Assembly: GCF_002078015.1 (NCBI RefSeq)
Contig: NZ_LWBP01000067.1
Span: 124,001-188,000 of the forward strand
DNA: 64,000 nucleotides
Direction: 5' to 3'
From: Niastella populi
GTDB lineage: Bacteria > Bacteroidota > Bacteroidia > Chitinophagales > Chitinophagaceae
Positions 1 through 64,000 of this stretch are shown one piece after another (position 1 is the stretch's first letter; each line of letters opens with the position of its first letter). Made by a program: the position numbers and the translations under genes. Below the pieces are notes generated by a model, which did not search any database, was not told where the DNA came from, and worked only from the letters and a program-made list of their open reading frames with translations.

Positions 1-86
1 GATGAGATAAAAAAAATTGTAGCCGGTTTAATCATTACTATTTTTTTGCTAACTTATATTACCTTAACTATTACGACCATTACGCT

Positions 87-782
87 ATGATAACCTGTTT
101 AATAGTTGATGATAACGATCTGTCGAGGCTCACTTTGCATCAGTTGGCGCTGCAAACCGGAAGGTTGCAGATCACCGGCGAATGTAAAGACGCTATTGAG
201 GCTCACCGCAATATTACGGCCAATCCGCCTGATTTGGTTCTTTTAGACATAGAAATGCCGGGCATGACCGGCCTTGAATTGTTGAAAATATTGCCCAAAC
301 AAACACTTGCCATTCTCACCACCTCCCGGAAACAATATGCGGCTGAAGCCTTTGACCTGAACGTGGTAGATTACCTTATAAAGCCGGTAAACCTGCCCCG
401 CCTGATGCAGGCTATTGACAAAGTGAGTGATATCCTGAGCCGCAACGATTCGGAAGTTACCGCCGCCGTAGATGATTACCTGTTCATCAGGGATAACAAC
501 ATATTGAAAAAATTAAAGCTGGGTGAAATATTATGGATAGAAGCCATGGGTGATTACGTTAAAATACGCACTGAAACCCAATGGCATATTGTACACACCA
601 CACTTAAAGCGGTTGAAGAAAAGATCAATTCTGCAAAACTGATGCGTGTTCACCGGAGTTATATCATTTCCCTCGATAAGATCGATTCTATTGAAGATGG
701 CGCCGTCAACATCATAAATACCGCTATTCCCGTAGCCGAAAGCTACCGGAGTAAATTAATTCAGAAGATAAAGTTATTGTAA
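87..782 (+). CDS. LytTR-family response regulator
   Basis: Cytoplasmic response regulator of 231 residues. Residues 1-115 form a receiver domain: acidic pair near D8-D9, phospho-acceptor D54 in VLLDIEMPG, and conserved K99 in DYLIKP. Residues about 135-231 form a LytTR DNA-binding domain, recognisable by WIEAMGDYVKI, the conserved VHRSYI segment and the terminal beta strands. LytTR regulators are usually paired with a LytS/YehU-type membrane kinase. None is adjacent here; the next gene is a hybrid HisKA kinase with its own receiver, so pairing is uncertain. An upstream partner could lie outside the window. The ATG at 87 gives a complete receiver fold. Family assignment is firm; targets are unknown. 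Confidence 0.93.
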   Translation: MITCLIVDDNDLSRLTLHQLALQTGRLQITGECKDAIEAHRNITANPPDLVLLDIEMPGMTGLELLKILPKQTLAILTTSRKQYAAEAFDLNVVDYLIKPVNLPRLMQAIDKVSDILSRNDSEVTAAVDDYLFIRDNNILKKLKLGEILWIEAMGDYVKIRTETQWHIVHTTLKAVEEKINSAKLMRVHRSYIISLDKIDSIEDGAVNIINTAIPVAESYRSKLIQKIKLL

Positions 783-868
783 AGATTATATTAAATTGCA
801 CTGTATTTGTGTGCAGTAATCAACGGTATTAACGTATTTTACGGCTATTGTAACCTGCACCACGCTAT

Positions 869-993
869 GCAATTGACAATAAGCAATTGGCAAATTATTC
901 CCTAACCGGTATCAGTTTGTCGGTATTCAAGCACTCCGCAATTCGCGAACACAATTGCTTATTGCATATTTTCTATTGCATATTGATATTCCG
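869..993. repeat. Inverted heptamer arrays
   Basis: Four consecutive 7-nt units at 869-896 (GCAATTG, ACAATAA, GCAATTG, GCAAATT) face about six units at 952-993 (CAATTGC, TTATTGC, ATATTTT, CTATTGC, ATATTGA, TATTCCG). The right-hand word is the reverse complement of the left-hand word, and 877-889 pairs perfectly with 952-964. The array fills the gap between the LytTR gene and the hybrid kinase and could fold into a long hairpin in RNA of either strand. Confidence 0.8.
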
Positions 994-1028
994 GTTAAGG
1001 TTAGGTTACTAAGGTAGCATCTGTTACC

Positions 1029-3665
1029 ATGAAAAAACAAATCAAACCTAACAAACTTATTCTCTATAGTGTTGCCTTTTCGGTGGCCTTTATTGCAGCG
1101 GGCATTATTCTCCAATTCAACACCGAACGCATCATTAGTAAATCCCGCTCTGCCAGCAGCGAAGCCATCGAGTCGTTTCACCTGCACAATAAACTTCAGA
1201 ACATTGTCAAAAATGTGATCCTCACCGAAAGCCTGGTGCGTGGTTTTGTTATTACCGGCGACAGCAATTTTATCATAGGCGTTGAGGATACGCTCAATTT
1301 TCTAAAATATGAACTGGCCGGTTTGCAAAAGGCCTCCGTTAACCAGTATAACCAGGCCTCCTTCACCCGCCTCGCCTCCCTTATTGAAAAGAGAATACAG
1401 CTCAATAACGAAATTATCGATGCATATACCCGCCTGGGAAAAGTGTATGCCGAACAACGGATATCAAGCAAAACCGGTATCATTCTACGCGACAGTATTA
1501 CCGACCTTTCCATGCAACTGGAAAAAGAATTATACGAGCAGTTGCAGGCAGGCATCAAGGAGAACAGGCGGCGCACCATTTACGTATTGTTCATCAGCCG
1601 CTTTCTAACCATACTTGGCTTATCGGGCATAGTAATACTTTGTACGCTGGTGATAAGGCATTTATTGCGGCAGCACGAGCTGATAAAAGAACTGAAACAG
1701 GCCAATGATAATGAAACAGAAGCCCGCCTTAACATAGAAAGGATCTCTGCAGAAACCCAGGACCTGTATAACAATGCGCCCTGTGGTTATCACTCCCTCG
1801 ACGAAAACGCATGTATAGTGGCCATTAACGATACCGAACTGAACTGGCTGGGTTATACCCGCGATGAAGTGGTTGGAAGACTATACATATACGATATCCT
1901 CGATGAGGAAACCGCCAAAAGCGTTCGGGAGAATTTTCCCACATTCAAAAAGAACGGTTCGGTAAAAGAACGCCGGCTTACCATGCGCACCAAAACAGGC
2001 CGCACTTTTCCGGTTGTGCTGAACTCCGTTGCCATTTATGACGACAACGGCAATTACGTTTCAAGCCGTTCTACCATTTATGATATCACCCAACAACAAA
2101 AAGCCGAAACCGCTTTGAAAGAAGCACGGCAGCAGGCTATTGAATCGGCCAATGTAAAGGAACAGTTCCTGGCCAACATGAGCCATGAAATACGTACGCC
2201 TATCAATTCGGTTATAGGGTTCACCAACCTGTTGCAAAAAACAAGCATGACCGGTGAGCAGCAACAGTTCGTGAACCTGATACAATCGGCCAGTGAAAAC
2301 CTGCTTACCATTATCAACGACATTCTTGATATTTCAAAAATAGAAGCGGGCATGCTCCGGATAGAAAAAAATCCGTTCAGCCTGCGCGGCCTTTGCAGTT
2401 CCATTGAAACCATGTTCTATCACAAGGCCCGCGAAAAAAACCTTTCCTTCTCATTATTCATTCAGGATAATATTCCCGACACACTCACCGGTGATGCAGT
2501 GCGGCTTACGCAAATACTCGTGAACCTTATCAGCAATGCGATCAAGTTCACGCAAAAAGGCGGTATCGCCATCAACATCATTACCCTTTCGCAAAACACC
2601 GATCATGTAAACCTGCGGTTCTCGGTGAAAGACAGCGGCATTGGTATTCCGCCCGATAAACTGGATACCATATTCGAACGCTTCGAACAGGGAGAAACCG
2701 ATACTACCCGTAAATACGGCGGCACCGGCCTGGGGCTTTCCATTGTACGTAACCTGGTGCAACTGCAGGGCGGTAATATTACCGTTGACAGCGCCCCCGG
2801 CAAAGGCACTGAATTTATTTTTGAAATAGCATATTCACTGATGCCGGTTGGCCAGGCCATGCCCTCATCGCTTTCAGAAAGAACGGAGATCAGCGCCGGC
2901 GCATTTCCCAATGCCCGGGTGCTGGTAGTAGAAGACAATGCCATGAACCAGTTGTTGATAAAATTCACTTTCCAAAGCTGGAAGGTGAATTATGAACTGG
3001 CTGATAATGGTTCAAAAGCCATTGAATGGTTGCAACGCGCTACCTTTCACCTGGTGTTGCTGGATATTCAGATGCCCCTCATGGACGGTTATGCAACCGC
3101 CCAGGCTATTCGAAAAGACCTAAAAATCGATATTCCCATCATTGCCATGACAGCCCATGCACTGGCGGGCGAACGGGAGAAATGTTTAAGCTTTGGCATG
3201 AACGATTACATTTCGAAACCCATTCACGAAAAGGAATTATTCGGTTTGCTTACAACATACCTGGCCGACGACCGCAACAGCAATATTGAATCGCTGAAGA
3301 ACGACCTGCACTATATTGACCTGAACTTTTTGGATGATATGGTGATGGGCAGCGGTGATTTTTTGAGAACCATCATAAAGCAGTTCCTTAAACAGTTCCC
3401 CGGTGAAATGGAAGCCCTGGAGCAGGCTGTTGACCAAAAAGACGCAGCGAAGGTAGCCTCGCTTTCACATCACATTCAAAGTACCGTTTCTATCCTTGGC
3501 AAGAACACGCCCTTTTTTCAACAACTGGAAAAACTGGAGAAACTAGCCCAAAAGAATACGGCTGCAGCCGCCCTCTCTACTGAGTTCGATAAACTTCACG
3601 ACTACAAGCATCAGTTACTACAGGAAGTTAACCAGCTGTTGAACGCTTATTCCAATAGGCAATAG
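1029..3665 (+). CDS. Hybrid sensor histidine kinase (CHASE3-PAS-HisKA-HATPase-REC-Hpt)
   Basis: Inner-membrane hybrid kinase of 878 residues. A first membrane segment (about 11-29) and a second (about 183-208) flank a CHASE3-like periplasmic helical domain. A PAS domain follows (about 240-355), then HisKA with phospho-acceptor H386 in MSHEIRTP. HATPase_c covers about 485-600, with N-box ILVNLISNAIKF and G-box GGTGLGL. A receiver spans about 630-745 (D679 in LLDIQMP, K730), and a C-terminal Hpt-like helical domain has the H814-H815 pair. The Hpt motif reads SHHIQSTV rather than the usual AHxLKGSS, so its phosphotransfer role is likely but not certain. The domain set implies an internal phosphorelay ending on an unknown regulator. 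The stop codon lies inside a heptamer repeat. Confidence 0.93.
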   Translation: MKKQIKPNKLILYSVAFSVAFIAAGIILQFNTERIISKSRSASSEAIESFHLHNKLQNIVKNVILTESLVRGFVITGDSNFIIGVEDTLNFLKYELAGLQKASVNQYNQASFTRLASLIEKRIQLNNEIIDAYTRLGKVYAEQRISSKTGIILRDSITDLSMQLEKELYEQLQAGIKENRRRTIYVLFISRFLTILGLSGIVILCTLVIRHLLRQHELIKELKQANDNETEARLNIERISAETQDLYNNAPCGYHSLDENACIVAINDTELNWLGYTRDEVVGRLYIYDILDEETAKSVRENFPTFKKNGSVKERRLTMRTKTGRTFPVVLNSVAIYDDNGNYVSSRSTIYDITQQQKAETALKEARQQAIESANVKEQFLANMSHEIRTPINSVIGFTNLLQKTSMTGEQQQFVNLIQSASENLLTIINDILDISKIEAGMLRIEKNPFSLRGLCSSIETMFYHKAREKNLSFSLFIQDNIPDTLTGDAVRLTQILVNLISNAIKFTQKGGIAINIITLSQNTDHVNLRFSVKDSGIGIPPDKLDTIFERFEQGETDTTRKYGGTGLGLSIVRNLVQLQGGNITVDSAPGKGTEFIFEIAYSLMPVGQAMPSSLSERTEISAGAFPNARVLVVEDNAMNQLLIKFTFQSWKVNYELADNGSKAIEWLQRATFHLVLLDIQMPLMDGYATAQAIRKDLKIDIPIIAMTAHALAGEREKCLSFGMNDYISKPIHEKELFGLLTTYLADDRNSNIESLKNDLHYIDLNFLDDMVMGSGDFLRTIIKQFLKQFPGEMEALEQAVDQKDAAKVASLSHHIQSTVSILGKNTPFFQQLEKLEKLAQKNTAAAALSTEFDKLHDYKHQLLQEVNQLLNAYSNRQ

Positions 3666-3841
3666 GCAATTGACAAATCAAACGCGAACTGCAGCTGCTT
3701 TCATTAGGGGAATTGCAGCGGGCTTTCGTTTTGGCAGGATTAACACCCCGCAGGGGAATGGGGTATTAATTTGTAAGCTGCTTATTATCAATTGATTTGT
3801 TGTAATTTTTTGTCTATTGCCCACTGCCGGTTGCCAATTGC
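3652..3841. repeat. Inverted heptamer arrays at kinase 3' end
   Basis: Units CCAATAG, GCAATAG, GCAATTG, ACAAATC run from 3652 to 3679, and the kinase stop codon TAG (3663-3665) is part of the second unit. Units CTATTGC, CCACTGC, CGGTTGC, CAATTGC at 3814-3841 are the reverse-complement word. Period is exactly 7 nt on both sides. Confidence 0.78.
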
Positions 3842-4394
3842 TTTCCGTGTTCACCGGGCAATTAAATCCATTCGGCTATACATTTACCCGATTCATCGAA
3901 TGTACCGGCAAAAGGGGGTTTTCACAACGTATTTTTGTGATGTCAATACGAAAAAACCCACTGAAACTAACGCATGAAATAAATTAGCAATAAGTTATTT
4001 TATATAGTTTTTCCCCTAATCCCTAACATCGTAGAACACGCCCTTGTCCCTTTACCGTAGAAATGCCTCTGGCAAAATAAATAACCCTAATGAGTTCATG
4101 GTTAAGGCTTGATTTAGTAATCACAGAGGACTGGCTAAGATGGTTTATGAAGGCCCATCGCGCATAAACAACTTTTCATCTATAACAACCCAAACCGTAA
4201 GTAGCAAATAGCATTTTAGCCGGTCCTCCTTACTTTACCTTTTCCCTGCCCGTAGAATTACCCTCTTACTTTCTGAAATCTTTCGGATCCGTAACCTGTA
4301 CCTTTTAATCCGTACATGTGCTTCTACCGGGTGAGGCCTGAACACAGATTCTATCTGTTAGTATTACTTCTGAAGCCCTTAAGAAAACCTCCTT
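3842..4394. other. Long intergenic stretch without a recognisable gene
   Basis: No open frame with a plausible start, composition or family resemblance was found on either strand. The short + strand frame at 3792-3977 begins inside the repeat array and has no protein-like features. No tRNA or known structured RNA was recognised. It separates two convergent genes and ends in a strong bidirectional terminator. Confidence 0.5.
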
Positions 4395-4442
4395 AAAAAA
4401 AAAGGACTGTCAACCCACGTATGTTTGACAGTCCTTTTTTTT
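4395..4442. terminator. Bidirectional intrinsic terminator
   Basis: A-tract plus GGACTGTCAA (left arm) pairs with TTGACAGTCC plus T-tract (right arm), separated by an 11-nt loop. The A/T tracts on both sides give a U-run on either strand. It sits between the convergent hybrid kinase and metallophosphoesterase and can terminate both, although it is over 700 nt from the kinase stop. Confidence 0.85.
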
Positions 4443-4474
4443 GTTTGTATTTACTTCAATGTTCTATATTGAAC

Positions 4475-4544
4475 ATTTGATATTCGGCATTTTGTATTTG
4501 CCTTTTTTATTCCACATTTCTAATTCTTCATTTTTAATTTCCTA
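4475..4544. repeat. Heptamer array running into a stop codon
   Basis: About ten ATTTNNN-like units of 7 nt (ATTTGAT, ATTCGGC, ATTTTGT, ATTTGCC and so on; one unit appears a base short) end at TTTCCTA. The final three bases of that unit are the complement of the stop codon of the minus-strand metallophosphoesterase. Confidence 0.65.
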
Positions 4545-5786
4545 CGACAGTTCAATAACCGTGATCTCGGGCAGTATCCCTACCCTTCCCGGGTAACCGA
4601 TAAACCCATATCCCCTGTTCACATATAATTTCTGTTGGCCCGATTCATATAAACCGGCCCATTGCTTATACATGTATTGCACCGGGCTCCAGCGGAAACC
4701 GGGCATTTCAACCCCGAACTGCATTCCATGGGTATGGCCCGATAACGTTAGATCGATATCGTTATACTTCGTGCGTACTTCCGCATCCCAATGGCTGGGG
4801 TCGTGGCTCATGAGGATCTTAAACGGATATTGTTCAGCACCCGGATACGCATCTTCCATTTTTCCATAGCGCCCGAAATTGCCTTTGGCGCTCCAGTTTT
4901 CTATACCCAGCAGGGCAATACGATCGCTGTCTTTTTCCAGCACCACGTGTTCATTCATCAATAAACGCCAGCCCATTTGTTTATGCACCAGTTTCAACTG
5001 CTCGAGGTTATGCATTTTGGCTTCATGGCTGTCCCAGCGAACATAATCGCCGTAATCGTGGTTACCCAGGGTTGAATACACCCCCAATGGCGCATTGAGC
5101 TTACTGAACACGTCTATATACTCCTTCATTTCTGAAGCGCGGTCATTCACCAGGTCACCGGTAAACAGGATCATATCGGGTTTTTCTTTCAGGATCTTTT
5201 GTACGCCTTTTTCAACGGCTTCCTTATCCATAAAACTGCCCGAATGTATGTCTGAAATGTGAACGATCTTCATTCCCTTAAATGCAACGGGGAGGTTTTT
5301 AAAGTTCATTTTAAGCCGGTTCACCTGGTAGCGGTATTTATTGCCAAAGCCGTACACCAGGGTGCCGAAAACGGTTCCGCCCACTGCCAGCCCCATCCAG
5401 CTCAGGAAAACAGAACGGGTAATTCCCGCCCCATCGTGGGCAACACTTATTGCCGGCTTTTGCGAGAAGCGGGAAAACAGCCAGGTTCCGCCCCGGCGGA
5501 TATCGTCGATAGCGAAAAAAACTGAAGCTACCAGTTTGGCTATGAACAGGCCGAATATGATCGCGCGTCCGTAAGTAACTACCCAACGCGGCAGGGAGTC
5601 GAAATTTACGTAAGGGATCGAAAAGATAACGATCAGGCCTGCCGCCGACATCGCCCAATATGTAATGATAATAGCCAGGCGGGCTTTTGATGAAGCGGGC
5701 AGTACTACCTGCAGGGCCTGGAAAATGTAAAAATCAAGCAGGGCCATAAGGCCCAGCAAAAAAAAGAAAAAACCTGAATTACGCAT
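4542..5786 (-). CDS. Membrane-anchored metallophosphoesterase (YkuE/YaeI-like)
   Basis: A 414-residue calcineurin-like phosphoesterase with several N-terminal membrane segments (about residues 5-25, 38-60, 72-95 and 125-150) and a C-terminal catalytic domain. All metal-binding motifs are present in order: HISDIHSG (DxH), FTGDLVND (GDxxN), LGNHDYG (GNHD), the histidine in LMSHDPSHW and GHTHGMQFG (GHxH). The family hydrolyses phosphoesters with a dinuclear metal centre; related membrane-linked members act on lipid head groups or cell-envelope substrates, but the substrate cannot be read from sequence. The catalytic domain is intact and of normal length. It is monocistronic and convergent with the upstream kinase. 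Confidence 0.92.
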   Translation of the reverse strand: MRNSGFFFFLLGLMALLDFYIFQALQVVLPASSKARLAIIITYWAMSAAGLIVIFSIPYVNFDSLPRWVVTYGRAIIFGLFIAKLVASVFFAIDDIRRGGTWLFSRFSQKPAISVAHDGAGITRSVFLSWMGLAVGGTVFGTLVYGFGNKYRYQVNRLKMNFKNLPVAFKGMKIVHISDIHSGSFMDKEAVEKGVQKILKEKPDMILFTGDLVNDRASEMKEYIDVFSKLNAPLGVYSTLGNHDYGDYVRWDSHEAKMHNLEQLKLVHKQMGWRLLMNEHVVLEKDSDRIALLGIENWSAKGNFGRYGKMEDAYPGAEQYPFKILMSHDPSHWDAEVRTKYNDIDLTLSGHTHGMQFGVEMPGFRWSPVQYMYKQWAGLYESGQQKLYVNRGYGFIGYPGRVGILPEITVIELS

Positions 5787-5864
5787 TGTTTCTTGTGTTG
5801 AATGTGTTCGTTTCTTTTAGAGCATTCCTGTAATGTGAAACCTGTTTGATTCTAATTATTGCTG

Positions 5865-5945
5865 ATTTATGGATTTCGGGATTTTGAGATTTGTTATTAT
5901 GCCGAACTCCGGGAAATCTCAAAATCCCTGAATCTCACAATCAGA
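5865..5945. repeat. Inverted octamer arrays
   Basis: Octamers ATTTATGG, ATTTCGGG, ATTTTGAG, ATTTGTTA (5865-5896) face AAATCTCA, AAATCCCT, GAATCTCA, CAATCAGA (5914-5945). Bases 5878-5892 pair perfectly with 5914-5928 around a 21-nt loop. The period is 8 nt, unlike most arrays in the window. Confidence 0.78.
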
Positions 5946-5979
5946 AATTGCATTTAATCAGGTAGACGAACCACATTCA

Positions 5980-6489
5980 CTAAAATTGTATAAATTCTTC
6001 CACCTGCATTTCGATGGCCTTTACGGTTCCGGCGTCATGAAAATCGCCGGAGCCATGCATAAGGTTATGAACCAATGAAATAGGCAGTTTATTGGGATGT
6101 ACCACCACCCGCAGGTAATGTAAAATACTTGTTAAATGCTCTAACCCGCGCAAATTGCCGCCGCGGCCGGTAGCCACGCCGGTTAGCAGGGCCTTCTTGC
6201 CCCACCATACTTTTTTGTAGTCTGAAATATCGAACATGAGTTTCAATACGCCGGGGATACTGCCATTGTATTCGGGGCAAATAAATATAAATTTAGTGGC
6301 AGGTACCAGCATATCGCTTTCCAGTTGTACGAACTCAGGGGTTTTATCAACGTATTTCCAGCCTTCGAGAGAAATGAAATTAGGAGTAATGTTCTTTGAT
6401 TTTAAAACCTGCTGATAGTGCCGCGCTACCTTTTCAGTATTGCTTCCCGGCCGGTTGGTGCCGGAAACGATGGTATAAATTTCACTCAT
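5980..6489 (-). CDS. NADPH-dependent FMN reductase family flavoprotein
   Basis: A 169-residue cytosolic flavodoxin-like protein. The N-terminal SGTNRPGSNTEK segment matches the FMN phosphate-binding loop, and CPEYNGSIPGVLKLMFD is the second flavin-contacting loop of the NADPH-dependent FMN reductase/chromate-quinone reductase family. Such enzymes use NAD(P)H to reduce FMN, quinones or other small acceptors; the physiological substrate is not evident. Length and fold are complete. It is divergent from the UPF0173 gene and shares a 75-nt promoter region with it. Confidence 0.9.
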   Translation of the reverse strand: MSEIYTIVSGTNRPGSNTEKVARHYQQVLKSKNITPNFISLEGWKYVDKTPEFVQLESDMLVPATKFIFICPEYNGSIPGVLKLMFDISDYKKVWWGKKALLTGVATGRGGNLRGLEHLTSILHYLRVVVHPNKLPISLVHNLMHGSGDFHDAGTVKAIEMQVEEFIQF

Positions 6490-6564
6490 TGTATTATTTA
6501 AATAACGAAGAACTTTGTTCCTGGTTGTATATTTTTATTTTTCTTAGCACACAAATCAAACTAC

Positions 6565-7248
6565 ATGAATTTTACGTATTACGGTCATTCCTGCTTTTCA
6601 GTAGAGGTCAAAGGTACAAAACTGTTGTTCGATCCATTTATAACCCCCAACGAACTGGCCAATAAAGTAATTGATGTAGATACCATTGCAGCCGATTACA
6701 TACTGGTATCGCACGGCCATGCCGATCATATTGCCGATTGCGTGCGCATAGCAGGCCGAACCGGCGCCAAAGTGATCTGCAGTTGGGAAATTTACGAATG
6801 GCTGGGTAAACAGGGGGTTTCGAATGCACACCCGATGAACACCGGCGGCAAGTGGAATTTTGGCGATTTCACCGTGAAAGTGGTGGTGGCGCAGCATTCA
6901 TCGGGTTTGCCCGATGGTACCTACGGCGGCAATCCTTTTGGTTTTATCATCTACACAGCCGAAGGAAATTTCTATTATAGCGGCGATACGGCGCTTACGC
7001 TCGATATGCAGCTGATACCCGGCTGGGCCGAGCTGAGCTTTGCCGTACTGCCTATTGGCGACAACTTTACCATGGATGTGGCCGATGCCGTTCAATGCGC
7101 CCGGATGGTCAAATGCCAGCAGGTGATCGGCGTTCACTACGATACGTTCGGGTTTATAAAGATCGACCATGAAAAAGCAAAAAAGGCTTTTGCCGATACC
7201 AGTTGTACGCTGCATTTGCTGAATATTGGAGAAACGATAAAACTGTAA
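6565..7248 (+). CDS. UPF0173-family metal-dependent hydrolase
   Basis: A 227-residue metallo-beta-lactamase-fold protein. The zinc-binding signature HGHADHIAD (HxHxDH) lies at about residues 52-60, a second histidine is in VVAQHSSG, the bridging aspartate is in YYSGDTALT, and a final histidine is in VIGVHYDTFG. The length and the FNPF/FDPFI-type opening match the UPF0173 (YtkL-like) family, whose members hydrolyse thioesters or other small substrates but are functionally poorly defined. It is a single gene followed by an intrinsic terminator about 150 nt downstream. Confidence 0.92.
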   Translation: MNFTYYGHSCFSVEVKGTKLLFDPFITPNELANKVIDVDTIAADYILVSHGHADHIADCVRIAGRTGAKVICSWEIYEWLGKQGVSNAHPMNTGGKWNFGDFTVKVVVAQHSSGLPDGTYGGNPFGFIIYTAEGNFYYSGDTALTLDMQLIPGWAELSFAVLPIGDNFTMDVADAVQCARMVKCQQVIGVHYDTFGFIKIDHEKAKKAFADTSCTLHLLNIGETIKL

Positions 7249-7400
7249 CCGCCGGCGATGGCTGGGACATTAACGATGTTGGGGCGGTAGTTTTCCGGGG
7301 TTATTTTTTTTCAAAAAGGCGAAAAATAACGGCTTTTAAAATATTAAAACATTAAATGCTGATAATAAGCCTAATGTAATAATTTTGCATTCCAGTAAGG

Positions 7401-7430
7401 GCATCCTCCTTTTTTGGGGGATGCTTTTTA
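7401..7430 (+). terminator. Intrinsic terminator upstream of parA
   Basis: Stem GCATCCTCC / GGGGGATGC (one G-U pair) with a short T-rich loop, followed by TTTTTA. The flanking 7249-7400 and 7431-7686 carry no gene. The latter, AT-rich part is presumably the parA promoter and leader, though no clear TAnnTTTG box was identified. Confidence 0.75.
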
Positions 7431-7686
7431 TTGTTGAGTTTGATACAATTTTATTCACTATCGGCCTTATGCCCTGTATTAAATGCGGTAAATAAGTATA
7501 TTGTCGCCGAATTTTGCCCTTTCTACGGTTTAACAACCGGAAAAGACGAATTAGATATGCTGATTTTTCGTGTTTTTACCAAAACATGAAGCCGACGCAA
7601 GTGAAACCAATTAAAAAAAATCCAACGACCTGCCTGGCAGTCCGTACAACGGGAAGGCAAAGCAGGCAGGAATGTAATTAATCACT

Positions 7687-8487
7687 ATGGCCCGAGTAAT
7701 TGGAGTAGCCAATCAAAAAGGGGGAGTTGGAAAAACTACTTCCGCCATCAACCTGGCGGCCAGCCTGGCCGTTCTGGAGTTCAGAACATTATTGGTAGAT
7801 GCCGATCCGCAGGCCAATAGCACCAGCGGTGTGGGTTTCGATCTGCACAATGTTCAAACCAGTTTGTACGATTGTATGGTAAGCAGTACCCCGATGAAAG
7901 ATGTGATCTTAAAATCGGAGATCCCCAATCTGGATATCATTCCGTCGCACATTGACCTGGTAGGTGCTGAAATTGAAATGATCAACTACCCTAACCGGGA
8001 AAGTGTATTAAAAGGGTTGCTTGAACCGGTGAAAGAACTGTATGATTTTATCATCATCGATTGTTCTCCTTCACTGGGTTTAATTACCGTAAATGCGCTT
8101 ACCGCCGCAGATTCGGTAATGGTTCCGGTACAGGCAGAATTTTTTGCTTTGGAAGGTCTTGGCAAATTATTGAACACAATTAAGATCGTGCAGAGCCGTT
8201 TGAATCCCGACCTGGTCATTGAAGGCATATTGATGACCATGTACGACGGCCGTTTGCGCCTGTGTAACCAGGTAGTGAACGAGGTGCGCAAACATTTTGA
8301 TGAAATGGTGTTTGATACAATTATCCACCGCAATGCCCGCATCAGCGAGGCGCCCAGCGTTGGAAAACCGGTGATTTTATATGATGGTCAAAGTAAAGGG
8401 GCTGTCAACTATCTGAACCTGGCCAAAGAGATCCTGCAAAAGAACGATATGACGAAAATTAAGCAGGAAGAGCGTATATTAGAATAA
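7687..8487 (+). CDS. parA: ParA/Soj chromosome-partitioning ATPase
   Basis: A 266-residue deviant Walker-A ATPase. The N-terminus reads [20 protein letters not shown] (residues 5-24), with the signature lysine of the ParA/MinD class. The A' aspartate is in [12 protein letters not shown] and Walker B is [11 protein letters not shown]. With ParB it segregates the chromosome origin region by a nucleoid-bound ATP-dependent gradient. It is followed after 20 nt by parB and then by DUF5683 and dapB, an order frequent in Bacteroidota chromosomes, which supports a chromosomal rather than plasmid system. Length is normal for a chromosomal Soj. Confidence 0.96.
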
Positions 8488-8507
8488 TAAATCATCATAT
8501 ACAATCA

Positions 8508-9431
8508 ATGACCAACCCCAAACAAAATAAAGACGCGCTTGGTAAGGGAATTCGTTCCCTGTTGCAGAATATAGATTCTGATCTGAAAAACTCAGCCGGC
8601 AACCTGAAACAGGAAGTTGCCCAAACGGTTACTGCCATATTGCGAATTCCCATCGATCAAATTGAGCCTAACCCACGCCAGCCCCGTCACGATTTCGACG
8701 AGCAGGCGCTGCAGGAACTGGCTTCTTCTATAAAGTTGCACGACATTGTGCAACCTATTACCGTTTCGCACCAGACGGCCAATGGTAAATACCGCCTTAT
8801 TTCGGGTGAACGCCGCTGGCGCGCATCCAAAATAGCCGGTTTAAAAGACGTGCCGGCATATATTCGCCAGGCCAATGACCAGGAACTGCTTGAGCTGGCC
8901 CTGCTCGAAAACCTGCAACGCGAAGACCTGAATGCCGTGGAAATAGCCCTGAGCTATAAACGCATGATGGAAGAGCTGAACTACACACAGGAGCAGGTGG
9001 CCGAACGCATGGGCAAGGAAAGAAGCACTGTAGCCAACTACATTCGGTTGCTGAAACTGCCGCCTGACATTCAGGTAGCCGTGCGTAAGAATGAGATCAG
9101 CATGGGTCATGCCCGCGCCCTCATCAATGTAGATACCGTGGATAAGCAGTTGTTCATATTTAACGAGATCAGAAGCCGCAGCCTTTCGGTAAGGCAAACA
9201 GAAGACCTGGTTCGTAAAATGTACAAAAGCGGTCCCGGCGCTGCTGTTAAAGAATCCGTAAAAAGCACACTTCCACCTGCTTACAAGAAAATTGAAGATA
9301 ACTTAGCAACTCATTTTAGTACCAAGGTTCGATTAAATCATAACAAAAACGGGCACGGAGCTATTTCGATTGAATACTATTCAATCCAGGAACTGAATAA
9401 GATATTAGATCAGATCGGTGTCTCGGCTTAA
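8508..9431 (+). CDS. parB: ParB/Spo0J centromere-binding CTPase
   Basis: A 307-residue ParB. The opening LGKGIRSLL is the ParA-stimulating N-terminal motif. IEPNPRQPR begins the ParB/Srx domain (about residues 48-135), with the GERRWRAS CTP-binding motif and the LLENLQREDLNAVE signature. The central helix-turn-helix (YTQEQVAERMGKERSTVANY) recognises parS. A C-terminal dimerisation segment ends the protein. It binds parS near the origin and spreads as a sliding clamp. No parS-like palindrome was recognised in the window by eye. It is co-transcribed with parA and the downstream DUF5683 gene. Confidence 0.96.
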   Translation: MTNPKQNKDALGKGIRSLLQNIDSDLKNSAGNLKQEVAQTVTAILRIPIDQIEPNPRQPRHDFDEQALQELASSIKLHDIVQPITVSHQTANGKYRLISGERRWRASKIAGLKDVPAYIRQANDQELLELALLENLQREDLNAVEIALSYKRMMEELNYTQEQVAERMGKERSTVANYIRLLKLPPDIQVAVRKNEISMGHARALINVDTVDKQLFIFNEIRSRSLSVRQTEDLVRKMYKSGPGAAVKESVKSTLPPAYKKIEDNLATHFSTKVRLNHNKNGHGAISIEYYSIQELNKILDQIGVSA

Positions 9432-9441
9432 GTTCGCCTGC

Positions 9442-10083
9442 ATGAAGCATGTTTTCTTTGTAATTGCAATTATCCTTTCGTTACCCATGCTGGCCGTGTC
9501 ACAACAAAAAGACACGCTCGTTATAATGGATACTACTGGTAAAGTAGTACCCGGCAAAACGGTAAGAAAGGGTCTATGGAGAGATTCAGCCGGTAACCGC
9601 ACTTTCGAACCACGCAAGGCGGCTATTTATTCTGCTATATTCCCCGGTCTGGGCCAGATCTACAATAAAAAATACTGGAAAGTTCCCATTGTATATGCGG
9701 CGGTAGGTATACCCATTTATACCTTCTTCGACAACCGTACCTGGTATAACCGTATCAGATATGCGTTGTCTGTTGTGGAAGCCGGTCCAAACGACCCTAA
9801 TTATGGCGATATGTTCGCAAAGGTGCACCCACGCCTGCAAAACTGGGTAACCCAGGGCAGATCGCCGGCCCTGTTGAACGCCCGAAACGATTTTCGTAAA
9901 AACATGGACTACTCTATTTTATTCACCCTGTTGTTCTGGGGACTGAATGTTATAGACGCCACTGTTGACGCCCACCTGAAAGGTTTCAATGTAAACGACA
10001 ACCTGAGCATGCAGGTAAGGCCAGCCCTCCTATCCAATCAAACCATTGGGGTAAGCCTGGTATTCAAAGTAAGTAATAAGTGA
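9442..10083 (+). CDS. DUF5683 exported/membrane protein
   Basis: Starting at the ATG at 9442 gives a clean signal peptide (KHVFFVIAIILSLPMLAVSQ), 10 nt after the parB stop; the longer frame from the GTG at 9418 overlaps parB and is less likely. The mature part has a conserved block AAIYSAIFPGLGQIYNKKYW followed by hydrophobic helices (about residues 65-90 and 155-175 of the short form), typical of DUF5683. The biochemical role is unknown. Its constant location between parB and dapB in Bacteroidota suggests an envelope function, but that is inference. The stop codon TGA is embedded in a heptamer repeat. Confidence 0.85.
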   Translation: MKHVFFVIAIILSLPMLAVSQQKDTLVIMDTTGKVVPGKTVRKGLWRDSAGNRTFEPRKAAIYSAIFPGLGQIYNKKYWKVPIVYAAVGIPIYTFFDNRTWYNRIRYALSVVEAGPNDPNYGDMFAKVHPRLQNWVTQGRSPALLNARNDFRKNMDYSILFTLLFWGLNVIDATVDAHLKGFNVNDNLSMQVRPALLSNQTIGVSLVFKVSNK

Positions 10084-10258
10084 TAAGTTGTAAGTTGTAA
10101 GTTTGTACGAAAGCAACTACTGCTTAAATACTTACAACTTAATACTCTAAAAAAGCAATACCTTAGCGCCGCTAAAAGTAATAAGTCATAAGTAGTGAGT
10201 TTTGAGGTTCAGGTACCAGGCACTTACTACTTAATACTTACAACTTAAAACTCCAAAA
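10070..10258. repeat. Two nested inverted heptamer arrays before dapB
   Basis: Units TAAGTAA, TAAGTGA, TAAGTTG, TAAGTTG, TAAGTTT (10070-10104) include the DUF5683 stop TGA and face ATACTTA, CAACTTA, ATACTCT (10128-10148). A second pair has AAGTAAT, AAGTCAT, AAGTAGT, GAGTTTT (10176-10203) facing GCACTTA, CTACTTA, ATACTTA, CAACTTA, AAACTCC (10220-10254). The next seven bases end exactly with the dapB ATG. The words TAAGTNN and NNACTTA are reverse complements. Confidence 0.8.
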
Positions 10259-10975
10259 ATGAAAATTGCATTGATCGGCTACGGCAAAATGGGTCATGCC
10301 ATTGAAGAAATTGCCTTGCAACGTGGCCACGAAATTGTTTTAAAAGTAGGAATAGAGAATATTCAGGACAATACCATCGAAAACATAAAGAAGGCCGATG
10401 TAGCTATTGAATTCACCGGCCCCGATGTGGCTTTTGAAAATGTGCTCAGGTGCCTCAATGCCGGGGTTCCCGTGGTAAGCGGTTCTACCGGCTGGTTACA
10501 ACGTTTTGAAGAAGCTAAAACACATTGCATAAAGAATAATGGCGCCCTGTTGTATGCAAGCAATTTCAGCGTAGGGGTGAATATATTCTTCGCCATCAAT
10601 AAAAGACTGGCTGAGCTGATGGCTCCCCATAAAGAATACGATGTAAAGCTTACAGAAGTGCATCACACCCAAAAGAAGGATGCGCCCAGCGGTACCGCCA
10701 TTACCCTAGCAGAAGGCATTTTACAATCGCTGGAGCATAAGAAGAAATGGGTGAATGAGCCTGCCGCCAATAAAGAAGAACTGGAAATTATCAGTGAGCG
10801 TATTGACCCCGCTCCCGGCACCCACTGGATAACCTATTCTTCAGAGATCGATGATATAGAGATCAAACATACGGCTCATAACCGCAAGGGATTTGCTACC
10901 GGCGCCGTGCTGGCTGCCGAATTCCTCGCGAATAAAAAAGGTGTTTACGGAATGAAAGATGTACTGGGGCTGTAG
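10259..10975 (+). CDS. dapB: 4-hydroxy-tetrahydrodipicolinate reductase
   Basis: A 238-residue DapB. It reduces 4-hydroxy-tetrahydrodipicolinate with NAD(P)H in the diaminopimelate/lysine pathway. Visible features are the N-terminal Rossmann motif IGYGKMGHAIEE (residues about 4-15), the substrate loop in VKLTEVHHTQKKDAPSGTA, where the HH and K are the catalytic and substrate-binding residues, and GVNIFFAINK before it. The length is at the short end of the family but all motifs are present. It lies in the parA-parB-DUF5683-dapB block and is followed by an intrinsic terminator. Confidence 0.96.
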   Translation: MKIALIGYGKMGHAIEEIALQRGHEIVLKVGIENIQDNTIENIKKADVAIEFTGPDVAFENVLRCLNAGVPVVSGSTGWLQRFEEAKTHCIKNNGALLYASNFSVGVNIFFAINKRLAELMAPHKEYDVKLTEVHHTQKKDAPSGTAITLAEGILQSLEHKKKWVNEPAANKEELEIISERIDPAPGTHWITYSSEIDDIEIKHTAHNRKGFATGAVLAAEFLANKKGVYGMKDVLGL

Positions 10976-11012
10976 TATACACCATACAAATAAGTAAAAA
11001 GAATATATAGTT

Positions 11013-11044
11013 AAAATACCACGCCAATGTCGTGGTATTTTACT
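11013..11044 (+). terminator. Intrinsic terminator after dapB
   Basis: Perfect 11-bp stem AAAATACCACG / CGTGGTATTTT with a 7-nt loop, ending in a T-run, about 40 nt after the dapB stop. Confidence 0.9.
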
Positions 11045-11569
11045 TCAGGGCACATAAATAGTTACTTCTTTTTACAAAAGATGATAAAATAGATTGTCTC
11101 AAGTAGAAATAACACGAAAAAAGGGGCCTGTTTTTTATTCGGGTACACGCACATGATCACCGGTTGCCTTACATGCGATTTGATATTACTCAATTTTTAT
11201 ACGAAATGTAAGTTTTTGTCGGGTAATTAAGTAAATTATAGTTGGAATTACCAAACCTACTGCTGCATGAACAGTCTTAAACCGGATCATCCTTGTTGTG
11301 TTTATACCTTTCCTGCTTCAATACTTGAATATGGGAAAACCTCACCCGGCCCACCATTAACACATACTATTTTAGCCTCGTTCGTCCCTTTTACTTCTTT
11401 TTATGGCTTTTACTTCGGCAAACCCTTTTTGGCAAAGGGTATGAAAAAGCATTTCAGACCGCATATGTGCGGCAGTGGCAGAAGATTTGATACTATCAGC
11501 CTAAGGGCCGGTAGTAAAAAGGTCTTCGTGTAAACTAAAGCCATATAACCCATAACCTTTGTCGGTTGA
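11045..11569. other. Long gene-free leader before the NarL-type regulator
   Basis: No convincing gene. A + strand frame at 11267-11533 has a tryptophan-free, proline/phenylalanine-rich translation with no family resemblance and is judged spurious. A small hairpin around AAACCCTTTTTGGCAAAGGGT-like bases (about 11430-11450) is visible. The region may hold an untranslated leader or unknown RNA; nothing specific can be claimed. Confidence 0.4.
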
Positions 11570-11587
11570 ATGTTTAACCCGCCAAAC

Positions 11588-12241
11588 ATGAAACGTAAAA
11601 AGATTCGAATGGCTATTGCAGAAGATCACCAGACGGTAATCGATGGGGTGCTGTCGCTACTTCATAAACATGAATACTTCAAGGCTGTTATAATAACCAC
11701 CAACCCCCAGGAACTGCTTCGGCAGATGGCCTGCACACCCGTTGATATTTTATTCGCCGACATCGCTATGCTATACAGGGATGGGCATGAACTGGCCAAC
11801 AAAGTAAAAGGGCTGTTTCCGCGGGTAAAAATGGTAGCCCTTTATAAGCAAGAGCAAACCACTATCGTGAATACAATGATCGAAGAAGGAAATATATCGG
11901 GGTATGTGTTAAAAAGCACTGATAAACATAATATAACCAAAGCACTGGAAAACATGATCGAGCATATTTACACTAACGACAAAACCTTACAGGAAATGCC
12001 TAATCCTACTGTCCGCCTCCGAAAAGTAGCACCCGAAACAACTCATCTTACCGACCGGGAGCTCGAAGTCATCCGCCTCATAGAGCAGGAGTACAGCAAT
12101 AAACAGATAGCAGAAAGGCTGTTTATAAGCGAACGTACTGTTGAAACGCATCGCAAGAATATCTTCCGCAAAACCAAAACAAATAGCGTCATAGGGCTTA
12201 TCAAATACGCCTATATGAACAAGCTGGTAAGCATAAGATAA
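11588..12241 (+). CDS. NarL/FixJ-family response regulator
   Basis: Response regulator with a receiver (about residues 6-125) and a LuxR-type helix-turn-helix (about 150-215). The start at 11588 (MKRKKIRMAIAEDHQ) is preferred; an in-frame ATG at 11570 adds six residues. The phospho-acceptor is D58 in ILFADIAML and the conserved lysine is K108 in GYVLKST. The usual threonine/serine after the fourth strand appears replaced (VALYKQ), a deviation that may alter signalling. The HTH reads LTDRELEVIRLIEQEYSNKQ then IAERLFISERTVETHRKNIF, the classic GerE pattern. No kinase is adjacent; the nearest HisKA_3 kinase is at 17.3 kb. Confidence 0.9.
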   Translation: MKRKKIRMAIAEDHQTVIDGVLSLLHKHEYFKAVIITTNPQELLRQMACTPVDILFADIAMLYRDGHELANKVKGLFPRVKMVALYKQEQTTIVNTMIEEGNISGYVLKSTDKHNITKALENMIEHIYTNDKTLQEMPNPTVRLRKVAPETTHLTDRELEVIRLIEQEYSNKQIAERLFISERTVETHRKNIFRKTKTNSVIGLIKYAYMNKLVSIR

Positions 12242-12244
12242 AAT

Positions 12245-12452
12245 GCCAAACGCTAAACGCTGAAGGTCTGACGACACTGATGAGTGTCAGACTCCGTCAG
12301 AGCTTAACGCTGCCTTCCGGAAATCGATCTTCCGGCAATAACCCATACACCACGAGTTCGGGCCGGGCTTTTTGCCTTATGCCTTCCGCCTTTGGCGTTG
12401 GGCGTAGGGCATTCCGCGTTAAGCGTTAAGCGTTAGTCGTTTTACGTTCAGC
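12245..12452. repeat. Inverted heptamer arrays (GCNNAAN / NTTNNGC)
   Basis: Units GCCAAAC, GCTAAAC, GCTGAAG at 12245-12265 face eleven consecutive 7-nt units at 12376-12452 (CTTATGC, CTTCCGC, CTTTGGC, GTTGGGC, GTAGGGC, ATTCCGC, GTTAAGC twice, GTTAGTC, GTTTTAC, GTTCAGC). Between them is a hairpin GTCTG-ACACT / AGTGT-CAGAC at 12266-12292. The same word family recurs at 15.3, 18.5, 37.6 and 45.9 kb. Confidence 0.8.
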
Positions 12453-12544
12453 TTTCTTACCGGATGATAAATAAATTATTTTATCTTACGCCCTTATAGC
12501 CCTGCGTCACCGGAGGGTACTTTACGTGTTTAAAAAGAAAATAC

Positions 12545-12961
12545 ATGCTATCCAAGAAAGCCCAGTACGCCTTTAAGGCCCTGATGTATATGGCTGAAAA
12601 GAAAGAAAATGAGCCCATTCTTATTGCAGAGATTTCGAAAAAGAAACGTATCCCCCTTAAGTTCCTGGAAAACATATTGCTGGAACTAAAAAAAGCCGGT
12701 ATTCTGGAAAGTAAAAAAGGAAAAGGCGGCGGATATTTCTTCAAAGTATCCCCAAAGGAGGTATCCCTGGCCAAGATAGTGCGGCTGATAGATGGCCCCA
12801 TAGCCATGCTTCCCTGTGTAAGCCTGTACTTCTATGAGCGATGCAAGAACTGCGATGAAAAGCAATGCGGCCTGCACGATATGATGGTGCTGGTACGGGA
12901 CGCCAACCTGCGGATCCTGGAGAAGAAAACCGTAGCCGATCTTACCAAAAAGATATTATAA
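12545..12961 (+). CDS. Rrf2-family transcriptional regulator
   Basis: A 138-residue winged-helix regulator. The N-terminal MLSKKAQYAFKALMYMA and the recognition segment ILIAEISKKKRIPLKFLENI are diagnostic of Rrf2, and GKGGGYFF forms the wing. The C-terminal part contains four cysteines (in CVSLYFYERCKNCDEKQCGL, about residues 96-115), a pattern that in IscR, NsrR and RsrR binds an Fe-S cluster or senses thiol/redox state. The effector here is unknown. It precedes ahcY by 131 nt on the same strand; whether it regulates ahcY, as CymR-type Rrf2 proteins do for sulfur metabolism, is inference. Confidence 0.92.
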   Translation: MLSKKAQYAFKALMYMAEKKENEPILIAEISKKKRIPLKFLENILLELKKAGILESKKGKGGGYFFKVSPKEVSLAKIVRLIDGPIAMLPCVSLYFYERCKNCDEKQCGLHDMMVLVRDANLRILEKKTVADLTKKIL

Positions 12962-13058
12962 ATCAATTGTTTAACCTTTAACCGCTATCGAATAAGGGAA
13001 TAAAATAACAACCTGTCTTCCTGTAGCGGGAATTGCGCTGAGTTTCATACATAAATTG

Positions 13059-13066
13059 TAGCTTTG
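13059..13066 (+). promoter_or_regulatory. Candidate -7 box for ahcY
   Basis: TAGCTTTG matches the Bacteroidota -7 consensus TAnnTTTG, 26 nt before the ahcY ATG. A TTG triplet at 13033-13035 could be the -33 element, although the spacing is somewhat long. Confidence 0.55.
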
Positions 13067-13092
13067 CGCCCGAAATAAATATTCAAAAAGAT

Positions 13093-14418
13093 ATGTCTAC
13101 TATCACCAAGAACATTGATTTTACACTTCCCTATAAAGTAAAAGATATCAGTCTTGCAGAATGGGGTCGTAAAGAGATTCGCCTTGCAGAGGCTGAAATG
13201 CCGGGTTTGATGGCGTTACGTACAGAGTACGGTCCTTCGCAGCCTTTAAAAGGCGCCCGTATTGCCGGCTGCTTACACATGACCATTCAAACTGCGGTGC
13301 TTATCGAAACCCTGGTGGCTTTGGGCGCCGAGGTTAAATGGAGCTCATGCAATATCTTCTCTACCCAGGACCAGGCCGCTGCTGCCATTGCCGCTGCCGG
13401 TATCGGTGTTTATGCCTGGAAAGGTCAGACCATTGAAGAAGCCGACTGGTGTATTGAACAAACATTGTTCTTCGGTGGCGCCGATCGCCCGTTGAATATG
13501 ATCCTTGACGATGGTGGCGATCTTACCAACATTGTATTCGACAAATACCCTGAACTGGTTCAGCACATCCGCGGATTGAGCGAAGAAACTACCACCGGCG
13601 TTCACCGTTTGTATGAAAGAATGGCTAAAGGTACCTTACCTATCCCTGCCATTAATGTAAACGATTCAGTTACCAAATCGAAATTCGATAATAAATACGG
13701 TTGTAAAGAAAGCCTCGTTGATGCTATCCGCCGCGCTACCGATGTAATGCTGGCCGGTAAAGTAGCCGTTGTAGGCGGTTACGGCGATGTAGGTAAAGGT
13801 TCTGCCGCTTCACTCGCCGGCTCAGGCTGCCGTGTGATCGTTACAGAAGTTGATCCTATTTGCGCTTTACAGGCTGCTATGGACGGCTTTGAAGTTAAGA
13901 AGATGATCGACGCCGTTAAGGAAGCCGATATCATCGTTACCGCTTCAGGCTGCCGCGACCTCATCACCGCTGCGCACTTCAAGGCAATGAAAGATAAAGC
14001 CATCGTTTGTAACATTGGCCACTTCGATATCGAAATAGACGTAGCCTGGCTGAACAACAACTACGGAAATACCAAAGACACCATTAAACCTCAGGTTGAC
14101 CTGTATAACATAGACGGTAAAGAGATCATCCTGCTGGCTGAAGGCCGCCTGGTGAACCTCGGTTGCGCTACAGGCCACCCAAGTTTTGTAATGAGCAACT
14201 CATTCACAAACCAAACACTGGCTCAGCTGGAACTGTGGACCAACAACAAGAACTACGAGAACAAAGTATACGTTCTGCCTAAACACCTCGATGAAAAAGT
14301 TGCCCGTTTACACCTGAAAAAGATCGGTGTTGAACTGGATGAACTTACCAGCGAACAGGCTTCTTACCTGGGTATTCCCAAAGAAGGGCCTTACAAACCT
14401 GAACATTACAGGTATTAA
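13093..14418 (+). CDS. ahcY: Adenosylhomocysteinase (S-adenosylhomocysteine hydrolase)
   Basis: A 441-residue cytosolic enzyme that reversibly hydrolyses S-adenosylhomocysteine to adenosine and homocysteine, recycling the product of SAM-dependent methylation. Signature 1, [15 protein letters not shown], is at residues 85-99. The substrate-site lysine and aspartate lie in [16 protein letters not shown] (about 188-203). The NAD-binding loop [11 protein letters not shown] is at 228-238, and the terminal KPEHYRY is the conserved C-terminus that reaches into the partner subunit's NAD site. The coding sequence is highly canonical and followed by a strong terminator. Confidence 0.98.
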
Positions 14419-14455
14419 TATCGTTTGTTACTGCGAACGATTCGATCTTATATAC

Positions 14456-14496
14456 AAAACCCTCCCTTCCGGCAACTGCCGGAAAGGAGGGTTTTC
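14456..14496 (+). terminator. Intrinsic terminator after ahcY
   Basis: AAAACCCTCC-C-TTCCGGCA pairs with TGCCGGAA-A-GGAGGGTTTT around a short loop with one internal mismatch, about 38 nt after the ahcY stop. The A and T tracts on the two flanks make it usable in both directions. Confidence 0.9.
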
Positions 14497-14575
14497 ACTT
14501 TTAATACATTGCCCCCGGAAGGCACATTCCTCCATTACATGATGCTTATCAGCCAATTATAAATAAGTCCAGTAA

Positions 14576-14639
14576 CTTATAATGCCATATTATAAGCCTA
14601 TAAACTTATAATACGATATTATAAGTTTATAGGCTTATA
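14576..14639 (+). promoter_or_regulatory. Tandem palindromic operator of the satD-like gene
   Basis: The sequence CTTATAAT-N5-ATTATAAG occurs twice, at 14576-14596 and 14605-14625, with centres 29 bp apart (close to three helical turns). The second copy lies inside a longer perfect inverted repeat with 22-bp arms (14591-14612 and 14618-14639). Its right arm overlaps the likely -7 box and it ends 19 nt before the ATG. This geometry is typical of a repressor binding as two cooperative dimers. Because the adjacent gene encodes an HTH protein, autoregulation is the simplest inference. Confidence 0.8.
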
Positions 14640-14643
14640 TTTG
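14636..14643 (+). promoter_or_regulatory. Candidate -7 box overlapping the operator
   Basis: TATATTTG is an exact TAnnTTTG match, 15 nt before the ATG at 14658 and sharing four bases with the palindrome's right arm, so a bound repressor would block it. Confidence 0.65.
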
Positions 14644-14657
14644 TATAAAAGCGGGTT

Positions 14658-15290
14658 ATGGCAACTAATCAAAAAGCAGCAGTTATCAGTGGCGATATCG
14701 TAGGTTCTTCTTTTCTGAAACCCGCAGCCCGTAGAAAACTGCAGGGTTTGCTCGATGCTTTCATTAATGAGTTCGTTCACGAATATCCCGATCTGCAGGT
14801 ACAACAATACCGGGGCGATAGTATACAGGGTATACTCACCACTAACCGCATGTCGGTATTAAGATTAACATTATTACTGCATAGCTTTTTGATACAATAT
14901 GCCTATAAAATGCGGTTGGCTGTTGGCGTAGGCGACATCAGCTATAAAACCAAACAGGTGATCACCTCCGATGGTTCCGCATTCCAGGCATCGGGCCCGT
15001 TTCTCGATGCCCTTGTAAAAAGCGGTGAAATCATAAGCATTGCAGGCGATAACGACGATTTCACCAGCGAGTGGCAGGTGCATAGCTCTTCTTTAAACTA
15101 TCACATTCAGCACTGGTCAATTCAGCAGGCAGAAGCAGTATACATGCAATTACGCGAAATGACACAGGAAGAAATAGCCCAAAAATTAAAAATTAAGCAA
15201 CCCTCGGTTTATTATCGTTTACAGGCAGCCGGCTGGCACGTTGTGCATAAAATTCTAACCCGCTTCGAATCGGTTATACCAACCCTTTAA
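14658..15290 (+). CDS. SatD-family protein with C-terminal HTH
   Basis: A 210-residue protein resembling the SatD family. Residues 1-150 show spaced motifs reminiscent of class III nucleotidyl cyclases: SGDIVGSS with D13, YRGDSIQG with D54, a RLAVGVGD segment near 86-93 and GSAFQASGPFLDAL near 106-119. Residues about 168-192 form a helix-turn-helix (MTQEEIAQKLKIKQPSVYYR), like the region-4/sigma or Trp-repressor-type HTH. No cyclase activity is documented to my knowledge for this family; the similarity is my reading and could be a fold relationship only. The gene is controlled by a duplicated palindrome immediately upstream and is followed by a DUF3307 membrane protein gene. Confidence 0.75.
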   Translation: MATNQKAAVISGDIVGSSFLKPAARRKLQGLLDAFINEFVHEYPDLQVQQYRGDSIQGILTTNRMSVLRLTLLLHSFLIQYAYKMRLAVGVGDISYKTKQVITSDGSAFQASGPFLDALVKSGEIISIAGDNDDFTSEWQVHSSSLNYHIQHWSIQQAEAVYMQLREMTQEEIAQKLKIKQPSVYYRLQAAGWHVVHKILTRFESVIPTL

Positions 15291-15302
15291 ATTATATTTA
15301 GC

Positions 15303-15515
15303 GCTGAACGCCGAAGGCTTAACCCGGAAGGCCCGGCCCGTGTTTCGAAGTGTTTGGATTATTGCGGGAAGATCGAATGCCGGAGAGCGGCATTAAGCGT
15401 TCAGCCTTTAGCTTGAGTTGTAACCATATTTTTAAATCTGATCGCCATTTGCAGGATAAACTGAACGATCGGGAACCAGCGTTCAGCCTTTGGCATTCGG
15501 CATTAAGCATTCTAA
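15303..15515. repeat. Inverted heptamer arrays before the DUF3307 gene
   Basis: GCTGAAC, GCCGAAG, GCTTAAC, CCGGAAG (15303-15330) face ATTAAGC, GTTCAGC, CTTTAGC (15392-15412), and then GTTCAGC, CTTTGGC, ATTCGGC, ATTAAGC, ATTCTAA (15481-15515). The last unit ends one base before the DUF3307 ATG at 15517. Confidence 0.78.
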
Positions 15516-15516
15516 A

Positions 15517-16236
15517 ATGGTAACCTTATTTCAATGGATATTCGCTCACCTCGTTGGCGACTTTTTATTACAATCGCGCGCTATGGTACGCCACAAGCAA
15601 CGATTGAAAGCACGGTCATGGATGCTGTACCTGCACTGCGCCATACATGGCATCCTGGTTTATCTTTTTGCTCCCGGCTGGAATTTATGGATCGTTCCCC
15701 TGCTGGTAATGCTTACCCACTTTGTTATCGATCTGTGGAAACTGAATCAGTCAGATAAAGTGGTTTATTTTATCATTGACCAGGTGGCACATTTGATCAT
15801 CCTGTTTGTATTATGGAGCCTGTTCATTGCACCTGCCGGCTGGATCCCCAAAAGCTGGGGATCGGTAATGCAAAGCCAGTCGGCCTGGGCCATAGCAGCC
15901 GGTTACCTGATGGTCACCTTTCCATTATCACTATTGCTGGCCAGCGCCACACAACGCTGGCGGCGCGAGGCCGAAGAACAAACCATGCGTTCCTCTGTAA
16001 GCCTGAATGAAGCCGGCAAATGGATCGGCATATTTGAACGCGTACTCGTATTCACCTTTGTTATCAGCAGCCATTTTGAAGGCATTGGCTTTTTGATCGC
16101 CGCCAAATCGATCCTGCGGTTCAACGATATCAAAGGCACTGAAGCGCGGAAAGAGGCCGAATATATCCTCATTGGCACCCTGATGAGCTTTTCGCTCTCG
16201 ATCCTGATCGGACTGATCGTTAGAAGTTTTATATAA
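15517..16236 (+). CDS. DUF3307 multi-pass membrane protein
   Basis: A 239-residue inner-membrane protein when started at the ATG at 15517; a TTG 27 nt upstream would extend the frame into a repeat array and is unlikely. The opening LFQWIFAHLVGDFLLQ and the following LYLHCAIHGILVY, MLTHFVIDLWK and FIIDQVAHLIILFVL segments are the DUF3307 pattern, with conserved H/D residues inside membrane helices. A second half (about residues 110-239) adds more helices, including GKWIGIFERVLVFTFVI. The function is unknown. Adjacency to a SatD-like regulator suggests the pair works together and may share its operator, but the 226-nt gap with repeats leaves co-transcription open. Confidence 0.85.
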   Translation: MVTLFQWIFAHLVGDFLLQSRAMVRHKQRLKARSWMLYLHCAIHGILVYLFAPGWNLWIVPLLVMLTHFVIDLWKLNQSDKVVYFIIDQVAHLIILFVLWSLFIAPAGWIPKSWGSVMQSQSAWAIAAGYLMVTFPLSLLLASATQRWRREAEEQTMRSSVSLNEAGKWIGIFERVLVFTFVISSHFEGIGFLIAAKSILRFNDIKGTEARKEAEYILIGTLMSFSLSILIGLIVRSFI

Positions 16237-16340
16237 AACCCTGTTTTCCTGGCAGTTTTGCAGCCTGTTGCCCCGCTGCTTTTAACAAACAATTTGTAGC
16301 CCCCTGCCGTTTTGTATATAGAACAAAAACAGGGAGTTAT

Positions 16341-16838
16341 ATGAAAAATAATATTATAAAATTCAGCCGCTGGTTCGGGCTTGCTGTAATCGCATTTGCG
16401 CTGCTGCCCGCAGCTTTGCAGGCGCAGCATAAAAAAGATAAAAAAGCGCAAATACAACGCATTGTAGAGGCTCAGAATTATGTTTTCAAAGCGCAAACGG
16501 CATTGCCGCAGTCGGGCAGCACGAGGCAACTGACCTCCGATTTCGATCTGCAGATCTCCAGGGATACCATCGTCAGCGACCTGCCCTATTTCGGCCGGGC
16601 GTTCACGGCACCGCTTAATCCTGCTGAAGGACCGCTTCGTTTTACCTCAACCGATTTTCAATACGCTGTAACGAACCGAAAAAAGGGCGGCTGGGATGTT
16701 GTTATTACCCCTAAAGATGTACATGATCCGCGTCAGCTTAACCTGAGCATCTTTGACAATGGCTCCGCATCTGTTAGTGTTACCAGTTATAACCGGCAGC
16801 CGATCTCATTCAATGGTTACGTTACGACCAGGAAATAA
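16341..16838 (+). CDS. DUF4251 exported protein
   Basis: A 165-residue protein with a signal peptide (membrane core FGLAVIAFALLPAALQAQ, cleavage after AQA near residue 31). The mature domain has the DUF4251 pattern: ANNYVFKA-like QNYVFKAQTALP, then SDFDLQISRDTIVSDLPYFG and the beta-rich TSTDFQYAVTNRKKGGWDV. These small periplasmic or outer-membrane-associated proteins are abundant in Bacteroidota; their function is unknown. It is monocistronic with its own strong terminator. Confidence 0.88.
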   Translation: MKNNIIKFSRWFGLAVIAFALLPAALQAQHKKDKKAQIQRIVEAQNYVFKAQTALPQSGSTRQLTSDFDLQISRDTIVSDLPYFGRAFTAPLNPAEGPLRFTSTDFQYAVTNRKKGGWDVVITPKDVHDPRQLNLSIFDNGSASVSVTSYNRQPISFNGYVTTRK

Positions 16839-16847
16839 AACCTTCAG

Positions 16848-16887
16848 GGCGGTCGGTTCGCCAGTTGGCGAACCGACCGCCTTTTTT
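16848..16887 (+). terminator. Intrinsic terminator after the DUF4251 gene
   Basis: A 16-bp GC-rich stem GGCGGTCGGTTCGCCA / TGGCGAACCGACCGCC with a minimal loop, then TTTTTT. It begins 9 nt after the stop codon. Confidence 0.93.
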
Positions 16888-17285
16888 CAATAAGAGTTTG
16901 CACCTAAAAAAAAATGTACTGTAAACAAAATGAATTGCAAAAGATAAACGTTTGAGCAATACGCAGCGCAATTACAACTGTTTTGAATTACCGGGTTAAT
17001 TTACTTTAGGTCAATGACGCACATTGCGACAAAAACGTACACACAAACCCTTACCCGTTACCCCATACTTACCCTCACTAATAACGCTTCGTTTACCCCT
17101 AACAGAACTTCCCTATAAAAAAGATAACAGATATCCTTACTTGTTAGTTGATCCGGGACAACTTATTGCCAGAAACATACCCCTAGGTGATAATAATCAT
17201 ATTATAGATGAAATTTCTGCGTTTACTTTACATGTACACTCTTACCTGATCCTGTAAGCAATTCAATTAAAATCTCAACATCCCT
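16888..17285. other. Gene-free promoter/leader region
   Basis: No supported gene. A 77-residue frame at 17024-17257 has no family resemblance and unusual composition. The stretch is C-rich on the + strand (repeated TTACCC-like runs near 17050-17110) and presumably carries the promoter and leader of the following kinase gene. Confidence 0.4.
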
Positions 17286-18416
17286 ATGCGCCAAACTAAC
17301 CGTTTAACCCAGCACTTCTATGGCCCTGAAGTACCTGACACTGCCGTTCAACTCCGTGAGGCTGCAACTCAAACCGGTGTCACTAGTAATAAGCCCTTAC
17401 CCACTTATAAGGATTTTCTCCTCGATCATATCAGTGATGCGGTGATCTTTACCGACATGGATCTGCGTATCATTTACATCAACAAAAGAGCCGAACAGGT
17501 ATATGGCATCAAAGCAAAAAACGCAACCGGCAACCTGTTCCGTGATATTATACAATACGATTACATGGATGATTCGCGCGAGCAGGCATTGCAGATCCTG
17601 CAACAAACAGGTAAATGGCAGGGCAAGGTTGTATATACCAGGAAAGACAAACAGGTATTTCAGCTTCTGGCTACCGTTACCTTTGCCCGCGATGAAAAAA
17701 AGCAACCCGTTGGCTTAATAGCCACGCTTAAAGATATTACCGCCGAAGAACTGATCAATGAATCTGCACGTAAAACCAAACTCGAGCAGCAGAAAGAGAT
17801 CAACCGTATAATGTTAAAGACCCAGGAAAATGAACGGAACGAACTGGGCCGCGAACTGCACGACAATATCAACCAGATCTTGGCCGCGGTAAAACTGCAA
17901 CTCGAATACGGGCTTGAAAATTATGACGAAGAAAAAAGCACAATTGAAAGATGCAAGAATAATATTGAACAGGTGATCAAAGAGATCCGCAACCTTTCGC
18001 ACCGGCTGGTGTTACCCAGGTTTGCAGAAACCACCCTGATGGCCGAGATTCAAAAAACAATCGATAACATTGTGCAGCAGCAACCCGTTTACCTCGATCT
18101 GCATGGCCTGAACGAGCAATTGCTGCCCGACAACATCAAAGAAACCATCTACCGCATTATTCAGGAACAGCTCACCAACATTATCAGGCATGCAAGGGCG
18201 CGCAAAGCCAACATTAAACTCCACAATACAGCCAGGGCGGTTTTTCTTTCTATAGAAGATGATGGCATAGGCTTCAACACTGCCCTGTCGCGCAAGGGCG
18301 TGGGCATTACCAATATCCTGAACCGGGTTGAAACATACAATGGCAAAGCCCATATCTTTTCTTCCCCCGGCAAAGGCTGCCGTTTGGAAGTAACGATACC
18401 GCTGAAAAATGCTTAA
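17286..18416 (+). CDS. Cytosolic PAS sensor histidine kinase (HisKA_3)
   Basis: A 376-residue kinase without membrane segments. A PAS domain (about residues 42-155) starts at FLLDHISDAVIFTDMDLRII and ends in the PAC segment GLIATLKDITAEE. A dimerisation/phospho-acceptor domain follows with H192 in GRELHDNINQIL, the NarX/DesK-type HisKA_3 signature. The HATPase domain has QEQLTNIIRHA, DDGIGF and KGVGITNI motifs. HisKA_3 kinases normally phosphorylate NarL-type regulators; none is adjacent, so candidates are the orphan regulators at 11.6 or 28.7 kb (inference). The stop codon TAA is inside the heptamer GCTTAAG. Confidence 0.92.
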   Translation: MRQTNRLTQHFYGPEVPDTAVQLREAATQTGVTSNKPLPTYKDFLLDHISDAVIFTDMDLRIIYINKRAEQVYGIKAKNATGNLFRDIIQYDYMDDSREQALQILQQTGKWQGKVVYTRKDKQVFQLLATVTFARDEKKQPVGLIATLKDITAEELINESARKTKLEQQKEINRIMLKTQENERNELGRELHDNINQILAAVKLQLEYGLENYDEEKSTIERCKNNIEQVIKEIRNLSHRLVLPRFAETTLMAEIQKTIDNIVQQQPVYLDLHGLNEQLLPDNIKETIYRIIQEQLTNIIRHARARKANIKLHNTARAVFLSIEDDGIGFNTALSRKGVGITNILNRVETYNGKAHIFSSPGKGCRLEVTIPLKNA

Positions 18417-18744
18417 GGCTTAATGCCTGCCCGCGAAATCCGGGCTTAACTTCTGAGGCATCCCGCGAGGCTTCAACAGGCAGGGCTCTCCTGAAAGCCA
18501 GGGGTACGTTGACCGTTCAGCATTCAGTGGTCTGCCTTCAGCTTCAGCGTTGAGCATTGACCGTTCTACCTTCAGCCTTCAGCCTTTAGCGTTGAGCATT
18601 GAGCCTTCAGCCTTCAGCGTTGAGCATTGAGCGTTCAGCCTTCAGCCTTTAGCGTTGAGCATTGAGCGTTCAGCCTTCAGCGTTGAGCATTGAGCGTTCA
18701 GCCTTCAGCCTTCAGCCTTTAGCCTTCAGCCTTCAGCCTTTAAA
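18411..18744. repeat. Large heptamer tandem array (NTTNAGC), about 33 units
   Basis: From 18508 to 18744 the sequence is an almost unbroken run of about 33 seven-base units of consensus NTTNAGC, mainly CTTCAGC, GTTGAGC, ATTGAGC, GTTCAGC and CTTTAGC. One unit is 6 nt and a few are degenerate. The last unit (CTTTAAA, 18738-18744) contains the complement of the stop codon of the minus-strand helicase gene (18740-18742). On the other side, GCTTAAG, GCTTAAT, GCCTGCC at 18411-18431 contain the kinase stop codon and have the reverse-complement word. There are no CRISPR-length spacers. Confidence 0.92.
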
Positions 18745-21700
18745 GCCAGGTGGGCTTATATCCTTTATTAGCTTTTTCTTTGATCAGTTTATCTTTTTCA
18801 AGCTGGGCCGTAGTTTCCTTCGCAAAGGTTTTTACATGCACCTGCCCTTTTGTTCCTACCCTGCCATACCGAACGATCAGTTTACAGCCATCGAGGGCAG
18901 CTTCCCAGAACCGGCCCGATTCACCTTCGTTATTGATAAGCCGGTGGAATGTTAAATGATCGTACGGCGTAGCCGCTGCAGGCGCTTCCGGTTTAGCAAT
19001 ACCGGTAACTGGTTCAACCAGATCAGTGGCAGCCATTACCGGTTCGGCAGCCGCTTCCCCTTCTGGTACTTTTTCTTCTTCTTCCTGGCCGGTTTCCTGG
19101 TGCAGGCGTTTTATTATTTGCTCCAGTACCCTGTCGGGCTGGCTTAACCAGTCTTTTGCAAATACGTTGATGGTACGCCAGTTGAATGTTTGCAGAATGG
19201 CCGGGCGCTGATAATACTGCTCCAGCAGGTTCTCGTTCCTGTAATGCCGGTCATCATCGAGCAAAATACTCAGGCTATAGGTTGTATCGGTTTGTTTTGC
19301 TTTTACCGCCAGCGAACATTTAAAGTCAGACTGACCTACCTGCTCGGCCACTTCATACCCTTTCTTTTCCAGCTGCTCTTTTATCTGCTGCAGAATGATG
19401 CTATCGGCCTTTGATTTCGATCTTTCTTTTTTATGCAGCACCAGGCTGTCAAGAATGGTACGGGCCGATCTCATATCGCCACAGCTTACCAGCTCAGCGT
19501 ACTGTAAAAAGCGTTTAAAATAGTTGGCGCCTTCGTTATACTCATTGGTGATATGGTGGTGCCGTATGCTGCTTACAACCGCCATATGCTTTTTGGCGCG
19601 GCTGAATATTACGTTCAACCGTTTTTCACCACCTTTTTTATTGATGGGACCAAAATTCATGATCATCTTTTTGCGCGAGTCGAAGCCGTAACATACGCTC
19701 ATGATGATAATGTCGCGCTCATCACCCTGTACATTCTCGAGGTTCTTGACAAATAAACCGGTGAACTGATCTTCTTCCGTACGGCTCCAGGCATCTTCAA
19801 GCGCCTGTTCAAAAGCCTTGTCTTTTGACGCCAGTTTTGTCAATGCATTTTCAATGGCTTCCTGCTGCTCCTGGCTAAAGGCAACGATGCCTATACTTTC
19901 TTTTATCTTCCGTTGCAGTAATGTTTTTACGAGGAAGGCGATATAATCCGCTTCATCGGTATTGATACGTTTTTCGTAAACACTGTTGGGCAGAAAATGG
20001 AAACTGATACTGCGGTCGAACAGGGCATCGGCGTGTGTGGCCGCATCCTGTGCACTGGCAACCTCTATCGATTTCTTTTCTGTGTGATGAATGGTCTTAT
20101 CGGGGATGGTAAGCAGGTTCGCTTCATAAAAAGCGTGGTTGCTGAAACTGATCAGCGTTTCGAAGCGGCTGCGGTAATGCCAGCCCAGCATTACATTGTT
20201 CAGTTTGCGGGCGCCCTGTACCAACAGGCTGTCGGCATCATTGCTCAGCAGCTCATCATCGTCACCGTTACTATATACTTCAAGGTCATCGGGATCTTCT
20301 GTGCGAACGGTAAAGAAATTGGTTGGCGGCATTTGTTTATCATCGCCCACAATGATGGTTTGTTTGGCGCGGTACAAGGCCGGTATGCCCTCTTCCAGCG
20401 TGATCTGGCTGGCTTCATCGAAGATCACCACATCAAAGAAGCCGATATCGACCGGCAAGCTGTCACTCACACTCAGCGGGCTCATGAGCCATACCGATTT
20501 CAGGTCTTTCAGCACCAGGCCGCTTTCCTTGGCCGACAGCTCCCGGATGCTTTTGAACCGAATGCTTTTATTGAATTCATTCTCCAGGATCTTCCGGCCT
20601 TCGGTATAATTCTTTTTGAACTCGCGTTGTTCGGGCGATAACTGGCTGCTGGCGATATTGCTTAACTCTACGTTATTGAGGAAGCGCTGGCGCACCGCCG
20701 CCCTGATAAAGTCGGCATTTACTTTCAGCAATTGTTTGTAACAATGCTGAATTTGCCTTACCGCTTTTTCAATAGCCTGCATATCGGTATTGGCAAAGCT
20801 TTTATTCTGCTGGTAAATATGCGACAGGGTTTTGCTGGCCATACCTGCTTCAGCCTGTAAAGGCGTAACCGGCACCTTTCTTAACACCTCTTTTACCGGT
20901 TCTGGCAACTCGGAATATTCGCGTAAAGCCGGTAACAGGTCGCGCAGGCTTTCAGCATTCATGCTGATGCTTTCCAGCTCGTCGTAAATATCGCTTACCG
21001 GTTTGGTATCATACTCATTCAAACACTGCTGTAACTGGGCCTGCAGCTTTTGCATGTTCTGGTTCAACTTGCTCAGCTTCGTTACCAGTTCATTTGCTTC
21101 GGCATGATGCAGTAAATAATCGATCTCCTTATCGCCCTTCCGCGCCCTGATGCGCTCGATGCTTAAATGAGTGAGGTCGACATTATCGACTTTATACTGT
21201 TGTTGCAGGTAGTGCCTTTCCATAGCCACCATATTGGCGGCGTCATATTCTTCTTTCAATTGTTGCAAAACGGTGCCATAACCGGGATGTACGGCGTGCT
21301 GCGAGAAATCGTAGCTTTCATCGATCTTGTTCTTCAACCGGTTCCATTTGCTGTTCAGGAATTTAAAGAACGACTGCTCGTATTTGGCAGCCAGCGGAAT
21401 GGCAGCCAGCATATCCTGTTCGCTCAGCCTGCTCTTCCAGTTCTTATTGCGCTCTTTTATTTGCTCATATAACTGTTGCTGCTGTTTGTATAAATGAACC
21501 CCCTTATCGAATTTTCTGGCGGCTTCGTTGCCTTCATCTACCAGCGACAGGTTATCTGATTCGGCCAATGGGTTCAATACAATGGCTACCTGAACCAGGT
21601 TTTTGATCTGCTCTAACCGGTTGGTATGTTCGGGCGGAATATTGTTATCCCGTACTACAGAAGTTATATCGGTAAGCAAATTGCGGCTGTGCAACAGGAG

Positions 21701-24232
21701 GTTCTCCAGTACCGTTTGCGGATTCTCATTGCTGAAGATATGCTCGTTGATCTTACTGAAGGGGTGTTCGGCAAAAGTAGGTTCGGCGCCTGTTTCTTCC
21801 AGCGCATTGCTTAACTGCTGAATAACATTACCGAACTCAAGCCATTCTTTATAATGCGGTAATGCATCCGCATCCTTTACCGAGCGGGTTACCAGGTGCT
21901 CTTTCAATTCCACTACCCTTTCGAGTAACTTTCTGAATTCGATACCGGCCTGTTCGGGTACAGCGGTATGGGTGGCATGAAATTGTTTCAACAGTTCCAA
22001 CTGGTCATTGGTTTGTTTCAACAATGCCTCGCGGCTCAACTGGATCCTTTCGAGATCCATTTTATTTTTGGTAAAATCTTCATAGGTCTCCTTCAGGTTC
22101 CTGATGAATTCTTTTTTATCACCCAGGCTGTCGTGAATATAACAGCACAATTCATCGAGCCCCTGTTGTTTCAGGCGATGATATACAACATCGAGCGCCG
22201 CGCGTTTTTCACAAACGAACAGGATGCTGTGGCCCCGGGCCGCAAAATCGGCAATAAGGTTGGTGATCGTCTGGCTTTTGCCCGTTCCCGGCGGCCCCTG
22301 AATAATATAACTTTCTTTATCGCGGCTTTTAAGGATGGCCCTTGTTTGCGTTGGGTCGGCCGTGATCACGTGATACCAGTCATCGGTATTGTTCAGCTCC
22401 TGCGGAGTTGCGGCGGTTGGTTTTGGCTTGCTGCTGAACAACTGTTCAAACACTTCATTGGGCACCTGGTTGTCAATTACAAAATTGTAATCACGCACCA
22501 GGCTCATCTTTTTATAGTTGAAATTGCCCAATACAATATTACACATATCAAAATCCCAGCTGTACGGATTGCCTTCGCTTTCAGAAAGCTCAAACAACGG
22601 TTTTCTTCTATCGGCGTTGCTTTCCGTTAACCGGGAAGGCATAATATGCGCATCTTCGTGTCCCAGCGTTTCGAGGAACCCGGTCCTGGGTTCTACCTTT
22701 TGCCTGAATATTTCAAGTCCCAGCGGTTTATATTGTTCCTGCTGATAACTATAACCCACATCTTTATAGCTATCAAGTTGTTTGCCGGTGCGCTGCAGGC
22801 GTTTTTTGAAATTGGTGACGGTTTGTTTGGCCACGTTATGCACCAGCCTGATGCGAGGCTTTTGAATATAGTTAAGCACGATCCCCTGGTTGGCGGCATC
22901 TATCTGGCTTTTCAGCAATTGATAGAACTGCTCGGGGGTCATTTCATCGAGATCAACGAAATCGGGCAGTTCGATACCATATAATTCTTTCAGATAACTG
23001 GCCAGCACCGGGTTTACTTCGGCCACGTTATCGGTAATCTTCAATATGAAATGGTCTTCCTTTAATTTTTTGTTCTTCTTAAGTTCAGCCGGCACCAGCA
23101 ACAACGGGCTTTGGATCCTTTCATCAGGATCTTCTTTCAGGTTATGCCAGTTAAGATATACAATTACCAGTTTCAACTGGCTGAAACCATATTCCTGAAT
23201 ATCGCGTTGCGCTTCGATGCGTATTTTATCGAGCGAGGACGGCAGGTACAAATGATCTTCGAACCGCAGGTATTTGTTCAGCACAATTTCCTTCATACCT
23301 ATCACCCGTTCAGAAATATCCTTATTCCAGGTAAACAACAACTCGGGCCTGATGCTTTGATAATGCAGCACCATAGGCACGCTGCTTACCGTTAAATTCA
23401 CAAACCGCATATTCGGTTTGTAATACAATAAGCGGTTGCGCCTGCTGGTATCGAACAACCGGTTACGCAGTTTATTTAAGATAAGCTGGTTTCGGTTCGT
23501 CAGTGATTTATTAATCCAGCCGGCTATGTTACTGAGATCGGTTTGTTTTTCGGGATCGTAATCGCGGTAATGCTGCAGGCGGTTCACGATATCGTACAGA
23601 TCCTGCACCCGCTTTTGCCGGCTCAGCTCGGTCATTTCAGCGATCAGTGAGCTGATGGTAGGATGTATGCGGTGATTGTATAAGATCGGGTTGCCGCGGT
23701 ATTTTGCAAATAACGCAAGGTCTTTCTCTTCATTTAAATTCAGGCCCAGCGCCATACTGCCTAATACGCAGCCAAGACAAAATATATCGGTGAGCTCATC
23801 GTGGTGCCCGAGGTTCATTTCAAAACAACGGTAACCGGGAATATAGGCCGGCGAGGTAAGCGTTTCATTGCCATTCAGGTGAATTTGTATATTCTCTACT
23901 GAAACGGCGCTGTCATCTATATCTATTTCGGATTTTGCACTACCTGTGAGATCAAAATGCCGGGCTTTATGCCGTTCGAACAGGGCCACTACTTTGCCAA
24001 TGGCATTCATTGGCTTATGCGCTGCCCGTTCATCCACATCGAGCCGGTTTTCGGTTATGAACAATGCATTTTCATTTTCAAACGGGGCAACGAGCCCGGC
24101 TTCATGAAAGCCGATCACCTCTTTGCACAAAGGCAGCACAAATGCAATTACATCATCTGTGGCATAATCTCCGTTATCGAATGCTGTTTTCAAAAATTGC
24201 CTGAAGGATTGAACCTGTATTGACATAATCAA
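18740..24232 (-). CDS. Kinase-like/DUF4011/SF1 helicase/REase-like/WGR multidomain protein
   Basis: A cytosolic protein of 1830 residues. Residues about 105-166 resemble a protein-kinase C-lobe (SPAYIPGYRCFEMN followed by ELTDIFCLGCVLGSMALG), without HRD, DFG or glycine-rich loop motifs. A DUF4011-like region follows (about 240-480, LRNRLFDTSRRNRLLYY). An SF1 helicase has Walker A GPPGTGKS at 646-653, Walker B VVIFDEAS at 1268-1275, GDDKQMPP at 1296-1303, VQGDERDIIIMSVCYG from 1501 and motif VI NVIFSRAKKH at 1540-1549. A large coiled, helical insertion separates motifs I and II. Residues about 1610-1705 resemble the Vsr/MTES_1575 endonuclease fold, and 1757-1830 are a WGR domain. It starts 32 nt after the M48 peptidase gene. 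DUF4011 helicase-nuclease proteins are often found in defence contexts; the role here is inference. An alternative start is MSIQ at 24226. Confidence 0.88.
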   Translation of the reverse strand: MIMSIQVQSFRQFLKTAFDNGDYATDDVIAFVLPLCKEVIGFHEAGLVAPFENENALFITENRLDVDERAAHKPMNAIGKVVALFERHKARHFDLTGSAKSEIDIDDSAVSVENIQIHLNGNETLTSPAYIPGYRCFEMNLGHHDELTDIFCLGCVLGSMALGLNLNEEKDLALFAKYRGNPILYNHRIHPTISSLIAEMTELSRQKRVQDLYDIVNRLQHYRDYDPEKQTDLSNIAGWINKSLTNRNQLILNKLRNRLFDTSRRNRLLYYKPNMRFVNLTVSSVPMVLHYQSIRPELLFTWNKDISERVIGMKEIVLNKYLRFEDHLYLPSSLDKIRIEAQRDIQEYGFSQLKLVIVYLNWHNLKEDPDERIQSPLLLVPAELKKNKKLKEDHFILKITDNVAEVNPVLASYLKELYGIELPDFVDLDEMTPEQFYQLLKSQIDAANQGIVLNYIQKPRIRLVHNVAKQTVTNFKKRLQRTGKQLDSYKDVGYSYQQEQYKPLGLEIFRQKVEPRTGFLETLGHEDAHIMPSRLTESNADRRKPLFELSESEGNPYSWDFDMCNIVLGNFNYKKMSLVRDYNFVIDNQVPNEVFEQLFSSKPKPTAATPQELNNTDDWYHVITADPTQTRAILKSRDKESYIIQGPPGTGKSQTITNLIADFAARGHSILFVCEKRAALDVVYHRLKQQGLDELCCYIHDSLGDKKEFIRNLKETYEDFTKNKMDLERIQLSREALLKQTNDQLELLKQFHATHTAVPEQAGIEFRKLLERVVELKEHLVTRSVKDADALPHYKEWLEFGNVIQQLSNALEETGAEPTFAEHPFSKINEHIFSNENPQTVLENLLLHSRNLLTDITSVVRDNNIPPEHTNRLEQIKNLVQVAIVLNPLAESDNLSLVDEGNEAARKFDKGVHLYKQQQQLYEQIKERNKNWKSRLSEQDMLAAIPLAAKYEQSFFKFLNSKWNRLKNKIDESYDFSQHAVHPGYGTVLQQLKEEYDAANMVAMERHYLQQQYKVDNVDLTHLSIERIRARKGDKEIDYLLHHAEANELVTKLSKLNQNMQKLQAQLQQCLNEYDTKPVSDIYDELESISMNAESLRDLLPALREYSELPEPVKEVLRKVPVTPLQAEAGMASKTLSHIYQQNKSFANTDMQAIEKAVRQIQHCYKQLLKVNADFIRAAVRQRFLNNVELSNIASSQLSPEQREFKKNYTEGRKILENEFNKSIRFKSIRELSAKESGLVLKDLKSVWLMSPLSVSDSLPVDIGFFDVVIFDEASQITLEEGIPALYRAKQTIIVGDDKQMPPTNFFTVRTEDPDDLEVYSNGDDDELLSNDADSLLVQGARKLNNVMLGWHYRSRFETLISFSNHAFYEANLLTIPDKTIHHTEKKSIEVASAQDAATHADALFDRSISFHFLPNSVYEKRINTDEADYIAFLVKTLLQRKIKESIGIVAFSQEQQEAIENALTKLASKDKAFEQALEDAWSRTEEDQFTGLFVKNLENVQGDERDIIIMSVCYGFDSRKKMIMNFGPINKKGGEKRLNVIFSRAKKHMAVVSSIRHHHITNEYNEGANYFKRFLQYAELVSCGDMRSARTILDSLVLHKKERSKSKADSIILQQIKEQLEKKGYEVAEQVGQSDFKCSLAVKAKQTDTTYSLSILLDDDRHYRNENLLEQYYQRPAILQTFNWRTINVFAKDWLSQPDRVLEQIIKRLHQETGQEEEEKVPEGEAAAEPVMAATDLVEPVTGIAKPEAPAAATPYDHLTFHRLINNEGESGRFWEAALDGCKLIVRYGRVGTKGQVHVKTFAKETTAQLEKDKLIKEKANKGYKPTWL

Positions 24233-24264
24233 TAGATTGAGATCAGTATAGTAATAATGCGATA

Positions 24265-25515
24265 TTAATTGCCGGTCGGTACGGCTGTAGTAAGTTTTTC
24301 ATCTCCCTCGTAAATCTGCTCCTTCTCCCCTTCTTTTATTTTATACCAGGCAGACATTGTTTTTTGCTTGTGTTGCTGAAGCTTTTTGTCGCTCAGTTGC
24401 AGTTCCTTTTTCACGATAGCATCAAAAACATCTTTCAACTGAATGGCTTCGGAAAACTGGAAAGCCCAGCCAAAGGGTATTTGTTCCAGTTCGCCATCGA
24501 CCAGTGCAAAATCGAGCATAATATACCCGAGATAATCTTTTATGCTGGTATGCGCTTCGCCGATCGTTTGGGTAAACGCTTCATCGGGCATTACCGAATC
24601 ATCATAGGAGAAATTAACAAAATATTGTTTGGCAAGGCTGGTCACCAGCGTACTGCGAAACCAGTTTGGTTTCAACAACAACTGCATGAACTTCCGGGTG
24701 AGTTGCAACAGTTCCTCCTGTTTGAACACATCGAGCTGATCGAGGTCGGTCATTCCTTCTATCATCCTGATGATCTCAGGTTCTGCCGCTTCCTTTTTTT
24801 CGTGCCAAAGCTGAATGGCCCTTGCCCTGATAAAGTTTTCAGGGTGCGAAATGGTGGTGGCTTTTACGCCGCTGGCGGTTGAAAATATTTCATCAGCCTG
24901 TTTGGTATAACTTTCCGCACTAACCTTATCCAACCCCGTTGCTATCTTGACCAGTGAAGTAATTACCGGTTTCGTATCTCCCACAACGGTATAGGCGCCG
25001 CGATCGCAAAATATTTCGGTATATAACCTGTACAAACGTGCGGTTTCAGAATAGGCGGCGTCACTGTTATAATTACCCGCAATTGCCATAATGATGCGCT
25101 CGGCAATCTCCAGTTCGCCCTGCAGCGAGCTATACAGTTTTATATGTGTAAGTTCATGCGCCAGTATGGCCTGCAGTTCATCTTCATCGAGCAGTTGGGT
25201 AATGCGGCCGCTGAAAACAATATGCGCTTCATTGTTAAGAAAAACGATGCTTGCGTTTATTTCATCGGTGTACTGTGCCTGGTAAACAGTAACGGGTAAT
25301 TGCTCCAGTCCCAGTTTTTCCTTTGCTTTATTGACTTTTTCATATATACCGGCATCCGCCTGCTCATCGAACTTGTAAGTATTTTTTAACAATTCCGTTT
25401 TGTATTGAGCGAGCTGTTCCTCTTTTGTTTTTACTGCAGCAAAATAATTCCAGGTTTTCTCCTGCCGAACAAAATGATCCCGAACTTTCAGGTGATATGG
25501 AAGCGCTTGTAACAT
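24265..25515 (-). CDS. Cytosolic M48-type zinc metallopeptidase with TerB-like tail
   Basis: A 416-residue protein lacking a signal peptide or membrane helices, unusual for M48 peptidases such as HtpX. The HELTH motif (HExxH) is at residues 120-124, preceded by LDEDELQAILA. A probable third ligand is E167 in YTEIFCDRGAY, with D171 following, as in M48 proteins. The C-terminal part (about 340-390, YIMLDFALVDGELEQIPFGW) resembles a TerB-like helical domain. It is the first gene of a minus-strand pair: the 1830-residue helicase protein begins 32 nt after its stop. A protease next to a kinase-like helicase/WGR protein suggests a protease-effector or protease-regulator role, but substrates are unknown. 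Confidence 0.85.
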   Translation of the reverse strand: MLQALPYHLKVRDHFVRQEKTWNYFAAVKTKEEQLAQYKTELLKNTYKFDEQADAGIYEKVNKAKEKLGLEQLPVTVYQAQYTDEINASIVFLNNEAHIVFSGRITQLLDEDELQAILAHELTHIKLYSSLQGELEIAERIIMAIAGNYNSDAAYSETARLYRLYTEIFCDRGAYTVVGDTKPVITSLVKIATGLDKVSAESYTKQADEIFSTASGVKATTISHPENFIRARAIQLWHEKKEAAEPEIIRMIEGMTDLDQLDVFKQEELLQLTRKFMQLLLKPNWFRSTLVTSLAKQYFVNFSYDDSVMPDEAFTQTIGEAHTSIKDYLGYIMLDFALVDGELEQIPFGWAFQFSEAIQLKDVFDAIVKKELQLSDKKLQQHKQKTMSAWYKIKEGEKEQIYEGDEKLTTAVPTGN

Positions 25516-25894
25516 ATATTGATATATATAGTATAAAAGAATAAATATTTTGGGAATAAAACCGTCTTTTACGGCAAGGATATCAGAAAGGGAGATACAA
25601 CAGCAATATTCTTACATTCCTACAGATGAACTTGTACTAATTTCAAATACTATGCCTTTTTTACGAAACGTGCTGTAATATGATTTATTTGCACAGTCCG
25701 ATAAATTATGATTTCTTTTGGAAAAACGACAACCTGTTTGAATTAACCATGACTCAAACAGGTATAAACGTAATAGAAGGTTGTTGGAAGTAAAAGTTTA
25801 ATGAGGCCGGATCCATTTCCCGGCTGAAGTCAAAAAGATGTGAATAATTATCCGGTTGGTAAAAACCCGGTATGCGTATGACCGAAATATTTTA
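25516..25894. other. Promoter region of the M48-helicase operon
   Basis: AT-rich, no gene on either strand. It lies between the stop of the minus-strand response regulator and the start of the M48 gene, so it must contain the operon promoter unless the operon is read through from the regulator. No exact TAnnTTTG box was found on the minus strand by eye. Confidence 0.45.
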
Positions 25895-26287
25895 TCAGTA
25901 TCCACTGCCGGCAGGCAGCTGCATATCCTGCAAAACTTTTTGCAGTTCTGTTATGGAACTTAATTTCGAAACAAATGCGTGCGCACCTGCTTCAATGGCA
26001 CGTTCTTCTTCTTTTTTATTATTGGTAATTGAAAAAGCGATGATCTTTATATCGGGCCATTTTTCTTTTAGGGCCGCAATGGTTTCATAACCGTCCATCA
26101 CCGGCATGTTCAGGTCGGTAATACATATATCAGGTACATTGCCGGCCGACAATTGTTTTAAAAGATCCTTTCCGTTTACCGCTCTCAGCATTACATCGTA
26201 ACCCCACAATGTAATGATCTCATAAATGCTGTTCCTGATAACTGATGAATCATCAACCAATGCTACCTTGATGCCATAATTGTTCAT
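25895..26287 (-). CDS. Single-domain (CheY-like) response regulator
   Basis: A receiver-only protein of 130 residues from the ATG at 26287 (MNNYGIKVALVDDSS); a longer frame to 26350 adds 21 residues with no receiver character and is probably untranslated. The acidic pair is D12-D13 (VDDSS), the phospho-acceptor is D58 in ICITDLNMP, and the conserved lysine is K108 in AFVSKLS. There is no output domain, so it probably acts by protein-protein contact or as a phosphorelay intermediate. It is divergent from the PAS kinase at 26.7 kb, a likely partner by position. Confidence 0.9.
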   Translation of the reverse strand: MNNYGIKVALVDDSSVIRNSIYEIITLWGYDVMLRAVNGKDLLKQLSAGNVPDICITDLNMPVMDGYETIAALKEKWPDIKIIAFSITNNKKEEERAIEAGAHAFVSKLSSITELQKVLQDMQLPAGSGY

Positions 26288-26727
26288 AATAAATAAATTT
26301 GAGTTGCTTCTTTGTCGCTGAGCGGATCGGGATCCGGTCAATGGCAACAAGGAATAAAAAGTACGAATTACAATAAGGTTGACGTTTTTACGGGTTTAAC
26401 CAGATAATTTTGAAGGTGAGGTTATTGTCGGCTAAATGGTAAGAAACTTTCTGCTACAAAGGTAACTTAGTTCACAAGCCATCAAAAGAAAGCAGGTATC
26501 ATAAACTAACGAACCAATGTTATCACTTTCGAAAAATACAGGTTTCTATTTATCAATGCGAGTAATGTCATTGCGACACTTTTTTAATAATTAAAAAAGC
26601 GCCAATAGTTACCCACAATTATACATTAAGTTATTGCTAATTAAAAAATATGAGGTAATCTTGCGATGAATCGTTTTCCTATGAAAAGTGTACCTGAATT
26701 TGAGTGTATTTGCATTCCGTTATTCGC
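26288..26727. other. Divergent regulatory region between receiver and PAS kinase genes
   Basis: AT-rich spacer serving two divergent genes. No ORF, terminator or repeat array is supported. TAATCTTG-like bases near 26657-26664 only approximate a -7 box. Confidence 0.4.
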
Positions 26728-28575
26728 ATGGAAAACGAGATCCCGACCAAATCAACCATCGAGCTGCTTATACAGCATATCAATGAAGCTGCCGTATTCA
26801 CCAATACCAGCTTCCTGATCGTTGCCTGCAATATTGCAGCGACTAACCTGTTCGGTTTCAGACTGAAAGATACCTCAGGCCTGAACATTTCCACACTGTC
26901 AATCAACGCCTCTTCTTCAAATAGCCAGTTCGCTTCCATTACAAACGGCGATTTTACCCAGGGAGTTATAGACTTTATAAACAATGACAAACAAAAGTTA
27001 GCATTGCAAATTACCAGGCATGCCATTGCGCCTGATACATCTGCCGGCGGTTATCTGTTTATTTACAAACCACTTGATATAGATCATGTAAATAAGGGAA
27101 CCGGCACTGCAAAAAGTTTCAGCTCCCTAAATAATACAGCAGCATTCACATCAGGTAACGGAAATTATTTCCGGCTCCACGACCAGCACGGTGATGCCAT
27201 GCTTATTTTCGACAATGAACTTACCTGCCTCGATGCCAATGCCGGCGCCTGCCGGTTAACAGGGTATAACAAAAAGGAATTGCTCACTATGTCCCTTGCC
27301 GATCTGATACATATAGATGAGGTACAACAACCAATGCCGGCAACCGCCCGGTTGAAGACGGGCGACAGCCTCATTTGGGAAAGAAAGATGCGCGCGAAGG
27401 ATGGTGCTGCCTGGTACGCGGCATTCACCCTGCAACCGATGCCCGACGGCCGTATAATTTCATTTGTAAACGACATTACCAGGCAAAAAAGAACCGAACT
27501 GGCATTACAGCAAAGTGAAGAAAGACACCGGTTGCTTTTTCAGCAAAGTCCATTACCGATGTTTATAGTGGACCTTGAAACTTTTCATTTTCTCGATGTA
27601 AATGAAGCGGCGCTGATCTCATACGGCTATTCAAAAAAAGAGTTCCTTGCCTTACGCGCCCTCGATATCCGCCCGGCCGAAGAATTTGAAAAATTCTATT
27701 CCAAAGCACCTACTATAAGTTCAGGCTTTGTAAGCATGGGTTTATTCAGGCATATGAAAAAAGACGGTACCGTTATAGATGTGGAAGTGTATTCGCACGA
27801 TTTCCTTTACAATGAAAAGAAAGCCCGGCTGGTATTGGCCATCGATATTACCGATAAACTGGAAGCCACGAGGGAATTTCGCAAACATACGGCGCAACTG
27901 CGCGACCTGTCGGACCACCTTTTGAATATAAGAGAAACAGAACGTACCAATATTGCGCGGGAAATTCATGATGAACTGGGCCAGCAGTTGACCATATTAA
28001 AAATGGATGTTTCGTGGCTGCATCAGAAACTGCAAAAGTACGATGACGTTCTCCTGCTGCAAAAATCGGGCGATACGCTGAAGATGCTGAACGAAACCAT
28101 TAAAACGGTACGCCGTATTGCAACGGAATTGCGCCCCAGTATGCTCGACGATCTGGGCCTTATTGAAGCTATTGAGTGGCAAAGCAAGGAGTTTGAAAAA
28201 AGATCGGGCATAAAGATCACCTTCGAGCACACGATCGCGCATCTACCTGTATCCAATGCCATAGCCACTTCTTTGTTCAGGATCTACCAGGAGGCGCTGA
28301 CCAATATTGCGCGGCACGCCAATGCTAAAAATGTTTTTAGCAAACTGCAACTCGATAATAACGAGGTAATTCTAACAATACTCGACGATGGGATCGGTTT
28401 TGATCTGAATGCGCTTGGCAAAAAACAAACCCTTGGCCTGCTGGGCATGAAGGAACGCACCCTGATGATCGGCGGCCGGTTCAATATAAACAGCCAACCC
28501 GGCGAAGGCACAACCATAGTGGTAACTACCGCGGTTCAACCCGAAGAGCCGCCAAAATTGCAACCCGATCAATAA
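26728..28575 (+). CDS. Multi-PAS cytosolic histidine kinase (HisKA_3)
   Basis: Started at the ATG at 26728 (MENEIPTKST); the frame is open from a GTG at 26704. The 615-residue protein has an N-terminal PAS-like segment (about 10-120), a second PAS (about 145-255, LIFDNELTCLDANAGACRLT) and a third PAS (about 265-375, MFIVDLETFHFLDVNEAA). HisKA_3 follows with phospho-acceptor H414 in AREIHDELGQQL. The HATPase has NIARHANAKN, LDDGIGFD and TLGLLGMKER motifs. There are no membrane segments, so it senses an internal signal. A NarL-type regulator starts 115 nt downstream on the same strand and is the probable cognate regulator. Confidence 0.93.
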   Translation: MENEIPTKSTIELLIQHINEAAVFTNTSFLIVACNIAATNLFGFRLKDTSGLNISTLSINASSSNSQFASITNGDFTQGVIDFINNDKQKLALQITRHAIAPDTSAGGYLFIYKPLDIDHVNKGTGTAKSFSSLNNTAAFTSGNGNYFRLHDQHGDAMLIFDNELTCLDANAGACRLTGYNKKELLTMSLADLIHIDEVQQPMPATARLKTGDSLIWERKMRAKDGAAWYAAFTLQPMPDGRIISFVNDITRQKRTELALQQSEERHRLLFQQSPLPMFIVDLETFHFLDVNEAALISYGYSKKEFLALRALDIRPAEEFEKFYSKAPTISSGFVSMGLFRHMKKDGTVIDVEVYSHDFLYNEKKARLVLAIDITDKLEATREFRKHTAQLRDLSDHLLNIRETERTNIAREIHDELGQQLTILKMDVSWLHQKLQKYDDVLLLQKSGDTLKMLNETIKTVRRIATELRPSMLDDLGLIEAIEWQSKEFEKRSGIKITFEHTIAHLPVSNAIATSLFRIYQEALTNIARHANAKNVFSKLQLDNNEVILTILDDGIGFDLNALGKKQTLGLLGMKERTLMIGGRFNINSQPGEGTTIVVTTAVQPEEPPKLQPDQ

Positions 28576-28689
28576 ATGAACAGATAATCCGTTTATGATA
28601 ACAGTAACCTATTAATCAACGAAATTTTAATTTTTAACCGCCCGCTAAAAAAACCAGGGGCATAAAAAGATTGAGAAATAACCCCAACC

Positions 28690-29319
28690 ATGAAAGTGCT
28701 CGTTGCCGATGATCATGCCATAGTTCGCAAGGGATTAAAACAGATCTTATTGGATGAATATCCGTTTGGCGAAATTGAAGAATGCGCCAGTGCGGAAGAA
28801 TTGGTGCAGAAAGCCAATGATGGCAAATGGGATGTAATCATCAGTGATATTTCAATGCCCGGCCGTAGCGGGCTGGAAGCATTACACCAGATCAGGATCA
28901 CGCACCCCCGCCTGCCGGTACTTATTTTAAGCATGCATCCTGAAGAGCAATATGCTATTCGCGCATTGAAAGCCGGTGCAAGCGGTTACTGCAGTAAAGA
29001 CCTGGCGCATGAAGAACTGGTGAATGCGGTAAGAAGGGTGTTAACCGGCAAGAAATATATCACTCCCTCACTGGCTGAAACCCTGGCCACACAACTTGAA
29101 GATGAAAGCCAGCCTGAACCATATAAACGTCTTTCCGACAGGGAATTTGATGTATTCAGGTTACTTGCCAGGGGTAAATCGGTTTCGGAAATAGCAGATA
29201 CCCTATCATTGAGCACTACCACCATCAGTACTTACCGGGCGCGAATACTGGCTAAAATGAGCTTTAAAACAAATGCCGACCTCATAAGGTATGCGCTGGA
29301 AAAAAAGCTCATCGAATAA
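28690..29319 (+). CDS. NarL/FixJ-family response regulator
   Basis: A 209-residue regulator. The receiver (1-120) has D7-D8 (VADDHA), phospho-acceptor D53 in VIISDISMPG and a lysine in GYCSKDLAHE. A LuxR/GerE helix-turn-helix follows (about 143-205): LSDREFDVFRLLARGKSVSE then IADTLSLSTTTISTYRARIL. It directly follows the PAS/HisKA_3 kinase gene, the usual partner class, so the two probably form a two-component system. Targets are unknown. Confidence 0.94.
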   Translation: MKVLVADDHAIVRKGLKQILLDEYPFGEIEECASAEELVQKANDGKWDVIISDISMPGRSGLEALHQIRITHPRLPVLILSMHPEEQYAIRALKAGASGYCSKDLAHEELVNAVRRVLTGKKYITPSLAETLATQLEDESQPEPYKRLSDREFDVFRLLARGKSVSEIADTLSLSTTTISTYRARILAKMSFKTNADLIRYALEKKLIE

Positions 29320-29526
29320 AACTACCGGTTGTTAGTGTTGCAATGGAATGATAATCAAAATAGATAAAAAATAAAACAGACGCTTATTGAAATAAATGTT
29401 TACCTAACACGCTTACAATAAGTTCCATCGTTGCGGTCGTTGTCGACTTTATACTACAAGGCATCCTGATTAACGATTACAAAATAAACATATATACCAC
29501 TATTTATTAGAAGTATGCTAATATGT

Positions 29527-29534
29527 TAAATTTG
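29527..29534 (+). promoter_or_regulatory. Candidate -7 box of the receiver-only gene
   Basis: TAAATTTG matches TAnnTTTG 18 nt before the ATG at 29552. A convincing -33 TTTG element was not identified. Confidence 0.4.
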
Positions 29535-29551
29535 ATAGAAAGTTGCTGGCT

Positions 29552-29941
29552 ATGCCTGGAAGTAAATTAACTGTGCTGGTAGTTGACGATTCAGTCATGT
29601 TCAGACAACGGGTTATTTGCTTACTTAACGATCGTAACCTTAATCCTGTTTTACAAGCCTGCAATTACGAGGAAGCCGTTAACTGGCTTCTGCAAACAGA
29701 AGTACATTTAGCATTACTCGATATCAGTATGCCCGGCAAAAATGGTATCGAGTTATTGAAACTGATCCGATGCAGGTATCCCGGTACCAAAGTATGGATG
29801 ATCAGTAATCACGCCGATGAATATTATAAACAGCTTTGCCTGTCGACCGGCGCCGATTACTTTTTTGATAAATCTCTTGATTTTGAAGAAATCGAAAACA
29901 GGACGAGTATGATATGTAACGAAATACAAAATCAGAACTAA
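29552..29941 (+). CDS. Single-domain response regulator
   Basis: A 129-residue receiver-only protein, started at the ATG at 29552 (MPGSKLTVLVVDDSVMF); an upstream TTG adds three residues. The acidic pair is D12-D13, the phospho-acceptor D57 in ALLDISMPG, and the lysine K107 in YFFDKSLD. No output domain follows. The downstream multi-PAS kinase gene begins 50 nt later on the same strand, so the two are likely co-transcribed, with the receiver perhaps acting as a phosphate sink or input regulator for that kinase. Confidence 0.9.
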   Translation: MPGSKLTVLVVDDSVMFRQRVICLLNDRNLNPVLQACNYEEAVNWLLQTEVHLALLDISMPGKNGIELLKLIRCRYPGTKVWMISNHADEYYKQLCLSTGADYFFDKSLDFEEIENRTSMICNEIQNQN

Positions 29942-29991
29942 TCAAAAACCCTTCATTGGTTACAAGGTGAAAACTTAAACCCGTCGCCCGT

Positions 29992-32112
29992 ATGACTAAA
30001 GAAGACCAACCAGCAATTGTAGATTCTTTTGAAGACTGTTATTTTGCCGTTATCAACGAAAACGGTTTAATTCATTTTGCCAACGAACAGTTGGTGAACT
30101 GTCTTCATATTGAAAATGATTCCACCGCCAAAAACCTGTTCTTTAAATATATTTCGCCATTAGGCTCGGGGCAGTTAAAAGCCGCCTTGCAGAAAGCCGG
30201 GTTCGCAGCCAATCCATCGCGGCTCAATATGAACCTGCTGAACAGTTCAGTACACAAGGCAAACTGGCAAATTGCCAAACTGAAAACCAACGGCGATATG
30301 CAGAACCTGTTCATCTGCATAGGACATGAAACGGGAAATGAAAAACCAGAAAGCGCCACAGTCACAGGCATTCTTGTAATGGATGGCGTAGGAAATGTAG
30401 TAGACGCTAACGAAAAGGCTGCCGCATTATTAAACACCGATCCCGAAAGTCTGCTGAACAACGCACAACTGGCCGACTTTTGCAGTCCCTTAAAAATATT
30501 TACAGATCCAATCTCATTTGAAAACACCCCACCTATGAAAACCCTGCTTTCAGGTAAGGCATATGAGCAGGTGATTGAAATGCAGGCAGGATGCCCTGAA
30601 AGCAAATGGTTACACTTTATTTTTTATCCTCTCTTTGATGACACCCGTTCCGTACCCTTTTCTTTTGTTACGCTTATAAAAGAGCTGCCCTGGCAAAAAG
30701 TAACAGAAACACCGGACAACAACCTGTTCCGGAAAGAATTTCTGAACAACACGTCAGCCATGACCTGGCTGATAGATGACCAGGAGAATCTGATCTTCGC
30801 CAACCCGGCCTTTATGCGGTTCCTTGGGTTGAAAGAAAGCGACATCAACAAAAAAGCGGTGGAGGCAATACCGCCCTTCTTTACCGCCATATTTGAGAAA
30901 GAGCACCGCAAGGTGCTTGAAACAGGCGTTGCGCATAAAAAGGTGCATAAACATGCACTGGCCGACGGCACCACGCTGTATTTCCTGGTGAATATTTTTC
31001 CGGTTCCCAACAGCTCCAATAAACCATTGCTCGGTGGTGAAGCTACCGACATTACCCATGGCTATAATATACATGAGGAAATTGCCAATGCCAATGAACG
31101 CCTCATTCGCTTAACCCAGGTAAGCACCGAAGCCGTATGGGAATGGGACCTGCAAACCGATCAGTTCTTTCGCAGCAAAGCGCTGATAGAACTTATTGGC
31201 AGCAACGAGAAAGAAACCAAAGGCTTTTCGTGGTGGCGTAACCGCATTCATCCCGACGACCGCGAGCGGGTAGAGTTACATGTAAATAACGTGATGCATA
31301 ACAAACTCTCCAGCTGGCAGTGGGAATACCGGTTCAAATACATCAACGGTTCTTACCGCACCGTGCGCGACCGCGGTATTGTCGTTTACGAGAACGACAA
31401 ACCGGTAAAGATCATCGGTTCCCTGCTCGATCTTACCGAAATAAAGGAACTGGAAAACCAGTTGATACAGGAAAAGATCAAACACCAGAAGGAGATCGCA
31501 AAGTCGATCATCGATACCCGGGAAAAAGAACGCACCCGGCTTGGACAGGAGCTGCACGACAATATAAACCAGCTGTTGCTGGTTGCCAAACTGTATATGG
31601 GACTGTTGAAACCTTCCGAAGCAGGGAATAAAGTAATAGCGAAAAAAGTGGTTGATTCGCTCGACATGGCCATTGCAGATATTCAGGCCATCTCACGCGA
31701 AATGGTGCTGCCGAAACTAAAAGAAAAAACACTGGCCGATAGCATCAGGCAAATGGTGAAAGACATAAAAATGACCTGTAAGTTCAAGGTTAAATTCCTG
31801 TACGATAAACAGGAATGCGAAGGTATTTCCGAAGGAAAAAAAATAGCCCTGTACAGGATCGCTCAGGAACAATTAAAGAATATCATTCAATACAGTAAGG
31901 CCACCAATGTTCTTATTCAGCTACAATACAATGCCGATACCGTTGAGCTTACCGTGCAGGACGACGGCGCCGGCTTCGACCCATTGAAGAGAACAAAAGG
32001 AATTGGTTTACGAAATATTTACGACAGAACATTACTGTACAATGGCAGGGTAGAATTAAATTCCGCGCCAGGTAACGGCTGCCAGTTAAAAATAATCATT
32101 CCCAAATGTTGA
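29992..32112 (+). CDS. Multi-PAS cytosolic histidine kinase (HisKA_3)
   Basis: A 706-residue kinase with no membrane segment. Four PAS-like modules can be read: about 10-115, 125-235, 248-360 (TWLIDDQENLIFANPAFMRF), and a PAS_3/PAC module about 375-490 (WEYRFKYINGSYRTVRDRG). HisKA_3 has phospho-acceptor H522 in GQELHDNINQLL. The HATPase carries EQLKNIIQYSKAT, QDDGAGFD and KGIGLRNI. The dimerisation sequence is close to the kinase at 17.3 kb (ELHDNINQ in both), suggesting paralogy. It follows a receiver-only gene; no DNA-binding regulator is immediately downstream. Confidence 0.92.
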   Translation: MTKEDQPAIVDSFEDCYFAVINENGLIHFANEQLVNCLHIENDSTAKNLFFKYISPLGSGQLKAALQKAGFAANPSRLNMNLLNSSVHKANWQIAKLKTNGDMQNLFICIGHETGNEKPESATVTGILVMDGVGNVVDANEKAAALLNTDPESLLNNAQLADFCSPLKIFTDPISFENTPPMKTLLSGKAYEQVIEMQAGCPESKWLHFIFYPLFDDTRSVPFSFVTLIKELPWQKVTETPDNNLFRKEFLNNTSAMTWLIDDQENLIFANPAFMRFLGLKESDINKKAVEAIPPFFTAIFEKEHRKVLETGVAHKKVHKHALADGTTLYFLVNIFPVPNSSNKPLLGGEATDITHGYNIHEEIANANERLIRLTQVSTEAVWEWDLQTDQFFRSKALIELIGSNEKETKGFSWWRNRIHPDDRERVELHVNNVMHNKLSSWQWEYRFKYINGSYRTVRDRGIVVYENDKPVKIIGSLLDLTEIKELENQLIQEKIKHQKEIAKSIIDTREKERTRLGQELHDNINQLLLVAKLYMGLLKPSEAGNKVIAKKVVDSLDMAIADIQAISREMVLPKLKEKTLADSIRQMVKDIKMTCKFKVKFLYDKQECEGISEGKKIALYRIAQEQLKNIIQYSKATNVLIQLQYNADTVELTVQDDGAGFDPLKRTKGIGLRNIYDRTLLYNGRVELNSAPGNGCQLKIIIPKC

Positions 32113-32251
32113 TGTAAGCGCATTTTAATCCTCCCCTGTTTTATAGTTCAAGCTGCCTGATGGTGGCTTTTACTTTTTTATACCGGTTCACTTAAAATAG
32201 TTAACTTAAGTTACCGGAAACAATGCACCCGCGACCATTAACTCTTTGCTT

Positions 32252-33001
32252 ATGCAATTACAGATCATTAAAACAACTTCAGCAGACATTAAAGACTTTC
32301 GCAAGTTGTTCCTGCATGAGAACAACTTTCAGTTCGTATTCGATAAATGTCATTATTATGGCTGGGCCGATGCCTATATCTTCATGGCCGACGGCACAAC
32401 TATCGGTTATGGAGCGGTGTGGGGAACCGATAAAAGAGAAGACCGCGATACCATTTTTGAGTTTTATCTATTACCGCCATACAGAAAACACAACAGTTCC
32501 ATCTTTCACCAGTTCATTACAGCTTCCGGACCAAAACTTATCGAATGCCAGAGTAACGACAAACAGCTGACCGGCATGTTGTATGAATTTGGAAAGAACA
32601 TCTATGCCGAAGCCATTTTATTCGAAGAACATGTTAAAACCAGTTTGCATATACCCGGTGTACAGTTTGGTAAAAGGCCCCCGCAGGACGACAACCCCGT
32701 TCATTTTGAAGGATACTACCTGATGCAAAACGGAGAATTGGTTGCCAATGGCGGTTTTCTTATCAATTATAATTTTCCATATGCAGATATTTATATGGAT
32801 GTAAAAGAAGACTGCCGGCAGCAGGGGCTCGGCAGTTTAATGGTTCAGGAACTGAAAAAAGAGATCTACCGCATGGGGCGGGTGCCTGCAGCCCGCTGCG
32901 GCATCAATAACAACGCTTCAAAAGCCACTTTAATAAAAGCGGGGCTGCAACCCTGCGGCTTCCGGCTGAAAGGCGAAATAAAAAATAGCGGCGCCCTTTA
33001 A
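32252..33001 (+). CDS. GNAT-family N-acetyltransferase
   Basis: A 249-residue protein starting at the ATG at 32252 (MQLQIIKTTSADIKDF). The C-terminal half contains the acetyl-CoA binding loop DCRQQGLGSLMVQEL (Q-x-x-G-x-G/A pattern, about residues 187-201) after a beta strand YADIYMDV, and NNNASKATLIKAGLQPCGF at the end, both typical of GNAT enzymes. The N-terminal half looks like a degenerate second GNAT-like domain. The substrate is unknown. Its stop overlaps the end of the AHSA1 remnant on the opposite strand. Confidence 0.85.
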   Translation: MQLQIIKTTSADIKDFRKLFLHENNFQFVFDKCHYYGWADAYIFMADGTTIGYGAVWGTDKREDRDTIFEFYLLPPYRKHNSSIFHQFITASGPKLIECQSNDKQLTGMLYEFGKNIYAEAILFEEHVKTSLHIPGVQFGKRPPQDDNPVHFEGYYLMQNGELVANGGFLINYNFPYADIYMDVKEDCRQQGLGSLMVQELKKEIYRMGRVPAARCGINNNASKATLIKAGLQPCGFRLKGEIKNSGAL

Positions 33002-33215
33002 ACACTTACGTTTTCAGCATACTTCTTTAACGAAGTGCCAATGATGCTCGTAGAGCCCTGTTCGAAATTCTTTTTATCGAAGTCGGGATTACTCATCGGG
33101 AAAGTTTCGAGGCCTTCGTGTGTTAACTTAAGCCGGGTGGTTACCATGGTTACATCCCGGTCATGTAACCAACTGGTTGAAAATATATACGTAACCTGCT
33201 GGTACTCAAAATTAT
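32998..33215 (-). pseudogene. Remnant of an AHSA1/SRPBCC-domain gene
   Basis: The minus strand encodes, ending at a TAA at 32998-33000, a segment reading VTTRLKLTHEGLETFP and then FDKKNFEQGSTSIIGTSLKK. This is the characteristic C-terminal helix region of AHSA1-like SRPBCC proteins. The only in-frame ATG (33145-33147) gives 49 residues, about a third of the family length. Upstream the frame continues to about 33215 with weaker resemblance and then loses similarity before the AraC gene. It is best read as a 5'-truncated, decayed gene; a functional short protein is unlikely. Confidence 0.7.
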
Positions 33216-33331
33216 TTTTGAACTTTTCTCTGCCTCCGGTCTTTCCGCCGTTCCGGCGTGAAAAATGTGTACTTTGTTCCCGAACTTAAAATGAACTGAT
33301 TTGTAGATTTGTAACGAAAATCCGGGTCAAT

Positions 33332-34102
33332 ATGGAACAGTTCCTTCCCTCGCCTGTATTGCAGCCATATATAAAATGTTTCCGGTTCATTGAAAGTGAA
33401 CACGGCATGGTCAACCGGATCCTGCCCGATACCTCCATTATAATAGCCTTCAGGCTGCGGGGAAATGTTTCTTATTCGGAAAATGGCCTTACACGGGAGT
33501 TTCCGCAAACCACCATTTCGGGCATCAGGGATTGCAGCCGCATTGTAGATTATGAGCAGGGCGCAAGCAACCTGCTGGTTGTTTTTAATGAAGGCGGGGC
33601 GGCCGCTTTTTTCAGGGAACCGATGCATGAACTCGGCAGCATCAGCATTTCGCTCGATCATCTTATTGCCCGTTCTAAAGTGAACGCCATTGAAGAAGAA
33701 CTGGCGGCAGCCGGCAATAACAACCAGCGCATATTCATCATAGAGCGTTTCCTGCTTTCGGAATTGAAAAGAAAAGAACCCGATCACCTGGTGCGGGAAG
33801 CTATTCAGCAGATAAAATTGTTGAAGGGAGATATTAAAATAAAAGAGTTGCTTACCAGTTTGCCAATCAGCCGCGATCCGTTTGAGAAACGCTTCAGAAA
33901 AATTACCGGCACTACACCAAAACATTTTGCCGCTATCGTTCGGTTGAAGAACATGATCGAAAATTACAGCGGCGCGGTGAGTTTAACTGAAGCTGCCTAT
34001 TCGGCCGGCTATTACGATCAGGCACACTTTATAAAGGATTTCAGGTCGTTTACCGGACAAACGCCGCATGATTTTTTTAAAACGCCCCAAATACCAATGT
34101 GA
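33332..34102 (+). CDS. AraC-family transcriptional regulator
   Basis: A 256-residue regulator. The N-terminal half (LPSPVLQPYIKCFRFIESEH) is the small beta-barrel sensor type common in Bacteroidota AraC proteins. The C-terminal HTH_18/AraC domain (about 150-250) contains IKIKELLTSLPISRDPFEKR followed by FRKITGTTPKHFAAIVRL, and SLTEAAYSAGYYDQAHFIKD then FRSFTGQTPHDF, which is the standard second-helix signature. The ligand and targets are unknown. The stop codon TGA (34100-34102) sits in the first octamer of a repeat array. Confidence 0.92.
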   Translation: MEQFLPSPVLQPYIKCFRFIESEHGMVNRILPDTSIIIAFRLRGNVSYSENGLTREFPQTTISGIRDCSRIVDYEQGASNLLVVFNEGGAAAFFREPMHELGSISISLDHLIARSKVNAIEEELAAAGNNNQRIFIIERFLLSELKRKEPDHLVREAIQQIKLLKGDIKIKELLTSLPISRDPFEKRFRKITGTTPKHFAAIVRLKNMIENYSGAVSLTEAAYSAGYYDQAHFIKDFRSFTGQTPHDFFKTPQIPM

Positions 34103-34227
34103 TAATTCGATAATGTGATACTTTGATAATGGAATACCTCTCGAAATGTGTGAGGTTTAACAAATTGCGTGAGTCGGCCATTAAAGCATTAGCATATTAG
34201 CTAATTATCACATTATCACATTGAATT
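34098..34227. repeat. Inverted octamer arrays
   Basis: Octamers TGTGATAA, TTCGATAA, TGTGATAC, TTTGATAA, TGGAATAC (34098-34137) include the AraC stop codon. ATTAAAGC, ATTAGCAT, ATTAGCTA, ATTATCAC, ATTATCAC, ATTGAATT (34180-34227) carry the reverse-complement word. The period is 8 nt in both arms. Confidence 0.8.
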
Positions 34228-34264
34228 AAGCAACGTTACCAACCTATTTGGGGTCAATTGCCTT

Positions 34265-36289
34265 ATGCTTATGAGATTCCCTGGTTTGGCTTTACTTATC
34301 TTATTGTGTACCCGCCTTACGGCGCAAAACTGCACTACACTCGGTCAAACGCCTGGTACGGCTTTTCCTGTTTGTGGTTTGCAAACCTTCACCCAGTCAA
34401 ATGTACCCATTTGCCAGAGTCATATTCTTTCAGTTCCCGGCTGCGAAAATGATGGCGCTGCCTATGCCGATAAAAATCCATTCTGGTACCGCTTTACCTG
34501 TTACCAAACCGGCACCTTGGGTTTTCTGATAACGCCCAACGACATGGGCGACGATTACGACTGGATGTTATACGACATCACCGGTCGCAATGCCGAAGAA
34601 GTTTTTACCAATAAATCACTTATCGTTACCGGTAACTGGGCGGGCACTTTTGGCGCAACCGGGGCCTCTGCATCGGGTGTAAATCACATCCAATGCGCTT
34701 CCGACCCGGCACAAAACCTCAACTCGTTCAGTGCCATGCCCACCATTCAGCAGGGACATCAATATCTGTTGCTGATAAGCCATTTCACCAATTCACAAAG
34801 CGGTTACAAATTATCATTTGGCGGCGGTACCGGTGTTATTACCGATCCGTTGCAACCCGGTATAAAAAACGGCTGGGCCGGTTGCGGCGGCGTTACGGTA
34901 ACGCTGGTGATGAACAAAAAAATAAAATGTAACAGTCTTGCCGGCAACGGCAGCGACTTTACTTTATCATCCACAGCGGCATCTATTGTTGCTGCTACCG
35001 GTGTTGGCTGCAGCAACAGTTTCGATATGGATACCATAGTGCTTACCATGAGCAATGCATTACCGCCGGGTGGTTATACAGTGAGTGTGAAGAACGGATC
35101 AGACGGGAATACGCTGCTCGATCATTGTAACAACAGCGTACCTGTTGGCAATAACTTTGCATTCGTTGTAACGCCGGTGCAGCCAACGCCCATGGACAGC
35201 ATTAAACCGGTTGGCTGTGCGCCCGATAAACTGGAACTTGTTTTCAGCAGGCCCATCAACTGTAATTCGATCGCCGCCAATGGCAGCGATTTCCGGGTAA
35301 CCGGTTCTACCCCCATCACCGTAACCGGCGCCAGCGGCAATTGCGTAAATGGCGCAACTACTTCCATCGTGGTTCAGCTTTCGGCGCCTATACAATCGGC
35401 AGGTAATTACCAGATCGTTTTACAACCCGGCACTGATGGCAATACCATCATCGATGAATGCGGCCAGCAAACACCTGCCGGCGCTGCCCTGCCCTTTGCA
35501 ACCGCCGATACCGTAAATGCCGGTTTCACTTATCAACTTCACTATGGCTGTAAAGCCGATACGCTTCACTTCGCTCACCCCGGCGCCAATAGCGTAAACC
35601 AGTGGAACTGGGATTTTGATGGCATTGGCAACAGCACCTTGCAGAACCCCACCTGGATCTTCACCAAATTTGGCCCGAAACTGATAAAACTCACCGTATC
35701 GAACGGGGTTTGTAAAGACAGTATTGCCACTACCGTTTTACTCGATAATGAACTGAAAGCAAACTTTAAATTTCCTGAGATCCTATGCCCGGAAGACAAA
35801 GCCGTATTCACTGATAGCAGTATAGGAAAAATAGTTTCGTGGAACTGGGACTTCGGCAACGGCAATTACAGTTCATTGCAGAACCCGTTGCCCGAAACCT
35901 ATCCGATTGTTACATCCGGAAGGTCGAAAATGTATACCATCAGGCTCATCGTTCAAAACAATCTCAACTGCCACGATACGGTTGCCCATCAGATGAAAGT
36001 GGTGAACAGTTGTTTCATTGCGGTTCCTAATGGTTTTACGCCTAATGGCGATGGAAAGAATGACTTTTTGTACCCGCTTAATGCATGGAAGGCCATCAAC
36101 CTCGAATTCTTCATTTATAACCGGTACGGACAAGTTGTATTTCGTACAACCGACTGGACGCGGCAATGGGATGGGCGCATAAACGGACAGCTTCAATCAA
36201 CCGGCGTATATGTTTGGATGCTTAGGTACACATTGATCGATACGGGAGAAAAAGTGTTCAAAAGGGGAACAACCGTGCTTATCCGGTAG
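34265..36289 (+). CDS. PKD-domain protein with T9SS type B (gliding) C-terminal domain
   Basis: A 674-residue secreted protein. A signal peptide (MLMRFPGLALLILLCTRLTA) precedes a cysteine-containing N-terminal domain. Two tandem Ig-like repeats follow (about 205-305 and 312-412) sharing NSLAGNGSDFTL / NSIAANGSDFRV and GSDGNTLLD / GTDGNTIID. PKD-like units contain NQWNWDFDGIGN and VSWNWDFGNGN. The C-terminal 90 residues carry the gliding-motility-associated signature VPNGFTPNGDGKNDFL and FFIYNRYGQVVF, directing export by the type IX system. It is probably a cell-surface or secreted adhesin-like protein. An in-frame ATG at 34271 is an equally possible start. Confidence 0.88.
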   Translation: MLMRFPGLALLILLCTRLTAQNCTTLGQTPGTAFPVCGLQTFTQSNVPICQSHILSVPGCENDGAAYADKNPFWYRFTCYQTGTLGFLITPNDMGDDYDWMLYDITGRNAEEVFTNKSLIVTGNWAGTFGATGASASGVNHIQCASDPAQNLNSFSAMPTIQQGHQYLLLISHFTNSQSGYKLSFGGGTGVITDPLQPGIKNGWAGCGGVTVTLVMNKKIKCNSLAGNGSDFTLSSTAASIVAATGVGCSNSFDMDTIVLTMSNALPPGGYTVSVKNGSDGNTLLDHCNNSVPVGNNFAFVVTPVQPTPMDSIKPVGCAPDKLELVFSRPINCNSIAANGSDFRVTGSTPITVTGASGNCVNGATTSIVVQLSAPIQSAGNYQIVLQPGTDGNTIIDECGQQTPAGAALPFATADTVNAGFTYQLHYGCKADTLHFAHPGANSVNQWNWDFDGIGNSTLQNPTWIFTKFGPKLIKLTVSNGVCKDSIATTVLLDNELKANFKFPEILCPEDKAVFTDSSIGKIVSWNWDFGNGNYSSLQNPLPETYPIVTSGRSKMYTIRLIVQNNLNCHDTVAHQMKVVNSCFIAVPNGFTPNGDGKNDFLYPLNAWKAINLEFFIYNRYGQVVFRTTDWTRQWDGRINGQLQSTGVYVWMLRYTLIDTGEKVFKRGTTVLIR

Positions 36290-36591
36290 CGGGGGGGTAA
36301 ATATAAGTGTACAAAGGACAATCTTCGTATAAAGAAAGTTATTTTTATTTATTGTGTAAAACCCCGAAAAAAATTATTCACGCGGCATTTATTTGCTGAA
36401 TATCAAAGCCGGCGGCGCACCTGTGGGCTGAAATGCAAAAGGTTTTACTATTCCCTTGCACTGGTGATGCAAAGTTATTATCTTCCGCTTGCAAAATTTA
36501 CCCTAAAAGTGCAATTACCTGCCCCTACCTGGCGTTATGGTAGATATCCATGTAATGGATTGAAGTGCAAGGTACCGTACAAACCACAAAC
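36290..36591. other. Intergenic region without a recognisable element
   Basis: AT-rich spacer between two same-strand genes. It starts with a G-run just after the stop codon. No terminator hairpin, array or ORF is supported; promoter elements of the next gene are presumably here. Confidence 0.35.
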
Positions 36592-37341
36592 ATGACAAAA
36601 CTTAGATTCCTATTCCTAATTCCTATTGGTTTATCCGTGTCCGTACATGCCCAGAAAACTGACTCACTGGTTGGTAAATGGAAATATTACGATGTTTACA
36701 ACAAACAACGATACGATACTAACACCCTGAAGATAGCCAAAGAGTATTTTGGGGCTATGACCCTTTATTTCAAGCCCAACAATCATTACAAGGCTTTTGT
36801 GATGAACAATATCGATGAGGGCATCTGGAGCACCAATGATTCCTGCAGCAGGGTGAGGCTTACTTCTTACAAAGGGCACTCGAACGAATCCAGGATCATA
36901 GGCCTGAAACAGGATCAGCTCATTCTTAGTATGGGGGAAGGCGCTTTCATCATGACGCGCACCGACATCACTGAATCTGACGATATTGAGCAACCACTTC
37001 CAAACATAAAAACTGTAAAAGCTTCTAAAAGCCAGATAAGCAAAAAATGGTACCTGACCCGCCGGGTAGTTCCGGGCAGAAGTGAGGCCCAGCTTAAAAT
37101 GGCCAGTAAACTCATCAAGGGCGCCTATGCCTATTTTAAAACGAATGGCGATTACGAGGCCCAGTCGATGAAGGTTACAGAAAACGGCAAATGGGTTTTC
37201 GGTCCCGGTAATAAGTCCATTATCGTAACCATCGAAAATCAGCAACGGATCTGGAATATCAAAGCGATCAGTCCCACCAATCTTATTTTGATAAGCGGGT
37301 ATACCGAGGAAGAATGGAAGTTCTCAACCAAGTTATTATAA
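36592..37341 (+). CDS. Exported protein with two lipocalin-like repeats
   Basis: A 249-residue protein from the ATG at 36592, which begins a signal peptide (KLRFLFLIPIGLSVSVHAQ); the GTG at 36565 is unlikely. Two similar halves are visible. LVGKWKYYDVY with YFKPNNHYKA and GIWSTNDSCSRVRLTS matches ISKKWYLTRRV with YFKTNGDYEA and GKWVFGPGNKSIIVTI. This resembles duplicated lipocalin-like ("DUF4923/lipocalin_4"-type) barrels in Bacteroidota exported proteins. No function can be assigned. It is followed by an intrinsic terminator. Confidence 0.75.
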   Translation: MTKLRFLFLIPIGLSVSVHAQKTDSLVGKWKYYDVYNKQRYDTNTLKIAKEYFGAMTLYFKPNNHYKAFVMNNIDEGIWSTNDSCSRVRLTSYKGHSNESRIIGLKQDQLILSMGEGAFIMTRTDITESDDIEQPLPNIKTVKASKSQISKKWYLTRRVVPGRSEAQLKMASKLIKGAYAYFKTNGDYEAQSMKVTENGKWVFGPGNKSIIVTIENQQRIWNIKAISPTNLILISGYTEEEWKFSTKLL

Positions 37342-37375
37342 GCACCCGGTAAACCGGTGAACATAATTAATCAGA

Positions 37376-37412
37376 AGAGCCATTCCGGTTTGCGGAATGG
37401 CTCTCTTCTTTT
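37376..37412 (+). terminator. Intrinsic terminator after the lipocalin-like gene
   Basis: Stem AGAGCCATTCCG / CGGAATGGCTCT with a 5-nt loop, followed by CTTCTTTTA, 35 nt after the stop. Confidence 0.85.
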
Positions 37413-37564
37413 ATTTATAGTCATTTTTATCTTATCAAGAGAACCATGTTTGATCTGTTGATAATTCCGCACCGGGTAACGGCTTTATCCTGTATGCATA
37501 TCCGCCGGCAGGTTGTAATTCCCTTTTGAACCTGTCATTCCAGCAATCGCACCCTTGTTACAGA

Positions 37565-37592
37565 ATTTAGCGTTCAACGTTCTGCATTTACC
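37565..37592. repeat. Short heptamer array at the A2M stop codon
   Basis: ATTTAGC, GTTCAAC, GTTCTGC, ATTTACC: four contiguous 7-nt units. The last contains the complement of the stop codon of the minus-strand A2M-like gene (37588-37590). Confidence 0.65.
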
Positions 37593-40500
37593 TTATTTCT
37601 ACCTCTACCCCATCGTTCCAGTATTTGTATTCGGGCGTATAATACAGGTAGGCATTGCTGGCTTTTGCTTTGTAGGTACCCGCTATTTCCGCTTTAAGAT
37701 CGAGCCGGATGGTTTTTGTTTCATCGGGCGCAAATCCCATCCAGTACAACACCAGGTAATTATCGAAAATTTCATAATAGGCCACCTGGTCTTTTTCCAT
37801 CAGTTCTTTCAACTGCCAGGGTTGTACCGATAAACCCGCAGGTATGCCTATTTTGGCAATGGCCATTGGCTGCAACAGGTTTTTGGTGTTGGTGACCCCG
37901 ATATCCATCCGCATGGTTTCACCCACTTTTGTTTGAGCAGCCGCCAGCCTGGTCGTAAGCTTAAGCTCCGCTTTTTCGCTGTTTGGCGGTGTAAACGTGT
38001 TGTACGCTACCTGCAGACTATAGGGCACAGCGGAAGCCTGTTCCTGGAATTGAATACCGAATACGTTCTTACCTTCATTAACAACCGCATTAAAAGTACT
38101 GTCGGTACCAACAGTGGTTTCGTTCATTGTAAATGTAATTTGCGGGTTCTCGCTTACTTTACTTATAAGCTTTGAATATTCAACGATCGCTTTTAACGCC
38201 AGCACCGTGGCCTGTGTTGATCCATAGCCATAATAAGATTTTTCGGTAAGTACCTTCGTTATCAGGTTGGCTATTATACCTATCTCTGCCGGGGGTTCAC
38301 GCATCAATGCAAGCGCATAGAGCGCAGCGGTTTCGACCCGCAATGAGGCGTCGCGCGAATTCACCACACTGGTTTGCGAAGCAAGGCCATTCTTTTGATA
38401 AGCCGTTTGCAGCGCATCCATCAGCAGCCGGTAATCACCGGTTCTTTTCATATTCGAAGCGGCCAGTGCCATCATGGCCATCTTGTAACCATCGCTACAT
38501 TCCAATGCATGTTTAAAAGCCGCCTCGTATTCGGGTACGATCTCTTTGCCAATACCGGCCTGCGTCAATGCATATACAATGTAAATGTTGGCAATCTTGT
38601 CAGGCACAGAAGCAAAACGGTCGTACCCGCCTGATGATAATTTAAAGGAACCATTGCCATCGCGGCGCCTTAACAGAAATGCCTTTGTTCTTTCGAGCAT
38701 CTTTTTATTTACATCGACAAACTCCTGCATATCGGTGAACTCGAGCAACCCATAAGCGGTTAGCGCTTCATGCGGCGGCGTTTTGCCAAACCATTCAAAA
38801 CCATCCATAGCCGTTTCAAAACCAATCAATCGCCGGTAGCCTTTCTCAATGTAATCAAGCGCTTTTTTTTCTACGGCGGGGTTTACTATTTTCGATTCAC
38901 GCAGGTATTTCAGAATAAAAACATTCGGATAGGTGGAAGAAGATGTTTGCTCAAAACAACCATAAGGCTCCCGCAGCATAGACTCTATACCATCGAGCAG
39001 TTGTCCTTCCAGTGTTTTAAACAACTTCAGTTCGGTGCGTATACTGCCGGCCATTGCATTATTGATTGTAAACTCATGCAGCCCCGTTCTGTTGCCCGAC
39101 AGGGTTTCTATTACCGGAAATCCTTTTTCGGCAACCGTTACAGGCAGCTTTACCGTTTCTGTTCTTTGACCGGTTTCAACCACAAACTCAATAATACCGG
39201 TATCGGCAGCCATTGCTTTTATGGGTATCAGCAATTGCTGCGAACTGTCGGCCGGTAACCGGATAGTACCGGGAAATGAGCCCGTTTTCAACCCCGGAGG
39301 CAACGTTACAGTCACGCGAACGGTAGCGTCCTGTATACTGTTATTTTTTATGACCAGCGGTATCAGCGCATGATCGCCAACTGATAAATAAGGCGGAATT
39401 TTGGCATCTACCTGTAATGCGTTCTTTGTAATATAGGTATGTTCTGCCCGGCCGGCCTTTCCATTATAACCGATGCCTTCGGCAATGGCTCTGAAAGTAG
39501 TATTGGCATCCGAATTATAAAACTCCACCCGGGCTGTGCCCGTCTTATCAGTTTGTATAACCGGGTTCCAGTAAATGGTTTCTCTGAAATCGGTGCGCGC
39601 CTGCGGATAGATAGAAAGATATTTGGGTGCATAAAACCGCCGGGCAGCTTTAAATGCAGGCCCATCGGCTGTACGTACCACCTGTGAAGCAAAATATTCC
39701 GTTGCAGGCAGATCGATGCGGAACCCGCCATATTTTGTCTTTTTAGTAGATACGATAATAACGCCAAAAGCGGCGCGGCTTCCATATATAGCTGTGGCCG
39801 TAGCGTCTTTCAAAATTTCTATGTTGTCTATATCACCTGCTTCCAGCGCGGTGAGGCGATAATGTGCGGCCGGTACGCCGTCAATTATAATAAGGGGTTC
39901 CTTGCCTGATGCTATTGAATTGACGCCACGGATCTTTACATTTTCGGCTGTTCCTGCAATTCCATTTACCGGGGTTATATTCAAACCAGCCACCCGGCCC
40001 TGCAGCGCTGTTAAAACGTTGGGTGCAATACCGGCACCCTTAAATATGCCTATATTTCCTGTGCTCAGGCCTTTTGTTGAAGTTCCATAAGCGATAACAA
40101 CAACCTCATCGAGCTTGCCAGGTTTTATATTATCAAACAAACCCGTCATTGGCTGTTTCTCTTTATCAGCCGCCTGCGGCGCCATTAATTGCCTTACCCG
40201 TGTAGTAGGCGATAGTGGCACAACGGCATCTCCATTGCCTTTTGTATACAGGAGTTGGCTGCCATCGCCTTTTTTGATGGGATTATAACCAATGCCATTT
40301 TGCGTTATTTTGATATTTATTTTTTCTCTTTTATTGTATGATTGGGCAATTACATAATAATCACTTTTCGGGTAAAGCTGTGAAAAAAAGAACACGCCGT
40401 CGTCGCCGGTCTTATACAGGATGGCCCTGCCGCCAGTGACATGATGCACGAGGAATACGGAAGCCTTAACCGGTTTTTGTTTAGTATTTACGACAACCCC

Positions 40501-42132
40501 GCTTAGCACATGCGGCTGATCGGGTTGAAAAACCAGGTCGCCGTTTTCTTCCACCGCGGTAGTATAATCGAAATACCGGTAACCGTGCGTAAGCATAACG
40601 AGATCAAGCGCTGCAGCCGCAAGCGGCTCTTCTTTTTTGAAATAGAAATTCGGTTCTTCTATCTTCCCTTTCAATTCTGAGCTCATCAATAACCAGGAAA
40701 GGATATTATCCTGCCGGTCATCGGCGAGGGTCCATAATTTGTCATCCAGCACGGCGAGTGATAAATTAGCCGGCACCGGGTTCCCCATTTCATCAAACGT
40801 TTTCAATGTTAGGGTAACTTTTTCGCGGGGCAAATATTTGGGTTTATCCGTGCTAATGCCTACTTGCAGGTTCTTTTGACCGTTCAGAAAGATCAGCCGC
40901 TCCGCTACCGGTAAATTATCATCGGTAAATAATGTGAACCGCGCAATTCCGGCCGGGAACTTATTATTATCGATGGCGATCGTATTTTCACCAGCCTGCA
41001 CGGTTATCTTCTCAGTATAACAAGGGGTATTCTTGGTTTGCGCTACCAGCAACACCTCTCTTATTTGGGTAGAAGCTATTTTAACCGTCAACTCTTTACT
41101 ATCGGCATTGGTAATCTTCATGACCATACCATGTGCCGATGCCGGCGGCAGGGGGAATGGTTGTTTAATATTCGCCGGCGTGGTAATAGCGGCGCTATAG
41201 ATTTCGTTCTTTTGCGGCGTAAAAGTAAACTTTCCCATCCCAAAACGCAGGCTTTCAAAAGCGGCTACTTTATTACCCCGGCTGTCAAGTACCGCCCCTT
41301 TTACATCAACCGGTTTTCCATGTTCGTTTACTGCCCTGAACGCCATATTACCGGTAATTCCCTGTACCAGGGTTCCGCCTTCGGGCATAAACTGCAGATC
41401 GATCTTATTAAGCACAATGGGAATACTTCTTGAAACCGATTCGGTATAGGCATCGTAATGAACGGTGATGTTCAACAACCCATCGGTAGTGTTTAGTGTT
41501 TTTGGAAGTGAAAAACGCAGCAGGGCCTTTCCCCGGTCATCGGTTTGAAAAATATCTGATCGTACTACTTCACCACCAATTGATACCTTAAAGCTGGCCA
41601 CTTGATTACGTATGGGCAGGTTATCGAGATTGCGCATGGAGAAATCGGCTTTTACCTCATCACCAGCGCCATAACCTTTTTCGGGAAAGTCGAGTTTCAT
41701 CAATACCCGCGGCGCTATCACTTTCATCAACGTGATCTCCTTTACAAAAATGGTATTTTCATTTTCATTACGCATCCAGGTGGTATAGGCTTTAATTTTA
41801 TACATACCGCCGGGCGCCTCTTCGCTAAAATCAAAAGAACCTTCGGCGTAACCGTTCTCTATTCCATAATTCATCTTCTGCACTACATTTCCCGAAGGAC
41901 CCAGTATTTCTGTATAAACTACATTGCTAAGGAACGTTGGTCGCTGGCTGTTGGCATTAACCACATATATTTTGAAATACATGGTTTCGCCGGGGTTAAA
42001 AAAAACATGGCTGGTTTGCACATATACTTTTTCCTTCGTGTCGGCATACTGTATCTTTTGCGCCATACACAATACCGGATGTAAAGAGGCCATGCTCAGT
42101 AACAGCAAACAAATATTTATCGTTTTTTTCAT
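37588..42132 (-). CDS. Alpha-2-macroglobulin-like protein with internal TonB plug domain
   Basis: A 1514-residue envelope protein starting at the ATG at 42132 (MKKTINICLLLL, signal peptide to CMAQ). MG-type beta-sandwich domains fill the first 500 residues. A carboxypeptidase-regulatory-like domain is near 540-610 (LSGVVVNTKQKPVKASVFLV). A SusC-type TonB plug follows at about 675-797: VVVIAYG, LQGRVAGLNI, VKIRGVNS, PLIIIDGVP and ILKDATATAIYGSRAAFGVI. The A2M core comes next, with the bait-flanking RETIYWNPVI and the intact thioester motif GCFEQ (C1059-Q1062), then the alpha/alpha toroid complement-like domain. It begins 4 nt after the stop of the upstream plugless SusC-like gene. Protease trapping fused to a transporter plug is unusual; the function is inference. 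Confidence 0.88.
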   Translation of the reverse strand: MKKTINICLLLLSMASLHPVLCMAQKIQYADTKEKVYVQTSHVFFNPGETMYFKIYVVNANSQRPTFLSNVVYTEILGPSGNVVQKMNYGIENGYAEGSFDFSEEAPGGMYKIKAYTTWMRNENENTIFVKEITLMKVIAPRVLMKLDFPEKGYGAGDEVKADFSMRNLDNLPIRNQVASFKVSIGGEVVRSDIFQTDDRGKALLRFSLPKTLNTTDGLLNITVHYDAYTESVSRSIPIVLNKIDLQFMPEGGTLVQGITGNMAFRAVNEHGKPVDVKGAVLDSRGNKVAAFESLRFGMGKFTFTPQKNEIYSAAITTPANIKQPFPLPPASAHGMVMKITNADSKELTVKIASTQIREVLLVAQTKNTPCYTEKITVQAGENTIAIDNNKFPAGIARFTLFTDDNLPVAERLIFLNGQKNLQVGISTDKPKYLPREKVTLTLKTFDEMGNPVPANLSLAVLDDKLWTLADDRQDNILSWLLMSSELKGKIEEPNFYFKKEEPLAAAALDLVMLTHGYRYFDYTTAVEENGDLVFQPDQPHVLSGVVVNTKQKPVKASVFLVHHVTGGRAILYKTGDDGVFFFSQLYPKSDYYVIAQSYNKREKINIKITQNGIGYNPIKKGDGSQLLYTKGNGDAVVPLSPTTRVRQLMAPQAADKEKQPMTGLFDNIKPGKLDEVVVIAYGTSTKGLSTGNIGIFKGAGIAPNVLTALQGRVAGLNITPVNGIAGTAENVKIRGVNSIASGKEPLIIIDGVPAAHYRLTALEAGDIDNIEILKDATATAIYGSRAAFGVIIVSTKKTKYGGFRIDLPATEYFASQVVRTADGPAFKAARRFYAPKYLSIYPQARTDFRETIYWNPVIQTDKTGTARVEFYNSDANTTFRAIAEGIGYNGKAGRAEHTYITKNALQVDAKIPPYLSVGDHALIPLVIKNNSIQDATVRVTVTLPPGLKTGSFPGTIRLPADSSQQLLIPIKAMAADTGIIEFVVETGQRTETVKLPVTVAEKGFPVIETLSGNRTGLHEFTINNAMAGSIRTELKLFKTLEGQLLDGIESMLREPYGCFEQTSSSTYPNVFILKYLRESKIVNPAVEKKALDYIEKGYRRLIGFETAMDGFEWFGKTPPHEALTAYGLLEFTDMQEFVDVNKKMLERTKAFLLRRRDGNGSFKLSSGGYDRFASVPDKIANIYIVYALTQAGIGKEIVPEYEAAFKHALECSDGYKMAMMALAASNMKRTGDYRLLMDALQTAYQKNGLASQTSVVNSRDASLRVETAALYALALMREPPAEIGIIANLITKVLTEKSYYGYGSTQATVLALKAIVEYSKLISKVSENPQITFTMNETTVGTDSTFNAVVNEGKNVFGIQFQEQASAVPYSLQVAYNTFTPPNSEKAELKLTTRLAAAQTKVGETMRMDIGVTNTKNLLQPMAIAKIGIPAGLSVQPWQLKELMEKDQVAYYEIFDNYLVLYWMGFAPDETKTIRLDLKAEIAGTYKAKASNAYLYYTPEYKYWNDGVEVEIR

Positions 42133-42136
42133 AACG

Positions 42137-44665
42137 TTAGAATTGAATGGAGATGCTACAACCAAATGATTTTACAGAAGGAAGATTGAAAAAGTCGAGA
42201 CCGGCGGCGCCCGGCAGATCATACAGCAGTTGATTGGGATCGGCGCCTTTGTAGGAAGAGTAAAGAACAAGGTTTTGTGCGTACAGGTTTATTACCAGTT
42301 GCCGCTCATACTTTCCAAGCTTTAGTTTATAACCTACATTGATATTGTTCAACCGCAGCACATTGGCTTCCTGTATATATTCTTCCCCTATGCCACTGTG
42401 ACCGTAGCGCGTCCAGCGGCTTTGCTCAACCGGTTTGTTTACATCATAAAAACTTACCGGTTGGGTATTGGGTTGTTTATCCTGCAATACACCGGCGAAA
42501 ATATAACCTGTTGTATTTCTCGATTCGGCAGAAGAAGCCGAGCGGCCGTAATAGTCGAGCATGGCCTGCGTACCATTCCAGATCTGCCCCCCTTTACGCC
42601 ACTCCCAGCAAAGACCGATCGAGAACATTTTCCAGGTGGCGTCATTAATCATCTTCATTACAAAATCAGGGATAGGGTTACCGATCACGGTAGGTGTATT
42701 GTTCACCAGCGGGAATCCGTCGTTGCCAATAAGGATATTATTATTTGCATCGCGTTGATAAGCGGTGCCAACGATACTGCCCAGTGCTGCGCCTTTTACA
42801 ATAGCGGTATGTATATTGCTGAACCCGGCAAGGGGAGTATAGTCGTAGCCGGTATTTACAGCTGTTACTTTACTTCTATTAACGAAATAAGAGATGGTAT
42901 TTTCCGTATTGAAGTACCGGTTGCTGGTCCTGCCGGTGAACCCCACCTCTACGCCGCTATTGCGGTGGGCGGCTATATTCCTGAGCACAAGTTGATTGTT
43001 TTCCATTACCGGAAAAACATCGTTGGCGGTTGTACGGCTAAATATATTCCCATACAGCACATGCCCTTTATATCCCAGCTCAACACGCCCATTCCATTCA
43101 TTGTGTTGTATCGCCTTCAACCCATCAAAGCCTTTTACTTCGGTTACAGGAAAGAACTGAAAAGCCTGTTGGATATTAAGTTGTAGTAAACTGTTTGTCG
43201 AATAAGACCGCCCAACGGGAAGCTCGCTATTGAACCGGTTCCAGGAACCGCTTAATTTGAAGAAATAATAATCGCGGCCTGAATTATTCCCCCATCGTAC
43301 AGCCCCGCTTACATGGGGAAGAAAATAATTATTGTTGCTGACGGTGTTGGAAACATACATTTTATTGGCAAGCTTCAGTACAAGGTCCCAATTATATGGC
43401 TTGTACGAAATATCATAAAAAAGCGAAGCTTCCTGTGCAGAACGCTGGTAACGCCATGCAGCGGGCAGGCTGTACCTGATGACCGACCGGTTGTTTGCAA
43501 ATTTATAATGCGTACCTGCCGTATTGATCAGTCTGTAATCATCGAAGTGAATATCGTAAGAGGCGGTGGCGTCAAGCAAATACGAAACGTCTTTTAGGTT
43601 ACGGTCAACAGTAATACCGGTTGGAAAATATACGCTGCCCGGCTTATACCCTTCGCGGCTTAGTTGATACAGGTGTTCAACAGACTGGGTAAGCTTGAAT
43701 TTGAACAGGTCGGTTTTCTTTTCCACTATCAAACTACCGGTTTGATGTGTTTGTACAAACCGGTTGCCGTTATTCAATAGCAGGTAAATAGCATTATCGG
43801 CAACCGGACTGTAAGTTTGCGGCACATTGGGTTGGCGGGCGTTGTGAACATTATCAAAACTTACCGGCGTCAGCATCGCATTCTGATAAACGCGGTTCAA
43901 AAACCCGTTCCGGTTAGTATTAGATAATTCATCCCGCAAAAAACTATAACCTGCGGTAATACTCAGCTTTTTAAGGTTAGCATCCAACGTAGCCGATGCA
44001 TTACGTGAAGTATTTTTATTGTATTTGATAAAGGTGTTTTCTGTGGAATGCCCCAGCCTGAATGTTGTACTGTACAAAACATTACCGGCAGATCTTATTC
44101 GTGCGTTCAACCGTAATGATTGCAACAACATAGATGCCGTTCTGAAAACAGGGTTGTTATAATTATTAGCCGAACGGCCATTTCCCGTACCGGCCGCCAC
44201 CAGTTTTCCGTTGGCATCGTAAGCATAATTGCCGCCATCGTATTCCAGGGACTGCGCTGCCGGCCCATAACTGAACGGTTCGCCTGTTTCAGCGCCACGC
44301 CATACAAGGGCGCCATTTTCTGACCTACCCTGTACGTATTGGTTTTGTACGGCCGGCAACCGGTTGATGCGTTTAACTTCAACCCGCGTATTGAATTGTC
44401 CGGTCAGGTACAGCACCTTTTGATACTCAGGCTGAATGGTGAGCACGCCCTGTTTTATTCTGATGCGGCCTACCGTGAAGCCGTAATACGCTTTATTCAA
44501 TAACAAATGCGCTTGCGAAAAATTATTCATGGTATCGGGCATGAACTTCATTACAGGCAAGGTATCTGCCTGTATCAGTTCCAGGTAATCTTTCGATAAA
44601 ACGGGGGTCACTTCCTGCGAATAAGCGATCACAGGGAACAGGAGTACCAATAGCAGTCGTTTCAC
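42137..44665 (-). CDS. SusC-like TonB-dependent beta-barrel lacking a plug
   Basis: An 842-residue outer-membrane protein with a signal peptide (KRLLLVLLFPVIAYSQ). After about 70 residues it enters a SusC/RagA-type barrel at once: RLPAVQNQYVQGR is the post-plug junction, and strands such as NGFLNRVYQNAMLTPVSF and LRLNNINVGYKLKL, with the C-terminal FGCSISIQF, are typical. There is no DGVP, no KDA(S/T)A-IYGSRA and no VVVxGYG segment, so the usual N-terminal plug is absent. The following gene, 4 nt downstream, encodes an A2M-like protein with exactly this plug. The pair may form a split transporter, with the plug supplied in trans. No SusD lipoprotein gene lies nearby. Confidence 0.85.
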   Translation of the reverse strand: MKRLLLVLLFPVIAYSQEVTPVLSKDYLELIQADTLPVMKFMPDTMNNFSQAHLLLNKAYYGFTVGRIRIKQGVLTIQPEYQKVLYLTGQFNTRVEVKRINRLPAVQNQYVQGRSENGALVWRGAETGEPFSYGPAAQSLEYDGGNYAYDANGKLVAAGTGNGRSANNYNNPVFRTASMLLQSLRLNARIRSAGNVLYSTTFRLGHSTENTFIKYNKNTSRNASATLDANLKKLSITAGYSFLRDELSNTNRNGFLNRVYQNAMLTPVSFDNVHNARQPNVPQTYSPVADNAIYLLLNNGNRFVQTHQTGSLIVEKKTDLFKFKLTQSVEHLYQLSREGYKPGSVYFPTGITVDRNLKDVSYLLDATASYDIHFDDYRLINTAGTHYKFANNRSVIRYSLPAAWRYQRSAQEASLFYDISYKPYNWDLVLKLANKMYVSNTVSNNNYFLPHVSGAVRWGNNSGRDYYFFKLSGSWNRFNSELPVGRSYSTNSLLQLNIQQAFQFFPVTEVKGFDGLKAIQHNEWNGRVELGYKGHVLYGNIFSRTTANDVFPVMENNQLVLRNIAAHRNSGVEVGFTGRTSNRYFNTENTISYFVNRSKVTAVNTGYDYTPLAGFSNIHTAIVKGAALGSIVGTAYQRDANNNILIGNDGFPLVNNTPTVIGNPIPDFVMKMINDATWKMFSIGLCWEWRKGGQIWNGTQAMLDYYGRSASSAESRNTTGYIFAGVLQDKQPNTQPVSFYDVNKPVEQSRWTRYGHSGIGEEYIQEANVLRLNNINVGYKLKLGKYERQLVINLYAQNLVLYSSYKGADPNQLLYDLPGAAGLDFFNLPSVKSFGCSISIQF

Positions 44666-44810
44666 GTACAGTTATTTTATGGTCAATTATTCTGGCATTT
44701 CAATAACTGGATGCGACCGTTTCGGGGATTACATAAAATGGGAATAAAAAATTAATCAGAAGAGGTTTTTACCGGTGACCGGAGCTTAGCCATTCAAGCC
44801 TTATAGCTTG

Positions 44811-44850
44811 TTAACCAGTCAACTCGTCAACTCGTCAACTGATCACCATA
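44811..44850. repeat. Octamer array at the PorP/SprF stop codon
   Basis: TTAACCAG, TCAACTCG, TCAACTCG, TCAACTGA, TCACCATA: five units of 8 nt. The last begins with the complement of the TGA stop codon (44843-44845) of the minus-strand PorP/SprF gene. Confidence 0.72.
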
Positions 44851-45877
44851 TCTTCAAAGGGCACTCCACTTTCTCGAGGCTCTCTGCCAGTCTTTTCCAT
44901 AAGCCTGTATAGGAGAGCGATAATTCAAAACCGCCCCTGAACTGTGATGCGGTAGTGAGTTTGCTGATATTGACATCATAACTAAGCCCGATGCTCAACT
45001 GATGGGTGTACAACTTTATTATAGGAATAAACGCATCTTTCCAACGGAATGCACCGCCCACCGCAACAGATAAACTTCCTTCTTCACCATTCTCATCAAA
45101 ACAATGGGTATACAGTCCCCCACCCTGCAACAGCTGGTTGCCGCCCTGGATGAACAGGTCGGTATAAAAAACGATCTTATCCATATTGTTGATCCATGCA
45201 GACAGCCCGCCATTCAATCCCCATTTCCGGTTCAGCCGAACATCGTAGTCTTTTGTAAAGGCGATCTGCGGTTCCGTAATATGAAACAACCCGCCGCCTA
45301 CATACATGCTTACATTATTGGTTACATTCGTTTTGAAACTTACGCCAACCGATGCATCCCAATAGGTAAAACCCGTACTGCCGAATTGCTGCCGGGTAGG
45401 GTTCGAAACACTGTAGGCGCCATTCACATACTGATCATCGAAGCGCAACTTCGAAACATCAAAATGTTCGTTGACGGCCCCGCCCATAAATGCCAGCGAA
45501 AGAAAGGTAGTTTTATCGTCATTCAGTAATTTATGATAATTAACAACGGGAAATACCTGCGTGCGTTGCAGTTTTGAATCACCCGCCACGTCATTGGTTA
45601 CCTGTAAACCGGTGGTTATAAAATCGCCTGTCGAAAACCCGCGCAGCATTTTACATTCTGCGCTCAAGCCCATTGTCCGGTATGGAACCGTTACGCTTTG
45701 CCATTGATTGCGGTAGGCGCCCGTAAACCGCATATTCCCATTAAAGATGCCTGCCAGCGCCGGGTTGCGCATCAACGGGAATTCATAGAATTGCGAAAAG
45801 TGAATATCCTGGCCTTTCGCTACAGATACATGAAAGACCAGGTATATAAAAATACAACGGCGTAAATATGGGTACAT
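44843..45877 (-). CDS. PorP/SprF-family type IX secretion membrane protein
   Basis: A 344-residue outer-membrane beta-barrel-like protein. After a signal peptide (CIFIYLVFHVSVAKGQ) it has the diagnostic opening DIHFSQFYEFPLMRNPALAG and FTGAYRNQWQSV. In Bacteroidota, PorP/SprF proteins pair with gliding-motility C-terminal-domain proteins and are thought to anchor or help export them through the type IX system. That partner is the immediately upstream gene (45960-47966) on the same strand, 82 nt away, so the two are very likely an operon. Confidence 0.93.
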   Translation of the reverse strand: MYPYLRRCIFIYLVFHVSVAKGQDIHFSQFYEFPLMRNPALAGIFNGNMRFTGAYRNQWQSVTVPYRTMGLSAECKMLRGFSTGDFITTGLQVTNDVAGDSKLQRTQVFPVVNYHKLLNDDKTTFLSLAFMGGAVNEHFDVSKLRFDDQYVNGAYSVSNPTRQQFGSTGFTYWDASVGVSFKTNVTNNVSMYVGGGLFHITEPQIAFTKDYDVRLNRKWGLNGGLSAWINNMDKIVFYTDLFIQGGNQLLQGGGLYTHCFDENGEEGSLSVAVGGAFRWKDAFIPIIKLYTHQLSIGLSYDVNISKLTTASQFRGGFELSLSYTGLWKRLAESLEKVECPLKIW

Positions 45878-45930
45878 ACAAATGAATTGTTCAGTTCATT
45901 GGTTTTTTCCGACTTGCCAGGCTGCACTGC

Positions 45931-45965
45931 CTTCCGCGTTCCGCGTTGAGCGTTCCGCATTATTT
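45931..45965. repeat. Heptamer array at the T9SS-protein stop codon
   Basis: CTTCCGC, GTTCCGC, GTTGAGC, GTTCCGC, ATTATTT: five units of 7 nt of the NTTNNGC family. The last contains the complement of the TAA stop of the minus-strand gene (45960-45962). Confidence 0.72.
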
Positions 45966-47966
45966 CAGCAGGGTAACATTTCCTTTATAGGTATTTATAA
46001 GATCATTCTCACAGATCACATCGGCTATATACACATATACTTCCGAAGGTCCTGTTTTACCGCGTACGCGCCCATCCCAGCCAAAGGCAGGATCATTAGG
46101 CTGAAAGTTTTTCTTCTCAAACACCAGTTCGCCCCAGCGTGAAAATACCCTGAACGAACGAACCTGTGCAATGCCTTTACCGCGAACCATAAAAACATCA
46201 TTCACGCCATCGGCATCGGGCGAAAAGGCATTCGGGATAAACACCTGCGTATTCAAACAAAAGGTCTTTATGTTCATGGAGTCGGCGCCCACACACCCAA
46301 ATTCATTGGTAACCGTAGCACGATACGTTGTGTTCCTTGTAACTGCAGCAACAGGCGTTGAACAATTGGTGCAGCTGAGATCATTTGATGGCGACCATTG
46401 CCATGTAACGATGGGCCCGTTCTGCGTGGAAGGCGCGAAATTATAGGTGCTGCCGGTTGCCATGGTTACATCAGGCCCTACATCAACCCGCGGTTTGGGA
46501 TTTACCACCACTTTTATCAAAGCTGTATCTGTAAAACATGAATGCCCGTCGAACCCCACCACCTGGTAGGTAGTGGTTGTTTTCGGTGCTGCTACCGGGT
46601 TAGCAATATTGGCGCGGTTCAACCCCTGCGCCGGCGACCAGGTATATAGCCTCGCCGTTCCCCCCGCCTGCAGGTTCACAGTTTGTCCCTCACACATACT
46701 TTGATCGGGTGAAACCGTTACATCTATCGGTTGAAAAACGGTGATGTTCATGGTGTCTTTGTCAATACACCCGCTTTCGATGCTGGTAACCGTAACCACA
46801 TAGGTAGCTGGTTTGGGTGGCGTACCCACCGGCTGGGCCACCTGGGAGTCTGACAAAAAATCGGCGGGAAACCATTTGTAGGTAAAACCGCTGGCGGCAG
46901 GCGTGCCAATGGTTATGGGATGTTCAGGACAGATCACCGTATCGGGACCGGCATTGGCCAGCGGCAGAATGGGATAAATAAATGCCTGTAAGGTATCGCT
47001 GCAACCAAAACCGCTGTATGGGATAACGATCACATTTATAGTATTGATCTTTGGTGCGGGATCGAGCACCAGGTTTTCACCCGAGCCCAGCAACGTACTG
47101 AAATTGCCATCGTACCACCGGTATTCCTGGAAACCCGGCGGACCTGTAAAGCTGGCGATATTGGGATTACATTCATAATGCGCCATGGCCGTCACATCGC
47201 AGTCACCCACATCAACGTAGGCGTAGCCCCAATGCCCGCCCAGGGTACAATCGGCAGTCGTGAACTCCAGTTCCAGGGTTCTTCCGGCATAGGCCCCTAC
47301 ATTAATGAAAACCGATGACCAGCTCTTGTACTTAACCGAACCATCAACCGGAGATATCTTAAATCCCGGTAAGGCCGCGGTGGCAATATATTCGTTGGAA
47401 GCGCAGGGAAGGTATTGACTGGTTTGCACATCTTTCATGCGGGCAATGAAGCGCGGTTGTTCATTCTTATTGTGGCCGGGATCCTGGAAAACCACGGCGT
47501 ACCGATACGTAAATGACGCATTTTTCGCATCGGCCGGTACGGTGAACTGATAGGTGATGCGTTCCGCTTCACCCCCTTTTACATTATTACCCAGCCGCAT
47601 GGCAAAACCACTGCCATCGGGCGGGTTCACAGGGAATAAACCGTAAGGATCGACGTCGGTAGCGGCACCCTTTGCATATAGGGTATGCCTGCCTGTGACC
47701 GGGCTGGAAGGAGTTACAGTTATCGCATTATCGTTGTTCTCCACCGAAGTGGAACCAACATAACATTTCCAGTTATCCAATGCGCCGGCTTCAAAATCAA
47801 TATTGGCGGGACAGGAGCCTGCGGCTTGTTTGTAGTTTGTGGTTTGTTGCTGATGGTTGGTGGTTCCCGTTTTGGAATTCACCATTGACCATTGACCATT
47901 CACCGGTTGTGCCCAGGGATATGGCAATAGGAAGACTGATACGAATAAGGTAAAAATCCCTTTCAT
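45960..47966 (-). CDS. Secreted PKD/CHU_C protein partnered with PorP/SprF
   Basis: A 668-residue protein with a signal peptide (MKGIFTLFVSVFLLPYPWAQ). A C-rich N-terminal domain (ANIDFEAGALDNWKCY ... GHWGYAYVDVGDCD) is followed by several PKD/Ig-like repeats with DTVICPEHPITIG- and DQSMCEGQTVNL-type openings. It ends with the gliding-motility C-terminal domain FIPNAFSPDADGVNDVF and FRVFSRWGELVF, a T9SS type B sorting signal. Residues about 21-50 (low-complexity NGQWSMVNS ... TTNHQQQTTNYKQ) are encoded by the same kind of 7-nt repeats that fill intergenic gaps, a likely in-frame repeat insertion between signal peptide and mature domain. It is co-transcribed with the PorP/SprF gene. Confidence 0.9.
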   Translation of the reverse strand: MKGIFTLFVSVFLLPYPWAQPVNGQWSMVNSKTGTTNHQQQTTNYKQAAGSCPANIDFEAGALDNWKCYVGSTSVENNDNAITVTPSSPVTGRHTLYAKGAATDVDPYGLFPVNPPDGSGFAMRLGNNVKGGEAERITYQFTVPADAKNASFTYRYAVVFQDPGHNKNEQPRFIARMKDVQTSQYLPCASNEYIATAALPGFKISPVDGSVKYKSWSSVFINVGAYAGRTLELEFTTADCTLGGHWGYAYVDVGDCDVTAMAHYECNPNIASFTGPPGFQEYRWYDGNFSTLLGSGENLVLDPAPKINTINVIVIPYSGFGCSDTLQAFIYPILPLANAGPDTVICPEHPITIGTPAASGFTYKWFPADFLSDSQVAQPVGTPPKPATYVVTVTSIESGCIDKDTMNITVFQPIDVTVSPDQSMCEGQTVNLQAGGTARLYTWSPAQGLNRANIANPVAAPKTTTTYQVVGFDGHSCFTDTALIKVVVNPKPRVDVGPDVTMATGSTYNFAPSTQNGPIVTWQWSPSNDLSCTNCSTPVAAVTRNTTYRATVTNEFGCVGADSMNIKTFCLNTQVFIPNAFSPDADGVNDVFMVRGKGIAQVRSFRVFSRWGELVFEKKNFQPNDPAFGWDGRVRGKTGPSEVYVYIADVICENDLINTYKGNVTLLK
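47828..47905. repeat. Heptamer arrays inside a coding sequence
   Basis: On the + strand, GTTTGTA, GTTTGTG, GTTTGTT, GCTGATG, GTTGGTG, GTTCCCG (47828-47869), then TTCACCA, TTGACCA, TTGACCA, TTCACCG (47878-47905). They are translated on the minus strand into a Q/T/N-rich linker just after the signal peptide. The 7-nt period is kept although it is out of step with codons. Confidence 0.78.
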
Positions 47967-48273
47967 AGGCTAACGAATTTGCGGAAGACCAGGCTATCAG
48001 GCCGGCGGGAGGGGATTATTCGATACTGAATAAATGCGGAGAAGGGTATGCAGGTTAAGCAGTTTTAAAAGATTGTATAGTCCTGGTGTTCCTGGATGTG
48101 TTTTTCAAAAATATCTTATAAGTGACTGCTGAGTTTATATTTTACAAATACTGTGCAACAATTCTTTCTCACCGTTACCCTTTATTAACATCTGTTTAAT
48201 TTTTCATACATTCAAAAGATCAGAAAGGTTAATCCGTTACTTTTATCGCGACTTTTTAATATAATACCACATC
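47967..48273. other. Divergent promoter region
   Basis: Shared upstream region of the minus-strand T9SS protein gene and the + strand phospholipase gene. No ORF, array or structured RNA is supported. AT-rich toward the phospholipase start, where an untranslated leader is likely. Confidence 0.4.
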
Positions 48274-50805
48274 ATGGATACACGTAGAGAATTTCTCAAA
48301 AAAGCCACCGTGCTTTCGGGCGCCGCCGGTTTAATGCAGTTATTACCACCCGCTATTGCCAAAGCGCTGGCCATTGACCCCGATGCCGGAACCACCTGGA
48401 AAGATGCTGAACATGTGGTATTCCTGATGCAGGAGAACCGGTCGTTCGATCATGCCTTTGGCGCCCTGCAGGGTGTGCGGGGTTTTAATGATCCGCGGGC
48501 AATCCGCCAGCCCAACAACAACCTCGTTTGGCTGCAAACAAATAAAGAAGGCGAAACTTATGCGCCCTTCCGCCTCGATATTCACAATACAAAGGCTACC
48601 TGGATGAGCTCCCTCCCCCACTCCTGGGCCGACCAGGTTGACGCCCGCAACAACGGCCATTACGATAAATGGCTCGATGCCAAACATTCAGGGAATAAAG
48701 ATTACCGCGCCATGCCGCTGACCCTCGGTTTTCATAACCGCGAAGACATCCCGTTTTATTATGCACTGGCCGACGCCTTTACCGTTTGCGATCAGCACTT
48801 TTGTTCATCCCTTACCGGCACCACCCCCAACCGTTTGTACTTCTGGAGCGGTACCATTCGCGAAAAACCTGATGCAAACGTACAGGCCAACGTTTGGAAT
48901 AATGATGCGGATTATGATACCATGGTAAGCTGGGGTACCTTTCCCGAGCGGCTCGAAGAAGCCGGCGTTTCATGGAAGGTGTACCAGAACGAAATTAGCG
49001 TTGGCGTTGGGTTTGAAGGCGAAGAAGACAGCTGGCTGGCCAATTTCACCGATAACCCGCTGGAATTCTTTTCGCAATACAATGTAAAATTCCATCCCGC
49101 GTACCGGAACAATCTGCCGAAGGCCATAGCACAGCTTACCGAACAGATCAAAAAACAGGAACAGCTCACCGCTTCTACAAACGGTTCAACCGGCAGTGAC
49201 AAACAGCAGAAAAGGCTTGAGCAAATGAAAGCGCACCTCGCCATGCTGGAGGCAGATCAAAAGAAATATACCGCGGAAAACTACGAACGCCTTTCCACGC
49301 GGGAAAAGAACCTGCACGAAAAAGCTTTCGAGACCAATAAGAACGATCCCCACTATCATGAGCTAACGACAATTACGTATAAAGACGGCGATACCGAACG
49401 GCAAACAAAAGCGCCTAAAGGCGATGTGCTGCACCAGTTCAGGGATGATGTAAAAAATGGAAAGCTGCCCACCGTTTCGTATATCATAGCACCCGAAAAC
49501 TTTTCCGACCATCCGTCGTCTGCCTGGTTTGGTGTGTGGTACATCAGCGAGGTACTGGATATTCTCACCCAAAACCCCGAGGTATGGAAAAAAACCATCT
49601 TCGTTCTCACCTATGATGAAAACGACGGCTACTATGATCACGTGCCGCCGTTTGTTGCCCCGCATCCCGACAAAGCATCAACCGGCTTAACTTCGGCCGG
49701 AATCGATACCGGTGTTGAATATGTTGCCAGGGACCAGCAATCGATAAAAGAACTGGCCCGCGAAAGTTCCATCGGCCTCGGCTACCGTGTACCCATGGTG
49801 ATAGCATCGCCCTGGAGCCGCGGCGGCTGGGTAAACTCAGAAGTGTTTGATCATACTTCCTCTCTGCGTTTCCTGGAAGCATTTCTGTCGCATAAGACAG
49901 GAAAGAAAATAGAAGAACCCAACATCTCGAAATGGCGCCGTACCGTTTGTGGTGACCTTACCTCTGTATTCAGACCGTACAATGGAGAAAAGATTACACT
50001 GCCCCCATTCCTCGAAAGAGATGAGCTTATAGAAAGCATCCATAAAGCGCAGTTCAAACAGGTGCCATCGAACTATAAAAAGCTTACGGCAGAAGAAATT
50101 GCCGCCATCAATAAAGCGCCCTGGCAATCGCCACAAATGCCGCAGCAGGAAAAAGGCATTCGCAACGCCTGCGCCCTGCCTTATGAATTATATGCCGATG
50201 GCATGTTGTCGGCCAACGGCTCAACCATCAACATCACGCTAAAAGCAGGCAATAACGTATTTAAACAAAATGCAGCCGGTTCACCATTTCATATTTACGC
50301 CCCGGGCAAATACCAGCAACAGGTGCATCAGAATTGGGCCTTTGCCGTTGAAGCCGGGCACGATGTGAAATCGGGCTGGCAACTGAGCGATTTTGAAAAC
50401 AGCCATTATCATTTGCAGGTGTATGGTCCTAATGGGTTCTTCAGGGAACTCACGGGTACAAAAGACGATGCGCCGGTAAACATCGATTGTGTTTATGAAA
50501 CTGATGCCCTGCGCAAAGACCTGCTCACCGGTAATATTATCCTGCGGTTCACGAATGCAGGCACCCGGGCCGTTGTGCTTGAAATAACAGACAATGCGTA
50601 TAAAACACCCGCGCAAACCATAACCATTCCGGCAGGAAAAGCGAAAATAAGAAGGTCGATAAACGTCAATACCGCTAAAAGCTACGGCTGGTACGACTTT
50701 TCCGTCAAACTAAAAGGCAATCAGCATTTTGAGCGCAGGTATGCCGGCCGGGTGGAGACCGGCAAGGCAACAAAGACCGATCCTTTTATGGGAAGGGTGG
50801 TTTAA
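48274..50805 (+). CDS. Tat-exported phosphocholine-type phospholipase C
   Basis: An 843-residue enzyme with a Tat signal (TRREFLKKATVLSGAAGLMQ). The phosphoesterase domain covers about 45-600, with QENRSFDHAFGALQGVRGF, GTTPNRLYFWSG and LTYDENDGYYDHVPPF, the conserved motifs of the bacterial acid-phosphatase-related PLC family (PlcC/PlcN). Two small C-terminal beta domains (about 660-830, DUF756 type) complete the protein. It cleaves phosphatidylcholine- or sphingomyelin-like lipids to release phosphocholine or a related head group; the exact substrate is unverified. A charged helical insertion (about 290-370) is seen in Bacteroidota members. Confidence 0.92.
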   Translation: MDTRREFLKKATVLSGAAGLMQLLPPAIAKALAIDPDAGTTWKDAEHVVFLMQENRSFDHAFGALQGVRGFNDPRAIRQPNNNLVWLQTNKEGETYAPFRLDIHNTKATWMSSLPHSWADQVDARNNGHYDKWLDAKHSGNKDYRAMPLTLGFHNREDIPFYYALADAFTVCDQHFCSSLTGTTPNRLYFWSGTIREKPDANVQANVWNNDADYDTMVSWGTFPERLEEAGVSWKVYQNEISVGVGFEGEEDSWLANFTDNPLEFFSQYNVKFHPAYRNNLPKAIAQLTEQIKKQEQLTASTNGSTGSDKQQKRLEQMKAHLAMLEADQKKYTAENYERLSTREKNLHEKAFETNKNDPHYHELTTITYKDGDTERQTKAPKGDVLHQFRDDVKNGKLPTVSYIIAPENFSDHPSSAWFGVWYISEVLDILTQNPEVWKKTIFVLTYDENDGYYDHVPPFVAPHPDKASTGLTSAGIDTGVEYVARDQQSIKELARESSIGLGYRVPMVIASPWSRGGWVNSEVFDHTSSLRFLEAFLSHKTGKKIEEPNISKWRRTVCGDLTSVFRPYNGEKITLPPFLERDELIESIHKAQFKQVPSNYKKLTAEEIAAINKAPWQSPQMPQQEKGIRNACALPYELYADGMLSANGSTINITLKAGNNVFKQNAAGSPFHIYAPGKYQQQVHQNWAFAVEAGHDVKSGWQLSDFENSHYHLQVYGPNGFFRELTGTKDDAPVNIDCVYETDALRKDLLTGNIILRFTNAGTRAVVLEITDNAYKTPAQTITIPAGKAKIRRSINVNTAKSYGWYDFSVKLKGNQHFERRYAGRVETGKATKTDPFMGRVV

Positions 50806-50907
50806 CGTTTGGCCAGTAAGCAGTAAAATACATTGTCTATAAACCTTAGTTTATTACTAACTTTATAGACCGCTCAATTTATTTTACTCACACGAAAATA
50901 CTGCGCC

Positions 50908-53298
50908 ATGTCGGAAATGATAGCACCTGCCATTAGGCCCGCCAATAATTTGAAAATACTTGCCGCCAATATAAATAGTTCAGATAACTGTTTATCTATC
51001 GATAGCAAGATCTCGTTTCGTCCCTTTGTAAATTATTTAAAAGATAAAATACACGACAGCTCCGATTCACGGTCGGGCATCTATAATTACCTTATTGAAA
51101 AGTTTGAAGAATCGCCGGCTTTGCTGGAACCCGTAACAGATGAACATGTGCTGGAAGAAAACCACGACCTGCTTGAAATGCTGGGCACTACCCTGTTCCC
51201 CGTAGTAAGTGAAGAAGGAAAAAATGTGTTCACCATGGGCGTGCCGTACGAGTTCTCGGTGTTCAATTATTCTACGCCATTTAAAAAACTGTTTATCGAT
51301 GAAACCGGCGGGCATTTCCTGTTACCTGAAAATGTATCGCACGAACATCTTAAACAAGCCCAGTGCTCACTGATGTATGAGCATGTACTGGCGAAATTCT
51401 ATAACATCAAACTGAATGAAGACCCCCACCTGGTTTACCCGGTAACGGATAAAGCCACCGGTATGAAGCGTTTTTACAAATTACGGTACGACCGGCGTTT
51501 TATCGATATCACCCTGAAAGGCACCCTGCCCCAGATCCAGGATTGCGCCGTTTGCCTTAACTCCCTGCGAATTCTTGACCTCGATCAGCAACTGGCAAAA
51601 ATGCCGCTCGATCTTTTTGAGGTGGAAGGCTTTGGAGTTTGGATCGCTGAGGACTTCACCACCCAGGAATCGCTCGACTCCATAAAAAAAATACTGCTGC
51701 AGCACCACGACTGCAACCTGAACGTAATTCAAAGCCTGAAGAACAGCATCCATGGCCTCATTGGGCTAAATGAAGTACAAGTGGGGCTTACGCCATTCAT
51801 GCAACTCAACGGCCGCTTTGTGATGGACGAGAACTGCACCAGGCATGGTATACTGGGCAAAAACTGGAAAGCCGCCAATCCTGAAGACGTAGCCAGCTAC
51901 CAGATGTGTGTCGATTACTTCAGCGCACACCCCGAAGCCATGCCGCTTTCGGTGCTGGATGAAAAAATGCTGGAAGTAGCGCCGTTCACAAAGCCGTTAT
52001 TAGACGAGGGACTAAAAAGTTATATAATTTACCCCATTCAGAACAACGATGGTTTACTGGGCGCGCTGGAACTGGGCTCGCCCATTCCCAGCCAGTTGAA
52101 CCAGGATGTAATGAACCGCATAGAACCTGCCATGCCGCTGCTGTCGCTGGCTTTATTGAAGAACCGCGACACGTTCAATAACCGCATTGAAAAGATCATA
52201 AAGGAAAAATTCACGCCATTGCAACCGGCCGTTGAATGGAAATTTGCCGAAGTGGCCTGGGAATACATGCACAATGAAAATAACGAAGAGCCGAATGTTA
52301 CAGGCAATGTAGTCTTTGATAATGTATACCCGTTGTACGGCGCTGTGGACATCCGGAATTCATCTGTTGAAAGAAGCCGCGCTATTCAAAAAGACCTGAA
52401 GGAACATATCAACCTGGTTGATGAGGTGCTCGATAAATTGCAAAGCCTCCTGAAGCTTCCGTTACTGGAAGGTTTGAAGTTTAAGAATTTCACTTTCAGG
52501 CAGGCCATTGAAAACGGGCTGGCGACTGAAGATGAAGTACGCATCAACGAATTCTTCGAAAAAGAAGCCGATCCCGTGCTTTCACATTTGCAAACCAGCA
52601 ACCCACAGGCGCAGCAGATCATCAGCAATTATTTCAATATGGTGAACGACGCGGAAGGTTACCTGTACCGCAACCGAAACGAATATGAACACACGCTCAC
52701 TACCATCAACAATACGGTATTGCAGAGCTTTGAAAAACAGGAAGAGATAATGCAGCAGTCTTATCCGCATTATTTTGAAAAATACAAAACCGATGGCGTT
52801 GAATATACTATTTACATCGGGCAATCCATTGCGCCAAACAGCCCGTTCAACATGCTTTACCTGAAGAATATCAGGTTATGGCAGTTAAGTTCTATGGCAG
52901 AGATCGCCCGTATCACCCACGCATTGATCCCCAACCTGGCGGTGCCGTTACAAACCACGCAGCTGATATTGATCCATAGCCAGCCTATAAGCATCAGCTT
53001 CCGGAAAGATGAACGGCGTTTTGATGTGGAAGGTTCTTACAACATCCGCTACGAGATCATGAAGAAACGGCTTGATAAAGTGAATATCCGCGGCACCAAT
53101 GAGCGGCTCACCCAACCCGGCAAGATCGCCATGGTGTACAGTAATCCCAAAGAAGCACAGGAGTACCAGGAATACGTTATGTTCCTGCAAAGCAAGAACC
53201 TGTTGTTACCGGGCATGGAATACCTCGAGCTGGAAGAATTGCAGGGCGTGAGCGGATTGAAGGCCCTTCGCGTCAATATCAATTTGCAGGAAAACTGA
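50908..53298 (+). CDS. Large GAF-domain protein of unknown function
   Basis: A 796-residue cytosolic protein. A GAF domain is likely around residues 230-420 (VEGFGVWIAEDFTTQES ... GLKSYIIYPIQNNDGLLGAL). Near residue 475 a conserved-looking YPLYGAVDIRNSSVERSRAI segment precedes long helices. There is no kinase, cyclase or DNA-binding motif that I can confirm, and no membrane segment. Similar proteins occur as single genes in Bacteroidota and are annotated only as GAF-domain proteins; the ligand and output are unknown. It starts 103 nt after the phospholipase gene, so co-transcription is possible. Its 3' end is followed by a palindromic repeat facing the convergent BtuG-like gene. Confidence 0.8.
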   Translation: MSEMIAPAIRPANNLKILAANINSSDNCLSIDSKISFRPFVNYLKDKIHDSSDSRSGIYNYLIEKFEESPALLEPVTDEHVLEENHDLLEMLGTTLFPVVSEEGKNVFTMGVPYEFSVFNYSTPFKKLFIDETGGHFLLPENVSHEHLKQAQCSLMYEHVLAKFYNIKLNEDPHLVYPVTDKATGMKRFYKLRYDRRFIDITLKGTLPQIQDCAVCLNSLRILDLDQQLAKMPLDLFEVEGFGVWIAEDFTTQESLDSIKKILLQHHDCNLNVIQSLKNSIHGLIGLNEVQVGLTPFMQLNGRFVMDENCTRHGILGKNWKAANPEDVASYQMCVDYFSAHPEAMPLSVLDEKMLEVAPFTKPLLDEGLKSYIIYPIQNNDGLLGALELGSPIPSQLNQDVMNRIEPAMPLLSLALLKNRDTFNNRIEKIIKEKFTPLQPAVEWKFAEVAWEYMHNENNEEPNVTGNVVFDNVYPLYGAVDIRNSSVERSRAIQKDLKEHINLVDEVLDKLQSLLKLPLLEGLKFKNFTFRQAIENGLATEDEVRINEFFEKEADPVLSHLQTSNPQAQQIISNYFNMVNDAEGYLYRNRNEYEHTLTTINNTVLQSFEKQEEIMQQSYPHYFEKYKTDGVEYTIYIGQSIAPNSPFNMLYLKNIRLWQLSSMAEIARITHALIPNLAVPLQTTQLILIHSQPISISFRKDERRFDVEGSYNIRYEIMKKRLDKVNIRGTNERLTQPGKIAMVYSNPKEAQEYQEYVMFLQSKNLLLPGMEYLELEELQGVSGLKALRVNINLQEN

Positions 53299-53308
53299 TT
53301 TGTAAAAG

Positions 53309-53372
53309 ATGTGCCGCACCAGATGTGCCACACCAGATGTGCCGCACTTTCGAAGTGTGGCACATCTTCATA
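53309..53372. repeat. Tandem 14-mers ending in a palindromic hairpin
   Basis: AGATGTGCCGCACC and AGATGTGCCACACC repeats (14 nt = 2 x 7) lead into a hairpin: 53335-53349 (AGATGTGCCGCACTT) pairs with 53353-53367 (AAGTGTGGCACATCT) with one G-U pair. It lies between convergent genes and could act as a terminator in both directions. A related hairpin occurs at 59131-59159. Confidence 0.75.
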
Positions 53373-53383
53373 ACGACTGTTTC

Positions 53384-54451
53384 CTACTTCCTGATGAACG
53401 CAACCGTATTGGGATTCAAACCAGGTGTTACTTTAAAGCTGAATTTCTTTTTACCCCCTTTGTCGAAACAAAAAACTTCACCCGAAGAAACATAGTCTTT
53501 GGCATCTGTAACCCATATATCGCCAGAGGTATCGTCTACGTTAAGTCCGTATGCCATGGTGATCTGTGTTCCATCGGTTACAAAATTGGCGCCCATGGCA
53601 GAAAAATCTGCGGTATTCAATGCGCGGATGTAAGCAGAACCAAGGTAACCGCCGGTGGCATATAACTTTCCGTCGAAATAACGGATCTTACCAACAGCCG
53701 TATCCGCAGATTTTACCACTGTATTTGTGAGGGTGTTTACTTTAACCAGTTTTGGCCCTACGGCGGCATAATCACCGGTGCAACCCACATAAACATTATT
53801 GGCGCTGTCGGCCGTTATGCAGTTAGGATTAAGGCCCACTGTTATTTTCCGCAACTCGGTCAATGTATTCAGGTCTACAACAGAAATGGTTGAATCATGA
53901 CCGGGCGTTATACCACCTGAATTTGTTACAAACAATTTGTCGCCTGAAACTACCATTTGCTCGGGGTTGGCGCCCACGGCAATGTTCTTTTCTATTTCAA
54001 GCGTAGCGGTATCGATAACTGCTACCGAATTATCCCAGGCCGACACCAGTATTTTGTTTTTATACGCCACAACATACCTCGGCAGGCGTTTGGCGCCACC
54101 CGGTGTTTCAAATTTTATTTCTTTAATGCTCTTTGCGGTAACCGCATCCATTACCCGCACATTGCTGGAAGCATTCATAACAATATACATTTTACCGCCG
54201 TACAGCAGCAGATCGTTCCCGGTATCGCCAAGGCCGGCCCCATTCACATTGGCATAATAATCGGTAACAGCAGTACCCGTGCCCAGGTCATAATAAGTGA
54301 GCGTGGTATTGTTGTTATTGAACAGGCCTTCGCTCAGCACATATACACCGGTTGTTACTACCGGAACTTCTTTTGCAACATCATCCTTGTTACAGGAAGC
54401 CATACCAGCCATTATTGCTACAAGGGGTAAAAGGAACCGAAACTTTCTCAT
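53384..54451 (-). CDS. BtuG-like beta-propeller lipoprotein (DUF5074/YncE-type)
   Basis: A 355-residue surface lipoprotein. The signal peptide ends in the lipobox MAGMASC (C20). The mature part is a beta-propeller of YVTN/YncE-type blades, for example VAVIDTATLEIEKNIAVGAN, ISVVDLNTLTELRKITVGLN and NTLTNTVV. It is the second gene of an operon whose first gene is a TonB receptor preceded by a cobalamin riboswitch, only 9 nt apart. In Bacteroides, BtuG is a seven-bladed propeller lipoprotein that binds corrinoids above BtuB; this protein fits that role by fold, lipidation and context. Orthology itself is inference. Confidence 0.85.
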   Translation of the reverse strand: MRKFRFLLPLVAIMAGMASCNKDDVAKEVPVVTTGVYVLSEGLFNNNNTTLTYYDLGTGTAVTDYYANVNGAGLGDTGNDLLLYGGKMYIVMNASSNVRVMDAVTAKSIKEIKFETPGGAKRLPRYVVAYKNKILVSAWDNSVAVIDTATLEIEKNIAVGANPEQMVVSGDKLFVTNSGGITPGHDSTISVVDLNTLTELRKITVGLNPNCITADSANNVYVGCTGDYAAVGPKLVKVNTLTNTVVKSADTAVGKIRYFDGKLYATGGYLGSAYIRALNTADFSAMGANFVTDGTQITMAYGLNVDDTSGDIWVTDAKDYVSSGEVFCFDKGGKKKFSFKVTPGLNPNTVAFIRK

Positions 54452-54460
54452 TTTAGTTGA

Positions 54461-56464
54461 TTATAGATTGTTAAGTTGTAAACTGATCTTAAATGAACGG
54501 CCTGGCATTGGAAAATACCGCACTACATCATACTGTTTATTCAACAGGTTATCTATCGATGCTTTGATCTGCATGCGGAAGGCTTTCATATTTTTGGCCC
54601 ACGACAAAAACGCATCCTGCGTACCCCAGCCATCGAGCATATTGAATGGATTATTCTCCCCGATGGTATACCGGGTTGAAGAGAACAACAGGCTGTAGCC
54701 CCCGCTCCACCGGCCGTATTGCAAACTGAACAAACCCGAACCCGAATGATCGGGTGTATAAGGAATGGTGTTCTTATAATATACGGAAGCGGGATTGGTG
54801 ATATCGATGGCCCGTTGATACGTATAGGCGATACGCGAGAACCAGCTTACGGCGCCGGTTATTTGCCCGCTCAACTCGGCCGTAACATCCATACCCTTTA
54901 TATCAACCCTGCCAAGGTTGAGCATCGTCCACGAGAACAGGTTCTTATTGGGAACGGCTACGATCTTATCATTTACCAGGTTGTAATAACCATCGATGCC
55001 AATGGTCAAATGTTTTAAGGCATCGCTAAACTGCTTCGAGAATACCAGGCCTGCATTATACTGGCGCGCATATTCAGGCCGTAAGGAAGTATTGCCGATC
55101 ATGTTATAATACAGATCGTTGAAGGTAGGCATGCGGAATACATGTTTATAGAACAGGCGCATCATGAACGGACTGCGCTCACCCAACCGCAGGTTGCCGG
55201 TTATGGATGGTGTTAATTTATTAATTGTGGCGGCGGCTGTGCCGGTTGTTGTTTTATCGTTTACAGTCGACAGCAGTAATGAACCGGTCAATTGCCACAG
55301 GCGCCCATTGAATTGAAGTGACATATTGTTCCAGAAACTCCAGCGGGTGGGCTGTACAAAAGCAGGCATATTCGATGAAAGCCAGGCATAAGACACATCT
55401 GAAGAAGCAGCTATAGTGATGCGATCGTCTATTTTATGATCGATGGCCGTTGCTGCATAGGCTTCCCGTTGCGTATACCGGTTATCGAGCCCGCCCTGGT
55501 TGTTGAGATAATCGGGATCGGTATAGCGGGTATAGTTGTTACTATACCGCCCGGCCGTAAGAAAGCCGGTATGTTTACCCAGCGATCTGCGATACCGGGT
55601 TTGAAAATACAGGTCCTTATTCCAGAGATGCTGAACGGAGCGGTCGTTATAAAATATAACCGTCCCGGGCAGTCCCCGGTTTGAATGGTAGCCAAATAAT
55701 TTTACCTGCAGCACAGCGCTGTCATCAAATAATTTCGCCACGTTGATCTCGCCCTGCAATGAACGCATACCGGCATTTTGCCTCCTGCTCTTTTCCGAAT
55801 CGGGACCGTTCTCTATAGTGAACGGGTAATCGCCTTTGGAGAAAACAGCTTCCGAACTGATGTTCACGCTCATATTCCTGGCCAGTGGTAACTGAACGCC
55901 GCCATACGGCTGCCACAAACCGAAGGAACCCGCTTTAAGTCCGGCCCGCCATTGTTTCCCGGCAAACGTATTCACATACATTACAGGCGTATTGATGGCC
56001 AGCACAGCGCCATAACTGTATGCCCTTGCAGGTTGCAACAACTGGCGCAGTTGCGCCTGTTGCAGATCAAGCGATTGAACAAACGTGGTGGAATACCTGC
56101 TGAGGTCTATCTGGCCGCTCTGCACATCCGATGCCGGAATACCATCGTACAATATTCCCGTATGCGCGGCGCCGAGGCTGCGCACGGATACGGTTTTCAA
56201 TCCCCCCACCCCGCCATAATCCTTTACCTGTACCCCACTGAAATAACGGGCGGCATCGCCAACGGAAGGCGCGTTCAACTGCTGCAGCGTTTCACTGTTC
56301 AGTGATTGCAGCGGTGTTGCCGCGGTGAAGTTGTTTTTCTTTTTCAGGGCCGACACGGTTACTTTATTCAACAGTTTCGTACTATCGCCCGTTTGCGCGG
56401 AAGCGCGGTAGTTGAACACTACAGCCAGGAACAGTAAATTATATATAAGAACGCCTCTGCGCAT
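54461..56464 (-). CDS. btuB: TonB-dependent vitamin B12 (corrinoid) receptor, BtuB-like
   Basis: A 667-residue outer-membrane receptor. A signal peptide (VLIYNLLFLAVVFNYRASA) precedes a plug domain (about 45-150: SLNSETLQQLNAPSVGDAAR, KTVSVRSLGAAHTGILYDG, DLSRYSTTFVQSLDL) and a 22-strand barrel ending in FKISLQLNNL. It imports a ligand using proton-motive force via TonB-ExbBD. A cobalamin riboswitch lies about 280 nt upstream on the same strand, and a BtuG-like lipoprotein follows, so the ligand is almost certainly a corrinoid. No CarboxypepD_reg domain is present, which distinguishes it from SusC-type receptors. Confidence 0.92.
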   Translation of the reverse strand: MRRGVLIYNLLFLAVVFNYRASAQTGDSTKLLNKVTVSALKKKNNFTAATPLQSLNSETLQQLNAPSVGDAARYFSGVQVKDYGGVGGLKTVSVRSLGAAHTGILYDGIPASDVQSGQIDLSRYSTTFVQSLDLQQAQLRQLLQPARAYSYGAVLAINTPVMYVNTFAGKQWRAGLKAGSFGLWQPYGGVQLPLARNMSVNISSEAVFSKGDYPFTIENGPDSEKSRRQNAGMRSLQGEINVAKLFDDSAVLQVKLFGYHSNRGLPGTVIFYNDRSVQHLWNKDLYFQTRYRRSLGKHTGFLTAGRYSNNYTRYTDPDYLNNQGGLDNRYTQREAYAATAIDHKIDDRITIAASSDVSYAWLSSNMPAFVQPTRWSFWNNMSLQFNGRLWQLTGSLLLSTVNDKTTTGTAAATINKLTPSITGNLRLGERSPFMMRLFYKHVFRMPTFNDLYYNMIGNTSLRPEYARQYNAGLVFSKQFSDALKHLTIGIDGYYNLVNDKIVAVPNKNLFSWTMLNLGRVDIKGMDVTAELSGQITGAVSWFSRIAYTYQRAIDITNPASVYYKNTIPYTPDHSGSGLFSLQYGRWSGGYSLLFSSTRYTIGENNPFNMLDGWGTQDAFLSWAKNMKAFRMQIKASIDNLLNKQYDVVRYFPMPGRSFKISLQLNNL

Positions 56465-56740
56465 ATTTTAAAGCATTGATGGTAATTGGCCGTTGGCTGT
56501 TTATTACAGTATAGTGCAGGCAATGCCGGTACAACGGCATTGAAGCGCATGTACAATAAATCAATAGCAATATTTTTTCAGCCCCTGGTAAAAGGGAATG
56601 CAACAGGATAAAGGTTGAATGGTAATAGTTGCGTGTAAACGAATAGGAAAAAATGTAAAAACAAGAGGAGTGTTTGCGCCTGCAAAGAATCAATTGTTTT
56701 CACCAGCTTTTTTCCACGAAAGCCGCGAAATATATTGTTA
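56465..56740 (-). other. Leader between the cobalamin riboswitch and btuB
   Basis: No gene supported; a small minus-strand frame at 56439-56693 overlaps the btuB start and is spurious. The stretch is presumably 5' UTR and holds the riboswitch expression platform, though a clear terminator hairpin was not identified. Confidence 0.5.
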
Positions 56741-56931
56741 TGGCAGGTCTTCTGGCTTAAGGCCCGGCTTGTTCACCTTCCCATTCTTCGCATAATTTCC
56801 GGAAGAACAGTGGCATTGTAGTACAAGCCGTTTCACATACGTGAAGCCTTTTACAGCTGCGGGACAGCCCCGGATTTACACCGGGTTCCCTTTTAACCCC
56901 GGTAGGTAATACCGGGGACCGATAACGGGCG
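56741..56931 (-). promoter_or_regulatory. Cobalamin riboswitch
   Basis: On the minus strand the sequence contains GGGAACCCGGTGTAAATCC, GGGGCTGTCCCGCAGCTGTA and, at the 3' end, AAGCCAGAAGACCTGCC, the B12-box elements of the AdoCbl riboswitch, with stems between them (GGGAAGG also present). It lies in the 5' leader of the BtuB-like gene, whose ATG is about 275 nt downstream. Cobalamin binding would lower expression of the receptor and lipoprotein genes. Confidence 0.95.
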
Positions 56932-57014
56932 CAAGGTAGGGAATTTAAGATTATGCGCCATATGTGTTGATATTGGTCTAATAAATATATTGAGGATCCT
57001 ATCCAAAGAAGCCT

Positions 57015-58052
57015 TTACAACGGACAATTCTCATGATAGTTCACCAGTTCGATAGGTGCCCTTTCCATTTCAAAACCATCGTAACGCTGCAGGATCTGAT
57101 CGAGCACCGCATCGATGATCTCCGGTTCTGTTGAAGTAACCAGTTGTGTGCGGAAGTCTTTTATGCCGGGTAATCCTTTAAGATATTGAAAATATTGCTT
57201 GCGCATGGAATATACACCGGCAACGGGGCCTTTCCATTGCAGCGATTTGCGCAACTGCTCTTTACATACCGCCACGCGTTCGGCAACGGTTGGCGCAGGC
57301 AACTGTTCGCCGGTGTTATAATAATGACGTATTTCGCGGAAGATCCAGGGATAACCGATGGCGGCACGGCCTACCATTATGCCATCAACGCCATACCGGT
57401 TTTTGTACTCCAGCGCCTTTTGCGCGCTGTTGATATCACCGTTACCGAAGATGGGAATATGTATACGCGGGTTGTTCTTTACTTTGGCAATAAGGCTCCA
57501 GTCGGCCTCGCCTTTGTATAACTGGCAGCGGGTACGGCCATGAATGGTGAGCGCTTTGATGCCAACATCCTGCAGTCGTTCGGCCACTTCTTCAATATTC
57601 TTTGAATCATCGTCCCAACCCAACCGCGTTTTTACAGTTACCGGAAGATTGGTTGAACGTACACAGGCTTCCGTCAACCGCACCATCAATGAAATATCCC
57701 GCAACACACCCGAGCCGGCGCCCTGGGCAACAATGCCTTTAACCGGGCAGCCGAAATTAATGTCGAGCAGTTCCGGTTGCGTAACATCTACTATTTTGGC
57801 TGCCAGCGCCAAACGGGCTTCATCACCGCCAAAAAGCTGAATGCCCGTAGGACGTTCTTCATCGAAGATATCGAGCTTTCTGCGGCACCGGATGGCGTCG
57901 CGGATCAATCCTTCGCTTGAAATGAATTCTGTAAATACCAGGTCGGCTCCATTGGCTTTGCACACCACCCTGAAAGGCGGGTCGCTTACATCCTCCATGG
58001 GCGCAAGCAGCAACGGAAAATCGGGGAGTTGTATGTTTCCTATCTGCACCAT
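57015..58052 (-). CDS. dusB: tRNA-dihydrouridine synthase
   Basis: A 345-residue FMN-dependent Dus enzyme that reduces specific uridines of tRNA to dihydrouridine using NADPH. The start at 58052 (MVQIGNIQLPDF) is preferred over an upstream TTG. Motifs: LLLAPMEDVSDPPFR at the beginning of the TIM barrel, the catalytic cysteine in INFGCPVKGIVAQGAGSG, VKTRLGWDD, ALTIHGRTRCQLYKGEADW, FGNGDINS and GRAAIGYPW. The C-terminal helical domain is complete. The sequence fits the DusB subfamily best. It is monocistronic. Confidence 0.95.
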   Translation of the reverse strand: MVQIGNIQLPDFPLLLAPMEDVSDPPFRVVCKANGADLVFTEFISSEGLIRDAIRCRRKLDIFDEERPTGIQLFGGDEARLALAAKIVDVTQPELLDINFGCPVKGIVAQGAGSGVLRDISLMVRLTEACVRSTNLPVTVKTRLGWDDDSKNIEEVAERLQDVGIKALTIHGRTRCQLYKGEADWSLIAKVKNNPRIHIPIFGNGDINSAQKALEYKNRYGVDGIMVGRAAIGYPWIFREIRHYYNTGEQLPAPTVAERVAVCKEQLRKSLQWKGPVAGVYSMRKQYFQYLKGLPGIKDFRTQLVTSTEPEIIDAVLDQILQRYDGFEMERAPIELVNYHENCPL

Positions 58053-58204
58053 TCGGGTGCAAAATTGCGTCAAAAAAGGCGGGGAACAAAACCTTCCTTT
58101 TCATTCCTCAAAAAAGGATCAAATTCAGTGTTTTAACCACCGGTTTATGATAACCGACCATGTAACCATCTCATTGAAACCCATTCACGCACGCCTGAAT
58201 GATC

Positions 58205-59125
58205 TCAGTCCTTATCAAAATACACCTGGCAACCGGGCAATGCATTCCTGATCCTTCTTTTCTCCCCGGCGCCTATGGGGTTGTTCAGGGCGATAAGCGT
58301 TTTCAGGTTTTTCAGCCTGCTAAGATCAGCGGGTAAATGACTGATATTATTTCCCGTAACGATCAGCAATTGTAAATTATGTAAATCACTCAGCGATTGG
58401 GGTAACGAATAGAGCCGGTTGCCGGTAACGATCAACGATTTCAGGTTCTTCAGTTTTCCAATTCCTTCCGGCAGCTGTTTTAAATAATTAAACTCAACAT
58501 GCAACTCCTGCAGTGAATCGAGCCCCTCCCAAACCGTATCGAATTCATTGAACTGGTTATACCCGATCTTCAATACCCGCAGCTTTTTCAGTTCACCAAT
58601 AGCCGCGGGCAGCCGGCTCAACTGGTTATTTTGCAGTTCAAGCACTTCCAGTTGTTTACAATGGCCAATGGCCTCATCAACCGAAACCAGCACATTGAGC
58701 GAGGCATGCAAATACCTGAGCGCGGTGAGTTTACCTATAGCTGCCGGGATCTTTGCAAAGGAATTCGCGGCCATATCGAGCGCTTCCAACCGGCGCCATT
58801 TCGCTATCTGGCCGGGCAGCTGTTTTAATTTATTCTCACGGATATTCAACCCTTTCAATTCCTTAAGCTGGAACAGGTCATCGTCCCATTGCTCGAGGTT
58901 ATTGCGCATCAGGTTTACAAAACGCAGGTGGGTCAGCTGTTTTATACTGTCATTTACCGAAAACAGCTGCTGATCGCGCAGGTTCAATTGTGTAGCCTTT
59001 TTATCTTTTGCTATAGCCCCGCCAATACTGAAGTATACAACAGCATTAATGGGGTCTGCATGTTGTGCAAACCCCATTACGCTGTAAAAAACGGATGTTA
59101 TGATCAGGAAGTTTCTCATTATCAA
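58205..59125 (-). CDS. Exported leucine-rich-repeat protein
   Basis: A 306-residue protein with a signal peptide (RNFLIITSVFYSVMGFAQ) and about nine LRR units of about 23 residues with consensus LxxLxxLxLxxNxLxxLP, for example KGLNIRENKLKQLPGQIAKW and LEVLELQNNQLSRLPAAIGE. It probably mediates protein binding in the envelope; the partner is unknown. The start could be MIM or MRN, two codons later. A palindromic hairpin (59131-59159) ends only 6 nt before the start, which could affect its translation. Confidence 0.88.
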   Translation of the reverse strand: MIMRNFLIITSVFYSVMGFAQHADPINAVVYFSIGGAIAKDKKATQLNLRDQQLFSVNDSIKQLTHLRFVNLMRNNLEQWDDDLFQLKELKGLNIRENKLKQLPGQIAKWRRLEALDMAANSFAKIPAAIGKLTALRYLHASLNVLVSVDEAIGHCKQLEVLELQNNQLSRLPAAIGELKKLRVLKIGYNQFNEFDTVWEGLDSLQELHVEFNYLKQLPEGIGKLKNLKSLIVTGNRLYSLPQSLSDLHNLQLLIVTGNNISHLPADLSRLKNLKTLIALNNPIGAGEKRRIRNALPGCQVYFDKD

Positions 59126-59130
59126 AAGAC

Positions 59131-59159
59131 GTGTGCCACACTTTAAAAGCGTGGCACAC
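59131..59159. repeat. Palindromic hairpin related to 53.3 kb
   Basis: GTGTGCCAC pairs with GTGGCACAC around CTTTAAAAG, giving a stem with one mismatch. The core GTGCCACACTTT / AAGYGTGGCACA is shared with the hairpin at 53335-53367, so it is a dispersed repeat. It may terminate the upstream PhoX-like gene while lying within the leader of the LRR gene. Confidence 0.7.
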
Positions 59160-59169
59160 CTGAATTACA

Positions 59170-62100
59170 TTATCTGTTCAGGTATAATAACCGGCGGCTC
59201 ACAATACCATTTTCGGTTCTGAATACGATCGTGAACACCTGGCTGTTCTTCACATACGGACGGATGTTATAATCCATTTGTTGTAAAGTACCGGTTGAAA
59301 CCAGTTTATCGAGATTGGTGAGCTTTTTACCAATGGCATCATATAGCTCCAGTGTTATCTTTTTACCAACCGGCAGGCTGAATTCCACTTTTATCCAGCC
59401 GTCTGTTGGGTTTGGATACACTTTCAATTCTTTCGCCAGCGCTACATCCGGTACGGCCGTTACACTGTTTACGGTAATATATTGCGTTTTTACCACTGTA
59501 TCAGCGCCTGCGGCATTCGATACCACCAGTTCTACCTTATACTTACCGGCCTGGTTATAGGTTACGGTTTCCGTTGCCTTTGTTGAAGTGGCAGGAGTGC
59601 CGCCTTCAAACTTCCAGCTTCTTGTTGTAGGGTAATACTTACTGATGTCGGTAAACACTACTTTATTTCCGGAAGTTATAACCGTTGTATCGGCTTTAAA
59701 ATTGGCCACCGGCTTTTGCGTGCCCAGGTTTTCATCGAGTGCGATCACGATGGTAGCCGAGCCATTGAAGGTTACATTATTTAAAGTAGCATCCGGCTGG
59801 GCAACGTTATTGCCGCCCGGGTGTTGAACAGAAACAAAACCAAAACGGTAATCGGGCGAGAACGTCAAACCTGTTGGCTCTGAACCGGAAGGCATAGAAC
59901 CGAACAATTCAACCCGCGGATTGCTTTGGGTATGATCGGGACGCACCACCCAGATGTAGTAGTTGCCACCATCCTGCAGCACCCACAAATTACCTTTATC
60001 ATCGAAGGTGAGGTTATCGTTACCACCGCCCCAGGCTTCTGTATAAACACCCTGTCTGGTATTCAACTGGTACGACATACCGCCAACAAATGTTTCAAAG
60101 TTCTCTACAATACCACCCTTATCGGTAAAGCGGTATACCCGGTTCTTTCCTTTTGAGGTAAAGTATATTTTGCCATCGACCGGACTGATCTCGCAATCTT
60201 CCACCCCGTTGAAATTCGTTCCGCCCAGCGAAGCGGCGATGGAGCTCATATTGTTACGGTCATTCGGGGTTGCATTGGGCAACTGGATCCAGCGGGCCGT
60301 GTTGCCTGAAGGATCATCGTTTACTAACGGCTGATCGAGACTCAGCACATATACTTTACCGGCGCTCAGGTTACCGGCTACATCGGCTACGAATTTGTAA
60401 ACACAATGTGTACCGCCATCCTCACCGTAATAAACTGTTTTGCGGTCCGCAGCTACTACTACGTTCTCGTGGTTCATGCGGCCCATGGCCCATAATTTAT
60501 CCTGTTTGCCATCACCGTCATAATCCATCACCTTGGCTGTAACGGGGTCAATTTCCACGTTCCAACCCACATCTTCATAGCCATCGCCATTCACATCACC
60601 GCCGTTCAACGATTCTTCGCTGGTAATAACCGTACCCCATGGCGTTATACCGCCCGAACAGTTACGCATAGTTGTTACCAACGCGTTGTTGTAAAAATCA
60701 ACCGGTCTCGAGCTGTCGACATACCATAACCGGGTAGTGTCGTTGTAATGTATTTCCAGCATCGATACGCCGCCGGGTGAATTCTCGTGGTTCACCGATA
60801 AGTGACCGCGTACGCTGCTGCCATTCATTGGAACATAACCGGTGAAATCGTGGTTGCCGGGAACGGTTCCTGGTGCATTCTTATAAGCATCGCCCTGTTT
60901 AAAGATCATTTGGAAATCGTGTTCCGCGGGAATGATCATTTTGTTGGTTTGCGCCGTAGGCACAATGGATGTAAAACAGCCAATATGTTTATCGGTACAG
61001 GCTACCGGCGGATTCAGTTTGGGTGCATCTTTTATGTAACAATCAAAACCAAGATCAGAACTGTTGGCGCTGCGGTTATGCACTTCAACCGCCAGTTGGT
61101 TCCTTCCCTGCCTGAAAATGGTCTTTGGCAATTTGAATGTATAATAAATGCTTTCTGCTGCGCCGTCGATGGTATTGGCAGAAACTGTTTGATATGTTAT
61201 AACGCCGGCGGGCATGTTATCCCTGATCACTTCAACACCATTTACATAGAAAATAAAACCATCATCCCTGCGCACGCCAAATTCAACCGAATCGGGCAAT
61301 GCAGCCGTATCGATGGTCATATCGCGGCGGAAATAAGAGGTTATATACTTATTGTTGGCATCTGGACCATAACCAATGGTGGTTGTCATAGGATCACCAT
61401 AGCCAAGCGGTCCCTGTCCGGTTGCCCAGTCGCGATCGCTGTAGGTGGTATCCTTCCAGGCAACTGCATCGAGGTTTGAGCCGTTATCGAGATAATGCCA
61501 GACGGCGCTTTTTGTTAACGGATAGGTAGCCGGTTTCAATGGCGGCGTTGTAAAGCCTACTTCCATATCAAAACTGAGGTCGGAACTGTTGGCCGCATTC
61601 TGGTGTAATTCCACGGCGATCACATTCAGACCATCCTGCAGCAGGTTGGCGGTTTTGGCGCGGAAGTACGTTGTTTCGTCGGTTCCGCCCACTGCGGCAG
61701 ATGCCAGGGTATTGTTGTTGACAGTTCCCGCAGGCATATTCATGCGGAAGGCCTCGGTTCCGTTCACATACACAATAGCGCCATCATCGCGCAACACATC
61801 GAATACCAGCGAATCGTATTTTGTACGGTCATCTACGGTGAAGGTATTGCGCAGGTAATAGGTAATGCGTTTGTTATTGGCATCGCTTCCATAGTTAAGC
61901 GTGGTGGTTGCATTGCCATCGCCATAACCGAGGATCCCGTTACCGTAGGCCCAACTGCTGTCGTTGTAGTGTAGATCAGTCCAGTTGGTATGGCTTAAAT
62001 CGGTGCCGCTGTCGTTGTATTTCCACGATGCTTTTTTAGCAAGCGGGAACGTTCCGTTCTGGTACCTGTCGGGAACAGTATAGGTTACAACCAGTTTGGC

Positions 62101-64000
62101 TGCGTTGGCGGCATTGTTTTCATAAGCCTGCGCTACACGTTTGCCGGTATTGGCGGTATAGCCGGGTATTTGGGCTGCTGCCGGATCTATAAGGGTGAAC
62201 AATACTGCGTTGCCCGGTTTCCAGTTCGGCCTGTTAACGATAGATTGCAACAGCTTTGAAACATCTGGCGTGCGCTGGTCGGCGCCTGCATCGCCTACTG
62301 CCGCAAACGGGCCGGGTTTCCAGATAAGCGTATCGCCATAGTTCATGATCCGATGGTAGATATCGAAATCGAATGTGGCCATGGCAAGCGGGTTATCGGT
62401 ATTCTCTACCCCCACCAACAGGTTTACATCGCCGGTTGTATTTACTTCATCGACCGTAAACTGCAAATATGCATTGGTGATATCAGCGCCCTGCGGAATG
62501 GTTACCCCGGTAAAGCGTAATCCCAGCAGTTGATCGCTGGCGCCATCTTTGGTGAACTCCAGGTCAGAGCTGGTGAGATACATCGTTCCGGCAGTAATAT
62601 CCTGTTCGGCATCATCGCTGCCGGTATTCACCTTAAAGGTTGAGGTGATCGAAAGGCCGGTTGTATCGGCCTGCCAGCCGAGGTGATAAACACCTTCTTC
62701 AAGGAATACGTTGGGGAAGGTGATATGCTGCCCGTCATAATTTCCCTGGCTTACGGTCACCAGTGAATCGGCTATTGCGGTTTGTTGTAATAAATAAAAT
62801 TTGCCGGCAATTTTGATTATTGAATCGGCCTTGGGCAATGCATCGGCCAGGCTAACTTTAATAGTGGCAAATGAATTGTTCAGCGGATCGATCTGCCAGC
62901 CGCCTTTCAGATAATCGATGCCGCTGGTTTTTCCGGTTACCAGTGTGTTATCGTCATTTTTACCGGTAACGATATTGCTGTTATATACAGTAATGGCATC
63001 GGGGTAGCTCAATCCATTGTTGGTGGCGCCGGCACGGCTCCATTTACCGGTTACCCTGCTTTTATATTCGCTGGCTATGTCGGCTACAGGTGAGGTGGCC
63101 GATACCAGTTCGCCGCCTTTCAATGTAATTTCATAAGGCTGCGCCCCTTTACTGATAATGGAGGTATCGGTATGTTTTTCGAAAGTATAATAATACTGCA
63201 AACCGGTTTCTGAACCGCTAAGCGGATAGTGCATCCGCTTGCGGATGCTGTCCTGGCTAAGCGCTACATTCCAGATGCGCAGTTCATCCATTTCTGCCTG
63301 AACACCGCTGCCGCCATAATAAGTGCTATACCCTAAGGCCAGCCCGAATGTATTGGCTGCGTAACCGGCGAAGGCGGTCTCCCCTATTTTTTCGCCATTT
63401 ACATAATATACCAGCATGCCGTTCTTTGTTGCAGAAACAGCCACATGGTTCCATTCGCCGATGTTCCAGGAACTGCCTTTATCGGAAATCGTGTTCCAAC
63501 TGCCGGTATTGGTTCCACATACGATATTCAGTTTATTGTTATCGGGGAACTCAAAGGAAATACCGGTGGTGTTATTATTTACACGGCCGTTGCTGGCCAG
63601 TATTTTAAAATTGGTGCCGGGGTCGGCATTGAGCTTTCCCCAGAATTCTATAGTGAAGTTGCCGCCCAATGCGGTATTGACGGCGGCGCCGGGAATGAAC
63701 ATATTCGATGCGCCGGCCACTTTCAATACACCGCCCCTATGCGAGGTATAACCCGAAGTTTCGAGTATGCGGCTATCGGAGATCAGTTTTCCATAAACAG
63801 TTACATCATCGAGCAACCCTGTATAATGGTTGTTATTGAAGTCGCTGCCAATGATGAGGTCGGCCGAAGAAGATGCCGGTGCGGTTACATTGCTCCAGCT
63901 TTGTACCGGCCATCCATTGTAAAACAGCGATAACTGTTGTTTTACATTATCATACTTCCATACTATATAACCCCATTTATTAACTACCAGGTTGCGCGTA
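59170..64000 (-). CDS. Large PhoX/LamG secreted protein with T9SS sorting domain (5'-truncated by the window edge)
   Basis: The reading frame stays open from the window edge to the stop at 59170, so the N-terminus lies beyond 64000; a TTG at 63816 is only an internal codon. At least 1610 residues are present. Domains in order: a LamG/concanavalin-like region (the first part continues off the edge; VVNKWGYIVWKYD, WGKLNADPGTN), a DNRLRE-like region (GDVNLLVGVENTDNPL), two similar modules with ILGYGDGNATTTLNYGSDAN and LGYGDPMTTTIGYGPDAN, a PhoX/DUF839 phosphatase-type domain (GHLSVNHENSPGG, GVEDCEISPVDGKIYFTSKG), a PKD domain (FTDISKYYPTTRSWKFEGGT) and a C-terminal T9SS type A domain (VYPNPTDGWIKVEF). 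A secreted calcium-dependent phosphoesterase attached to or released from the surface is the likely role. Confidence 0.85.
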   Translation of the reverse strand, partial: TRNLVVNKWGYIVWKYDNVKQQLSLFYNGWPVQSWSNVTAPASSSADLIIGSDFNNNHYTGLLDDVTVYGKLISDSRILETSGYTSHRGGVLKVAGASNMFIPGAAVNTALGGNFTIEFWGKLNADPGTNFKILASNGRVNNNTTGISFEFPDNNKLNIVCGTNTGSWNTISDKGSSWNIGEWNHVAVSATKNGMLVYYVNGEKIGETAFAGYAANTFGLALGYSTYYGGSGVQAEMDELRIWNVALSQDSIRKRMHYPLSGSETGLQYYYTFEKHTDTSIISKGAQPYEITLKGGELVSATSPVADIASEYKSRVTGKWSRAGATNNGLSYPDAITVYNSNIVTGKNDDNTLVTGKTSGIDYLKGGWQIDPLNNSFATIKVSLADALPKADSIIKIAGKFYLLQQTAIADSLVTVSQGNYDGQHITFPNVFLEEGVYHLGWQADTTGLSITSTFKVNTGSDDAEQDITAGTMYLTSSDLEFTKDGASDQLLGLRFTGVTIPQGADITNAYLQFTVDEVNTTGDVNLLVGVENTDNPLAMATFDFDIYHRIMNYGDTLIWKPGPFAAVGDAGADQRTPDVSKLLQSIVNRPNWKPGNAVLFTLIDPAAAQIPGYTANTGKRVAQAYENNAANAAKLVVTYTVPDRYQNGTFPLAKKASWKYNDSGTDLSHTNWTDLHYNDSSWAYGNGILGYGDGNATTTLNYGSDANNKRITYYLRNTFTVDDRTKYDSLVFDVLRDDGAIVYVNGTEAFRMNMPAGTVNNNTLASAAVGGTDETTYFRAKTANLLQDGLNVIAVELHQNAANSSDLSFDMEVGFTTPPLKPATYPLTKSAVWHYLDNGSNLDAVAWKDTTYSDRDWATGQGPLGYGDPMTTTIGYGPDANNKYITSYFRRDMTIDTAALPDSVEFGVRRDDGFIFYVNGVEVIRDNMPAGVITYQTVSANTIDGAAESIYYTFKLPKTIFRQGRNQLAVEVHNRSANSSDLGFDCYIKDAPKLNPPVACTDKHIGCFTSIVPTAQTNKMIIPAEHDFQMIFKQGDAYKNAPGTVPGNHDFTGYVPMNGSSVRGHLSVNHENSPGGVSMLEIHYNDTTRLWYVDSSRPVDFYNNALVTTMRNCSGGITPWGTVITSEESLNGGDVNGDGYEDVGWNVEIDPVTAKVMDYDGDGKQDKLWAMGRMNHENVVVAADRKTVYYGEDGGTHCVYKFVADVAGNLSAGKVYVLSLDQPLVNDDPSGNTARWIQLPNATPNDRNNMSSIAASLGGTNFNGVEDCEISPVDGKIYFTSKGKNRVYRFTDKGGIVENFETFVGGMSYQLNTRQGVYTEAWGGGNDNLTFDDKGNLWVLQDGGNYYIWVVRPDHTQSNPRVELFGSMPSGSEPTGLTFSPDYRFGFVSVQHPGGNNVAQPDATLNNVTFNGSATIVIALDENLGTQKPVANFKADTTVITSGNKVVFTDISKYYPTTRSWKFEGGTPATSTKATETVTYNQAGKYKVELVVSNAAGADTVVKTQYITVNSVTAVPDVALAKELKVYPNPTDGWIKVEFSLPVGKKITLELYDAIGKKLTNLDKLVSTGTLQQMDYNIRPYVKNSQVFTIVFRTENGIVSRRLLYLNR

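Follow-up and report, generated by a model that had tools for sequence, protein, structure and literature searches.

The window analysed here is a 64,000-nucleotide stretch of the Niastella populi genome (contig NZ_LWBP01000067.1, positions 124,001 to 188,000). On its minus strand, a gene for an outer-membrane barrel is followed by a gene for an alpha-2-macroglobulin (A2M)-like thioester protein, whose start ATG at 42132 lies 4 nt past the barrel stop codon. This order and the coordinates of the two genes, proposed in the first-pass annotation, held up in a check of the open reading frames. The features of the pair are listed below, with residue numbers referring to the A2M-like protein.

42137..44665, minus strand: plugless SusC-like outer-membrane barrel, 842 aa; signal peptide recognised by eye
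37588..42132, minus strand: A2M-like thioester protein with inserted TonB plug, 1514 aa
41755..42030, minus strand: MG2 domain, residues 35-126 (Pfam PF01835, E 1.1e-12)
39733..40110, minus strand: SusC-type plug with Ton box, residues 675-800 (Pfam core 704-791; PF07715, E 1.3e-13)
40090..40110, minus strand: Ton-box-like DEVVVIA, residues 675-681, aligning to the same stretch of 5t3r_D
39580..39732, minus strand: plug-to-MG7 segment with F833, P836, Y838, D848 and R850 invariant in alignment columns
39307..39579, minus strand: A2M family domain (MG7), residues 852-942 (Pfam PF00207, E 3.2e-8)
38176..38994, minus strand: thioester domain (TED), residues 1047-1319 (Pfam PF07678, E 3.9e-27)
38947..38961, minus strand: thioester motif GCFEQ, residues 1058-1062, kept in relatives

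Promoter and terminator counts were about those of shuffles (19 versus 20.1 and 14 versus 13.4, respectively). The PorP/SprF and CHU_C genes upstream flank the pair in 4/4 same-genus loci but are absent at loci L032 and L033, and we rejected them as parts of the unit.

The barrel is a SusC relative without a plug

Both its ortholog profile and its predicted fold place the window barrel with SusC. Searched against the PDB, the profile returned one match, to a SusC C-terminus (E 1.6e-9). The predicted model (pLDDT 80, pTM 0.75) had 5fq7_D as its best Foldseek match (E 2.8e-34, TM 0.68), and the top 22 matches all came from SusCD, RagAB and ButCD complexes. Pfam gave no match in the window barrel, hence no Plug match. 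The Pfam scan of the L151 barrel likewise gave no match, and an STN domain was matched in neither that barrel nor the window pair. The first-pass annotation had noted that the window barrel is devoid of plug motifs, and the plug is truly missing: among 20 barrel-like matches in the organism's own genome this is the only one in a frame below 1,000 aa (844 aa; the others span 1025-1246 aa). It also has neither a Ton box nor the SusC N-terminal extension domain.

We analysed the best 80 of 198 relatives of the barrel. The Plug HMM score never rose above 0 in these 80 barrel frames (the N-terminus of L198 is missing), and the plugless barrels formed one clade against 27 ordinary SusCs (SH-aLRT 100). 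Those outside Chitinophagaceae seem to retain the N-terminal extension domain of SusC: a CarboxypepD_reg domain was apparent by eye at the N-terminus in L078, L114, L151, L216 and L217, and the L109 barrel scored 27.4 bits for it in Pfam (E 3.6e-6), under the 32.2 cut-off. The Ton box and plug expected after this domain are absent from these barrels. Full-length barrels were absent from plasmid records (0 of 72,556 cover 80%).

A SusC-type plug in the bait-region slot of an A2M-like protein

As in type I A2Ms, the window A2M has MG2, A2M and TED domains and a thioester motif; A2M_recep and bMG10 stayed under the Pfam cut-offs, and A2M_BRD gave no Pfam match. The GCFEQ motif, described as intact in the first-pass annotation, is indeed so, and it recurs in 23/23 aligned orthologs and in 79/79 A2Ms beside relatives' barrels. 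By eye, the protein starts with a Sec signal peptide and is without a lipobox, unlike YfhM, which is named a lipoprotein, and a loose lipobox pattern matched 3 of 79 A2M relatives.

The complete SusC-type plug claimed for this gene was recovered by both Pfam and phmmer. The insert scored 51.8 bits against Plug, above the gathering score of 23.9, and residues 673-811 aligned to residues 105-244 of the SusC of BT1762-1763 (5t3r_D, E 3.8e-23). This alignment includes the Ton box, and the likeness is more than chance. The Ton box of BT1763 is given as DEVVVTG in PMC7782687. A predicted model of A2M residues 1-950 was poor in the plug (pLDDT 22-58 in blocks of ten), too poor for its fit to the barrel to be judged. 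The same Ton-box patterns were run on A2Ms and on barrel N-termini. With one pattern, a Ton-box-like motif stood ahead of the plug in 71 of 79 A2Ms, compared with 1 of 80 barrel N-termini and 1.3% of shuffles; three others matched 70, 40 and 31 of 79 A2Ms versus 10, 0 and 0 of 80 barrels. Among the barrel N-termini, the strict pattern matched 0 of 80 and the looser ones 1 and 10.

The bait region of A2M is P690-T728 according to PMC9352918, and the match of the A2M profile to chain 6tav_A of A2M begins at residue 729, just past it. By alignment, then, the plug sits where animal A2Ms carry the bait region, a point that this analysis adds to the first-pass annotation. Type I A2Ms (E. coli YfhM/ECAM, Salmonella), animal A2M, complement C3 and TEP1 share the MG, A2M and thioester domains with GCxEQ; the difference is that here a TonB plug fills the bait-region slot. 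The linkers at residues 601-665 or 801-851 may nonetheless serve as a bait. The invariant segment at 39580..39732 is, by analogy, a candidate counterpart of the alpha'NT strand of A2M, a strand whose role is treated in PMC9352918.

The plugless barrel and the plug-bearing A2M occur together

In 79 of the 80 barrel loci (best 80 of 198), an A2M with a plug follows the barrel, and the 80th contig stops within the barrel. The two genes lie at most 300 nt apart in 77 of the 79 paired loci. We also assembled 101 A2M loci chosen by the A2M tail alone: 61 of the 73 places from a first search (58 plus the window, G015 and G024) and 40 of the 68 from a second, the window being already included. Both plug and barrel were present at 18 of these loci, the plug only at 1, the barrel only at 2 and neither at 80, so that a plugless SusC-like barrel adjoins 18 of 19 plug-bearing A2Ms versus 2 of 82 A2Ms without a full plug. 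Both A2Ms of the barrel-only class retain the Ton box and a truncated plug. Loci L028-L031 and L215-L217, which came from the barrel search, were excluded from this table; with them added, the counts become 25, 1, 2 and 80 of 108. An orthologous barrel with its own plug beside such an A2M would have spoken against the proposed pairing, and none was adjacent at the 108 loci. Mapped on a tree, the association amounts to 4 plug changes and 2 barrel changes, few independent events (sign test p 0.5). The L and G locus sets are not independent, as they share genomes: barrel identities agree for Niastella vici (L125 and G001) and Niastella caeni (L168 and G003).

Gene fission, a frameshift or an assembly error could also leave a barrel without its plug. 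The barrel of one relative is frameshifted (G003/L031, L168) and the L181 A2M is split over two frames, but the same layout recurs across dozens of species belonging to several families, and the plug lies in a different protein rather than on a severed N-terminus. Conservation in several families rules this explanation out. The barrel/A2M pair is a conserved architecture and not a local fission; this analysis adds that it occurs in several families, which belong to two orders or more. The core of the first-pass proposal, a split TonB transporter with its plug in trans on an A2M, is well supported at the sequence level by this conserved adjacency.

The plug evolves quickly and is probably exchanged at times

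The plug is the fastest-evolving folded part of the A2M (42-54% identity within the genus versus 73-86% for MG7 and TED). Its dN/dS (median 0.16, 16 pairs) is the highest among the A2M parts, and by sequence measures it is under purifying selection, which is likewise shown for the barrel and the A2M. One reading of the fast evolution is that the plug is merely a TonB-binding or docking module that energises the A2M or localises it at the outer membrane, the barrel being closed by other means or an open pore. The truncated plugs of L109 and L114 fit this, as do the L097 A2M, which bears a plug with no barrel nearby, and three MG2 proteins of the organism's own genome with plug-like remnants and no adjoining plugless barrel. 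However, it leaves unexplained why a plugless barrel adjoins all full-plug A2Ms but one in the 101 loci, and we consider it unlikely. The plugs of L079 and L080 are altered.

Plug distances tracked barrel distances beyond those of TED and MG1-5 (partial r 0.48, 85 loci), most clearly in the 44 Chryseobacterium-type loci (partial r 0.69). In the 41 other loci the covariation was non-significant (r 0.10, p 0.13), and there the A2M C-terminus correlated with the barrel more strongly than the plug did (0.24, p 0.003). Over all 85 loci the controls also correlated with the barrel (MG7 0.24, C-terminus 0.24, the 801-851 segment 0.37). This test left out L031, L109, L114, L145, L157, L168, L181 and L198, together with near-duplicate barrels.

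A2M plugs have probably been exchanged with SusC plugs at times, another point added to the first-pass annotation. The A2M plug of Chryseobacterium taiwanense (L199) shares 71% identity with the plug of a 965-aa frame in its own genome but 59% with the L165 A2M plug; the L165 and L199 DNA is ~78-89% identical on either side of the plug. This pattern is consistent with the takeover of a working plug. For the window's own plug, a swap with a SusC was considered as well: its identity is 50.7% to the plug of the G003 A2M and 49.3% to the best SusC plug tested from its own genome, which favours neither source. In a plug tree the A2M plugs were not one clade, though the supported branches are compatible with a single origin. 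The apparent L199 exchange with a SusC-length frame, and the ~30-56% identity between the window plug and many SusC-length frames of its own genome, might also indicate that the A2M plug shuts ordinary SusC barrels and so halts uptake under protease attack. Ordinary SusC barrels have a plug of their own, and the conserved partner is the plugless barrel; we therefore regard such a general stopper as very improbable.

Related pairs adjoin ECF sigma factors

TonB-dependent transducers of the FecA/FecR/FecI type work with an ECF sigma factor and an anti-sigma factor. In the fully read Chryseobacterium and Cloacibacterium loci, the gene order is ECF sigma factor, plug-bearing membrane protein, plugless barrel and A2M with plug. 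An ECF-type cluster was found at 46 of 79 loci, and Plug scored >10 bits in 38 of 65 ORFs ending just upstream of the barrel. At the N-terminus, the A2Ms of L097, L100, L117 and L118 have a short cytosolic segment and a membrane helix, and an ECF-like gene is adjacent (by Pfam in L097 and L118). The L097 A2M additionally exceeded the Pfam cut-off for Plug. That A2Ms related to the window protein adjoin ECF sigma factors is a further point added to the first-pass annotation.

Because an ECF sigma gene and a plug-bearing membrane protein precede the pair in Chryseobacterium, signalling is a serious rival to import. The pair would then be an envelope sensor, in which the A2M plug, together with the membrane-protein plug in Chryseobacterium, tells the cytoplasm what state the barrel is in, in the manner of FecA/FecR/FecI; if the A2M plug were lost or cleaved, the second plug would be able to dock and so alter sigma-factor activity. 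Unlike in the FecA/FecR/FecI type, the Chryseobacterium membrane protein itself bears a plug. Its anti-sigma role is suggested by position and a membrane helix, and HMMs gave no match. Neither a sigma factor nor a plug-bearing membrane protein adjoins the window pair among the neighbours scanned or was recognised in six loci inspected, and among the upstream ORFs scored, those immediately before the Niastella and Chitinophaga barrels had no plug >10 bits. We hold the sensor to be quite possible. A plug encoded elsewhere for the barrel, which would count against a plug in trans on the A2M, thus has a candidate in Chryseobacterium, and none adjoins the window pair.

Discussion

TonB receptors are recognised by having a plug inside the barrel itself, and the movement of this plug during transport is still under debate. 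SusC-family transporters (SusCD and RagAB; BT1763, BT2264 and RagA) share with the window pair the barrel fold and a plug with a Ton box, but here a second protein carries the plug and Ton box, and Pfam found no SusD among the six neighbouring window genes scanned. The cork and barrel of FhuA have reportedly been expressed as two proteins in E. coli (J. Bacteriol., about 2003), indicating that, in principle, a barrel can be closed and energised by a plug supplied in trans. That split was engineered; the one described here occurs naturally, and its plug belongs to another protein. The swap of a plug between two neighbouring genes, recurring in many relatives, suggests an undescribed two-part import gate or sensor; a literature search by titles and the opening lines of abstracts returned no paper describing a plugless barrel with a plug-bearing A2M.

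We favour a split TonB-dependent outer-membrane receptor whose gate is carried on a periplasmic thioester protein, which we believe is probable. The barrel, a SusC derivative, would sit gateless in the outer membrane, and the A2M would reach the periplasm through its Sec signal. Its plug would then enter the barrel from below and close the pore, and such docking is the likeliest step of the proposal. Since the A2M plug begins with the Ton box, TonB would pull on the A2M rather than on the barrel, which also seems probable. A SusC plug displaced from its barrel in vitro is described in PMC7782687. As the plug replaces the bait region, its withdrawal or cleavage could trigger the conformational switch of the A2M, with the thioester placed directly beneath the pore, ready to bond an incoming protein or peptide. 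The coupling of plug removal to thioester firing is tentative, and we think it rather doubtful. Peptide import and gating of the barrel by A2M cleavage, both suggested in the first-pass annotation, are likewise conjectural. Bolder still, and unlikely in full, is a two-protein gate in which a covalent, complement-like trap directly beneath the pore is cocked and fired by TonB force instead of by protease cleavage. In Chryseobacterium the second plug, on the membrane protein next to the ECF sigma factor, would then contend for the same socket and report opening.

With its plug and Ton box on another protein, a conserved split of natural origin would let plug, barrel and energy coupling be studied apart. 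It would also tie complement-like proteins of bacteria to transport across the outer membrane and to ECF signalling, in a phylum that is common.

A plugless barrel gene adjoins a plug-bearing A2M gene

The first-pass annotation had placed an alpha-2-macroglobulin (A2M)-like gene directly beside a SusC-like barrel gene, and the coordinates of both genes, which lie in a genome of 8.6 Mb, bear this arrangement out:

42137-44665, minus strand, barrel gene, product of 842 aa
37588-42132, minus strand, A2M gene, product of 1514 aa, 4 nt after the barrel gene

A Pfam scan of the barrel returned zero matches. Its AlphaFold model (pLDDT 80, pTM 0.75, 22 sequences) matched the SusC barrel 5fq7_D best (E 2.8e-34, TM 0.68), the first 22 structural matches came from SusCD, RagAB and ButCD complexes, and the barrel profile aligned with the C-terminal strands of one SusC. 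The A2M protein contained the Pfam domains MG2 (macroglobulin), Plug, A2M and TED (thioester), together with the GCFEQ thioester.

On the upstream side of the barrel are two further genes:

44843-45877, minus strand, PorP/SprF-family outer-membrane protein, directly upstream
45960-47966, minus strand, CHU_C (type B CTD) protein, beyond the PorP/SprF gene

Both were also upstream in 4/4 same-genus loci read and were missing from loci L032 and L033; they look like a separate T9SS anchoring pair. Elsewhere in the window, 18740-24232 (minus strand) encodes an 1830-aa protein with DUF4011, AAA helicase parts, an MTES_1575 nuclease and WGR domains, a mix which we take to be of the kind found in candidate defence systems.

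The plug takes the place of the bait region

Residues 673-811 of the A2M aligned with residues 105-244 of the SusC BT1763 (phmmer, 5t3r_D, E 3.8e-23) from the Ton box (LDEVVVIAYG in the window) onward, confirming that the plug is a complete SusC-type one. Excerpts of PMC7782687 give DEVVVTG as the Ton box of BT1763 and report that its deletion or mutation causes levan growth defects similar to those of SusD deletion. A profile of 23 plug-bearing A2Ms matched 6tav_A (1474 aa) from residue 729 onward (E 2.2e-42). This chain is presumably human A2M, with numbering identical to that used in describing the bait region. Since excerpts of PMC9352918 place the bait region at P690-T728, the plug plus linkers occupy its place. 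The same excerpts describe an alpha'NT strand in animal A2M that runs through a channel and is freed on cleavage; the segment between plug and MG7, in which F833, P836, Y838, D848 and R850 are invariant, could be its counterpart.

The pair is conserved and the two features co-occur

Among 99 genomes, including the window's own, a barrel ortholog of full or nearly full length was found in 6 others, with an A2M-plug ortholog directly downstream in 6/6; 3 further genomes gave C-terminal SusC matches only. Searching 84,980 species genomes with the barrel profile yielded 198 relatives, and we analysed the best 80. These came from Niastella (the closest named relatives, 58-59%), Chitinophaga, Paraflavitalea, [Flexibacter], Chryseobacterium, Cloacibacterium and unplaced Bacteroidota bins. 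In 79/80 the next gene after the barrel encoded an A2M that has GCFEQ and a plug scoring 109-202 bits; in the remaining one (L145) the contig stopped within the barrel. In 77 of the 79 pairs the distance was <=300 nt; in L157 it was 1,200 nt, with a repetitive small ORF in the gap. None of the barrel frames of these 80 scored above 0 with the plug HMMs (the N-terminus of L198 lies past the contig end); as a positive control, 6/6 ordinary SusC frames outside the HMM-building set scored 104-136 bits. The barrel is frameshifted in Niastella caeni (L031:8252-10570 of genome G003, same as L168), and the A2M of Chryseobacterium sp. CH21 is split over two frames (L181:8299-12821).

For a selection independent of the barrel, the A2M tail alone served as query against 396 genomes of the order (61 matched) and 396 of the class (67 matched), with the window's own genome in both. 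The co-occurrence test proposed by the first-pass annotation was applied to the 101 A2M loci read: a plugless SusC-like barrel adjoined 18 of the 19 A2Ms with a full plug (over 30 bits) versus 2 of the 82 without (Fisher p 9e-17, for loci related to one another). On the A2M tree the plug changed 4 times and the barrel 2 times; in an independent-pair test 2 pairs agreed, 0 disagreed and 2 were uninformative, with significance out of reach for so few. An A2M adjoining a SusC-like barrel with its own plug, the case set against a plug in trans, was found in none of 108 A2M loci; the plugless barrel of L032 has as its divergent neighbour an ordinary TonB receptor that does carry a plug. Three exceptions to the pairing were informative. 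The A2Ms of L109 and L114 retained the Ton box and first plug part (9.0 and 8.2 bits), and each adjoined a barrel that lacks a plug and starts with a CarboxypepD_reg-like domain. The L097 A2M carried a plug and a membrane helix near its N-terminus beside an ECF sigma gene, and no barrel was found near it.

Plug divergence partly follows the barrel

Identity of the window A2M to same-genus orthologs was 42-54% in the plug, 80-86% in MG7 and 73-78% in TED. Median dN/dS in 16 pairs from Chryseobacterium-type loci, some inflated by probable plug swaps, was 0.161 for plug, 0.092 for barrel, 0.086 for TED, 0.081 for MG1-5, 0.075 for the C-terminus and 0.051 for MG7, indicating that the plug is constrained, though less than the rest. 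The partial distance correlation of plug and barrel, given TED and MG1-5, was 0.48 over 85 loci, in a type of test where false positives are common; split by type, the 44 Chryseobacterium-type loci gave 0.69 and the 41 others 0.10 (p 0.13). Control regions gave 0.24 (MG7), 0.24 (C-terminus) and 0.37 (segment 801-851) over 85 loci, 0.24, 0.18 and 0.55 in the Chryseobacterium-type loci, and 0.24 for the C-terminus in the others. Because controls correlate with the barrel too, it is mainly the Chryseobacterium-type result that favours a specific plug-barrel link.

Origin of barrel and plug

When 27 barrels without a plug and 27 with one were placed in a tree, one branch separated the two groups (SH-aLRT 100%). 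By eye, the SusC N-terminal extension seems to be retained, with Ton box and plug missing after it, in the Chryseobacterium barrels and in the basal-side plugless branches L078, L216 and L217; Pfam gave this extension 27.4 bits in L109, below cut-off, and no match in the L151 barrel. A SusC thus seems to have lost its plug first and, in Chitinophagaceae, later also the extension domain. A2M plugs were mixed with SusC plugs rather than forming one clade, the supported branches being compatible with one origin. DNA of L165 and L199 was about 78-89% identical flanking the plug and 48-58% in most windows within it, and the L199 plug was closer to that of a 965-aa frame in the same genome (71%), by length and plug a likely SusC, than to the L165 plug (59%). 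Such a pattern would be expected if SusC plugs now and then replaced the plug of the A2M. An identity drop limited to the A2M plug region, a probable exchange, was seen in Chryseobacterium loci L165, L199, L173 and L177.

Neighbouring signalling genes

In those loci from Chryseobacterium and Cloacibacterium that were read completely, the pair was preceded by genes for an ECF sigma factor and for a membrane protein (by Pfam for L151), and an ECF-type cluster was present in 46/79 loci from the best 80 of 198 relatives. This membrane protein combines a Plug domain with a single membrane helix and a short cytosolic stretch, and some versions add VWA and a type IX secretion tail; 38/65 ORFs just upstream of the barrel had a plug above 10 bits. 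Further proteins of note were:

L151:3253-5610 and L155:4351-5472, ECF-adjacent membrane proteins with periplasmic TonB plug (Chryseobacterium, similar ones elsewhere in the genus)
L216:4123-4593, exported 156-aa protein, two half-plug repeats, between ECF sigma locus and plugless barrel
L097:9108-14600, L100:3474-8807, L117:3477-8789 and L118:9246-14690, A2Ms with short cytosolic N-terminus and membrane helix
L034:8571-11048, L035:3398-5788 and L036:9866-12331, MG2 proteins of ~800 aa, window's own genome

The plug-bearing membrane proteins beside ECF genes are presumed anti-sigma factors. In L216 the order is ECF gene, small membrane protein, exported protein, barrel. The four membrane-helix A2Ms, each adjoined by an ECF sigma-like gene (Pfam-checked in L097 and L118), may serve as anti-sigma factors as well; plug parts are present in L097 and, below cut-off, in L118, and both have CarboxypepD_reg. 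The MG2 proteins stop after an MG7-like part and enclose degenerate plug-like sequence; that of L035 comes after a TonB receptor, which by eye has a plug itself, and a lipoprotein-like gene. Among the neighbouring window genes scanned, neither an ECF sigma gene nor a plug-bearing membrane protein lies beside the window pair.

Interpretation

A barrel lacking a plug beside a protein with plug and Ton box, kept paired over such distances, is most simply explained if the A2M plug works in the neighbouring barrel. Docking of the plug in the barrel is probable, and a pull by TonB on it is rather likely, if a little less so; that the opening gate would fire the thioester is a tentative idea. Searches of 5.39 million open-access papers brought up none that, by title and abstract start, describes this architecture, whether as an A2M carrying a TonB plug, a plug acting in trans, a plug joined to MG2 or the Chryseobacterium combination, nor did excerpts of PMC12611786 mention it. 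The candidate roles that fit best with what A2Ms do would be to trap incoming proteases at the pore or to sense a breach of the envelope.
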